A stretch of DNA of 64,000 nucleotides from positions 38,927,115 through 38,991,114 of the forward strand of contig NC_045138.2 in assembly GCF_008831285.2 (NCBI RefSeq), written 5' to 3'. Positions 1 through 64,000 of this stretch are shown here, one piece after another. The number at the start of each line of letters is the position of its first letter. Position 1 is the stretch's first letter. A program made the position numbers and the translations under genes. The notes beneath the pieces were generated by a model. It saw nothing but the letters and a program-made list of their open reading frames with translations, did no database searches and was not told the origin of the DNA. The stretch comes from Nymphaea colorata. Its lineage: Eukaryota > Streptophyta > Magnoliopsida > Nymphaeales > Nymphaeaceae.

Positions 1-739
1 TCAGAAAATCTTGTTGAAGAAAATTTTAAATGCATTTATTTGTAAAATTATTAAGATAATATTTCTAAATGAGCATAAGTAGTTCTTCAGTTTTCATCAT
101 GTCCTATTATTTTGAAATTCTAAACATTAGATCAAACCTTCACAAGAAAATTGAGAGTTCTATCTGTTTTATGTATCCAATGTTAGGGAGCTCTCATAGG
201 TTTGCATTAGCTTGACAATATCTTTTAAAGAAATAAAAAGGCAAACATCCTGTTGTAATGCATTCTTATAAACAATGGCGTGAGACTTTATGTTAGTGAA
301 CATAAATGCTGCTCACTCATATATGGTATATTAATAAGCAATAGCATGATACTTTCTATTGGTTTGCTCACTGATAACTTTTTAAGTACACTTATATTCC
401 TCGTGCATTCAAGCTTATGGATTTCGTTGCTTCTGGATCGACTATATAACCCTTTTTTCAGTTTATCACTTTGAACATTCTTTTAAGGAAATAGCTCACT
501 ACTTGCTACCAAAGTATGCTCTTTGACACTGGCAAATAAAATATCCACAATTTGAGTTGAGTACTTCACAGAACTCCTCCCTGTAATCCTTCTTTGAATT
601 GTTTCCGTTGAATGCTTATCAAGTAAACATATCTGGAATCTAGAAAAGTTGATCTACTTGTGATTGAAATTGCTTCATCTCTTCTCGCATTTGGTTCTTA
701 ATTGACATGTTCATTCACCTATACATCGTTCATGCATAG
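1..739. other. Intron interior of the MTHFR gene
   Basis: AT-rich sequence with no exon that matches the methylenetetrahydrofolate reductase family. It ends in an acceptor (catgcatag) directly before the first visible exon, so it is best read as the intron upstream of that exon. The N-terminal catalytic exons must lie left of the window. Confidence 0.7.
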
Positions 740-3700
740 ATACCAGATGAAATAAAGGCTGCCTTGGAGCCAATTAAAGACAATGAAGAAGCAGTGAGGG
801 CATATGGTGTACACCTTGGAACTGAAATGTGCCGGAAAATTTTGGCTCATGGTATCAAAACACTCCATTTGTACACTCTAAATATGGAGAAATCAGCACT
901 AGCCATATTGATGGTGATCCTTTCCTCTGTATTCACTATGTTTTGTCTGGCTTTCTCTTGGTTTTCTTGTCAATCTCACAAGCAAATATATGCTTCAGAA
1001 TCTGGGATTAATTGATGAAACAAAGGTTCAGAGGTCTTTACCATGGAGACGTCCAACAAATGCATTTCGCTCAAAAGAAAGTGTTCGGCCTATATTTTGG
1101 TATCTTTGCTCTCAGCGCCACTGTTGTACTTGTACATAACATAGCATGTTGTTGATATGTTTAAGATACATAATGCAACTATGATGGAAAACAATATGAT
1201 ACACTCTTGAAAGTTTGAAACTAGTTTGAGGGGTATAGGTGTTCCATTTCAGGTGTACTTCTGATACATTCCATGTATTATACCAAAAAGTATGATGCAG
1301 GTTGTAACTTACAGTACACATAGAAATAACACAGAAATGCCAAAAACAGGCTCTTTTTCTACTTAATGTTAGACAAATTTCTTAAGGTTGAATGTTAAGT
1401 TTGATCTGAAAGACATTCCTATACATTTAAAGCAAAAAAAGAAGGAGGTTTCAGCTCTAATTTGATACAATGACTTTAGAGATTTCATTGTTTTTTCTTT
1501 AAGAGCTTATGTCTGTTCTCCAAAATAAAAAAATTGTCAAGTTTTATAACCATTAAGTTGTTTAAACTTTAAACTTAAGACTCCAAGGAGGAAATCATAC
1601 ATGATGAAAACTCATTTATGTTCATATCTTTTAAGTATTGACAATAATTTAAGTGGTCAGTTGTGATATTTTCTAATGAAAGTATGCATGTTGTAGGTAG
1701 CATATACTTATCATTTTTTTTATGTTTTTACTATTCGTGTTTTTTTCATGCAGAGTTTTTTTCTCCAATTTTTTCTTATTATTTTTTACTTTTTTGTTAT
1801 TTTCTTAATTTTGTGAATTCAAATATAGTCATGTTAAACTTGCAATTTTTTACATTATTGTTGCATTATGTATCTAACTTCATACCCAACCAATACTGGT
1901 TATTTTGCACCTTGAAACATTGCTCTACACATGTAAATCTTCATGTCTACTTATTTTTTATTAGATTGCAAGTTGACTCTTGTGATAGAAAATAATTTTC
2001 ATTAACTTTCTACTGTTCCAGGGCAAATCGTCCAAAGAGCTATATATCTAGAACTGTGGGATGGGATCAATATCCACAGGGGAGATGGGGTGATTCCCGT
2101 AATCCTTCTTATGGAGCATTGTCAGATTATCAGGTGAGTAGGTTTAATATAAATGTGATTATGCATGAGTCTTTGCTGTTACATTTTTGCTTTTCTGTCT
2201 GATGCTTGTCCCAGTGCGAAGAATAATCTTATTTTGAATTTTGTTATATGCTATGAGAATGGAATGCAAATGGCAATTTTTTAAATTGTATATGTATGTG
2301 TTCTTGTGTGTGCTCACACGTATATATATTGAGATATCATCTAGGCATCAGTATGCAGCTAAGTCAGATGGGTGTAGAAATTTCTCATATAGGCATAAAA
2401 TTTTCATCCTTTTCAAATGGTTCCGTTTAAGTTAAAGATTCTTCTTTATGGTTCTGTTGTCAACTCTTTTCTTCTTACCAATGCCCTGGCTTACAGGTTA
2501 CAACTGATGTATTGTTTCGGCCCCTCAGTGGAGACCATAATTACCTGGATCACTTAGAGTAAATACGAATCTTGATTCTTAGGAATTGGATGTGGAATCC
2601 ATCTGGATTTCTGATTTTCAGTCATATGAGTTCCAAATCCATGTTGTTTTTACTTTACTTGGATATATAACTTATATTGCATATATCAAACTTATTAGTA
2701 TTTTAAGTGATCCAGGACGATTCCTAAATGACCATTTTTTGTTTCCCACTCGCTTTACAGTTTACACTTCCCATATCTTCAGAGACTTTGGAATAACTGC
2801 TTCCGGATATGATCCACCTACTGATTCCCATTTTTCATTTACTTCTCTGGTAACTGTTGATTGTAAATCGAATTCTTTAACATGATTCACAGAGCCCCTT
2901 GTGAGAATCTCCTTAGTTTCTTTGTTGGACCCATTGTCTGGTTCCATCTGTAGAAGTGAGTGATTATTGCGTCAGACAGGCACACAAGAATAAGATGTCT
3001 ACTTGGGGTGATGTAGCCTCTTACAGTCACCATTTTGAAGGGAGGAGTTTGTCTTGTTGTAGCTTAACTCTGTTGTCAGCAACTTGTCACAATAGTAGAG
3101 TTTACTGGATGTATGTGTTTCAAATTTCATTTCACATTGACATGGCTGAGTGAGAAAGTGACCAGTTTAGGGCAAGTTTCAAACATGATGTAATGTGATC
3201 TGGAACAAAATTCAAAAGGGAGTATCCATGTGACACTGACTTATTTTCTCCATTTTGTACAAGTACGATCAGAAATATCTGCTAATAATCATTGAGTAAT
3301 ATTTGTAATAATTAAATATTGATCAATGAGCTTTTCATTGATTCTAGTTTATGCGCCGTCGTTCTCGTAACAAGAAAATCCAGGAGGAATGGGGTGGTCC
3401 ATTAAAATCCATTGAAGATGTACATGAGGTAATTTTCTGAGTGATATCAAACTTGTTAATGTGATCCATTTTTATTTCCTTAGTTTTGTAACTTTAGCTT
3501 GATGCTTGGTGACTGAATATATAATAACCATTTGGAACTGTTTTTTTTATTTTTAGAGATTCATAAACTTTTGCCTTGGAAAAATTAGAAGCAATCCTTG
3601 GTCAGAGCTGGATGGGCTTCAGCCAGAGACAATGATGATAAACAAAGAGCTGGAAAGTGTTAACTCGAAGGGTTTCCTTACAATTAACAGCCAACCGCCA

Positions 3701-5897
3701 GTCAATGGGGAAAAATCTGACTCTCCTTCTGTTGGTAAGCAAATGGATTCGTTCTTGTCTTCTTTTGCATCAGGGTGGCATTTTAGTTATAGGGCTCAGG
3801 CTAGAAGAGGGAAGACAAAATGTCATGTATCTAATAGTACTTGTTTTTCCCAAGGGCCTCTGCATCGGATTCTGATCTCCGGGCTGACGTAAGGAAATAA
3901 CAAATTGTCCAAGAAACATCAAGTTCTTGAGGCAATACTGATGCCGAAATGCGAACAATTGTCATCGTCATCTTCAAGCTTTGTCCAACTGCATGGGGTT
4001 AGCTTTGTGAGACAGCTGAGAGCCCTAGTTCTTGATTTCCTCTCATCTGGGGCTACGAGTTTGGGCATTCCTTCCCTCAGGCTTCAAATCAGATTCTTTA
4101 AAGCTTTTGATAGTGCCCATTTTCTGAATCTTGTAACATGTTTTTTTTTTAAAAGAAAGTTTTCCCAAATTTAGTTGTTAAACAAAGGACGCTTCCCAAA
4201 CTCCCAACGGGTGGGCTAGTCGGCCTAGGCTGCTAATCAGCAGACTAGTCCCTGACATCCAAGTAGGCTGGTTCCATTTGAGAGGTTAGTATTTCAACTT
4301 GGTCAACCGGTCAAGTCATTGACATAGGTCCTTTTACGCATTTGAAGGTCCAATAGAGCACTGCCACTCCGTATATGTGTTATATTCTGTATGTTTGATA
4401 TATTTTTATATGTATTTTTGTATAGTTCGTATTCTGTATATTATGAGTGGCTTGTATGTATGTCCTACATTCTATATTCTTTTGATCTGCTTATTCTCAG
4501 ATATGAGAACTTGTCTGCACTATTCTTAACCATTGAAATGACAAGATTGAATGACTCGTCAATGGATATGTGAAGTAATTTTCAAAAAGTCAATAATTAC
4601 TTTTTTTTTTTTGAGTTGGCATTATTTATAGCTATATTTCTATGATGAAAAGGTCGAGAGTAGTGCATAACTAGTGTTCAAATTTGCTTGTGTTCATATT
4701 CTAAAACCTATGGTTATGGGGACTGGCGAGGTGCGGTGGGTGCATATAATGGGTTAAAGAGTTATAAAAAGTCGAAACAGTAAAGAAAAATCTTTTCTAC
4801 TAAGATTGTTATTGAGATAAAAGAGAAGGTACTGGCTGCTTGCGTTTTCCTTTCCTGCTGCCAAGTACGTGATCTTCCTCTTGTTCTTCTTCCTTCTTCC
4901 TCTTTCTTGCTTCTCCTCCTCCATCTTCTTCCCCCTTTCTGTCTCCTCCTCACCTATCTTTTTCTTTTTCTGAGGGCTGCATCCTAGCAGCCTGCACTGC
5001 AGGTAGCATCCATGTTTAGTCAAAAGCGGCATCTAAATTGCCGCTTCCATGTATACATATTCTGCATCCATAATTGTTATGTATTTTATTTACATTTTTT
5101 CACCTTAGATTGTGTTTGTGTGCCACCATATTGATTGTCTTAATCAACTGGCTTGTTCCGACTAGTCATTCAGGATGTTCACCAACTTTGAGGCCGACTT
5201 TTGATTTTCGCAAATAAGGTTGCAAATATTTCATGTCCACTGCATTTTAAATAAACCGTGCTTGTTATTCTCATAATGGCCTTTCCTGAAGCTTTCATTT
5301 TTTTAACAAAATGTAACTGCTAGATAAACAACCATTTCCTTCTCCCTATGACAAGTTCAATCTCATACAGGATGGGGTGGACCTGGTGGATATGTATATC
5401 AGAAGGCCTACCTAGAATTCTTCTGCTCTCCAGACAAGTTAAATGTACTTGTCGAGAAATGCAAAGAACTACCCTCTGTTACTTACATGGCAGTAAACAA
5501 GGAAGGCAAAAGCATTTCAAACGTAGAACCAAATGATGTAAATGCAGTGACTTGGGGCGTCTTCCCAGCAAAAGAAATTATCCAGCCTACTGTTGTAGAT
5601 CCCGTCAGTTTCATGGTTTGGAAGGATGAGGCCTTTGACATTTGGACCAACGGGTGGGCTTGCCTATTCCAAGAAGGTGATGTCTCGAGGCAAATACTAG
5701 AGGAGGTATGCCCTTTTTCCATCTCTCTTCATTTCAATTTCTCTAACCGGTGGCTAGGGACAGTCTATGAAGTATGAAGGAAGAATGTTAATCGCAAATT
5801 TGTGTCGTGGCAGGTACAAAAGAGTTATTTCTTGGTCAGCCTGGTGGACAATGATTATGTGAAGGGAAATATCTATGCGGCTTTTAAGGACATCTGA
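740..5897 (+). CDS. MTHFR: Methylenetetrahydrofolate reductase, 3' part (C-terminal half)
   Basis: MTHFR reduces 5,10-methylene-THF to 5-methyl-THF, the methyl donor for methionine synthesis in the cytosol. Seven exons are visible: 740-913, 999-1099, 2022-2133, 3348-3428, 3557-3734, 5371-5705 and 5814-5897 (stop TGA). All junctions are GT-AG and the phases close. The peptide starts [19 protein letters not shown], the end of the TIM-barrel catalytic domain ([17 protein letters not shown]). It continues through [86 protein letters not shown] and [10 protein letters not shown], hallmarks of the eukaryotic C-terminal domain. It ends in [11 protein letters not shown]. The start and N-terminal half are outside the window. 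No frameshift or stop was seen. The 1.6-kb intron 3735-5370 carries unrecognised repeat-like sequence near 4200-4350. The family call is very secure. In plants the enzyme is reported to prefer NADH, which cannot be read from this part. Confidence 0.96.
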
Positions 5898-6045
5898 TGA
5901 TGAATGTTGAGGATAAATCGAAGAATTATCTGTTCCAACTGTCCCGTCAAATTATTGCTTGAGCCAATTTCCAGTTCAGTATTGTCTGCTTGGGAGATTT
6001 TGACTATTTCGATAATGAAATTGTTGTAGCAACTTGAAACTATCT

Positions 6046-6051
6046 AATAAA
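6046..6051 (+). promoter_or_regulatory. Poly(A) signal AATAAA of the MTHFR gene
   Basis: A canonical AATAAA lies about 150 bp after the MTHFR stop codon, in AT-rich 3'-UTR-like sequence and before the TA microsatellite. This is a reasonable near-upstream element. The cleavage site cannot be seen. Confidence 0.5.
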
Positions 6052-6090
6052 AGTTTATTTGAGTACCGCTAAATTTCATCTTCTGTTCAT

Positions 6091-6113
6091 GTATATATAT
6101 ATATATATATATA
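6091..6113. repeat. (TA)n microsatellite
   Basis: About eleven TA units just downstream of the MTHFR transcription unit. Confidence 0.9.
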
Positions 6114-6140
6114 GAAAAATTAAAATAAACCGTCTGCGGG

Positions 6141-6370
6141 AAGGCTAAATTTTAAAAGTCCATCGATAAAACATAATAAACTATGGCTAAAAACACTGTA
6201 AACTGTTGTTAGACCATAAGCAATTAATGCTTCCGGTATTTTTGGGGATGATTGTTAAATATTTTATCATCTGGTAACAGATGACAGCTGGCTGATATAG
6301 GGAAATTAAAGTCAGCTGGCTCTAAATATTTAAAGTCTATTGTCAAAAACATTATAAACCATAATACTCT
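6141..6370. repeat. Left copies of a degenerate direct repeat flanking the TIR element
   Basis: Two diverged modules (about 6141-6215 and 6240-6370) share phrases such as 'taaaaacactgtaaac' and 'caaaaacattataaacc'. The second resembles 7436-7600 on the other side of the TIR element ('gttgttaatattttatggtc', 'cggtaacatcgag', 'taaaaacattgtaaag'). No coding sequence was seen. Confidence 0.5.
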
Positions 6371-6375
6371 ATCTA

Positions 6376-7419
6376 AGTCACATGGATGCTTTATTTTTGC
6401 CGCCGCACCTTCATCGTCGTGCACCCACAATCGGTCAAGAAGAGTCGAGTGCAGTCAGCCCAACTCGACCACTTCTATGACATGCTCCCGTTTCGAGTTT
6501 GACTTGAGTTGGGTGCGGTTAAACCATGTCTTGTGTCTTTTTTTATGTTTTATTTTTTAATTATTTCATTCTAAGTATTAAAGGGGGTTAGGGCTTTGAC
6601 TGAAATCAATCGATTGACCTTCCATGTGTGTAGAGAGAGTTGATAGACAATGATTTTCCGTTGGTCATCGGTGCAACGGTGACCTGAGATTGGCAGACCG
6701 ACTTCCAGCGACGGCCTTCAGAAGGCTTCTTTAGCACAAGGCAACCGACATTCAGTCCTCTAGCAGCCAGTGTTTTTCTTTTATTCGTGACCGGTGACAG
6801 CTACTTGCGGGCTAGTCCTTCGACGTTCTCCCTTGGGTTTTATTATTCTATCAGTATCAACTTATGTTCATTTTTTCGCTGTTGTCCAGTTTTTTTGTGT
6901 TTTTCAGTTCTTATTTGTGATGTAATTTTTTTAAGATTTTATAATTATTGTCTGAAATATGTTATTGTATTGCTTTTTTCATAGTGTACGATATACAGTT
7001 GTGTGTACCTTTGCCGTTTTAACACTTTGTTTTACACTTTTACTGCTGTTTCATATCGTGGTATACATTATTGGCTATTGGTAAGTTTTGTTACTTGTAT
7101 TATAGGTGCAGCACTGTTCTACTTTCCAAATGTTAATTTCAATTTTCTGCTTTTTAGTATGTCATATTACTAAATTACAGTATTTACTATATATAATATA
7201 TGTTGTTTAACTTACTTAAAAGACTCGTTGAATTGTTGCTTTGCAGTTTCGAATTTGTTATGTGATAAGTTTGTTGTTTATAGACAAATTTGTTTATATA
7301 TATGTATATATGTATATATATTTATTGATAATAATAAAAAAATTATTCTTGCCGCACTGTCGCACTTAAATTCTTTGGGATGGACCGCTCCGGCACCTGC
7401 ACCCCGCATCTATGTGACA
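6376..7419 (-). mobile_element. Non-autonomous TIR DNA transposon, copy 1 (about 1.04 kb)
   Basis: The left end reads AGTCACATGGATGC and the right end, on the minus strand, TGTCACATAGATGC: 14-bp terminal inverted repeats with two differences. Both ends abut TA (6374-6375 and 7420-7421), as expected for a TA target duplication. Subterminal blocks are rich in gtgcgg/ccgcac. Read on the minus strand, its first roughly 100 bp align with 50944-51040, and its last roughly 150 bp (6376-6530) with 51570-51739, so this is a dispersed family. No transposase frame was seen. The superfamily is uncertain; TA flanks fit Tc1/mariner-like elements, but other classes are possible. Confidence 0.6.
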
Positions 7420-7435
7420 TAGGCTCTTATAAATA

Positions 7436-7600
7436 CTTTTACTGATGGTTGTTAATATTTTATGGTCCGGTAACATCGAGTGGCGGATGATTTCCTCTTA
7501 CATACATGAAAATTGGCTGCCTGATGTTGTTGGATGATTAAATACTTAAAGTTGGTCGTTAAAAACATTGTAAAGAACACCATGAACCGTTGCCTATACT
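7436..7600. repeat. Right copy of the degenerate direct repeat
   Basis: Resembles 6240-6370 in the same orientation. It may mark an older repeat into which, or beside which, the TIR element inserted. Confidence 0.45.
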
Positions 7601-8704
7601 CCTGTTCGTGTCGACATGGTGACACCAGCATGGAGACATATCATGGTACATTTTAGATCCACCTTGGGTTAGGTCTGATTGAAACACATTAAACCTTTCT
7701 TCCTTTTAACAGATTGAGCAAGAACTTGAATTGGAGAATTTCGATAACTCATGACGACTAGCAAGAAGTTTGTTTAATTACATGTCGGTGCCCCCGACGT
7801 TTCCACTACTGTTCACTTGCATATCGCATTTTTTGGAGAATAGAGAATTGGTGCCATGGGGTTTGAAAATGAAGCCTCCCAACCTTCGCTGTAGATACAA
7901 ATTATGAGATCAACTGCCTGCCAACCTCTCCTAAAGACACAAATTATGTACTAATTATATGATATGAGTTTCAAAATAAAGGTCAGACTTCCTGGTTCGT
8001 GAAATTGATCTGAGTAGACATAAAAATGAACACAGAATTTGTTGTTTTCTGCTATTTCAGGCATAATCCGCTCGTAGACTGCCAGTTTTGTAGAAAAGGG
8101 TACCTTGGGTTTTAATCAGTGTCATCAAAGTCGGACTGCATTGACAAATACTAATCAAATCAACGGCAAACCGATTCCACTCAAGATCTGATTCAAGAGT
8201 GTCACATGCCGATCTGTCTAATTTTAATTTTATTTTAAAAAATATCACTTGTTAACCATCTATGAACACAGATCAGATGCAGCTACTGCGCCACAATTCA
8301 ATGCAGTCCAGCTCTGCCATCTGAATTTCTCCATTGGTTTCGTTGTTGGTCGAGGGTCTCACCTTCAATACAAAGAAAAGATAATTGAAATGCAAGGAAA
8401 AAAGAAAAATGCAGGTCTCGAGGGATGAATTAATCGTTTCTCAAATATCATTTGATGCCATGAATGAAAGCGCTCATGCAAGGTTTTTATTTATGAACGT
8501 TTTGTCAAGTTCGAGTCATTATCGTCATCCTCAAGCCTCGTTGCATAAAAAGACAGGTTACAAGGATCATCTCAACATTACAAAGAAGGAAAATGATGAA
8601 AAAAGAAGAAAGAAAAGAAAGAAAAGCAAAACAGATGATTGCATCTACAATAGGAAGAAGATGAAGGATATGTCGTCGAATTGAAGGGGTTCTCAATTGG
8701 CCAG
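7601..8704. other. Intergenic, includes the GLK 3' UTR
   Basis: No gene was recognised. The right part, up to about 8300-8480, should hold the 3' UTR of the minus-strand GLK gene. A frame at 8385-8684 is lysine-rich, low-complexity and without family features. Confidence 0.5.
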
Positions 8705-10261
8705 CTAACCGCATGCCGGCGGCAGCTTGGAGATCCCTTGCCGCTGCAGTTCAGCCAGAACGCCCTCCAAGGAAGGGGGCTTCAGCCCAAGTGGGAGCGG
8801 CTGCCATGGCTTCGTCAAGACGTCGCCGATTGCTGCATCTATCGTCTCCTTCGACTGTCTCCCCACATCAGATCCCACAAAGAGAAGAAACAAACAGAAA
8901 TTAGAAATTTAGCACAGATAATGCACACGATGTTAATTAATTAGAAGGAAATGAAAATTTTTGAGAGCACCCCACATTTCATCAAATCATAACCTTAAAT
9001 TGTTCGTGATGAATTGGATTCATCCCAATGCATACAGATATGGATTCATCGTAATCTGTTTTAGTTAGAGTTCATTTCAAAATTACCGAAATCCAAAATA
9101 AAAAAAAAAAGGGAGAAAAGGAGTTGAACTTCTTTCAACAAGAATCATTTTTCTATTGAAAACTATGAATTTAATGGAGTTGACAACGAAGAATCCATCT
9201 CGACAACTTTGTTCAAATGAATGTTCAAGCATGCCTTTGAATGGATGAAAGAACAATGTTAAGGGATTGCTTCAAATTCTTGAAGGCTTTTTTAAATTCC
9301 AATCCCCTTGCGATAGGTGACTGAAGCTCTTGAAGACATAAATTCTCCCCATCATGCGTTTTTTTGGGCAGTCTTTCCCAAACGATTCATTGAAGGTGAA
9401 ACATAACTAGATTTCGTAACATTGGGAATGCTCATGAAAATGATTTTGAAAAGTGAAACACAAAGCTAAAAAAAGGAAAAGCTTGTTTACCGGCAGAGCG
9501 TCAAAGTTTGGCTGTGAATCTGATATGTTGTTCTCTGGCTTAAGTGGGATTCCTGGGACAGGAGGCGCAGCAAACCTCTGCAAACATTGAAAGAAAAGAA
9601 GTGAGAATGAGCATATAAAATGAACTGGTTATTGTCCCTCCCTCTTCCTCCCAAGCTAGTGTTGCTAAGTGTTTTTCTACATCTAAATATTTTTGTCTCT
9701 AGCATCCAAGGTTGCCATAATCTATATAATCATCTTAACCACAGGAACATTTGAGCCATTAATTTTATTTTTTTGTTCAATTTTGTCACTTTTTTGTCTT
9801 GGGAATTGGCCATATAAATGTAATATAATACATCTATTTAGTAGAAACCCATAATCATCAGGTTACAACAGTAAACAGGCACTTGAAGAATCTAAAAAGC
9901 TGATGGCCCTATTCTATTGCACTCTAATGCTAAAAGACAATTTTTATAACCAAGTCTTTTTTTAAAAGTAAAACATGTTGCTATATCTACAAACTCTAGT
10001 TTAGTTGACGCAAATTGAAAGACAAAGGACCATGCACAACACGCACACACACGATCTATAAATGGTTTAATTTTAGTAGATGTTGAATGTTTTTGAATGG
10101 CTAAAATTTTAAATTTGTCTCCATTGTCACCACATTAGCATTAACAATTATTTATAATGCAGCAACAGTTATGGGTGACTTTGGTGACGATTTATAGTCC
10201 TTTTAACGTTAATTTTTTTAATTTTTAACGATCCAGTAACTATTCAGCATCCAGTAACATA

Positions 10262-10350
<89 letters not shown>

Positions 10351-13303
10351 AGAACCGGAATAATACGGCATTATGTAACCGATTTTTGATCATTTTATTT
10401 GATTAAATCATGAACTCTTAAAGCATCAGTTTTTTGTTGCGTCGTAAGTTGTTCATATCCCTTCATTGTTTTCTTATACAGTCGAAATAACATAATCTAA
10501 AGTTTGTTAGATTTTTATAGATAGGTTACCTAAGAAATTCATCAACTTGTGATTGATTATTTAATCAAAATGGCACAATGGACGTTCGATAAGTTAGAAA
10601 ACATGGTTCAACAACACTATGTTTTATCTCAACATGTACAGTGTAATTGCAATTGTTGTTTTTAGATTCATTAAGAATCAAATGCTTGATATAATCACAA
10701 CAATGTTTCTAGTAACAAAGACGACATTCTTTAATCTTTAAGCAGAAACAAGTGTTTTAATAGCACAGTGTTCTTCTCACGACACAAGTCTCACAACGCC
10801 GTGATAGCTTTCAAAGATGTTCTGTTAAATGTTCTTCAAGAAAATTTTGAGTCTTATTTTAATAGTCAGAATGAGGTACAATATGGTTGACACAATTATT
10901 TTTAGACGCAATTCATCAGAAAGTGGACTGTCAAGTTTTCTTCATATAGATGGACAATGTCCGGACAACAGTACATTTTAAGATTCTCCAATTCGAAAAG
11001 TATGCATTTTTAAAGTAAGTAGACAAGAACAAACAGCCAAAAAAAACAATGGAGTCTTCATCCATCCAAAACTGTTGCCTCTGAGACATCCCTTTTCGGT
11101 AAAAGCTTTACAAAAAAAAGAAAAAGAAAAGGAGTCCTTTCTCTCAATTTGACATTTTACTCTGATTTACTTGCTGCAGCATAGACCTTCGAGATAATCT
11201 GGCTTTTCATGGCGCTTGTGAATCCAAACCAGTACACAGATGCACTCATCCATGCACGGGTAGATGCAACTTAGATCTATGCTAGCTAGGGAAACCAGAA
11301 CACAGACACAAAGAAGAAAAGGTACAGAAGGTAGTACCGGCTGCAACGTCTGGGAGAAGAAGGGCGTCCCTGGAGTAGGAGCACCATGAGCCCAACCGTC
11401 CTTTGAAGCCTGCAAGTTTCACATACTTGTTCCTTTCAGATCATCAGTTTCAGATCATAAAAAACAAGGATTCTGTCACGGAGAGAGTGACGGAGAGAGG
11501 GAAGGGGGAGAGAGAGAGAGTACTTACGGCAGCACACCGGTGGTTCCAGAACTTGGGGTCCGGTTGGAGAGGGGAAGGTGGCATTGCCCACGGGGGAGGA
11601 GAATGAACCACATGCTTTGGCCACACATCCACAGTGGGGTGTCCCCAAACATGCAGAGGCCGGAAGTGCTGATGGATGGCTGCTGGTGGCGGCGGTGGAG
11701 GTGGTGAGGGAGTCGGGAAGCCGAGGGACGGCACCGGCGCCGCTACCCCGACCCAGGGATTCACCACATCTCTCTTGCACCCCAACCCCACTGTACCCGT
11801 CCCTCCATACGCCGCCTGCTGCCTCCGTTGGCTCCAACTAGCAGCTTCCGCCTCTCTTGCCAACAAGTGTTTCCGGTGTGACCTATACTTCTGCAGAAAC
11901 AAAGATACTGTATCATTAATCCCGTCAATTCCGTTGTCCCACTGTTAATTTGTTCCCATTGGTTAACTTTTTTCAAATAAGTGAAGGGAGGGCCAAGTTG
12001 GTACTCCAAGCAAGCTTCCACATGCAAACAATCCCGTGTTCTGAATCCTGCTGACTAATAGTCAGTGACACAGTAGTCCGCATCTTTTGTCATCGTTGTT
12101 TTCCTGGTTCCGTGGTGCAGGCCGCTTTCTGGCGGTCAGTTGAGACAGACTCCGAAATCAATGACGCCACTATCGTTTTTTGCTTTCATGGTGGCAGAAG
12201 AAGAGGAAAGTTTGGACAGATTGAATGGCAAATAAAGCAACTTTGGTGTCAATGGATCGTAAGAACGCATCTGCTTCTTGTTTTCTGGGGAGAGCCATTT
12301 TAAATAGCACATGAAATGCCTCGTTTCATGTGCTGATAAGACACATCAAGATTTCTACCCTTTCCCATCAATTCGGTTGAGAAATCATACGAACCAAAAT
12401 GAGTATCGTTTTGGTGCAAGTCAACGGGAGCATTGCACATCCAGAAAAATGGGCTCCTATGTCTAGATCTTTCTCATCCCCATTGACTGTATTTTTTCAC
12501 AGTTGCAGTGCTTAATTTAGAGAGATAGAGAGAGTGTGAGAGAGAGACCTGAAGGTGACTAGCAATATTGTGCCGTGTAAGGCTGTCGATTCCCATGAGC
12601 TCAAGGATCCTCGAGGGAACGGCTTTATCCACCCCAAGCTGCTCCACTGCTTGTACAAACCTCCTGTGTAGCTCAGGCGTCCAATCCACCTGTGGAGATG
12701 CACAGACCATTTTTAGAGTTCTGATGGTAAAAGGGATCTGCTCCCTCTACCTGTTCATCATGCAAATGATTATGGCAACAAAAACGGAGGTTAGATTTTT
12801 TCTTGTATTCTTACCTTAACTTTTCTTTTTCCTGGTTGGGGAGCTTTGGATTGTGCCGTGCTCTTCCCTCCCCCAACCTCCCTCTCCTTGGAAGAACCCT
12901 TCTTCGATCCTCCTTTCGCCTTCCCCTCTTGATCATCTTCAACCAAGGAGCTGCCGCTCCCTTCGTTAGCATCTTTATAGCTCGCAGCAAACTCGCTCTT
13001 CTGTTCTTCTGCTTCTGCAAAAGCCAAGGCAACCTCCTCCTGCATCCTCAGTGACCCGTCATCTTCGCAGGCAGCACTCATTTCCAGATCCTGACTGTCG
13101 ATCGTGAACTCCGCAAGCATCTCGGGGTCCATCTCGAGATCCGGCAGCAGATCCCCATCATCGATGGTGAGGAAGAAATCATCCAGCTCCAGTCCCACAG
13201 GGAGCAGACAAGGGTAGCTCTCATACCCATCTTCTCCTCCACCTCTTTCCTCCTTGTGGTTCCTCCCATCTTCCGAACTCCTCAACGGCGACACTGCCAG
13301 CAT
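8705..13303 (-). CDS. GLK: GOLDEN2-like (GLK) GARP transcription factor
   Basis: GLK proteins are nuclear activators of photosynthesis and chloroplast-development genes. Exons on the minus strand: 12815-13303, 12549-12689, 11528-11890, 11338-11409, 9491-9577, 8705-8854; total 433 aa, normal for GLKs. The start ATG at 13303 gives MLAVSPLR, the usual GLK opening; the open frame continues upstream without another ATG. Residues 1-155 are acidic and then basic ([19 protein letters not shown]). The GARP DNA-binding domain spans about 158-222 ([19 protein letters not shown] to [12 protein letters not shown]), with SHLQ and KY split across an intron. The AREAEAA motif follows, then a proline-rich linker. 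The C-terminal GCT box begins [13 protein letters not shown] and ends [18 protein letters not shown]. Introns are phase 0 throughout. Intron 4 (9578-11337) holds a long TA microsatellite. No defect was seen. GLK1 and GLK2 cannot be separated here. Confidence 0.97.
10265..10348. repeat. (TA)42 microsatellite in GLK intron 4
   Basis: An uninterrupted run of 42 TA units. It is a likely length-variable site inside the GLK gene. Confidence 0.95.
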
Positions 13304-16300
13304 TCCACAGACCACCAATCTCTTCCAACCTCTCTACTATTCTTCGATCTCAATCACCTCGATCCCTCCTCCTTCTTCTTCTTCTTCTCCAAGCTGACAG
13401 TGGTAGTGTTACATACGACCAATTATTGAACTATCTTAAGGTTGGCAGCGGTGAAGTAGAGCGAAGAACAGACTGTGGCTCCTATCCTCTACTGCAAGTT
13501 AGCTGGGGAAGAGGAGCAAAGACAGAACCATCGTCGACCGACGAGCTAGCATAAGATTTATGGCTTGCCGGTTAATTTTTTTTTTTTTTTTCAACAAAGG
13601 GGGAGTGACCCTTCTGTCAAGGCCTAACGCCGACCACACTTTGCTTTTGATTTCTCTGGACGTCTTCTGCCAACATGTGGACAGGGGTCTCGTGACCTTA
13701 TTTGCATATATATGCAACTGTTTGCGATAATTATGCAGGCCCGAGGTAAATTGGAAGAGTGAGAAGGAAAGGAGAGAAGGAGGTTTCCTTTTCTTCGTTG
13801 CTGCATGAATTATTGAGTTACCCGCAGGGGGGAGAAGGGCGGCCACCGCCACTATCGAAAGGACACGGAAGGAGCGCACTGGTAAAATCGCTCCACTTGG
13901 TTTCTTGCCGTTATCTGAGTACTTACTGAAGCTGCATTTCGTCCTTTAGCTCGCGCACCAAAGGCCGTAAAAGCTGCTGCTTGGGATGTACATTAAATGG
14001 GAGCAGGGGACCTTCTCTGCCCTCGTTCTTTCTTGAACGGTGCCTGTGAACCGAGGCCACGCATCTCTGCCGACGCCTGACCGGCCGCTATGTAATGTGT
14101 ATTTTTATTTTAGTTCCGGCCGACTCCGGTTGGCAGTCTAAAGTGGTTATTGATCGGTATTTTCCTTCAACGATATGATTGCAAATTTGCAATATGAATT
14201 CGAAAAGTTCGAATTATTTCGTGACATTTTAACATATGATTTTAAATACTTCGCATTTATCCATACAATTGTATTCATAAAACAAGTACGAAAATGGAAG
14301 AGCTAGCGGACAAGATCTAAATGAATCTCTCAAACATATGTATTTATTAAACAAGCAGGACAATAGAAGAGCTAGCGAACAAGATCCAAATGAATCTCTT
14401 TCTTTCACATATATATATAAGAACCATAATTCTTAAATTGGTAAGGGAAACCCAGACCTCTTAAATTCATGTTAAAAACTTTTTTAAATAAAATTTGAAC
14501 CTTTTAATGTGTTTATAAACATTAATCGAGTATAAATTATGTTTTAGTTCAAGTCATTTTTGTAAAATAAAATTTGATCTTTCTATTAACAAAATTTTGG
14601 TGTTATTAAGAGCACTTTTATTTTTTATGTTATTTAAAAAATGTAAGAAATTGACTAACTTAATATATATTTCTCACCAAATCCAAATCACTCTTAAGAC
14701 CATATCTATAAAATTGAATATTATTTAAAAAAATATTTTAACAACCAATTTTAATGGGTTGGATTGGGTGACTATATATATATAAAGGGTAGCAGGCAAA
14801 AGAGAGAGATTCAATATAACTGCCGAGAAAACATCCTTCCTGAAATTTACAAATTCTTTTGTTGAGCCGCAGGATCGGGCACTTGAGCTATTTTTTTATA
14901 AAATATATGTTTCCTTAAGCCCGGAATACATTGGCGAAAACTGTCAGGCCAAGTTCTTCAAAAAAAAAAAAAAAATGTTCGCATCATAAATCAGCAATCT
15001 AAGTTTTCATTCGCTCGCCACCAATAGCAAGAAAGAAAATGTATTAATCGCCGTAAAGTTCGATTGTGAAAGACAGGAGCGGGAGAAAGAGAGAGGCAGT
15101 CGTGTTTTCTCGATAAATTTATATGTTCTGACAGGGAAGCAAATGATTGAGTTGCCATGGAAGTTGTTCTAGAGAGACTCCAGCGGTCAAAATTCTCAAC
15201 TTCAACTCAAAAAGAAATATATAATGCATCGTTTAGAGGAAGAACCAGATCAGAGACATTGATAAGAAATTAGGTGAATCATCTCTGATGGTTCAGATGA
15301 TCAGGCCACTCGATCACCGATGACTTACAGACCACCCACTAATATTAATAACTAGACCTTAGTTTATTCTCGCACCCTCCCACAAAAAAATAATCTTTAT
15401 AAGTTTTGTTTGTATGTAAGAAGACCAAAGGACTTGTCAACATCAATTCGCGGCACATGTTCGCTTGAACGATTTTTGACATATCAAAGCTTGTTTGGAA
15501 GGAAATTCAGAGGTAAGCTCTGAACCTTAGCTTTAGGTGCAATGGCAAACTAGGATCACCCAGTACACCCTATCATTCTGGCTTGGCATTATTTCTTATG
15601 GTAGCTAAGGTCCACCTATTATTAGGCACTGGGAACGGCAAATTTTTTGCGCATTCAGCCCAACCCAACAATATATGCAGCATAAAAAAATCTTTTACTA
15701 TATTTTTAGTATAAATATGTGTTTATATATAATATTTATGTATTTTAAATATTTTTTTATTATGATCCCGGCCACGAAAGGGACTAAGTCCATCAACCTG
15801 AGTGCAAATCCTAATAAACAAAAAAAAAATCATACTCTTATAATTCATAACTATCCACATGAATCCATCCATGTTTCTAAACCAATTTAAAATTCTATGG
15901 AGCACTGCAATCCACTAAATTTTGGAGCAAAATTGATCGATTTGCCGTGCACTAAAGAGAAAGAAGGAAGGAGAAAAGACTTTTTAACCAATTTAGGAGT
16001 AGAGCCCATAGAAATCAAATAAAAGTTGTAAGGTATCTCACTTTTTTATATTGGACCAATTATGCTAATTTTTTTATTTTCTAAAAAAAAAAGTAAATAA
16101 AAGCAAGTAATTTAACTTAAAAAGTGTATCAAAAGGTTTAAAGGTATTTGAAAGTGATCCGGACCTAACTATTTTTGCTGCCTGATAGGTTTTGTGCAAT
16201 ATAATCATTTAATCCTGAACTGGACGAGACGTGAAGTGGGTAGCGACCGTGACGGCTTTCGTCACCACTCGAATCAGATAACGCTGTTCCTTTCATTTAA

Positions 16301-17121
16301 TTAAATAAGATTCGTCTTATATGTGTCTGAAGGTTTTGAATTCTCTACTTACTTTTACATCAGTGCTTGAACCCAGATTTGGACGTGTAAAGGTGAAGCT
16401 GAGACCGATTAAACCGCCCGGTGTTTGCAGATTTCGCCGGCGTCCTGCCCTTCGAGTCGCTCGGAAGAAGACGAACAGTACTTCTCAATAGACTAATTAC
16501 GACAGTAAACAAAGCAAGAGAGAGAAATAACCACTCCCCATTACAGAGAAGGTCTGATGATCAACATCCTGTCGCTGTTGGAGGTGGCCCTTGGGCCCTC
16601 ACCGGGTGGCGAGTTCTCTCTTCCTTTGTATTGTTCCCTTCCTTCTTTTACTCGACGGGAAATGACCGGAGTTAACTTTTTTTTTTTTTCCGGCTTCTTC
16701 TGTCTTTTCAGGATCCATTTGTTCTTTTATTTTATATATGTTTGTACATATATGTCCAGCAGGCGAGGCTGAAGAGGAAGATACTTCGATAGCGCACCCG
16801 TTCAGTAATATCGGTCATCCTGCATTCGAATCTCGGCAGAGATGCGATAAGAAATAACGTGCAGATTTTCAAGTGCTGAATATTATTACGAAAGTTTTTA
16901 TAAAAAGTAGTTCAAGTTTTGATAGAACAACAGAAACATGGGAAAGTTTTGATTTCTTTCATTTGTTCCTTGCTTTGCTTTTATAAATGTATCTTCTATA
17001 TGGCAAGATCAGTTATGCTGGCGTCCCTCTTGGACATTGTTTTAAGCAAATTAGATTTCAAAGTTAGATTCAAGGCCATTAATTTGAAAGAATCTTGAAA
17101 TCACAATTTTCCAATATAAGA
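13304..17121. other. Intergenic, GLK promoter side; no gene seen
   Basis: The first 100-200 bp should be the GLK 5' leader and promoter, with a CTT-rich tract near 13370-13390. The rest is AT-rich with short homopolymers and fragments of repeat-like sequence. A frame at 16421-16675 and others nearby show no recognisable domain. Confidence 0.5.
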
Positions 17122-18219
17122 TTAGTCTTCTTTTAAAACATTACAGCAGTTTATGAGATTTGGCATAAAGTTATTAATGGGGAGATAAATTTTCTTCAGG
17201 TCATTAAAGTTTGCTTTATTTTCTGAAGAAAAATTGTTGAAACAGCCCAAGAATTGTTGGATGAAAGAGTCCAAAAACATTAAACGCTGGGGAAAAAGCA
17301 TCACGTTTGAAAACACCTTTTTAAATATTACAATCCACATGATTTTGAATTAAAGAATCCATATATTTGTGGCTGTGACGGCTTCGACTTAGAAAGAAGT
17401 TGCCTTTTTTCTGTTTTTTCTCCTGATGCATATCGGTTTTTTTGTTTTTTCAATATAAATCCATAAATAGTTGGCTTAACGGGTTGGGATGTGACTTGCC
17501 AGGAAGCGATCCAACTTTGATTCTCAAGAGCATTATTCTTTTGCATAATCCAAAGGTTGTTATAGATGCTTTGAGGAGTATAATAATGTAGCTGGTCTGG
17601 TGAAAGTTCAGTCATCAGTTTGATTTTATAGGTGTTACTGATGTTACTCTCAATTTGAAGGAAGTAACCAGGGTGAAGCGAGGAATTTTTCATGAAGAGG
17701 ACTAAATTAAAGTTTTTAAATTTTGATAAGAGCCGAAATATCATTTTTCATAATTTTTATATAGGACAAGTAAAATTTTCTAAAATTTACAAGTAATTTA
17801 AAAAAAAATTGTGGGGGGGCCTAGGGCCACTGTGGTCCGCCCCTTGGCTCCACCCCTAACGATAAGTTTACCGAAGTCTTGAAGTAGTCTTGTATCCTAG
17901 GGATAGGAGTAAACTTTATTGCTTCTTCTAAGAGATTTCAGATCGAGTTTCCATTTCAAGCCTGAGTTTGGTGCAAAACAATTCATTCTTTTACATAATA
18001 TAATACAAAGCATCTTGCCTTAATTCTGTACAGTTTATACACAATTTCTCGGAATCTTTTCCCCATAAGAACTGAAGATTTCAAAGTATTGAAGTATCTT
18101 TTGCCTGTGTTTTTCTGGAAATGATTTTGCTTTTCAAGATTTGGCGTTAATGGAGGTGAAGGAGACGTGCGGATTTTTCCATGGTTGGTGTACTGCAGTC
18201 CTTGGCCATAAGCTTCCAC
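17122..18219 (-). other. Unidentified open frames, possible relic
   Basis: Three minus-strand frames lie close together: 17983-18219 (78 aa), 17328-17744 (138 aa, ATG start) and 17122-17340 (72 aa). The middle one carries two similar peptides ending in IYGF (QPVKPTIYGF and QPQIYGF). None matches a family I recognise. The base composition is like the surrounding intergenic DNA. They could be decayed mobile-element coding sequence or chance frames. Confidence 0.2.
17790..17865. mobile_element. Possible end of a decayed TIR element
   Basis: A G-rich run followed by 'ccgccccttggctccacccc' is typical of the end of hAT-like non-autonomous elements in plants, like the complete one at 21390. I could not find its partner end. 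Confidence 0.25.
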
Positions 18220-20365
18220 GGGCTACGTTTTGGTGTTGGAGCATATGAGGAACGGATTAGATATATATAAAGTTTGATCATGCAATAGAATTCAGATCTT
18301 CGTTACCAAATTCAGATCTAAGGTCAATATCCGACCAGAATCCAATATTATCTAAAGCCCACCACATACAAATAGTGAATTCCACGCTAATCAGATCTGA
18401 AGAATTCGAGTCTCATTATGAATCTGATCACCTAAAATTTGATCAGATCCAATTTTAGTGAAGACTGGACGTAAACGGCATCATGCATATCCTAAGAGAA
18501 ATCCTGTCCATACGATGAACGACCACAATGATATGCGAATATATACGATTTCGGATGTAAGTTTTCGCAGACAAGTTGATGATTTTTGTAACTGGTCGAG
18601 TTGTATACTAGGTGTTCAATGAATTAGTTACAAAGGAAGCACAGCGGGATCGTGACATCGAAAGCAAACCTTGTATCTAAAGGGAGACAAAGAAAGCTTC
18701 GACTCCCATAAATACAACTCTTATTCATCCGGTTATAATTCAAATGGAATTGATAGCAAACCTATGTGATTTAATGGCTCATATATATATATATATGAAA
18801 GAGAGAGAAGGGGAAGTGAGAGAAGATAATGAGTGAAGGGCTAAATTTATCGTATATTTTTAAATATGGCTTGAAAGGAGTGATTGGTAGGGAGGAGGCT
18901 GTCACAGTCTTGCATTGATGAACTCATGCGGATACGTAGCCGTCCAAGGAGATAGAAAGAGACAGAGAAGCTGAAAGGGAGCAATTACTCAGTGTGGAAA
19001 GCAAAGCAGGCCAACTACAATGTCATTGTCATGCCTTATCCCCCATTTACCTTCGCCCAGCCACTTGCGGGGTCCCCTTCTCTCCATCCCTCTTCATTTA
19101 TTGAACTACTAAAAAAACAGGAAAATGAAGAAAAATAATAATAATAATCGTTATTATACTATAGCCATCTATCTAGTCTATGTGGGTTGAAGTCTTTATC
19201 AGAATCTACTTTTTTTTTTTTTTTTCATTATTAGTTCATTCAATGTAAAACCAGTTGAGGCCTTCCGCCCATTGGTTGGGGAGCAAGGAATAGGACCCAA
19301 ACACAACTTACCACTACAAAATCTTTGGAGGTGTTTGGATGTCACTTCAAAACCAGCCTCAAAACCAAATTTTTGAAAGCGTTTGGATTACAAGAAAATG
19401 TTGTCTTGTGAAAACTGGGTTCTTCCAAAACTGAGTTTTTACATGAGAAGCATACTTTACTGTCTCAATAGACGGAGAAAGCAGATAAGAAAAACATTGT
19501 GTTCTTGAAGTAACATGATCTAAAAATGTTATGCTTTTGTTCAGGTTCCAGCAACTTGGTATACTTTATGAACATAATATATTTGCAAAAACACAATGTA
19601 ATTCTTATCAAAAGCTTTTTTAAGATAATTTGCTTACAGGAACACAATGTTTTTGTTGCTCAGATTTTCTTAGTTGAAAATATAAGAGCTCAATACCCAA
19701 AACGTGCCTTGGCCTAATTTTCCTCCCATTAAAAAAAAAAATTATGCCTTGCGTTTTTGTTGTTCATAATTTTTGAGGTGGTGCGTGGAAGGAGGATAAA
19801 TTTGCCTGGCTGAAGAGGAGACACGTTCCCTTCTCAATATACGAAGGCAACACGTTCCTTTCGTACCAAAAATTGGCCTAAGTGCCAAATGATTTACAAC
19901 CGGTCAAGCAGCCAGCCCGTCCCCATTTACCTAATGCTGACAAAAGCTGCTGTTCTAAAGGCACAGTTACCGAGCATCAATGCATCAACTCTGGTCGCCT
20001 CATCTAGTCTTGCAAGATATTTCTAAATTGCATGTATGTGCAAATGAATAACAGCAGTAACCTGTGTTTGGTGGTAGATTTATAAAATAAGTGTCTCATG
20101 AATCTATCCCAATTTTGAGATAAATTCGTACTTAACAAACGGCCCCTTGTGTTTTAGAATTTTAATAACTCTTTTATGTGAACATCCAATCGCTACCCAA
20201 ACTTAACATGCAGACATACAGTTCCTCCCGCAGTCGACAATGCCTATGGTTTTATAATGTAATGCCAATCTCCAATCCAAATTATATTGTCAGTTTCAGC
20301 AGTTGATTTCACCTAACACAGATTTGAGATCAGCTTTACTTCTTAAGGCTACCCAAGATATCTAA
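18220..20365. other. Intergenic; no gene seen
   Basis: AT-rich DNA with a short TA run near 18780, a poly-T tract near 19210 and fragments with 'tttgg...' ends typical of MITE remnants (around 19330-19440 and 20070-20150). Nothing coding was supported. Confidence 0.5.
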
Positions 20366-20632
20366 GGGGGCATTTGATTACCTCAGATTTGAAATCCTCA
20401 AGATTTGAGAACCGTGGATTTAAGATCACATACTTAGATATAAGGATTTCAATTGTAGATTTTATGCCGTACTTAAGATCCTTAATTTGATGAATCATAA
20501 TTTTTACTGTATATCTTTTGTCACATTAACAAAAACATGTTACATCAAATCCGCATCATGGATTTGTGCTGAAAACCCCAAGTATATTAAGTAAAGAATG
20601 GGATTTCGAATCCAAAGTAATCAAACGTCCAT
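20366..20632. mobile_element. Tourist-like (PIF/Harbinger) MITE, 267 bp
   Basis: The left end GGGGGCATTTGATTAC pairs with the right end, which on the minus strand reads ATGGACGTTTGATTAC. The inverted similarity continues inward (tttgaaatcc / ggatttcgaa). TAA flanks both ends (20363-20365 and 20633-20635), the target duplication expected for this superfamily. No coding capacity. Confidence 0.7.
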
Positions 20633-21228
20633 TAATACTGAGAGCGTGCTTATTGGTATGAACTGGTACAAATATGTCCAATCCTATAGTGCGAGTTAAG
20701 CCTAGACCAAGCTCTCTGGGTTTGGAAGATCCTGACCGGATTATTAGTTCGGCAGGAATGGGTCCGGATACTGGGTCCCATTTGACTGGACCTGGTTTGA
20801 TATCCACCACTAAACGCAAGCAGACAACAGAATGAAGCTGACATCTCATGTGCCTGTCAGCGTCAGCTCTGAAGATGTAACAGATTTATTATAAAATATT
20901 CAGAAAAACCCGATCCACGAATATAAATATCCTTTTAACCTTTGTGGAGATTTTTTTTTTTCACTTTTTAGTTTGGACATTTTGTATATTAAGATTCATG
21001 GTTGTGACGCTTTGATTTCAATCCATAATTTATGACAACTTGTTGATTTTGCAGTAAAATGGGTACCAACCAAAGTTTAAAGTTGTATCTTGAACCTACA
21101 TTCCGGTAGGGTCCATACAACTTGAACATGTAATTTTGACCTAGATTAGTTGTGTTTCTTGGTTATTAACTGCTCCTCTTTGCCAAAGAGCGGAGTCTAA
21201 CTGATTGGTTTAGTGTCGGTGATTAGGG
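20633..21228. other. Intergenic; no gene seen
   Basis: Unremarkable DNA. Small open frames on the minus strand at 20556-20849 overlap the MITE end and show no domain. Confidence 0.45.
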
Positions 21229-22330
21229 GTGAACACCAGCGGTGTCGAGCTTGAGTTTAGTCAGGTTGAACTCGGCTCCACTAATGAAACCTCGAGCTCG
21301 ACTCGGCTTGAGCTCGAGAATAGCTCGACGGAAACAGCTCGAGCTCGACTCGGTAGTTACATGTTGATCTCGAACTCTTTGCAATTAAGCAGAGGCGGAG
21401 TTAGAATTTTTTTTAGGGTCGGGCCAAGATGTTTTGCGGGCAGGGCCAGGGTCGGGCCAATAGGAGCGACGATGAGCGACCGGTCGGGCCAAACTAAAAA
21501 ATTTTGATTTTTTCAATGTAAAAAAAAATTCTGGGCTCACCCGAGCCATGGCCCGAGCAGCCCCCCCTCCCTCCGCCCCTGCAATTAAGGCTCGACAAAC
21601 TCGTTTGAATAGAATTGATATTCATCAGGTCGAGTTCAACTCGTTTAAGGCTCGACAAAATCGTTTGAATATAATTGATATTCATCGTTACATGTTGAAC
21701 TCGAGCTGACTTGATTAAAGCTCGACAAACTTGTAAACTCGTTTAAATATATCGACTTGATTAAAGCTCGACAAACTCGATTAAGGCTCGAGCTCGACAC
21801 GGCAGTTACGTGTTGAGCTCGAACTCAATTCGATTATTTGAATGAGTCGACTCATGAACTCGAGCTCGACTTGTAAAGCAAATGACTCGGCTCGAACTCG
21901 TTCACAAGCCGAGCTTAACCGGTGATACTCTTGATTTGATCTGATTCTCGCACATGCTAAGCACATAGGCTAATTGAAGTGGAGCGTCGTTCCAAGTTGA
22001 CGGTACCTCGTCTTTTCCAAGCCTTGACATGGGCCCTAGGGGATTTTGGCCTTCTTCTGGGCAGTGGGGTTTCCTCCTTACCCGAATTATTAACTGCCTT
22101 TCTTGTTCAAGAATATCAGTCATTTTCTGAACATTTAAAAGAGTAATGATCGAATCTTTCAAAACTTGGAAGCCTTTTTGGAACAGAGAGTGAGAACAAC
22201 GTCTTATTCTACTGTTCCTGAAACAGGGCAAGTTTGTTCTTGAGGTGGCCATTGTCCTAGGAATGTACAGCGAGTCAGCTGGACTCGAACTTGCTTGTAT
22301 AAGTTCGACTCGAGCTCGACTTGTTTAAAC
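21229..22330. repeat. TCGAGC-rich dispersed repeat
   Basis: Dozens of interspersed variants of 'ctcgagctcgactcg' and 'aaggctcgacaaactcg' occur over about 1.1 kb, with a further patch at 22720-22800. A unit of about 60-80 bp ('ggctcgacaaactcgtttgaat ... tgatattcatc') recurs near 21590, 21650 and 21720. The self-complementary GAGCTC core gives many short hairpins. It is interrupted by the hAT element at 21390-21581 and by unrelated sequence at about 21910-22260. Confidence 0.7.
21390..21581. mobile_element. Non-autonomous hAT element, 192 bp, nested
   Basis: Ends are CAGAGGCGGAG and, on the minus strand, CAGGGGCGGAG, 10 of 11 identical. The element is bounded by a perfect 8-bp direct repeat CAATTAAG at 21382-21389 and 21582-21589, the target duplication size of hAT transposons. 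The interior is GC-rich (gggtcgggcc, ggctcacccgagcc) and non-coding. It sits inside the TCGAGC repeat and is therefore younger than it. Confidence 0.85.
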
Positions 22331-23280
22331 TCAACTCAGCTTGTTTGATTTTCATTTCTCCTACTATGTCTTTTGACTCTCTATTTCTTTTTGTTTTTAG
22401 TTTCTTTCTCTCTCTCTCTCTCATTCTACTTCTTCTTCCTCCTCCCACCTCCTCTTTCTATCCGGCCGCAACTGCGAGTCGCAAACCAGGTAATATTTTT
22501 CTGTTTTAATGCTAGGTTGTATGAATCGGTGTACAGTTGATTTTTGATGTAAGCAATAAAAATTAGGTTGTTACGCTTCGCACACTGTTTTATAGTGAAC
22601 AATCTATGTTTTAAAGAAGAACAGTGAAATAATATTGCAGCTGCTTTTTTTTTTTTCCCATGGCTTGAAGAAGATGAAGATCATTATTCGCTAACCAACT
22701 TAAACAAAGTTAAACGAGCAGAGCTCGAGCTCAAGCTGAGCAATATGTGAGTCTAGCCGAGTTTGAGCTGGCTCAACTCTGGCTGGACTCGCTCGTTGAG
22801 CATTCTCAATGGTACCTGAAACCCATGTGACTTGATATCTATGGATTTCAAGAAGCAACATTTACAAATATATGGTGTAACCATTGCATCTTTCTACCAA
22901 AAGATTTCATATTTCATTAGAAAGACAGCTTGTGTTTTGAAATTTACAAACTGACCACTTGTATTTAAAAGTGTGATTTTGTGAAATTTTGTGGAGTAAT
23001 AGTAGTCATCATCCTGCATCAACACCTACTATTACTTCAATTTTTTATGCTTCTAACATTACATGAAACATATGATTAGCAAGTGGTAAAAAGTGAACGC
23101 GAATGTTTTAAAGTTCAAAACCATATGTCATATTTAAACTCTTTCAATCTATTATGCTGCTGCTTGTGGTTTCTACTAATCACGTTGGACAAAAATAAAC
23201 GTCGAAAAAATTACTTGTAAAAAGATGCCTTTGTAATTTCTGGCCCCTAACATGCTGTCTAGTGTGAAGAACGTAACATA
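22331..23280. other. Intergenic; no gene seen
   Basis: Pyrimidine-rich tract near 22400-22440, a patch of TCGAGC-like repeat at 22720-22800, otherwise AT-rich DNA without a supported gene. Confidence 0.45.
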
Positions 23281-23600
23281 TAACCTACTTCGTCAAATTT
23301 AGATATCCGATGATATCCAATTGAGTTTCAGATATATATAAAAATATCCAATCATATTCAAATTCGGGTTCAGATCGGATTTAGTTTTAAACAAATATCC
23401 TATATCCAATGCCTTTACAATTGAACATCAGCCAATTCGATTCAAAATTTGGATTTGGATTCAGATGTGAATGTAAAAATCAAATTGGGATTGTGAAATC
23501 AGATTTCAAATTCCAATACGACTTATTTTTTTCATGTGAATATTCCAAAAAAACGATTGGAATTCGATCCATTGACATTTTACATTTGAAGTAGGTTATA
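23281..23600. repeat. AT-rich dispersed repeat ('atatccaat/ggattcaga' type)
   Basis: Recurring phrases of the type 'ttcagatcggattta', 'aacaaatatcctatatccaa' and 'ggatttggattcagatgtg'. Related sequence occurs at 34441-34760 and more weakly at 18290-18480. Common in plant intergenic DNA; function unknown. Confidence 0.45.
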
Positions 23601-24515
23601 TATTATATATGTGTAATCAATACATCTTTACATCAGTTGAACTGGGTTGGACTTCCATTTACCTTAAAGGGCAGAAATAGCCATCATTAATAAAATCAAT
23701 ATTTAGCTGTCATAAGTTTTTTTTTTTCCTTTAAAAAAAAATCTAACGAAATAAAACTAGATTCACAGTGTCTAGAATTATAAAAATTCTAGAAAACATA
23801 CTTAAAAAGTATTAGACCTTATGAACCGACAAAGTTAAGATGGATTGAACTTTTGTAAAAATCGTACCATACCTCAAAAAGTCATAATTTATGTTTAATT
23901 CTATATTGGCAGTGTTATTATGATTGAACTAGTGAAAAGCAACAGATGTAATATTAAAAGTTTGAATAGCCTGAAATCTAAACAAAGTTGAGCAACAAAA
24001 TTGAACCACATAATCCCGAAACTTCCAACTAAGTCTATGTCAATTTATTACTATCTGAACTTTTCTCTCTGTCCTTGTGGCGATTAATTCCGAAGGGGAA
24101 AAAATGATTTCTTCTAATTTTACCTCCCAAGATCATTTTTATGGCACACAATTTCTTAATTGAATGTTAATTTTTTTTATAATATACTCAACTTTTTTTT
24201 GAAGTAGTTGGACTATTTATCTGATCCAAGTCGGGTCTACACGAACTCTAAAAAAGATTAAAAAAAAAACATGGGAGAAAGAAGTGAACACAAAATGAAC
24301 GTAATGTCAGGAAAAGGAAAACACCATTTTTCTGACTTGCCCGTTGAGAACAGGACAACCCATTTAAAATTTTGAAAATTTGCAGAGCGGCGGCCCAAGA
24401 AAGACCAACAGTATTCCGCTCTAACGGCTATGTCACTCGGACACTCCCCTCTTATCGTTCTTCCATCAGTCATCGGTTCCCTCTGTCTCTCTCTTTTCTC
24501 TGTCTCTCCCTGAAG
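23601..24515. other. Intergenic and reticulon promoter/leader
   Basis: AT-rich intergenic DNA passing into a pyrimidine-rich leader (ctctgtctctctcttttctc) just before the reticulon start codon. The reading frame of the reticulon stays open upstream to about 24372 but contains no ATG there. Confidence 0.5.
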
Positions 24516-26734
24516 ATGATGTCTGAAATGGAGAAGGCAACAGCAACAGTAACACCACCACGCAAGTCATCCTCGGCTCTGAGAAGCAAGGAACTCTTCA
24601 ACCTCCAACCGCCACCGTCCCTTATCCTCGATGGCACTCCCACCCCTCACCCTACTCCAAAAGTTTCTCCTTCCCTTCCGGACGCCACCGACACGCTTCC
24701 TCAGAGCCGCCACCACCACCATCAACAACAAGAACAACTGCCGGCGCCACCTGCCATTCTTTCTCCTTCCTCCTCCGCCAGAAGAAGCAGGAGAGGACAG
24801 CTGGCCAGACCCAGGCACAGGGCCGAGAGGCTCTCGTCGTCCTCCTCCTCCTCCCTCCTTCCCCTGCCATCCAGACTCTGCATCGATGACCCCCTTATGG
24901 ATTCACCTACCCTGAGGCCGAAAAAATGGAAGAACGGCTGCAGTCCCGGCGGCCGTGCTTCTCCAGTTGCCCAAAGAAGCAGCAGGCGTGTGTCGAGGAG
25001 AGCGGCTATGGCGCCAATGGTAATTGAGAAAGAAGAAAAGGAATTCGGTGATGTGAGTGCTCAAGAAGATCACCCACCTACCAAGAAGGGAACGCCACGC
25101 AGGCTCGGCGAGAAAGGTTTGCGAGAAATCTTGTGGAACCTCCAGAGTTTTTATTATTATTATTTTTTTCGTCCTTGAATCAACGCCAATGCTTTCGATA
25201 TTGGTGCAGAAGGGTATAAAAAGGAGCTTGATGGTCGTGACATTAATCGAGTGGGACAATGGCTCTACGAACTGATCATGTGGAAGGATGTCGCCAGATC
25301 CAGTCTCTGGTTCGGTTTGGGGTCGGTCTGTTTCTTGGCTTCTGCCTTTGCACAGGGCATCAGCTTCAGGTTTCAATCTTCGTCTCATGGTGGAACTCCT
25401 TTCCTTAGTTATTGAGCTAGGAACTAACTTCAGTGTTCTCTTTTCTGCATCATCACAGTTTTGTATCAGTTACTTCACAGCTGGCCCTTCTCTTCTTGGC
25501 CGTCGTGTTCCTCTACAATTCATTTGCGAGAAAGTAATGGCATTTTTTCTTCCTTTCTTTTCTCTCTTTACCTTTCTTTGCGCTGTTGTTGCATTCCTTT
25601 GCTCATTTATGACTCGTAGAGCTTTTTTATATGCAGGGAGAAGGATGGTGATTATGATGCAAGCGAATCAAGAAACAAGCTGGTGGTGAGGCAAGAGGAT
25701 ATAGCTTATGCAGTCCAAATGCTCGTTTCAGTGCTGAACATGATCATTTCAAAGATCAGAGAGCTTTTCTCAGGGGATCCATCGATGACTCTCAAGGTAT
25801 CTTAGCCATGAACATCAAATTACATCTTATTGCAGCTGGAAGAATTACAAAAGTCGGATAAAAATCTTGAAATCAGCAAAAACAGAATCATGTTCCTATT
25901 TCATATATGGCGATGGTTCCATAATGGGTGCTCACCTGGTGAACTACAGTGAAGAAGATGACAGTGATAAAGCATTCACCTTATTACGATCCCTACCTTT
26001 TTTTTCTCAGGTTGCTCCAATCCTATTCATTGCGTCTGAATACGGCCACGTATTGTCCTTGTGGAGACTCTTTGCAGCAGGTAGCTGCTGAACTATTTTT
26101 CTGAAAACTTATTGCGTCTCCAAGTAATATGTCAATTTAATAATGCATCGATGCAGGATTTTTCTTGAGCTTTACTATTCCTAAAATGTACTCATGCTAT
26201 GCGGAGCAATTACACGGACAAGGTTAGCTGCTATATATATAGTCACAAATTGATAAAAAACACTATGCTGCATGATTGGGGAGTGGACCTAATTTATAGC
26301 TACTTTCTCTGCGGATCAGTGGGCCACTTCAGATCATGGATGTTGGAAGCATGGACAGGTTGCGGCCATAAAAGAATTCTTGCGACTTCCGCAACCACAA
26401 TCTTTTGGAATGTCTCAAGCACGAGGACACGTTTTTTTGCTGGTAATTGGTTAATCTCCTGGTGCTAAAAATGACGTAGATTCAATTATAGATGAAAAAA
26501 CAATAGAAGCTGGTGGCAAGCCAAATTTTTCTTCCTCTGTAATGGAACATGGTAAAACTCATTGATTTCTTGTTGGTACTAAGGAAATACTTCTTTTTCT
26601 TATCTGCAGCGTTTATGTTTGTGGTATTGCTACGGTTTTACCGGCAATGCTCCCAGTCACAAGGTGAAGCTGGAAACGGGGATGCGGTTGTAGTAGAGGT
26701 CGTAGAGGAAGAAACACTGGACAAAAATGAGTGA
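24516..26734 (+). CDS. Reticulon-like protein with long disordered N-terminus (RTNLB type)
   Basis: Reticulons wedge into the ER membrane and shape tubules. Eight exons: 24516-25116, 25210-25369, 25459-25533, 25637-25796, 26011-26080, 26157-26222, 26320-26442, 26610-26734; 459 aa, phases consistent. The start is ATG ATG at 24516 (MMSEMEK). Residues 1-200 are Pro/Ser/Arg-rich and look disordered, with poly-Ser and His runs. The reticulon domain begins near residue 217 (VGQWLYELIMWKD) with a long hydrophobic hairpin (SSLWFGLGSVCFLASAFAQG, then SQLALLFLAVVFLYNSFAR). A second hydrophobic hairpin follows (LSLWRLFAAGFFLSFTIPKM, then TTIFWNVSSTRTRFF and FMFVVLLRFYRQ). There is no C-terminal di-lysine signal. 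The length and long N-terminus recall the RTNLB17/18/21 group of Arabidopsis, a comparison made from memory. It is convergent with the aminotransferase gene. Confidence 0.92.
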
Positions 26735-27923
26735 TCGACTTGATGACTTGCCTTTGTATTATGTCCATGGAGAATGCACGAATGTCTGTTTCTGCAATAT
26801 GTGGCAGAAGGGAAGGATAGATATTGTTTTTAGCTTTCTTTCATAGTAATCAAGTGGAAACTCTTGAAGAGAGGCATAGTGCGTCAAGGACTAGAGAGAC
26901 TGTAGATAGAAGTCAGTAATCAACTTGCTTTTGCACTTTATCCATTGCTCTTTCCTCTGAGAAACTCTATCAACAGATGGATTTTCTTTTCCAGTGCCTC
27001 TTTTCAATGATCAAACAGCAAATATGAATTGTATTGGTTCAAACCATTTCAGATTAAATTCTCCTCAGACAATACGTACTAGAAAAATTTCTTCAACCAA
27101 TCCAGATGTATCTATGAATTGCTTATGTATATCTATGAATTGCTTATGTTTGGAATACTTCCCATTTTCTGGAAACGTTCAGAGTCATAGTCTTTGACAG
27201 AGGTAAAAAAAATGACCTTCACACATCCAACATTTCTTAACTTTCTAAACCAGTATTACAATATGAATTTTCTTCTAATATTTACAGAAAGATTTGATTG
27301 CGTTCCTGACCTAAGAGCAGAGTTTAATGTCCATTGGCCTATACGTAATCGTTCAACACAGTTTATCATAGCCCAACTTCAAAGCCAAAGTGAAAGGAGT
27401 ACATGGCCTGTGTAGACTTTCTACATCCTTGCTTGCTGAGCTTCCCATTTAGATCCTACACAGGATTTGCTTCAGCACAGATCATCAGATCAGGCCAGCT
27501 CTAAGGCTATCAACCCCTCCTGGTGACAAAGTTTGGATCTGCTTCTTAGAATCGACGGTTAAATAGTGTTCCATTTTTTACAAACCAACTTACATCAGAA
27601 TATTTTTCAGATTTTTAAGTTCTCACTTGACAGTGACACCATCACACTCCATGCCCATTGATAAATCTTTTCTTTTTGCAAGTTCGTGCTTGGAAGGAGA
27701 AAATGCGGTTAAAGTCTGACAAAGGATATCTATACTGATAATTACATATCACTCCTTTAGAAGAGAAGATTATTATTACAGTTTTCTTGGCTTTTATTTC
27801 TCACTAAGGTAGGAGGCAGCAGCTGGACTCCCACGAACACACGTATTCCCCATTTTTCCAGGGCTAAACTCAACGAGCCGTTTTACTTCTCTACCAAACC
27901 CATGCAGGAGCAACCAATTTCCC
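26735..27923. other. 3' regions between two convergent genes
   Basis: Holds the 3' UTRs of the reticulon (plus) and aminotransferase (minus) genes. No further coding sequence was supported. Confidence 0.5.
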
Positions 27924-30900
27924 TCAATTTTTCTTGTGCCGGTGACAGAAAGATCTCAGTCTTGCAAGACCATCTTGCAGAAGTGGAGGATCTACAGCAA
28001 AGGTGATCCGAAGCCATCCCTTCATGCCCAGTGCACTACCTGCAAAACTTGCCTTTGTAACGAGGAAGACCATGTAACAATTACAGAACTAATTATCAAC
28101 TTTAACTATTACCTGGCAAGACAATTATAGATTCTTCTTTGGCCAATTTGCAGCAGAAATCCATATCATCCTTTATGTTCTTCAAACGAGAAGCATCTAG
28201 TCTCACCTGCCACAGAGAAAACGCTCTTCCTAATATGATATTGATTTACAATAAATAATAAATAAAGTTAAAGGAACTCTGCTTTACCATAACAAACATT
28301 GATGCTTCAGGCCTGTGTGGACAAGAAATGCAGTCAATTTGCAAGAGACTGTTGTAGCATATATCTGCTGTTAATTTCAACGTCTGGACCGTTTTGTTAA
28401 AGAAATCCTTGGTTGTTTCTCCAAGAATCTTTGGAATCGCTGCCTGGTAAATTGGATACTCGTCAGTCATTAGGAACTGTGAAAACTTAACCTCTAAAAG
28501 TGATACAGCCTGAGGAGATCATTTCATGTACCGGAAGGGGAACATGTCAGTGAGCCCCAAGAGCTGTGGAGCCCCAGCAATGGGGAGCTCCCGTATATTC
28601 ATGTCATTTCAGTACAAATGTGGCATAAAAGAAAAAACTAGCTCTCCATCTCAGTTAAGAAATTTGTGTTAACACCTTATCATTTTGGTCAACAAGAAAT
28701 GGCGTCTGAATGTGTAGAATTCATTATGGTCAAGAATTCTTATCTATCCTGGAATTGAATGGCAACAGCCGTTAAATTTACCAAAAATACCAGTACGGAA
28801 CAACATACAGATGTGCCAGTTCCTTTTCCCTCTAATGACTAAGTGAAATTGTATCTCCCCCCATTTTAATTAGTTCTTTCTAGCATTTTATGTGACCCTG
28901 TGGCAGACTTGTCTCTAATCACAAGAAATGTAAGGCCTACATATGTTCCTGCTCTCTTCCTACCATCAGATCAGCAGTACATAGAAGCACTGCAAGCACA
29001 TACACAGAGGGAAGAAAAAAGACAAAATCACATGTCTATATACATATACAGAAGTCATGGAATTCCAAATGAAACTAGCATTTTTTTGAGTTTACAACAT
29101 CTGAACCTCACCAGTGTTCAAGTGGTGGTTTCCAAATTTAAACTAAACGCTGAGGATGAAGTCCATGGAGTGTACAAAATTAACCATGATACCCTCATAT
29201 TTTATGAATGTTGAGAAGTGTCTTGCTGGTAATTTTACCATCTTTAACCATTACATTTATTTTGGAACCCTTTTCCTTGGACAGTGGTCTAGTGCTCTAC
29301 AAAAATAGTCACTTTGCATGTTTATGAATCTGAATAATTAAGTAATTTTGCCAAAAACTACCCCACAAAAGAGGTAAAGGACCCAAACAAGAACAAATGC
29401 ATATAGCAGATAATAACACATGCCAAAGATAAACCAGGACATGTGAACCGGAAGGAAATATCAGCAGGCAAACGAGGTACTTAACTATGATACATCTAAA
29501 ATCAGCTTCTAGCAGAATGACACATTGAAAAGAACGAATTCAACAAGAATTGTGGAGGCGAACATGCACACAAGAAAAGAGGATAAGCATGAGTTACAAA
29601 ACCTGAATTATAGTTGGTGGATCAGATGACACATTCAGGTAACTCCTTACACCATCAACAATCTGAAAGTAATGGAACATCCACAGTTAGTAGAAGGGAA
29701 AAATATCCTTGAAGATATTGGCACGTTATGCATTAATCAGAAAAATATCCTTGAAGACTTTGTTACTAAGGTCTACCTCTTGCACACCAACTAAGACTTT
29801 TGATTGCTTGGTCAATAAACACACTGAAAAGTGAGAGTCAAATGGACAAACAAATACTAACCTCAAAGAAAAGTTTATATACCACGGAAAGGTTCTTACT
29901 CTTTATCAAAGAAAATTACAGATCTGCAGTAAATAGTACAAAGGTGAAAGTTTTTCCACATATCGTAAATGTGGACCTTTGCTTCTTTTTTTTTGGGGTC
30001 AAAGAATCACATGTTTGGTCTATCATGTAGTACCAAACCCAGGCAAAAATCTTGACAGCTTAATGCGCAAGAAATATCAAGACATTTTGACATAACTTAA
30101 AGATGGAGAATGATTTTACATAAACCTTTGAGAGTTAAAGCCCAACAAAAGAAGCCTAGAGTAGCAAGGGCCCGTTCATGGGTTCAAAAGTTCAAACATC
30201 ATGATAGTTTCTAGAAACGGTTCTAAATTTTTGTCTTCGGTTAAGAAAAGGAAAAGTGACATTGTCCACAGAGAAGTTAGAACCCATTTTCTTGTGAGAT
30301 ACTGCAGGCCATTTCCTTTGATGACAGTCAATGTTGATCTTTCAAAAGCAGGTTCGTAGAGTAGTAGCTTTTTATTGGAAGTCGATTTGAAAGATCTACC
30401 TGTTAATGGACTCTGGTTTCGCAATGAATAAAGAAATAAGCAAAATACGTTAACGCCAACCTTGTTTTGCTTCAGAATGCCGTTGGGATCGCATGCCGCA
30501 AGCCATCCGAGTCTCCATCCAGGCACCACCCATCTCTTCGATATTGAACCCAATGTAATTACCGGAACTATAGAACTAAATGCTCCCATTGGAACGAAAG
30601 GCCTGCTTCCAAAGTTCAGATGAGCATACACTTCATCGGCGATCACAACAATGCCCAGCTTCCTCGCCACACCGGCAACCTAAAACCATGCACAATGGCA
30701 CCAGGACCCGAAAATGTTATCACAAGAAAACAGAGGTTTTCTCAAAGGGGTTGAATGAATTTACAGACCTTCTCCAAGTGCTCCCTAGAGAAGACATTGC
30801 CGCAAGGATTCACCGGATTAATGATAACCATGGCGACGGTGTTCTCGTCTGCGAGCGACTCGACGGCTTCGAGATCGATCTCCCAATGTTGGTCCGGAAG

Positions 30901-33251
30901 CAGGTCGAAGTGACGGCCTTCAAGGCCGCACAAGGTGGTTCTCGCTTCGTAGAGCGGGAAACCCGGCCTGGGGAGCAAGATGTTGGCACCTGGGCGGGAG
31001 AGGACGTGGAGGACGACCTCGATGGCCTGAGCGCATCCCACAGTGAGGAAGACATCGTCATGGGAAAGCTTGTAGGGGAGGTCTTTAGACAAGTACTCAG
31101 AAACTGCCCTGTAGATAGATAGAAGCAAGTTGAGAACAAAGAAGAAGAAGAAGAAGAAGTAAACGAGAAAAATAGAATTACACCGCACAGTAGGAAGACT
31201 GCAGAAATGGGAAAAGAGGAATTTTTCTAGACAAACAATAAAACCATCAAAAAGAAGGAATTGTCTGCTAAGAGACGAGCTTTTGGCGTCCAAACGGGAG
31301 AGCATTTAGAACAGGCATCAACATGAAAAGAGACAAGCAGTGGAAGACAACGAGGCGCAGACTTATGGCCACGTTGAGGGGCTCAGAGAAGACAACCAAC
31401 GTCCATGGCGACGAGACTCGGGCCCATATCCTTCCTACTCGCTTTCTTTTCTCAAAAGGAGAAAGGGGAAAAAAATAACAAGAAGAATCTTGGCCACGTC
31501 TCCGTGACCACCATTCTCAAGTTTTACGAATAAACGAAGTTCGAGGAGACGGAGAAGCTTATGGGCAACTGTGAACGAGCGCTGAGGCTCGTCCTCGCTC
31601 AACCCCGTGAGGCCACAACCCGACCTTCTAGCGCAGAGAGTAAGCCTCTGCTCGGGGAGTAAGAATTGAACTTCGTCGACCGCGTCTTCCGCGACGGTCG
31701 CCGTCTTGAATGACTCGAACGCCGAGGGATCGCCGTGGAGCAGGGGGGATCACGGGCCGTTCATCGGTCTTCTTCAGGTTAGAGAGTAAGACTTCAAGCA
31801 CTGCTTTGATGCCCTTCTGGTTCGCCAACGAGAGATTCTCGTTGGGCTTGAACCTTCATAGCTTATCCTCCATTTCCTCCTCCCCGTTCAACACCTCCCC
31901 AGAACAAGTTTTGGCATTCTTCACCTTCTTCCTCTCCTCTATGACTTCTCTTTGTTCTTAGTTGCTCAATAGAGTAAAGGTTAGAGAGAAAGAAAGAGGA
32001 AAAGAGCGAGAGAGAGTGAGGAGGTAGTTGTGAGAGACAGAGGTTGGTCGTAAGGTAACTGTACAAGAGGTACGATGAACTTTTGAAATGCTTCACAAAA
32101 ATTTTAACTGCACAACTGAGGCCCATATTTCGAAATACACTCTCAAATAAGTTTGTTCTATGCGTAGGTAGATTTTCATCGACGGGTCGACGCTCTATAC
32201 TTTCTCAAATGTCATAAACTGCAAATGATTTAATGCAGCATAAAAAAACAACTGCAACTGAGAATGTATTTCCAGGTTTTCGAATATGATAACTCCACTC
32301 ATGTCGGAGCGGTTTAGAATAAAAACACATAATTGAGTTCGCCATCAGTCTCAGTCAAGTGGCCGGCAGCCGGCCGGCGAGTGGGTTTGTTGAACACTAC
32401 AAAATTTGCTATACTAGAATTTTTCCCGTTTGAGGAGGCAAAGGAATCTGGATGTCACGTATAACGTGATAACTGCAGTCATGCAAGACAAATTTGGGTC
32501 TACTTTTCAAAAAGGCACATGTTCTAGCCATCTTTGGATCATGGGCAGCTGGAAAATCGACTCCAAAAGTGTTATTTTGGAAACTTTACGTGGAAACAAA
32601 GGTAACAATGGGAAAACTTTAGTGCCCATTTGGCGAAAGCCTAGTGATTCACTTAAAGGCTTCGGTCAGTTGTTACGGATAGCACAACTTCTGGACGTCA
32701 TAAAATAAGATCAAAGGACATCGCATTCAAATCGCATTGATGCACTCGCAAGAAATGGGTAAAGTCTTCCATAGACTCTGGAATTTCGAGTTCCCCCGCT
32801 GAACGACAGTAAATGCTTAGTCGGTGATGGTCGTAGTTTTCTGACTCAAGAAATTATGGTAGTCTGGTTATACTTTCAGAGAGAGGAGAAGAAGAAGAAG
32901 AAGAATGTAAACGGAAGTGTAGACCGAGTACAGTACAGACCTTCTAGCGGCAGGGAGGCCGATGCTGGGCGGGTACCTGTTGAACTTCCCGGACCTTATG
33001 GACTCGACGACGGCATCTTCAGCCGTGGACGTCGTCCTGAACGACTCGAACGCGGAAGGGTCGCCGTGGCCGAGCTGGATGACGACCCTCCCGTCCTCCC
33101 CGTTGAGGTTAGAACCCACTATATCCAGCACGCCTCTGATGCTCTGCTGGTTCACCGCCGCGAGCCTCTCGTTGGGCTTGAACCGCCATCGCCTCCCCTC
33201 CGCTTCTCCCTTCCCGTTCGCCACTACAAGCCCGCCGCCACCATTCTCCAT
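27924..33251 (-). CDS. TAT: Tyrosine/nicotianamine aminotransferase-family protein
   Basis: A class I/II PLP aminotransferase, transferring an amino group from tyrosine or a related substrate to a 2-oxo acid. Exons on the minus strand: 32941-33251, 30769-31108, 30461-30679, 29603-29662, 28288-28443, 28113-28206, 27924-28039; 431 aa, the usual size. ATG at 33251 opens MENGGGG; the core starts [15 protein letters not shown]. Motifs include [87 protein letters not shown] (Asp232, Tyr235) and GSISKRW (PLP lysine Lys265). The C-terminus has [13 protein letters not shown]. Usual family members have NPGNPCG or NPNNPCG where this has NPVNPCG. Intron 1 (31109-32940) contains a broken duplicate of exon 1. 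TAT, NAAT and SUR1-type C-S lyases share this architecture, so substrate is not assigned. No transit peptide was seen, so it is probably cytosolic. Confidence 0.94.
31139..31160. repeat. (GAA)n microsatellite
   Basis: A short GAA run (TTC on the gene strand) next to the acceptor of aminotransferase exon 2; it probably forms part of the polypyrimidine tract. Confidence 0.7.
31625..31873 (-). pseudogene. Broken duplicate of aminotransferase exon 1
   Basis: The minus strand contains the phrase FKPNE followed by a diverged peptide ([18 protein letters not shown]) and, in another frame, [12 protein letters not shown] with VAEDAV, all matching exon 1 of the host gene in the same order and orientation. 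The counterpart of the start codon lies at 31873, but the frame hits TGA after five codons (MEDKL), and a frameshift separates the two conserved halves. The exon end 'ctagaag' and a following GT donor are kept. It lies inside intron 1, about 1.3 kb downstream of the true exon 1. Confidence 0.85.
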
Positions 33252-33460
33252 CTTTCCTCCTTCCGCCTCTCCTCTTTCCGCTTCCGCTTGATTTTAACCA
33301 CTTGCCCGGATTTTCAGAAGCCAAAATCGCGGGTGAACGACAACCCCAAAAACCAAGGACCTTGGTTCGTGGGCAGCACGCGCTCCTGATAGCAGCCACA
33401 CAGAGGACAAGTTTCAGTCTCACAAAGGAACGCAAGTGGCGATCCTCTGCCTCTCTCTGT

Positions 33461-33470
33461 CATTATATAG
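33461..33470 (-). promoter_or_regulatory. TATA box of the aminotransferase gene
   Basis: The minus strand reads CTATATAATG about 210 bp before the start codon, so transcription would begin near 33430 with a leader of about 180 nt. It is the only clear TATA-like site close upstream. Confidence 0.5.
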
Positions 33471-35206
33471 CATCGAGGGGAAGATGAAACGGGAAGAGGA
33501 AGGAAGGGAAGAAGGACAGTGCGGTTGGATTCTTGGAGGCGTTACGTGAACGGCCACCAACCAAAGGGGACGCTCTCTATCCATCGCTCTGGCGCGGACG
33601 TGTCACGGACTCTCGGGCCACTTGATTCACGTCGCCTTTCACCTCTGACGTACGCTATTCTTGCGACCACGTGGTGGCGCACACAACTCCACATCCTAGA
33701 TGGACGCCTTTCTTTCGGTCCACAGCTCGAGAGGACCGGGAAGGAAGAAAAAACAAGAAACAGAGCCGCCTTCTGTTGCACCCCTAAGCAGCAGCGCATA
33801 ACAACTCTACATGTTATTCCACCTTTCATTATCAGCGTACCATGAACAATCTCAAGTCGTTTACGGTGATCAATCACCGTGGGCTTTAATAGTGAGGATT
33901 GACGCTATGAGAAATTACATTTCATTGAATCTGAATTCAAATTTCAGGCTTGACTGCTTGTCTAGTCAAATTCTAGCTTCAAATTTGAATTTGATTCAAT
34001 GTCTATTCATTTTGAAAGCCAGTCCTCAACATATTATAATGCGCTTCTGATTGATTGTTATATGTTCATATGTGAAAATAAAAGGTCTAACTCAGATTGT
34101 AAATTTAAAAATCAAATTCTAGCATGGTAGAAGCTTTTCTTTGTTGCGGAAAAGATTCCAAATGGAAATTGGTCACCTAATACATCTCATTTAAATACGA
34201 CATATTGACATGTGTAAGAAAGGACAATACTAGCTGCCAAATGTGCTACCATACATGGTCTCGCTCGATGGCTGAGTCTTTATTAAGGTGCAGGCCTGGC
34301 AGAGACGTTGCAGCCCTTCATTGTCTTCCTACACTGAGCAATCTCATGTCGTTTATAGTGATAAGTATGGGCCTCAAAACTTGAGGGCTGGTGAACATTT
34401 GGACCACACGTTTACAAAAAGCTGGTTATAAAAAAAAAAAAATGCTTCAAGTAAAATAAAATTGGATCGAATTTAGATCTAAGAAACAGGGATTCGGATT
34501 CAGTTTTAAGTAAATACCTGATCAGATTTTGGTTGAAATTTAAATAGGAATAAATTTCAAATAAGTATCCTATATCAAATATCTTGTTCTTTTGGTAGTT
34601 GGTTCTTGACCTGTCATAATCTATTCTAGATTTGGCTGTATATTTAAAAACGGATTGTAAATTTGAAAATAAGACTCCGATGTCATAGAGTTCCAATTCA
34701 GTTGTATGTAAATATAATAACAATCGTGTGATAAGTAATAGGTCAGATTCCAATTACAACCATTGACATTCTTAAGAACCCGTTTGATAGCTGGATTTTT
34801 ATTCACATGGATAAAAAGTCATGGACCGTGAACAAAAACTTTTGTCTGGTGTGTGATGGGTAGAGACAAAATCTCATAAGAATTCGTCCACTGCATGATG
34901 GACAAGAACAAAATTCTTGTACATTTTTTTTGCTTGCTGTCGAGCTGCAGAGAGAGTAGCGAAAGGGGACAAAGCAGATTGAGAGAGAATGATGATAATG
35001 AGAGAGAAAGAGTAAGGGAGGTTGTTTTATATATATATATATAAAGCACTAAGTATATAGTTAATAAATTTTCAATTGGCTTAAAGAGAATTAATATAAA
35101 AAATTCAAATTTAATGAGCACTTATACATAAAATAAATAAATTTATTAATATATAAATAAAACAAACTTTGTGGGCCGGCATGAACAATTAAACGTGGTT
35201 CCGCTA
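33471..35206. other. Intergenic between divergent genes, left part
   Basis: No gene seen. About 34441-34760 carries the same kind of AT-rich dispersed repeat as 23281-23600, and there is a short TA run near 35031-35044. Frames here lack domain features. Confidence 0.45.
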
Positions 35207-35340
35207 TTGGTCCAGCGGTATGAGATGTCTTTTCTAGGCCTAAGTTGAGGTAAGACGCAGTTTAAGACCTAGCCTTCATTCAATTACTGGACGCAGTTTC
35301 AGACCTAGCCTTCATTCAATTACTAGCCGGTCAGCACCTT
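35207..35340 (+). repeat. SINE-like unit with a 36-bp tandem duplication
   Basis: 'tggtccagcggtatgaga' resembles a Pol III A box, and about 45 bp on 'cagtttaagacctagcc' resembles a worn B box, the layout of tRNA-derived SINEs. A 36-bp segment (35255-35290) is repeated directly at 35291-35326 with one or two differences. Confidence 0.4.
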
Positions 35341-35934
35341 TGGGCCTCCGGCCACCTGATGATGAAAGAACTTACTGATTTGACTCTTTTCTTCAAACAA
35401 TTGAGTAAAAAAACTTGAAGTCAGCAATATACCAATAAAATAGATCAGAAAGAGAGACGTTCAAAACAAGTTTTAAATAGGACCTATGTTTAAAACTTCT
35501 AAAGGTATTTTGATAAGAAGAACATTGTATCCTTTAAATACATGTTCTTAAAATATAGAATCAGTGAAGGGCATGTTTTTGTTGTAGGAAACTAATATGA
35601 TGTACTGGTGTAGTTTTATATATGTAAATCTTAAATTCAATAGCTAAACAACGTAATTGTACAATGTTACAAGAACTTTTGTTCATGAAAAAATGTTCTT
35701 CTTCTTGAACAAAAACTCTTTTGAGTAATTCTCTCATTGTCAATGGAGAAGTAATAGGATTGAAAAGAGTTCTAAGTAGACATTTAGTCAACAATTTAGG
35801 TATTTTGAGATTTTTCATGTCGAAATATATGTAAGAAAAATGATCTTTAAAATGGCAGTGAGGGAAAAAGAAAAATAATTCAACCTTTAAAGCTTTTGTT
35901 CTTTCTCCTAAATCATTTCACCGGCAGTACCTAA
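35341..35934. other. Intergenic; no gene seen
   Basis: AT-rich DNA with short frames lacking any recognisable domain. Confidence 0.45.
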
Positions 35935-36096
35935 GGTCCAGTTTGATGTCAACGTGAAATTTGGAACGTTAAAGTTACCATGTAAAAAAATCAATGGTAA
36001 AAAGTTGGAAGTTTTTTGCAGGATAAAATTATCGCCGTACAAAAACATGAAGTTTCCGTTGCTGCAGAGTAAATTTCTTGTGCATCAAACGGGACC
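35935..36096. mobile_element. Tourist-like (PIF/Harbinger) MITE, 162 bp
   Basis: The left end GGTCCAGTTTGATG and the right end, on the minus strand GGTCCCGTTTGATG, differ at one position. TAA flanks both sides (35932-35934 and 36097-36099), as expected for Harbinger-type target duplication. Non-coding. Confidence 0.8.
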
Positions 36097-36099
36097 TAA

Positions 36100-37726
36100 A
36101 AGAGACATATTTATCAAACTTTTTCAATTTTTTCAAATGTGAGAGGGCCTCCTCCCAATGTTAAGCTGTAAGAGCAGACATCATCTCTGGACACCCCGGA
36201 TTGGAGCATGTTGTCACGCCAGCTCCTTCTCGACAAAAGGCCGGGGAGAGCTAGAAAATTCTAGTTAAGGGACACTAGATATTGCATAAATAATTGCACA
36301 TACAGAACCCATGCCATGCCAGACTCTGCCACGGGGAGAGGAGGAAAAGAGAGCATTCGAACCAAAAGACAAAAAAAATTGCAGGGCCACATTCACCAAT
36401 GCGTTGAATCATGTAGACATACATTTTTTCTTGATTGATTAGTGCGATTAATAACTTCATCTATGTAAAATATTAGACTTTAATGTCATTAAGAGGACAT
36501 TAGTCCTATTAATTTTTTTTTTTTTAAAATCAACGACATAGTTGTAGAGAAGATCGACACGTGCTTACAGCTAATATACTAATAGCGACAAATCGTGTTC
36601 CTGCAACTTTTATTAGTTTGCAGAAAATAACAGTATAACATTGCGTTGTCTACCGACAGCATAATTTTGATTCCTCCACCGACATTTTTCCCCTTCTTTT
36701 TCAATTTCATTTTTTGGTGAGATGTGAAGACCTAATGCCTGATAGAGAATTGAAACTTCCATGAACAACTTACTTACCTTCTTAGAGTATAGAGTATGCT
36801 TTGGGTGACTCAAGGTGATAACAATTCAACTTACATTTTTGAATCTCATTTTAATGTTTTGAATATACCTCGTTGCTCTTTAAACCTTTGCAAAGGTCCC
36901 TTTTAATCAGCACATTCAACAATTTCAAACGTTAGTTCATTAAAACAGAGGAAATTGTGCCTAAAGTTTTGGTATATTACTGTCTCAAACCTTTTTTTAT
37001 GCAGAGTTATCGTTCAATCAGATTTATTGCTACGTGGGCGGTAGAATTATCAATTATGTTATGGTTTCCTCCATGAAATATAATGGCACACGGATACAGT
37101 TATTGGCTTCATAAGAGCTAGAGAGAAAAGAAAATTTGTTTTACAACCCTTTTAACTAACTTTTGATGAACAGATGAGCGAAGAGGATTGGCAGAAATAT
37201 TTCATTTTAAAGAGAGCTGAAGCTTTCAGCATTCCCTTTATTCCCCATAGTATCAACTACCATGTTTGCTTAGGCGCCTAGAGGTGAACTGGGTTTTTCA
37301 CAAATCTTATTTTGACAAGGCAACCAAAATATATTTGATACTTTTACATTCCTCCGCTAAGGCTTTCATGAGTTCGAATTTTTATTATATCCCGAAATGA
37401 TGCTTTAATGTTCAGATCCAGATATTGATACCAATCCAACTTATTTTCTTTAGTCATCCGTGAACTGGACTCGGAATTGAGCAAGTAAATCCGATCCTTT
37501 GACAGTCTCGCCGATATCCGTTTCGGGTGGAACGGAGATAACGTCAGGACTCGAGGGGAGGGCAACGGAAAATCTGCCTACGTGGACAACAGAAAGCGAG
37601 AAACCCGTTGCCTCGATACTTTCACTCTCGCTCCGCCAAGTCACGAGAAGGAGAGCAAAGCCCGAGGGATGACGAAGAGTCGCGGCCGGAGAGGCTAGTG
37701 TTTTCCGTCCCTCCATTTCCGCCGAG
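36100..37726. other. Intergenic and promoter side of the phosphorylase gene
   Basis: AT-rich until about 37480, then increasingly GC-rich leader sequence up to the start codon. No other gene was recognised. No convincing TATA box was chosen. Confidence 0.45.
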
Positions 37727-40700
37727 ATGGCGTCGGCTCCTCCCCTCCACTCCCGCCACCTCCCCCTCCTTCTCCCGACCCCTTTCCCTCCTTCCCTCGT
37801 CGCCGTCGTCTCCCTCCCCGCTCATCATCGTTCGCCGGCGTCGACCCCGCCTCTGATTTCGTGCCGGACATGTCGCTCCCTCGCCGCTGCACGCCGTCTG
37901 CCCCGATCGTCCGCGCAGAGCGACCGGGCCTTGTCTGCCGAGAGCGTCGTCGTCGACAACGACTCATCGCCGGCCTACACCGCCCTCGTTGTCGCCACCG
38001 CTAACAGAATCGGCCTCCTCCAGGTCATCACCCGCGTCTTCACCGTCTTCGGGTTGAAGATTGAGAAGGCCAGCGTCGAGGAGATCCAGGGCGACTTTGT
38101 CGTGAAGCGGTTCTGCGTGACAGACGGCGACGGAAAGAAGATCGAGGATCCGAAGAACTTGGACAGGATCGTCAAGGCGCTCCGGGAGGCCGTTGAGAAA
38201 GAGCCGGCGAGGGTGGCCGGGCCGTCGGCCTCGTCTGGTTCTACGACTAGGCGCCCGCCGCAGATCCTGAAGAGTAATTTGGATGGAGCGAAGGTGCCGA
38301 GGGCTGAATTGATGTTCGGGATGATGGATCGTTACCTCAAGAACGATCCGATCAGCATTCAGAAGGACATTCTTAATCACGTGGAGTATACGATAGCGAG
38401 GTCGAGGTTCAGCTTCAACGATTTTGAAGCCTATCAGGTGCCATTTCCCATGTTATCTGATCCTCCCATCTCCTAACGATCAACGTAGTTTTTGCTTCAT
38501 TCATTTTATCCAATCACATTGCTATTATTAGCCTCACGTTACACCTAGCCTGGTCTGTAGCTTCCGTTGAACTCACCAAACAAATGCAATATTGTTTTCT
38601 TTATTTAAACGTTCAAAGATTTTGTAGGCCTTGGCACATAGTGTGAGAGACAGGCTTATCGAGCGTTGGCATGATACTCAGCAATACTTCAAGAGGAACG
38701 ATCCAAAGCGCGTGTACTTCCTGTCTTTAGAATTCCTTATGGGTATGGTATTGATAAACATCCTCCTATGGGAACTTAAGTTGTTGCGAGCTTTTCCTTT
38801 GCATCCATGTGTTGTATTGTGGCTAAAGTTATCAAGAAGAATGGTCCGTTTGAAAAAAAAAACGATCAAGAAGCGTGCTCGTAATGGTACCTCGCAGTCT
38901 TGGGCCGAATCGCCTCTGACATTTCATCCAATTCAGTTACTGATGTTGACAATAAATGTACTAAGCAATTTGACATTCGGCTAAGAGGCGTCTTTGTTTG
39001 TTCTGCATCTGCTAAGAGGCTTCTTCTGCAGCTATTGTTGAAATTGTAGAATATGTTTAAATAGGTGCTATTGCTCTTAGATTAGGAACATCAAATTCGT
39101 CTCGCTTGTTTAGCTGCACTTGATGTCATGGACCAAAGGTCACATTCTTTGACGGAACAATCCGGATGGTTCTCAGTGCAAAACATTTTCACCATCCGAG
39201 CGTGGTTGCTGACAGAATGGTACTGCTGAGTTCCTTATGCGTATTTTTAGTTGATCCAACTCTAATCCCAGCTGTATCGGCTTGTCCAAAGAAGAAACAA
39301 CTTAACAATTATTAGCTTTGCTTAAACGAAGGTGATCCAGCTACCTTCCAGTGTGCCTATCATTGTGACCTGTCCTTAAAAGGATTTATTATTATCCTCA
39401 CTTAGTGGGTAACAGGACATGAACTCGGACCATCAATATCCTCGTTTGTTATGATTGGACGCTGCTATGTTGAAGCTGAGTGGCTGATCAGCTGAGTACC
39501 GTGGGGCCTCTTTTTGTAAGCAAGAAAACAGATTAGTCCTAGATTTAGGACAACTCTAGTCCATTGCTGCTCTCCACTAACCACAAGGTAGCAGCACCGT
39601 TATCAGTCCTCCACGTTAGGGATTTACTTGCACTCTTTTTGTTGCTCTAGGACATTTGATTTTTTGAGCGATGTTTTCATTTGTAATATGTGATTGTTTC
39701 TATAGTGTGTCTCATGTATTTGCCATATTTTTTTCTATATATCTATCTCTCTATATATGTATGAATATGTGCATGTTTCGATGGCAGAAATAGGTACAAA
39801 GCCTCAACCACATTGAGCGTACCATTGAAATTTGACGCCTGTATATCTATAAAATGGAGCATGCAAACTTCAAACTGGAAATAAAAAAGACATTGTAATC
39901 ATGTCTAAGCTTACCTACTTTGGTGCTTAGATTCTCGCATTCAGAGGATCCAGCATATTTCTTAGGAATTTGCCGTTTTCTAATCATTACTCTCCACAAT
40001 TATTGGCATGGAATCATGAATGAATGCGGTTTGTCCAGTGTCAAGCATAGTACATTTCCTCTGCTTGCTGGCTCTGGCAGTCAATTCTAGAAAACTAAAC
40101 GAGGTAGAATATTCTACTAATGACTATTGTTTGTGAAATAATTGGGGCTTATCTGGATTCTTTACTTTTAGTTTAGATTGTGGTTCAAGAAATGTCTTTA
40201 TGCCACATTGTTCCCTTGTGAGACATTTATGAGTTTATTCTGTGAGATGTTCAGGTCGCTCCTTGTCAAACAGTCTCACAAATTTGGGAATAAGAGATCA
40301 ATATGCAGAGGCAGTAAGTCAACTAGGATTTGACTTTGAAGTATTAGTGGAGAAGGTATGAGCTTTTCATCTCTTCGTTGTAAAAAGCCTTTGGTATATT
40401 GATCTACATAACATGTCCTTACTGAAACTGTGTTAATACAATTGTAAACATTTTGGTTGTCACAGTAGATTCATGCCTATCTGTTAATAAGTCCTACGGT
40501 CATAATCACAACTGAAAGTGTCACTGATTAGTTTATACTGAAGAGTGGAGAAACACTATTAACACTTAAAATTCATTTGAAAAGTTGATGAGGTGTCACC
40601 AGACTTCAAGTCTAATTTGCTATCTTTGTTTGAGTTTTTGCCAAATACACTTCTATGTTTATTAGCATAGACAAATATGCCTCTTCTTTACTAGTCTTCC

Positions 40701-43700
40701 TGAAAACACCCTTATCTTTTCTAATTTTAGTACATAATAGACTTTTTCTGGCCATGAAGAATGCAATCAACTTTGTTACACTGCCCTAAAGGTGCAGCAA
40801 ACTATAATGTTGTGACATCATGATATTTGAAAATATTTTGGTTCAGTCTCTATTTAGTTATTCTTTTTCTTTCAGAGATGATATCACAGACTTGTGACAA
40901 TGAATACATTGAAGTAAACTCTACTTCAAATTTTGAAGTGGCTGTGCTACGTATCATAGTTCTTGTGTTTTCATTTCTAATGTTCGTGGAAGCAGACACC
41001 ATCAAATTTCTTATCTGAGAAGCATCACATTATGAGCTTATGTATTTAGAAGTTTGCACTGCCTATGAAGAAAGTACTTTTGTTTTTGTTGTATGGGCTA
41101 TGACATCATACATGGTTTCCAATTATTAATTTTCCTGTGCTGAAAACAGGAGGGTGATGCTGCGCTTGGTAATGGGGGCTTAGCTCGTCTTTCAGCATGT
41201 TTAATGGATTCCTTAGCAACATTGGACCTTCCAGCTTGGGGGTATGCCATTAATTTTGTTCAGAAAGTAATAACCAATGTACAAGCAGTTTGCAGAGTCC
41301 TTTATTTATCTCTTTGTCATGTTAAGTTCTGATTACATTTTAAAGCATGTTGGTTGTCTGAAATAAAACAAGTTGGCTCTGCTTGAGCTTCACTAGAGAT
41401 TATTTGCTGTGAACTTTGGTTGAGTGCCCTCATTTGCACAAACAAGTTGAGCTTGAGCAAAATTACAAGATTGTTTATCTAACTCAGCAAGCCTGAACAC
41501 CCTAGGCCAGGTTGATTGCATTGATGTGCAGACTGCAGGCTTAGTCCTATCCTTCTAGAACCAGTCCACTTCAAGTTATAATCTGTCCATTTGGTCCTGG
41601 CCTGTGACATGTAAATCTTTCTAGAGAATAACTACTAACAATCTAACATCCCCCGTGTTTCTTCAGGGCTAACTAGTTCTGAGTCTTCTGAGAAACACTA
41701 CGATCTGGAAAATTCATTCCCTAATAACAGTTGTAAGGATAGAAGCATCTGGGTGAAAGGGTGTTTCACATTATGGGACAACAATTGCTATTATCTTCTG
41801 CATTCTCATTTGCACCTGGCTTTTGTGGTCTGGTCCCTATTCATTTGCTGTTTTCTTGTGATAGCTTCAAGATTTTTCTAATAGAAAGTTGAGACATGAA
41901 GAGAATCAAAGTGGAAGATGTTTTCCTTTTTTGAGATAAATGGACTTGTTTATGGTAGACATCTTACATTCCACTCAGTTGCTGTACGACTTGTTTGGAA
42001 CTAGTGGGCAGTTAAGGTGATGCTAAATCTAATGTTCTGTTGCTGCTAAAAGTTAAAAACAGGTATCTAACTTCGTTTGAGCTTTATCCAAATAAGCGAC
42101 AATGGATCTTGGAGGATATTGCTGAATCTACTGTTATGTGTAAAAAATGTGGGTACAAAGACAAACATGGTTTTCACATGCATTAAGTTTGAATATCTGC
42201 TCATCCGAGAGGATATTAAAAGCATAAAGAAGTCCAATTTCCATAGAACGAAAGATAGCAATGAAAGATGAAGCTATATCTTTAGCTTATTTGCATAAAA
42301 CATAAATCTTGTCTCACTACCGTAACAGGTAGTGGAAACATTCAAAATTGTGATATGTTCCTGTTAATTCTTCACTAGGACTTATTTCTAAAGTTTTTGG
42401 CAGATTTTCGTCATTTAACATCAGTAGATTATGGGTTCCTGAGGATGTTTTAGTTTATTATAGATTTTGAAGGATTCTGACCACATATGATGTCAATTTC
42501 CTTTAATTTTGCAGTTATGGCTTGCGCTATCAATATGGTTTGTTCCGTCAGCAGATATTGGATGGTTATCAGCATGAACAACCTGATTTTTGGCTGAATT
42601 TTGGGAACCCTTGGGAGATAGAGCGTATTCATATCTCATACCCAGTTAAGGTGCGTGAACAAATGTAGCTGATTTAGTTATTTATAACTAGTTTCAATGC
42701 ATGACAAAGTTTCCAAACTGCATGTTTGTCCTGATTCAGTTTCGTGATTTAGTATTATGGGAAAGTGGAGGAGCAGCTTTTGAATGGGAGGAAGTCTAAA
42801 GTCTGGATACCTGAAGAGACGGTAAGCATAAAACTTTGGGTTTATGCTGTTTTACAAACTGCTTGTTTTCTTCTATTGACTATATTTTCCAAAATAAATA
42901 AATTCATGAAGATCATGTATCTAGTATTTTGCAATCTAATGTTTTTGCCTCTGATAGGTGGAAGCTGTTGCCTATGACAATCCTATTCCAGGTTATGGAA
43001 CAAAGAATACGATCAATCTTCGCCTTTGGGCTGCTAAACCAAGTGGCCAGTATGATATGGTGAGTGGATGCATGTTTTGGAGGATTAACTAGCATGCATG
43101 TTACCCTTGCAATGATTTTTCTTTCTGTGCTTTTATGTGAGGTTAAGCCTGTTTAGGAACATAAAAAGTTAAAAACATATTTGTGCCCTTGAATGGGTTC
43201 TCTCTCTCCTTCTCCCTCTATGTTTGTGTGTGCATGTTGTGTGTCTCCACTGAATTTTATTCTTCTTTTCCTCTTTTATCTTCATGTTGTTTGTCCACGA
43301 TTTTAGGCATGAGTGACACTAAAGTAGCAAAATATGGTCTCTAGGTTCAGAGCAACCATAACTTTTTAGTGGACTGAGCCTGAGCAGTTCTTGCTAGCCA
43401 ATATGTCACATTCCATCAGAAGAACTGATGAAGGCTGGCTTTGCTACAGCTTGGATTTATTACTGCTATAACTGTACAATTTTAGAGTTCTTTTGGAAGA
43501 AGAGTTATGATTTCCTTGTTCGTGATCCCTTTCCTAAGGTTTTTTTTTTCTTTTTCAATGAAAAGACAGAGTCTTTCCTCCAGGTAAATGCAGCTAACTT
43601 GAAATAGTTGTCTTCACAAGCTAGTACAGAGATAGTGTTGATGGGCGATGGGTCCAAGGTATGGCTGGTTGGCAAGATGCCTGCTGACATATTCCCAGTA

Positions 43701-46700
43701 ACTGTGATGGTCCCAGATTAACTGTGATGGTCATCTTCTAGAAAGGAAGACTATGGTCCTGCTGGAAGGGTTACTTTAAGAAGAAAGTGGCTGATAAAAT
43801 CATGAATCTCACTAGTTGGAAGGAGCTTTCTCATGGTGTTTCAGATGGGTTTCTTGTTATCGTTAATAACTATATAAAATGATTAAATCAAGCAGGACCA
43901 GTCAAGAATTTTTGATGAAATTTGAATGGTGATCCTTGAAAGCATCCAAAGGGCCTTCTTGTGTGGCCTACAAGCAGACAAAGAGGCTTGTTAGCCATAC
44001 ATAATGCAGAATCTGACATGGCCAAAGAATGTGATTAGATAGGACTAGGAAATGCCACCAAGGAGATAGATTCTCATACTGCAACTACCATCCAACTGTG
44101 AGGGGATTGTGGATTGAGTTGCATTACCACAGCAAGGGCTGTTTGCTTGCGAGTTATAGAAAGCAGGGTAAGAAACGCAGTGAAATCCTCCCTGCGTTAT
44201 GGTACATTGGGAGGAGAAATTTTTCATGTGAAGAAGAGAGACCTAGAGTTGGAATTGATTGTCAAGGTCAGAATACTAGACAAGAAGAATTGTCATTATT
44301 AAGCACCAATTATTCACTTTTAGTGAGAAGATAGTGTAAGCATTGAGGTGCATTTATGTGTGCAAACAAAGACCACTTCAAGTCAATTGTGTGGTATGTT
44401 CCATAAAGGTGAACAAAGATAGCAAGAAGAGAAGTCGTCGGAGAGTATTGCTGCAATACAAGTTTACCAAGGGCACCATGCTAGAAAGAAGAATTATGAT
44501 CATTAAGCACCAACCGATTGCATATAGTAAGAAGATGGTATTAGAAAAGTGAATCAATATGATAGAGTGGGCTGCCACCATTGGGTACAGAGCCTGTTGT
44601 CTCATTGTTGATCTGCCTTCTTTATGTGAGTTCCACTCTTTTGTCTATTGATGGCAGCCAGAGAAAAATATTTCTGTAAAGACACTTTAGATTTCCTAAA
44701 CAATCTTCTATCAATGAACATGGCGATACACAAGATGTAATTTTCTTCCCATCTGTGTTGCCTGTTTGTGGCTTATATTTTTCTCTAATTGTTGATAGCC
44801 TTTGTCGCCTGCTTCTGGTTCCTTTTCTTATTATGTTTTGCAGATTCAAAAGCTCTGATAACCTTTTTTTAAGGATTAGCTGATTGAACTCTAAATTTTC
44901 TTTGTTTATAATGCAGCAAGTTGGTAATTCATAGTTTCATTAAGGTGTATATTTATTTTTTCTGGGGTCTTGTCACTTAGTTGCTTTTTGTATTTTCAAA
45001 TTTGTATGTTGACATAGTTGATTTTGTCCCTCTAATCATGTTGAAGTTCTTTGCCTAATAGCGTGTTTGTGCTTTGATTTTGTCTCTCTAATCATGTTGA
45101 AGCTCTTTGCCTACTAGCATGTTTGTGCTATAATGCTTCTTTGTATGTGCTAGGAATCATTTAACACTGGTGATTATATCAATTCTATCATCAATGGGCA
45201 AAAGGCTGAAACTATAAGCAACGTTCTCTATCCGGATGATCGTACTTATCAGGTTTGTAGTGATCTCGAATTCAGAAAATTATTATTTTGTGTTGGAAAC
45301 TTAATAGCTAATTTGATGTACATATACTCTGGGCACCACCAGAAAATCAAATGAACAAATATCCCACATGTGTGGAGCAGTGATGGAACAGAACATAACA
45401 TTTGTTTTAGAAATGACTTTAACATAACATTACTTTTGTTTCATCTAGTGATTGAAATCCTTTGGTGTCATTGACACATTTTTGAAGGTGTTATAAGGAT
45501 AAGCAAGCAACATTAAACCATCATGTGGTGGAAGCATCTGAATGAAAACTAATCAGCAAAATTACAGCATCCTGTTACATGTGAAGAGAGTACTCAAACC
45601 CGCACTATATAGTAAAAATAAAACTATGTGCTAGTGAAAATTTTATCTGTTTTTTCCTTGTCTTGGTGATTTTTCTCCTCTAATCTTTTAGGATCTACAG
45701 ACATCTTCATTGTAATTGTGTTTGACGTTTGAACTATGTTATTTGCAAAATTCATGATCTTCCTCTTCTTGTCTTTCAGGGGAAGGAACTCAGGCTGAAA
45801 CAACAATATTTCTTTGTGTCAGCATCCTTGCAAGACATAGTAAGGAGGTTTAAGGATTCACATACTGATTTTGATGTGTTCCCTGATAAGGTTGCTTCCT
45901 AAATTCCTCTGCTGCATAATTCCTTTTGGATAGCAAGCTTTTGAATTCAGTTACTTTATGGGTATTGGTTTCATTTCCATTTCTTGGAATGACATGATCC
46001 ATATGTGTTTCTTTTGTTTGCTATGACTGAACTGATTGATGCTTTACAGTCAGCATGATTTCCTTTGAGGCTTTAATCAGTAAAATCAATATTTCCTTGC
46101 AGGTAGCTTTGCAGCTTAATGACACCCACCCTTCTCTTTCAGTGGTTGAGCTAATGAGAATCTTGGTTGATGAGGAACATTTGGACTGGAAACATGCTTG
46201 GAAAATTGTCTGCAAAGTATTTTCGATTACAATTCATACTGTGGTAGCTGAAGGACTTGAGAAAGTTCCAGTTGACCTAATGGGCAGCCTTCTTCCACGT
46301 CACTTGGAAGTATGTTGCAAAAGTTTGAATTTTACTAAAGTATAATTTTCAGTTCCATTAGAATTTGATTTTTACTATATCTAGTAGCATATTTTGGTAC
46401 AATCTTCATCTAGTGCAAGTCACAATAAGTTCACTAAGACATTAGCCTAGTATATCTCCAGTCGCTTTATTATGTTCGAAGCTGAAAATGAGATGTTTAT
46501 TGTAATAAACATTTCTATGACTAATTTTGGTCTGCATCAGACTAGCATGCTTTTGTTCCTTTTGAAACAAAAGGAATTTTATTCCAGGTGCCTTGATGTT
46601 TTCTTGATTTCATGCAGATCATATATGAAATAAACTTTTACTTTTTGGAGGATCTGAAGCAGAGATATGGATCTGATTTTGATCGTCTGTCTCGAATGTC

Positions 46701-49700
46701 AATTTTAGAGGAAGGAGCTGCGAAGGTATTCTTGAGATCATTTATAGGATGCAATATTTCATGTGTTATTTTACAGCTGCTTGAGGCTTGCAAACTGCCT
46801 GAAAGGATCTTGACTGAATTAGCTAATTTTACTTTTTCTCTTCCTGTTGAAGTTTACATTGTTCTCATCTTACACTTTTGTTCACGTGTTGGAAGATGTG
46901 AGCTTGTTCAGTTTACATGTTGATGATCTCTTTTCTGATGTCGTTCACAACTCTACTCTTTTTCTGTTTTTCTTTCCTGCTTATCATCTTCAATAAATAG
47001 ACTCAACTATTAGAAAAGGTAAAGCTTACCAGATTGTCAGATTGTCCAATAGTCTTGATATATTGAAAAAATCCTCAATCTTATCAATAGAATGAGTATT
47101 CACAACATCCTTCGGTGAGAAACTGCATCTATGCACACTTGCACAGCAATTTTCCTCAATTTCTGCAGTGGTATGAGCAATTGTAGTAATTAAAGAAGAT
47201 TGCTTATTCCCACAGCAACAAGTTCTACAGAGATCAGTCAACTAATCATTAACACACTGATCTAAGACTCCACCAGAGGAACATTTAATTCTGCCAAATT
47301 GGAAAGTTGGAACGCGCACACAGAGCCAAGCTCTGACACCATGCAAACAAAAAAGAATGTCTCACGAACAACTCAATCTTGCACACATGTGGACAGAAAA
47401 ATATTTCATTAACAATATCTCTAAACTCAAGGAGCTACAGGGAGTTTTACAATAAACAGAAAAGTGAGAGGGCTGTTGAGTCTCCATTGGATATAAATCT
47501 AGCTGTCAGAGAGTCCAGCTGCTACCTCTCTTCGACTGAGTTTTTTCAGCTGGACAAAAAAGATAGAATTACAAGAAAGAAAGAATAAAATACATAAAAA
47601 TAAGAAAGAAAATAGAAATACGAGAAGAAAAAAATACACAAAATACACACAGAAATACAAGAAAGTTACAATAATATCAAGTAGTTACTGAAATACCTAG
47701 AAATGTGGCTTGTTGAACCTTACATTCTGGAATGCAGTTGTAGCCCAAATGGATAAAACTGTGTTTATACTTAGCAATGCTTGGTAAGATGCTGACAAAG
47801 AAGCAAATATGAAATATCCTATTGCATCATGGAAGTAAAATTGTCAGACTCCACCATTGTAAGTGAAAAAAAAAAGACCTGGCTAGAGGTATGAGTTGAA
47901 ATAAATAATCACTATTGACCAGGTACAAGATCTTGTGTAGGTTATGGTCCTGTTCTGGAGAGTGCAACAAAGAAAACTGTATGAGGATATACATGCCAAA
48001 TGGCCCAAATCACTAACATATGCATGTGCAAAAAATGCAGGATTGTGCTGCATCTCATGAAATGCTTTGGATGCCAATCTCATGGTTGTTTCCAGTTATT
48101 TAAGACAGAGGCTAAAGCATGTCCAAGTATGTCGCTACCAAAAATTGACTAATAATAGACGTTTTCTATATTGAGCTTGAACCTAGGATGATAAAACGGG
48201 TTGAACTAAGCCTGAAATGTAGATGACCATTCATGATAACTAGGTATACCTAGTGGTCTGACTTATGTAAGTGTAGCTTTATTCTTTTCAGTGTCACAAA
48301 TATTGTGATGCTTTGAAAAATATTGTTATATTGATAAAAAATGAAAAGAAACTTGAAAAAATTCTGTTTTTGGAAAAATAACGTTAAAATAAATTTATTG
48401 CATTTTTACATTTTTTTCACGACTTTTCCTTTTTTTGTTTCTTTCTTTTTAACGTTAATATCATCAGAAAATTCAAATTTAAACTTAAGCTAGATTACTT
48501 ACCATCATTAAAACATTATTTTGAATTTTATCACTTTATCTACTATGTCTGTGTCTTCTTACTAGTTTCTCATTTATTTTGTTTTTACATATTTTTTAGG
48601 AAATTTTGTCGTTTTCAAAAAATTTGCTGAGGTTTTCTGGAGATTTTTCCAAGAAAAACAAATTTGCCAAAAATTACCCAAGGAAAATTTTGCCACTAAA
48701 ACATGCTAACTATATTTGGAACAATGATTCTTTCATACTTATAGAATGGACTCGCATGTAAGCTAATGGAAATAAAGAAAGCAAATTGTTGCAGCAGAAT
48801 GCTTGCTTTGTAAAACCAGTTCAAGACTTTGAGGAATAATCTTTCTCTGAGAAAATGATTTGAACAAGGTAATTAATTCTGATCCATTACACACACACAC
48901 ATATAAGCATGTATTGCCATAGAATCTCTATAGAATTGCTTGAGGTGGTCTTATTTGCTACACTTTCTCTAGTGAAGTTTAGGTGGCACACTTCCAGTGA
49001 ACTATGTATTTTCTTTTCTATGTTGAAATGGTTTCTTACTTCCTATGTTTCTTTCATTTTATTGAAGAATGTCCGCATGGCGAACCTAGCGATTGTTTGC
49101 TGTAATACAGTAAATGCAGTCTCCCAGGTTCACTCAAAGTTACTAAAAGGTGGTGCACTCAAGGTAAACTTGAAGTCGCTGTTGCTAGTTAAGGATTTTA
49201 TTGTTATGGTGGGAAAATGTTCACCTTTGAGTCATATATGGCTCTTCCCATGTTAACAAATAGGAGAGCAATTTGTGGGACATTTTGCCCAGCGAATGCA
49301 TGCGAGAATTTACTTTTGTATTTGCATTTTTGTCTGACTAGTTAGACGTGATTTGGACTTCTTCGTCACTCAGATTCATGAGAAGCTTCCAAGAGATTCT
49401 CATGGTCTCTGGGAGCAGTCATCAACCAATAGATGCTTATCTCACTAATTCATTTACCTACCTTTTTTGTGTTCTTTTTCTTATTTTTTGAACTGCAGGA
49501 CTTTCATCAGCTTTGGCCTCAGAAAATTCAATATAAGACAAATGGAGTTACTCAGGTATATAGAGTTCTAATGCAAGATATTATAGGATATGTGAAACAG
49601 ACAACAGGACCTTAGGCTTTTGATTCAAGGCATCTATTAATGAGAGGTAGGCAGAACTGGAATGGTGATAGATATAAGTTATTGGAACGTAGTTGCCCGT

Positions 49701-50348
49701 GTATATGTACATACGTACAAATAGAACAAGTAAAATGGCTTTTGAGAGTGAATTTGTCTCTCCATAGTTCAGGTGTGCAATCATAGGAATGGTCTCTATT
49801 CTTTAGTACCTTGAGCTCTAGTAGGCTATTAGGCTCGTTCTAAGTTCTGATAACTATGCACAGAATGTTGACACTATAGAACACTGAGATAAATTTGATT
49901 GCCTAGCACTGCAGTTCACAAGACTTAGTAATTATACTATTATAGCATGTTTGTCATTGTTTATATTACCTTAAATAAGATTGAGCTTATACTTTATACT
50001 AAATTTTTCAGAGGCGGTGGATAGTAGTAAGTAACCCTGGTCTGTGCAATCTTATTACAAAATCACTTGGAACAGACACTTGGATTAGCAATATTGATCT
50101 TCTCATGGGGCTACGCCAACATGCAGAGGACACTAATCTTCAGAACGAATGGAAAATGGTAATATTTTATTAGAAGATTTTGAATCATTTGGTGTCTATT
50201 CTATATGTTCCTGTAACCCTATGAGGCATGTTCAACTTTGCAGGTTCGGAAGCTCAATAAAATAAGGCTGGCAGAGTATATCGAAACAATAACTGGGTTG
50301 AAGGTTGTTTGCTTTCCTCCTCCTCCTCCTCCTCCTCCTCCTCCTCCT

Positions 50349-50391
<43 letters not shown>

Positions 50392-50902
50392 CCTCTCCCT
50401 CTCTCTCTCCCCCCATTCCATGCGCCCCCAGCCCGCCCACACAACCCCCCCCCAAAAAAACCCGTGTTTCTGGAGCTCATAGTTTATTCTCCTCTCTCTA
50501 AAAACAGTTGATTTTATTTTTTACAGGTCAGCGTTGATGCAATGTTTGATGTACAGGCCAAAAGGATTCATGAGTACAAGAGACAATTGCTTAATGTCCT
50601 TGGGATTATCTATCGCTATGACTGTATCAAGGTTATTTCATATTTACAGTTTTATATTATCTTGGTTGTAGTGCCAATTTAACTCGTATGATGATGCATG
50701 TTATTGGTCCATAAATAATTCAAACTTCAGACCGTCTGATCTAACTAATCAATATCGATACTGGACAAGAATAATTTATTTATGCAATACTTGGGCTTGC
50801 CCACTTAAGCACCTGGATCCTTCAGGCCCTGGCCTTCTTTGCTCACTGTCTGATTGCTTTAATGGTTATACCAGGATCCTGCAGACTGTATTCAAATGTG
50901 TA

Positions 50903-50947
<45 letters not shown>

Positions 50948-51737
50948 ACATGAGTGCGGGGTGCGGGTGCCAGAGCGGCACATCCCAAAAAATTTAGGTG
51001 CGGCGGTGCAGTGAGGGTATTTTATTATTATTAATTTATTATATATATAACAGAATAAGCATGTATATATTATTATTGCAATTTAATTATTAATGTATAT
51101 AACATACTTGCATAATTGTATTGCATAGGAAAATATCAAAACAACATATATTATATATAATATATTATATGTAGTAATCTACTAATATGACATACTAACA
51201 GTCTAAGGTAAAACATAAAAAATTGATAGAATCATAGAAGCAGAAATTGAAAATTTGAAATTAAAACTTCAAAGAACAACTCTAACCACAGCTGGTAGGC
51301 TGCATAATGCATATATAAAAAAACTTATATTATAATATTATAAGTTTATAACATGACAATATATCACTATATCAGTTGCAAAGCATATATGCACGGCTGC
51401 ATATGTACACGACTGACAATATATATTTATTAGTTGAACTTTGAAATTTTTATAGTAGATTCAAGAACAACTGAACAAGCATCTAAAATAAAATGCTAAA
51501 ATGTATTCAACAATAATACTAAAAAATGGGACACATTTATACCAAACGTGGGTTGACCACACCCGACTCGAATTTGACGCAAGTCTGTCCATGTCAGAAA
51601 TGGACAAATATAGTCTAGTGCAGCTGACCGCATCCGACTCGCGTTGACTAGGCTCGAGTGCGAGATGCACCCATGTCCGGTGCACACCTGACTCGACGCG
51701 ACTCGGGTGCGGCAGTAAAATAGAAGAGTTTGTGTGA

Positions 51738-51792
<55 letters not shown>

Positions 51793-54700
51793 TTATTATT
51801 ATTGTTATTGTTTTCATTTTTTCCTGAGATTCAACCAAATGGATGTGGGCTATTGGGTTGTTTAAACTTTTAGTCGAGAACAACTTTCAAATAACTGGGA
51901 TCCAACTTGTATCAAGTTGTTTATGCATCAAATCTCGTTGGCTTGAAAAACAAGTTTGTTTGGTAAAACAAATATAGGTTTTCGACCCTGCTGAACAAAT
52001 TCAGCTTTCAAAGTTCTAACAGACTGGATGAACTAGAAGACAAGATAAATTAGGGCATCATGTGTATATGTATGTACGTTCATATGTAGATAAGTATGTA
52101 TACATGTATATATGTATGTGTGAAATGTGCAGCACTGGTCAGTTGTTTCTGACTTTGTCCCACCAGAATGCTTTGGGCCAGCATCAAGTATGGGCATTAG
52201 GAAACCTGATCAATCAGATGCATATTAATCAGATTTGAGTTTTGGACTTAAATAGAAATTTACCAAAACTGAAGCTGCATTCTACCTGCCACCCAATTTA
52301 TGTCTATTGAATTTCAATTCCTTAAAGAAAGATAAAGTAACTCTATTCAGCTTCATGTCCAATTTGGACATGGTAATCCTCCTAGCGCATGATGTGAGGC
52401 CTTCCAGTGTGAGTGTTACTCTTTTCAAAATTGACTATACATGTTTTTTTGGTACACGGAATCCAATTGGATATTGGATAAAAATAAAAATTGAGTTCAA
52501 ACTTGATCAAGATTAACCAATTCCAGCTTGCCTATACTTAGATTCTCTTTTTCTTACCAAATCAAACTAATCCAAATCCAGTTGGTCGAATAAAATAAAC
52601 CATGCTCAAGTTGGTATCCTCCTTCCTACTCTCCGATATTATATGCTTTGTGCTTTTCTGTTATTGGTTGCCTCTTCAACCTTTTTTCATATCAAAAGAT
52701 GATGGTGAATCGGTGATCATGGCAGTAGAACATTGAATGCAGTTCCTCAAAAACATTGGGAAGAATATGTAATTTTCTGATGAACTTCTCTGTCCACAAA
52801 TTGTGTATCCATATAGTAATCTAATATACCACAGTTGAGCTTTTTGTACAAAAATTATAGGAATTTGATTTCAGGAGTCTATTTAATCTATTTTGCAGAA
52901 TATGAAAGCAGATGATAAAAGGAAGGTTGTTCCCCGTGTATGCATCATTGGAGGAAAGGCAGCTCCAGGTTACGAAATGGCCAAGAAGATAATTAAGCTC
53001 ATCCATGCTGTTGCAGAAAAAATTAATAATGACGATGACATCGGTGATCTTCTTAAACTGGTTTGTCCAAAACAATTCATAGTCGAATCATCCTTTATAA
53101 TTTCTTAGCTGAAGACGTTCTTGCATATTCATACACCAGTGTATACATGATATGTATTATGTACACATGTACTGCAAGAGGGATGTTCCATACTTTAACC
53201 TGCAGGACTTTTCAAGGAAACCAATTGGGACTAAAAACTAATGGTCTTGTAGTTTTTGTGAATGATGCTGATGCTCTGATTGAAAATGACTTGAAAATTA
53301 TAAAAGTGGGAGCTTCGTGCAAGTAATCTTGGTCTCTCCTATCAGAAAAGTTGAAGCAAATTTATGACCTTGAAAAGTTAAATTACAACTAGCGCTAATG
53401 GAACTGATGAAAAGAAGCTTTTGTCTTCTGGACCTCGCATTCTGACTCTTTCTGTGACATCTAGGTTGGTGTAAATATGTAGAATTGTCATTCATGCATG
53501 GTTGTGGTAATAGCTGTTTCAATGGTGTTAAGATCACTGCTGCTGAAACCGTGGTGCCATGTGCCATTTTTATTCTTTCTGATACTTTTAAAATGTTTTC
53601 TTATTTAAAAAAAAATTACCTTTTGATTTTCAACTATACAAATTCAATTATTAACATTTTGCCGGTTCAGGAACTATTCTGAAGCCGGTACAAATTGGCT
53701 AATTTGTTGAATTGTCCTGCCCCCATTTGGAAGTTGATTCTGATAAGATTGGTTTTAACTGTAAGTCCACACTTAAGTTTGACTCCACCTGAAATATGGA
53801 AACCAAGGTCCCATCAAGCCATTATCATGGTGGTAATTGGTGAAGTTTCTGTAGGAGCAGATGCAGTACAGAACATCGTTATTATAAAGGAGGAATTTTA
53901 TGAGAACCAAGTCTTGAAAAAGGCTGTGTATCTTGAATATATCAAAATTTTCACTAACAGTACGTGCACTTAGTAATTACACCCTTCAACAAAATTCACA
54001 TACTATTTGGTTTGAACATGGATTCTGGAAGCTTATTATTCAAAACCTCATAAAGGAGAATCCAGATAGGTCTGCATGCTTTTTCCATTCAATTTGACAT
54101 CAGGAAGTGGTCACAATTATTTTAAGATTTTAGGGGCTGTCTAGCTGTTCAACGTAGTATTATAACCCATTTCATATTGCTCAAACTTAGCATGTAACTA
54201 CTTTTGCAAGGTTTGTTGTATGACAGACCAGAAATTCAGAATGAATTGGCTTTGATTTTTTTAATCATCTGAAAAATCTAAATAACAAAGAATAAAAGTT
54301 TTACTATTCGAATTGGGTGATAACTGATAAACTACGAGTGGCAATTTTTGTTACTGTCTGTTTCATTCCTTTGGTTTTAACTTTTACCTCCCAACTTGCA
54401 CGTAACTATTTTTTTTCCTTAAATGTAGTCTTCATTATGCTCATAATTTTGTCTATTTTGCAGGTTTTCGTCCCAGATTATAATGTTTCTGTAGCTGAAG
54501 TAGTGATACCTGGAAGTGACCTTTCACAGCATATAAGGTCATGTCGAGCTCTCTTCAGTGTCCTTTGCCTCAGTAGTTTTCATATATCCTTGTTACAAAA
54601 AATTGTCATAATCTTGTTACAAAAAATTGTCATAATTGCTGTAGATTCAAGAAAATAATTGGAAGAAAGTGCTTATAAATAGATATCTACTATAACTTTA

Positions 54701-56549
54701 GGACTCTATTTTCAAAACGAACTATGGAAAAAATACTTATTTGCGACTATCCAGGAGATGTACATGCTTTCGGTCATGTCAACACTCATTCTTTCCTATC
54801 CACAAGGTCTTTATGCATCTGGTAAGGTGTGAGTCGTGACTTGTGAATCTCACCAAATTGAGATGTCGTATATTTATTTCTGAGTTTATGATTGTGAGTT
54901 GTGCTTTTGAAGATACATACTATGATACTAATCAATATATGATTTGTAATGTTATCAATATGTCCAGTGTTTGTGCTTGAAAAATCTACAGCAGAGCAGC
55001 TGATTTGTTAAAAACTAGGTTTCTCTGTTTCATTTTATTATTTTCTAAAGTTACTGCCTTTTTGCTTCTTCTGTATTAAGTTATTAACTATAAGATATTG
55101 TGCACGTGTTCCCTCATTTTTTATAAAACCTACTATTCTTTGAGCAAAAGCCTAGTTCTTGAGATGTATCCAAGTTGTTCTCACAGAAAGCAAAGCCTCT
55201 TCATTTTTTCCTAGTGTCTTTGTGCATATATGGAGGATTTCTCTTTAGCTTTTGCCTATTGAAAAGGGTTGTTTTTTATTTTCTACAGATAATTATTTTT
55301 TAGACATCCTTCGAACATTGCAACTTGTGATTCTCTTGGATTCCTGTTGGAAGTATTCTATATGGTCCTTGAGTTACATTTGTCTGATTTTTTTCTTTAT
55401 TTTTGATAGCACGGCAGGGCACGAAGCATCAGGAACCAGCAGTATGAAATTTTTGATGAATGGATGTCTACTTTTAGCAACAGCTGATGGGTCAACGTGT
55501 GAAATTATTGAAGAGATAGGGGAAGATAACATGGTCAGTATTGTGGCATATCTCCAGATAATTCTTTAGTTCGGTGTCTTTTGTACGGAAATGGACGTAA
55601 TACATTTTTCTTTTTCTTATATACTTTCTTAAAAACTTCCATACGAGGAAGATGTTAAGCAGCAGGTAAACTAGGAAGGGATGACTCTTAGGAAAGTGCA
55701 ACCCACACCATGTTCATTATTTTACAAGATTCCATAGAATTTTTCATGTTATCTGCATCATATGCTTGAGCAAGCTCTATTGCCGAAGTAGATTCCTGAT
55801 GCATGCTTGGTACTCGTGAGTTCCATAGCCAATCATTTGTTACTGCTGCAGTTTGTATTTGGTGCCAAAGTTAACGAAGTCCCTTCTCTGAGAGAGAAGA
55901 GGCGTGATCTTCAAGTACCTCTCCAATTCGTGCGTGTGGTTAGGTTTGTATATCACCTTCTCTGTCTGCCTTTGAACCTTTTGCTCTTTTAGAATGAGTG
56001 TCATATCTCGATAAATATTTAAGAGTTTTGATCTTTTGTTATCCCGTGTGGTTGGTAGGATGGTCAGAGATGGTTATTTTGGCCATAAGGACTATTTCAA
56101 GTCATTATGCGATAGTGTGGATGACATTGGTGGTGATTTCTATCTTCTTGGGTACGACTTTATGAGTTATCTGGAAGCACAGGTAGATTCCTACTATTTC
56201 TTTTGAATATGTGTGCTATATGACTAGATTGTTAAAAGTTGTCATTTGTGCTTGCATGTTCTTCAATGTCCGTGTGTGGGAACATCCATGGATAATGCAT
56301 GTACTTCCACACATCCTTACAAGTGTGCATGAGCATGGTTTAATGTGTTTTCTATTTTTGGGTTATTGAAGTTGCCTGAATGATAAATTTTCACAGGCTG
56401 CTGCTGATAAGGCATTTGTTGATCAAGACAAGTGGACAAAGATGAGTATCTTGAGCACCGCTGGATCTGGTAAATTCAGCAGCGACAGAACTGTTGCAGA
56501 ATATAGAGATAAGATATGGAAGGTTCAGCCTTGCAGGTTACCTTTTTGA
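37727..56549 (+). CDS. ACT domain-containing alpha-glucan phosphorylase (GT35), probably plastidial
   Basis: Glucan phosphorylase reversibly releases glucose 1-phosphate from alpha-1,4-glucans using PLP. Exons: 37727-38437, 38628-38742, 40255-40355, 41150-41241, 42515-42650, 42753-42821, 42958-43059, 45154-45252, 45780-45890, 46103-46309, 46618-46725, 49068-49163, 49499-49555, 50012-50158, 50244-50303, 50527-50631, 52899-53060, 54464-54537, 55410-55533, 55852-55943, 56059-56182, 56397-56549; 1014 aa. Residues 1-70 are Ser/Pro/Arg-rich with almost no acid residues, like a transit peptide. An ACT domain spans about 84-158 ([34 protein letters not shown]). A short linker follows, then the core from about residue 195. 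Kept residues: KRIHEYKRQ (Lys749, Arg750, Lys755), PLP Lys864 in GTSSMKF, and His557. Changed: the usual YTNHT reads ITIHT, GNGGLGRL reads [16 protein letters not shown] reads NGVTQRRW. The PHO1 insertion is absent. Confidence 0.9.
43690..44000 (+). mobile_element. Possible LINE reverse-transcriptase remnant in phosphorylase intron 7
   Basis: One frame reads [19 protein letters not shown] and, after a stop and frame change, [10 protein letters not shown]. These resemble the thumb region that follows the reverse transcriptase in plant LINEs (K..W..LS and a later E..QR.FLWG). It is short and broken. Intron 7 is one of the longest of the gene (about 2.1 kb). Confidence 0.3.
47030..47670 (-). mobile_element. 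Antisense Copia-type LTR fragment in phosphorylase intron 11
   Basis: The minus strand at 47330-47341 reads TGGTGTCAGAGC, one change from the initiator-tRNA-Met primer-binding site usual in Copia elements. It directly follows sequence ending TTTGCA, so the 5' LTR would run from about 47670 (TGTAAC...) down to 47342 (...GCA), with TG/CA ends. About 300 bp of internal sequence continues to about 47030, with only a short frame. The far LTR and the coding region are missing. Confidence 0.5.
50316..50418 (+). repeat. (CCT)n-(CT)n microsatellite in phosphorylase intron 15
   Basis: A run of CCT units passes into about 20 CT units, then C-rich sequence. This nearly pure polypyrimidine tract fills much of a 223-bp intron, ahead of the exon 16 acceptor. 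Confidence 0.9.
50906..50944. repeat. (TA)n microsatellite beside TIR element copy 2
   Basis: About 19 TA units directly left of the transposon end. Confidence 0.9.
50944..51739 (+). mobile_element. Non-autonomous TIR DNA transposon, copy 2 (796 bp) in phosphorylase intron 16
   Basis: Begins TGTTACATGAGTGCGGGG and ends ...TGTGTGACT, flanked by TA on both sides. Its first roughly 100 bp (gtgcggggtgcgggtgcc, catcccaaaaaatttaggtg) and its last roughly 150 bp align with the minus strand of 6376-7419, as does a middle block (aaacaacatatattatata, aatatgacatacta). Terminal repeats are worn compared with copy 1. No transposase frame. Confidence 0.6.
51740..51789. repeat. (TA)25 microsatellite beside TIR element copy 2
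   Basis: Directly right of the element. With the left TA run, this suggests insertion into a TA tract or growth of the target duplication. Confidence 0.9.
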
Positions 56550-56633
56550 ATAGGGGAGGCAGAGAGAGTACATCAGCAGTGAGCAATGCTGCTCCACTCG
56601 GCAAGTGACAGGCTCCCTCCCTCCCCACGTACA

Positions 56634-56639
56634 AATAAA
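56634..56639 (+). promoter_or_regulatory. Poly(A) signal AATAAA of the phosphorylase gene
   Basis: Canonical hexamer about 85 bp after the stop codon. Confidence 0.45.
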
Positions 56640-56660
56640 ACAACTCTTGACTTCTGAAGG

Positions 56661-56822
56661 GTTGGGGCTGTTCGAGTTGCCAATTTAAGTCTTGAAGTGT
56701 TAATAAGTGCTGGTGTTGGTGGCGCTCTGCCCACCAGTAGGGTTGGGGCGGTTCGAGTTGCCAATTTAGGTCTTGAAGTGTTAATAAGTACTGGTGTTGT
56801 TGGCACTCTGCCCAACAGTCTA
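56661..56822. repeat. Two tandem 81-bp units after the phosphorylase gene
   Basis: 'gttggggctgttcgagttgc' at 56661 recurs at 56742 with few differences through 'aataagt.ctggtgttg' and 'ctctgccca.cagt'. It may lie in the 3' UTR. The minus-strand frame across it is only a by-product of the repeat. Confidence 0.85.
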
Positions 56823-58215
56823 AGGGGCGTTTTTTGGTTAGAAGTTTCTTAAAGAATCAATGATCTTTAGCAGCCAGGAATAGTACTGTAAACTACATCG
56901 CTCGATGTTCTGTGATAAGTTTTTCTCACAGAATCAGGAGGTGATTCTTTGCTAGAGACATTTTTACCTTTTTAAAAACTTCGTTCTCGAACTGCAGGTG
57001 CTTCTCTTGAAAAGGCGAAAGTGCATCTGACTGTTGTTTCATGTGTGCCTGTTTTATGACTAGTTGAACAAAGTATAGAAAGATGAAGGAAAAAGATGAA
57101 ATATATCTAAAAGACATGAACTAGTTTAATATTCGTAAAAAGGGTTGGGGTGGGGGGGGGGGGGGGGGGGTAATAATAGATCTAATTAAGCGATGTTTTC
57201 CTGAATATAACTAATTGAGTGTGACAACAGAGGGACATGCATTTATTTATTAAGATTTCAAAAGTTAAGTCGATTGGTGAACTGCTCATAAATTCACATC
57301 CACCGCAGGTTGTGCACGTGCACAATCGAGGCATGTTCTTGTTTCTTAACAACCTTTGGCAGCATTAGAGTTAGTTTCCAGATTTAAGTCATTGACAACG
57401 AGAAAAGATTATAAACTATGAGAAACAGCTGTGATCAAGCAGTCTCCCTCAAATTCAAAGGGACCTCAATCAGGTAAGTCCGAAGAAATCTGAGTGCGAG
57501 TTAGCTCATGTGCGCAAATCAGACAAGCATCACGCTGTTTACCTAAACAATAAATTTGAATAAGCAGCAGAAAAATCTAAACAAGTAGACAAATCAAGGA
57601 GAGTGGTCCGTCTGACCCTGGACGATCAGATATTTTCCTGGTTACCTTCACCCGCACAGCGAGATGTACCAAACCCTCAAGCGATGTAGACAGCATCGGA
57701 AGTGAAGTCTCCTAATCGTCCTGTTTTAATTTTTCATATCTTACAAGATAAATTAATTACTAATTCGAAAAGGAATACCAATGTGGCATGTATCGTTCGG
57801 TTTTAAGCCACAGGTAACTAGCGATATACTTTGACCTCATGATTGGCGTTTCAAACTTTATATATGAATTCATCGCAAAGCAAGAAGAGACAAACATATC
57901 AGAGTTTTTGAGTATAAAAAGCTGACGAGCAATATATACGTAACGAGAAGGAAAATTAGCCAATGGAATATCAATTTTCAATTACAAGTCATAAGAAAAT
58001 ATATAAATAACGGCTCTCGCGATGGATTTTTCGTTTTTAGAAAAAAAAATTGTGACTAGGCTGTTTATGATGATGATAACAAGAAAGGAAATAGCCTACC
58101 CCAAAGAAAGAGAACAGGACAACTAGTGGGCAGGCAGTAAAGGGTATCGAACGCTTGATTATGCCAATATTGAAGGATGGAGAAGTTTAGCCCAAAAAAG
58201 GCAAACTAATGGGAA
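56823..58215. other. 3' regions between two convergent genes
   Basis: No gene seen. It includes a run of 19 G at 57152-57170 and the expected 3' UTR of the minus-strand DTW gene near 58000-58215. Confidence 0.5.
57152..57170 (+). repeat. Poly-G run of 19
   Basis: An uninterrupted G homopolymer preceded by gggttggggt; it could fold as a G-quadruplex. Confidence 0.9.
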
Positions 58216-61200
58216 TCAAAACTTGTGGCAGCTGCTTGCTCGTATCGTCCGTGCAATAGATCTACCTGTGCGAATACGGCGTCCAGTGAGTGCATCGAGA
58301 AGGCTCTCTAAAGTATCATTCAAAGCTTCTGCCGATTTATGAAGCCCCAGAGAAGATAATTGAGGCAGTTGATTCAGTTCTGTTAAAAGGTCTGCAGCTG
58401 CGGCTGCTGTACATGAACGATCCTTGGAAGGTTGAGTCCTGTTCTCAGCAGAATACAAAGGCACAAGTTAGAAATAGAAAAGCTAATATCATCGGTACCA
58501 CAATTGAAAGCATATAAAGAACACTTGAGAAACCTTAGCTTGTGCATAACTGATACGGATGGGATGGCCAAAGAAATGGTGTTGAGACCTTCTCCCCAGA
58601 CCCTTATTGCTCGATCCTGCATTATGCAAACAACTCTCAGTAACTGCAGCTTAGACAAAACTATTAAACTTGAAGCAATTCGACGGTAGATATATTGTGT
58701 AGATGTCCAAAATTGTACACACAAAAAAAAACTATTTTGGGTCTTCAGATAAGCTGGTGAGATTGTCAAAAACAATGTAATAAGAATCATGCAAAAAAAA
58801 CGTATGCATATTGATAGGGCCTAGCGGAACCTGTAGTATATTGGCAGCAAATGGCTACAAGAAAAAAAGGTCATTTTGCTAGCAAATGGTTCTTTAAAGA
58901 ACAAATGTAGTCTACCATGTAAGTAAATGGCACTCATAAATGGGACATGAAAGAATTCCACATTCTGAAAAGGACATATTTGCATTTGCTTGCATGTCCA
59001 ATCTTATAACCATTCCAAAAAATAACGTAAAAAATTCAGTGTTACCTTCAAGCGGTTGAACATTGCAGCAGAATTATTCCATGTACCATCTACCAGTATA
59101 ACGTTCATTACTGGCATCTTCTCATCCACCTAGAAACTTTCAGAGGTCATCACTTGACCAACTTTATGAAAGGGGCTGATACCAAGACGAAAGAGAAAAA
59201 TGAAGTTGCACAGGCACATGGAGATGTGCTAGCAAACAAAACTGCACAATGAATCAAACCATCAGATTATTCAAATATCAATCCTGCGCATCTAGATTCT
59301 TCCAGATCCATATACATATGCATGTTCTAATCTGTTTGTATGGCAGGGTTGTAATCTTGTTTGTACCTTACAGGGTTTTAAGTCTAACATGTAATAAGTT
59401 ACGTCATGAAAGAAGGATTAGGATGGCTGCCCAGAATGTGGCGGCTATTTTTCTTCCCATCTTCACTTTTCTTTCTCCCTCTCTACTTTCTGAAGAATGA
59501 AGATTGACAGCTTCCGAACATCTGATGCTTTAAATTCTTTCAGAATAAACTACATAAAACCTTTCCCCACACACAGACAGAGAGAGAGAAAGAGAGTATG
59601 AAGAATAGGAAAAGGTTATGCTGTCATAAGATCTATGCTGCAGCAAAAAGTTATGGCAACTATTTCCCTTACATTTTACATCTATCAAGGGAGCAAAAAA
59701 TACAAGTTAGCCACATATATCTAGTACTTAAAATAATGAACAAAGAAGACCTAGAAGCCTGTAAATGTTATGTACATAAGGAGAGATTTGAAGATGGATT
59801 AAGAAATAATACAATACACAAGAAAATGCTTTGAACATAGATCCTAACCTAATACCATATCGATTGTCATTTGTAAACCTCCCCCTCAAACTTGCTTAGA
59901 GTGCACGATCTCCATGATTCATGGAGATCTCAAGTTCAACTAGGCTAAACATTCATGTTCTAGACTGGGAAAATCTAACATGGTTAATTATTAAAACAAG
60001 TAGAAGTATGTTTATATGTCATTTTGCTAAATATTGTATCAGCGCATTTGAAGCCTTTTCATATTCTCTATGTGGCGCACTTATATTGTTCAATCCTCTG
60101 ACTTCAAATGGTTAGCAATATTTACTACCATTTTAAATCTTATAAGTAACACATAAAGGATCCAACAAAATTTCTCGAACTCATTTGGTCCAGGGCACAA
60201 ATCATAAAGCGAATCACTAGTGTTAAGGATCTTTCTTTAGATAAAAGTACGAGATCTGAAAAAATAATTAGCTACATCATTCATAAGAGCTTGTTGCTTG
60301 TCATACTCATCACCCTGAAATCCACATGACAATCCATATGCATGATAATAGCTTCTTATGCAACATATGTAACATAAACGAAAAAAGACCCAACAAAAAT
60401 CAAAACAAAAAGGAACAAATAAGACATTAGAAGAAATAAATTTTGGTTTGGTGATAACATGCATACAATTGAAATAGAAGATTCTTTCAGAAACATAATC
60501 ATTATGAAACTTAATACTTTCTACCTATCGAGACATATACCTGAGGAAATTTTTCTTCAACACTTCCTAGCACACCATCAAAGTTTATATCCTTCACAGA
60601 TTGAGAAGGTGCATTTTGAGTAGGATAAAGGCACCAAACCATATCCCTCCCTGACACCCAGATTTTTAGAACGAAATGTTAGTAAAAGCAGCAAATAAAA
60701 TCCTAAAATGATAGTAAAGCATATAGGTACGCTAATAAGCACCAGAATAATTATAAGCAAATAAAAATGTCGACGGATGGTTTACATGTCTATTAATTGC
60801 TGAAATTCATTCTAATCCCAGGTCATGCCTAACTTTCTTCATTTTTCTATCTTAAAAGATTAAATCCTGAGACTGCATTTAGCCTATAAGTGAATACGAA
60901 TAATGATAATGCCAACTTAAGGAGATGATACTCAAACATTCACAAGCAAGGCAGAATTTCAGAACAAGAGCCAACGTTGTGTTAGTATGACTTGATGACA
61001 AATTTGTAATTGTTTACTGAACCCTCTGCACAAACAGACAGCAGTCACAAAGTGGAAAAGAAAAAGAGACTAAAATAAATAAGTGGTTCCAGCATAATAT
61101 AGTGAGATTTATTTTAGATTACTGTGCACTGCAGATAGAAGGCACTACCAACTCAAACTTAACTCAAGTCATCCTATCACTAGCCCTGAAAGAACTACTG

Positions 61201-63543
61201 AGAGCAACTCCAGAAGGAACCATTATCAGAAAGGACCCCAAATTCATTTAAACAATAATGAACGAGAATTGTTATCAGCCAAACTGACCTGAACTTTGGA
61301 GGACCTTCCACATGCTTTCTTCATGTTCACAAATGCCAAAAAGGCACAAGCGAGCCTGTTCAACTCCAAATAGTTGCCACAACAGTTTTCCAGTATTGTT
61401 TTGTCGCAGAAAATCCTATTAAAACAGAAACCCTTTATCTTCCAGCAATGTAATTTTGGTCATCGTATTGGACATGAAAGATAGAAAATAAACATTCATG
61501 TGGTGTAGAGGAAATTCTTAAGCAGGTAAATTTCAGATTCACTCTCTCCCTTTACGCCCAACATCCCAAGAGGAGCCAGATAGTAATTTTAAGATGGCTT
61601 TATTAACCATGTTTCTCTCATGGATAGACCAAACTAACTAGTCAAATACAAGAGGAGGGTTTCTAACTTTCTATTAATCATTGAGATTCAAGAAGCAACA
61701 TTGTCTTCCTTAATAAGGACATTCATAGACAAAAATGGTTTATTAAGTTCATTGTTGTTTTCTCTTTCTTCCTTCTTCCTTTTCTTAATTGGCCATGTCG
61801 GTTGCCGTATCAACTTCTTCTTTTCTTCTTATTGGCTATATCTGTTCTCAGACCATTTCCAAACCTTAATGCATATAATTTTATGCAACCCCATAGTTTC
61901 TTTAGCTGCTTAGTTGAAGTAGATTAGATTATCATCAATTTACATGTCTAGATCAGGAAAGGATATGGATATAGAAAAGATTGATAAGTTTGTCATCTAT
62001 CAAGAGGTGAAGCTAACTTTACTAATACTGTTTGCAAACCTTTGGATGCATGTACAACCAGAAGCGCAATCCACGCCATAAAAAGCAAGGTAGAATTTTT
62101 GAACACATACAATCTCCATGAAGAGGAAGCCAGCACTGCAATGCAAGAAAGTGGATAAGAGGTTCAGTAGTGACAAATACAGGTTGCTTCACTGTAACGA
62201 TAGGTAATATATAATATGTTACACATTATCAAATATAAAGGTTCTGGAACATACAACAGAGATGAAACATTTATTCACACGATGGCTACAGGAACAGTAA
62301 AGCTAAGTCAGAAAACCCATCTAATAAAAGGAAGAAGAAAAAAAAATAAAACAATTTAAAGAGGTTCAGCTTTTCTAGCTTGAGAAGTTCGGTCACACTA
62401 TTGAATTATATAAATCATTATAAATGCACTATCAACTGTCATTAGTCCTGTCTCTAAGGACAATACAAAGCTTTGGAATGTCAAGTAACCACAGTGAACG
62501 TAATATGTGCGTCTGTTGAAGGGAATGAGACAGGGCCATCAACGCCAACGATTTGATCACAAGTTTGCTTTTCATGTGAGAAAATTCTATGCTATCCAAG
62601 CACGACGCTGTTCCCAGAGCTATGAGGTAACTTCAACTATCCCTTCACAGCTAAAGCAAACAAGTCTCAAGTTTCCATACGTTTCATACGAGTCTCGTAT
62701 CAGAGTAAAAAGACGTTCGTTTCCATGAGAAAACGAGGCGGACTCTTATAGATTCAAATGCGAAAAATTGTTGGCCAACTAGGTACCTTGTGGCAAAGAT
62801 ATCCCCTACTCCCAAGTAGACGACATCCTATTTGACGAGCAGCAAAGAACTGCAGCTTCTTTTCAGAATCTAGAAGAGACTGATACATGGCCTTATGCTT
62901 TTTTTCCTCTCGTTCTTTAAAAGGTCCCTGCATTAGAAAGGAAAAATGGATAACTAACAGATAATCAAAATGTCTTATGGGAAATCGCATCCATCAACTA
63001 CAGGTGGGTATGCAATCTTGAAATTGAATCTATCAATGACAACAACAGGAAATGAAAACGGAACGACAATTCGATTACCCGAAGTTTGCCTCCGATGCCA
63101 CCGAACTTTATCGGGGCGTCCACCTCTCTGCGTAGAGCCTTCAAGCCCTCTACGGATTCCGACACCATTTCCGGCACCTGGGTCGACCAAGAGGACGTGA
63201 TCCCCCACTCCTCCCACTCCTTCTCTCCAATCTCCAGATTTCCTCCTTCCCCTCCTTCTCCGTCTTCTCCTTCCTCCCCGTCCCTTCCTCCTCCCTCTTC
63301 AATGGTCTCGGTAGCCATCGAATCTCCTCCTCCTTCTCCTCCTAGAACAGAGTTAGAAGAGCAAGGAGGAGGCGGTGCCCTTGTCCTTCTCAACAAACAC
63401 AATGAAGAGGCGGCGGCGGCGGCAGCAGCAGCAGCGCGGGAAAGAGGAATAGGAAGCCAGCGATTGAAGCAGCAGTTGGACGAGTGGCAAGAGCGCGCGG
63501 CAAGGGCTACAGACCCGGGCCACGCGGCCGACATCGTCATCAT
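58216..63543 (-). CDS. DTW domain-containing protein, probable tRNA-uridine aminocarboxypropyltransferase
   Basis: DTW proteins (bacterial TapT, human DTWD1/2) transfer the 3-amino-3-carboxypropyl group of S-adenosylmethionine to tRNA uridine, giving acp3U. Minus-strand exons: 63079-63543, 62787-62927, 62040-62135, 61289-61415, 60541-60650, 59046-59129, 58534-58616, 58216-58438; 442 aa from the first ATG at 63543, or 367 aa from ATG at 63318 (MATETIEEGGG). The extra 75 residues are Arg/Ser/Ala-rich with only one acidic Glu and one Asp near the end, like an organelle presequence. A zinc-binding cluster C-x2-C...C-x-C (CHKCWLPLHGDCMCSK) spans exons 2-3. Then come LRFWLYMHPKDFLRQNNTGK, MVWCLYP, the signature ILVDGTWNNSAAMF, and a basic C-terminus (RRIRTGRSIARTIR). 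The usual DTW triad reads DGTW here, as I recall for plant homologues. All phases close. Target tRNA and position are inferred from the family only. Confidence 0.9.
63318..63318 (-). other. Alternative start codon of the DTW gene
   Basis: ATGGCTACC in a favourable plant context (G at +4) lies 225 nt inside the frame. Initiation here would remove the presequence-like N-terminus and give a cytosolic form beginning with an acidic Glu/Gly-rich stretch. Confidence 0.5.
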
Positions 63544-63708
63544 TTTTATTTTCCTTTTCAACGCATCCTCTTCCTCTCTCTACTAATGCTATGTAGCCGT
63601 TCTGCTCGTCCGAGCGTCCGCTACACCCTCGCCCTTTTGCTTAGTCTCGTCATTGACCACGCAGCACTGCTGCATCTTACTCTCCCTCTCGTAGCCACCT
63701 TTCTGTAA
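63544..63708. other. DTW gene leader and promoter side
   Basis: An in-frame TAG at 63580-63582 closes the DTW reading frame upstream. No clear TATA box was seen. Confidence 0.4.
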
Positions 63709-63850
63709 TAGCTTAGTTGGTGAGATTAACGAGTCTAATCGATAATTTGATTCTTATAAGTGTTATATTTTTAGAGGCATAGTAACTTAGTTGGTGAGAT
63801 TAACGAGTCTAGTCTATGGTTTGATTCTTGCAAGTGTTATATTTTTATAT
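63709..63850 (+). repeat. Tandem tRNA-like/SINE-like units, 74-bp period
   Basis: 'tagcttagttggtgagatta' at 63709 and 'taacttagttggtgagatta' at 63783 resemble Pol III A boxes. The second unit has 'ggtttgattcttg' at 63818, close to a B box, 35 bp on. Neither unit folds obviously into a full tRNA, so a tRNA-derived SINE duplicated in tandem is the best reading. Confidence 0.45.
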
Positions 63851-64000
63851 TGTAGATAGATTGTAGATAAAGGATATTCTGGTTGATGTGTGTATCTCTT
63901 CCTATCAAGATCCTCAATTCATCAATTAGCTCTTGATCCTGAAGACACTGATATCTCCTCCATAACTACGTTGCTAGTTCAAACTCCACTAACGTCCACC
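63851..64000. other. Window edge; no feature seen
   Basis: Short AT-rich stretch without a supported gene; it may continue the SINE-like or another repeat. Confidence 0.4.

Follow-up and report, generated by a model that had tools for sequence, protein, structure and literature searches.

The locus at 37727-56549 (+ strand) of the window, meaning the whole 64,000-nt stretch of Nymphaea colorata DNA analysed here, raises the question of whether an ACT domain is truly fused in frame to a plant alpha-glucan phosphorylase and, if it is, whether such a protein is new and what it may do.

Gene structure and genomic context

The gene was modelled as 22 exons, positioned by eye with homology and splice signals as guides, and their joining gives 1014 residues with no internal stops, the same length as the translation in an earlier note on this DNA. 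All 21 introns have GT-AG borders. That note had described a 711-bp, GC-rich first exon, as is indeed found for exon 1 (37727-38437; GC 61%, GC3 78%), the frame of which is open from 37727 through its whole length. It specifies a transit-like leader (about residues 1-70), the ACT domain (37943-38215, residues 73-163), a linker, and the first residues homologous to GT35 phosphorylases (206-237). Exon 2 (38628-38742) carries the GT35 core on in phase, again as previously proposed, and the homology to AtPHS2 is ungapped across the exon 1-2 junction. The remaining exons, all on the + strand, lie at 40255-40355 (exon 3), 41150-41241 (exon 4, which has GGLARL where others read GGLGRL), 42515-42650 (exon 5), 42753-42821 (exon 6), 42958-43059 (exon 7), 45154-45252 (exon 8), 45780-45890 (exon 9), 46103-46309 (exon 10, in which NDTHP is retained and YTNHTVLPEALEKW, the form found in AtPHS2 and HvPho1, is altered), 46618-46725 (exon 11), 49068-49163 (exon 12), 49499-49555 (exon 13), 50012-50158 (exon 14), 50244-50303 (exon 15), 50527-50631 (exon 16, retaining KRIHEYKRQ), 52899-53060 (exon 17), 54464-54537 (exon 18), 55410-55533 (exon 19, with Lys 864, which we take to be the PLP lysine, and a motif altered to DGSTCE), 55852-55943 (exon 20), 56059-56182 (exon 21) and 56397-56549 (exon 22, ending at the stop codon, with an AATAAA at 56634). 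For exon 6, an upstream acceptor AG at 42738-42739 was rejected, as it leads to stops in frame; the acceptor 13 bases downstream (42751-42752) restores and preserves the frame. A strong compositional gradient runs from the 5' end, GC3 falling from 78% in exon 1 to 39% over the remaining CDS, with a GC content of 38% for the window as a whole. Just 3' of the stop codon and the first AATAAA, at 56658-56819, an 81-bp unit occurs as two tandem copies that are 93% identical.

Elsewhere in the window, two frames at 3557-5774 (+) match PF21895, the SAM-binding regulatory domain of the MTHFR C-terminus (E 6.8e-10 and 8e-42), and this is likely to be a plant methylenetetrahydrofolate reductase gene. 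Two frames at 30179-31305 (-) match PF00155, aminotransferase class I/II (E 3.5e-10 and 1.5e-17), and are likely to represent an aminotransferase gene, the 5' part of which may, as judged by eye, reach about 33293, where the frame scanned had no Pfam match. Altogether, ten further open reading frames were scanned across the window, four with a Pfam match and six with none. Scans of the 64,000 nt for Rfam families and for tRNAs each returned 0 hits.

The ACT domain and its fusion to a phosphorylase

The earlier note had placed an ACT domain at about residues 84-158, and a domain search now gives a Pfam match at residues 73-163. The model is PF24931 (ACT_ACR9_3rd). Exon 1 by itself scores 31.9 bits (E 1.4e-7), and the full-length protein 29.3 bits, which exceeds the cut-off of 27 by 2.3 bits. 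Within residues 55-163 there are also hits to five GlnD models of NCBIfam, the best at E 6.1e-12; all five score well short of the cut-offs set for whole proteins because only the C-terminal ACT region is held in common. Taken together with the ACR9-like PF24931 match, these indicate that the resemblance to GlnD/ACR proteins, first noticed by eye, was right. Within exon 1 the general ACT_4 model falls short of its cut-off (15.5 against 27 bits), as does the model of an unrelated adhesin at 13.5 bits. The first loop of the domain reads NRIGLL, presumably a loop motif of the DRxGLL type, with its Gly at residue 96. A conserved Gly is described in the first loop of GlnD and ACR ACT domains (PMC3173338). 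The C-terminal ACT region of GlnD and the domains of plant ACR9-ACR12 are of the same sequence type as the present one, but in GlnD and ACR proteins the ACT domain is repeated, and ACR proteins have no enzyme domain while GlnD has a different one (PMC3173338).

A search by sequence for ACT relatives in the PDB gave none that were credible (8 matches, E 0.19 or worse). A single-sequence structure model of residues 70-166 was of modest confidence (mean pLDDT 65, pTM 0.58) and showed the order strand-helix-strand-strand-helix, with the last strand missing. Its top Foldseek match was the ACT domain of Rel (E 0.014, TM 0.52 by query), and ACT or ACT-like appeared in the titles of 8 of the 30 best rows, the others including unrelated folds such as CutA and BamC; none of the 1180 Foldseek matches reached E 0.001. 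The ACT assignment is secure by sequence, and the predicted structure is no more than consistent with it.

The phosphorylase domain (GT35, PF00343) spans residues 297-1007 with 973.7 bits, above the curated cut-off, and homology to AtPHS2 begins earlier, at residue 206, which is within exon 1. As one exon holds both the ACT domain and the initial 32 residues homologous to GT35, no splice junction is needed for the fusion, which is very unlikely to have arisen by accident from a wrong splice call. At the level of the genomic sequence, an in-frame ACT-phosphorylase fusion can be regarded as confirmed.

Comparison with PHO3, PhoB and other phosphorylases

The fusion is not new: it is on record in the PHO3 of Lotus and of Jatropha and in the PhoB of Chlamydomonas (PMC5005325). 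Qin et al. (2016), who credit the first report of PHO3 to Wu et al. (2015), describe it as a plastidic starch phosphorylase that contains an ACT domain and lacks the L78 insert, present in Jatropha and some dicots, regard it as the ortholog of Chlamydomonas PhoB/STA4, and think that it has been lost in some plant lineages (PMC5005325). A third isoform named PHO3 also appears in PMC7569903. Views of PhoB differ between sources, as it has been likened to the cytosolic class (PMC4919380), and a 2025 review treats it as the Chlamydomonas Pho1 and not as a third type (PMC12267944). From these descriptions, LjPHO3 (Lj6g3v2006830) has in common with the present protein an N-terminal ACT domain, a phosphorylase domain and the lack of an L78 insert, its plastid-targeting leader would correspond to the transit-like leader predicted here, and the Jatropha protein has the same arrangement of ACT and phosphorylase domains; for the Lotus PHO genes taken together the number of exons is given as 15-20, compared to 22 coding exons here (PMC5005325). 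PhoB (STA4) of Chlamydomonas reinhardtii, a green alga, is likewise described as plastidial, as is predicted here, and as having an ACT domain (PMC5005325); it has no sequence insertion, as in the window protein, and a low affinity for malto-oligosaccharides (PMC4919380). This likeness is drawn from description.

Several features of the window protein agree with the PHO3/PhoB type. The ACT domain lies N-terminal to GT35 in a single chain, and the GT35 catalytic domain (PF00343) carries Lys 864, presumably binding PLP, within its conserved motif. The plastidic PHO1/PHS1 and the cytosolic PHO2/PHS2 have the GT35 core in common with it, and PHO1 has the L78 insert. The insert is missing from the window protein: AtPHS2 aligns in a single stretch whereas HvPho1 aligns in two, leaving its residues 430-523 unmatched, and the barley insert, expected near the end of exon 11, is absent there. 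A PHO1 enzyme would carry the insert, and a PHO2 enzyme would have no plastid leader or extra N-terminal domain, while here 205 residues, including the ACT domain, precede the match to AtPHS2 (which starts at residue 58 of the AtPHS2 chain). The match to HvPho1 starts only at residue 207 of the window protein, and that to AtPHS2 at 206. The earlier note was right in setting PHO1 and PHO2 apart as differently arranged. As judged by composition only, the leader is consistent with plastid targeting, the first 64 residues having no acidic residues, 7 Arg/Lys and 13 Ser/Thr, and a plastid location is accordingly a prediction.

In a tree of 12 sequences, in which PHO1 and PHO2 are represented by one protein each, the AtPHS2 and HvPho1 pair is supported at 100/100 with the window protein outside it, a position expected of the PHO3/PhoB type; the window protein joins this pair at 88/91, under the mark for strong support. 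Its identity is 52% to yeast glycogen phosphorylase, 51% to HvPho1 and 49% to AtPHS2, compared to 64% between AtPHS2 and HvPho1. No PHO3/PhoB sequence was found in the collections searched (prokaryote genomes, viral contigs and plasmids); the viral contig scan gave no match to the window protein, and the genome contig scan gave three loci, all titled cyanobacteria, one of which (L003), a 61-residue fragment, was excluded from all counts. Among eight bacterial phosphorylases, a small, hand-picked set rather than a survey, none had an ACT match at a Pfam E of 0.1 or better, and seven of these are informative for the fusion since one (L002) is without its N-terminal part. Three literature leads were set aside: the PHO3 of a barley paper, the gene number of which places it near barley PHO2 and gives no indication of the ACT type; the pho3 of a cassava paper, which is an Arabidopsis sucrose-transporter mutant; and the ACT protein of a sweet potato paper, which is ACR11.

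Altogether, the gene is probably the PHO3 of N. colorata. Its product would be an alpha-glucan phosphorylase of PHO3/PhoB descent, putatively targeted to plastids, that carries an ACT domain at its N-terminus and lacks the L78 insert. Some points tell against this reading, among them the small margin of the ACT score, the lack of activity of purified LjPHO3, the unchanged starch of rice overexpressing it, the departures at invariant GT35 columns described below, and the placing of PhoB with Pho1 in the 2025 review. Its orthology to the named PHO3s, with which it was compared through their published descriptions, is suggested by domain layout and tree position.

Active-site motifs

The window protein was aligned with eight bacterial and three eukaryotic phosphorylases (AtPHS2, HvPho1 and yeast). 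At 148 columns invariant in the 11 others it departs at 12 (residues 268, 321, 324, 554, 563, 567, 634, 668, 862, 874, 879 and 880), and when each of the 11 was left out in turn ten showed 0 to 6 departures and the Aureibacter protein (L007) showed 15; the count for the window protein is inflated by its having no close sister in the set, where several of the others have one. At 179 columns invariant in the eight bacteria, the departures number 25 for the window protein, 22 for AtPHS2, 20 for HvPho1 and 12 for yeast, so that by this measure it is not far from AtPHS2 and HvPho1; it is distinctive in that 12 of these 25 departures occur in no other protein of the set. Of the 12 departures among the 148 columns, ten fall in six motif windows, which together contain 59 of those columns (Fisher test, p 0.0035, a guide only, since these windows were chosen after the changes had been seen), and outside them 87 of 89 invariant columns are retained. 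The motifs are taken to be those of the active site, as in glycogen phosphorylase. The substitutions are GGLGR to GGLAR, YTNHT..EALEKW to ITIHT..EGLEKV, TNGxTPRR to TNGVTQRR, GTSNMK to GTSSMK, and DGANVE to DGSTCE, while the putative PLP lysine, the main conserved motifs and the His-Thr of the YTNHT motif are all retained. The 12 departures suggest altered catalysis, and could be relevant to the report that Lotus PHO3 is inactive once purified.

Alternative explanations

It is extremely improbable that the ACT exon is part of another gene lying upstream and is left unjoined to the phosphorylase in mature transcripts. Exon 1 does differ in composition (GC3 78% vs 39%), but one open frame within it holds both the ACT domain and the GT35-homologous residues 206-237, it closes in phase at a GT donor, and a phosphorylase with an N-terminal ACT domain has been described in Lotus, where the PHO genes were compared with cDNA (PMC5005325). 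The departures at invariant columns could also be read as signs of a decaying PHO3 pseudogene, yet 1014 stop-free codons across 22 exons with GT-AG splice sites, and the 87 of 89 invariant columns kept outside the motif windows, make this very unlikely.

A likelier reading, although it is still on the unlikely side, is that the gene is a PHO3 with a drifted active site, and that its product is a weak or inactive catalyst which, gated by its ACT domain, would scaffold or regulate the complexes that synthesise starch and would not be a working phosphorylase. Departures at 12 of 148 invariant columns, compared to 0 to 6 for ten of the other proteins (15 for L007), and the concentration of 10 of these in motif windows chosen post hoc, are in keeping with this, as are the lack of activity of purified recombinant LjPHO3 and the speculation of Dauvillee et al., as relayed by Qin et al., that the role of PhoB is an indirect one, as part of a multienzyme complex (PMC5005325). 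On the other hand, crude extract with full-length LjPHO3 showed phosphorolysis on average 2.5-fold above the plasmid control, and phosphorolysis activity was also raised in leaves overexpressing it (PMC5005325). The window protein, for its part, keeps the His-Thr of YTNHT, the core motifs and the lysine that presumably holds PLP; the lack of a close sister inflates its count, and 25 departures in 179 columns is little above the 22 of AtPHS2 and the 20 of HvPho1.

Possible function and significance

As a PHO3 the enzyme would most likely reside in the chloroplast and act on starch-derived glucans, releasing glucose 1-phosphate by PLP-dependent phosphorolysis, a catalysis predicted from its sequence. 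LjPHO3 is chloroplastic and its overexpression cuts leaf starch by about 30%; when it was overexpressed in rice, starch was not significantly changed (the authors' data not shown), which Qin et al. took to mean that further factors are needed (PMC5005325). Amino-acid regulation of PhoB has already been suggested by the same authors (PMC5005325), and direct ligand control of the phosphorylase is plausible. The ACT domain would most likely bind an amino acid, for which glutamine would be a first guess, and the ligand-bound domain would turn the activity or the assembly of the enzyme up or down; both ligand and direction are suggested here from related systems. Control of this kind would link starch turnover to nitrogen status. 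The proposed link draws on the view that GlnD ACT domains bind glutamine (PMC3173338), on the phenotype of PhoB loss in Chlamydomonas being confined to nitrogen starvation (PMC4919380), and on purified LjPHO3 being inactive although crude extracts and overexpressing leaves have raised activity; the lack of a significant starch change in rice speaks against it. It could be speculated further, very tentatively and against the balance of probability, that PHO3 is a ligand-gated or moonlighting phosphorylase, with a remodelled substrate site around an intact PLP/phosphate core, that uses starch or another glucan only when an amino acid is on the ACT domain, which would explain both the inactivity of purified LjPHO3 and a PhoB loss that is visible only under nitrogen starvation.

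As the fusion is already on record, the N. colorata locus adds one more gene to this type. The weight of the finding is modest: PHO3 has been little studied, and one functional plant study was found in the open literature searched. The clustering of its active-site departures is nevertheless a concrete reason to question whether PHO3 is a normal phosphorylase, and PHO3 could tie nitrogen status to starch.
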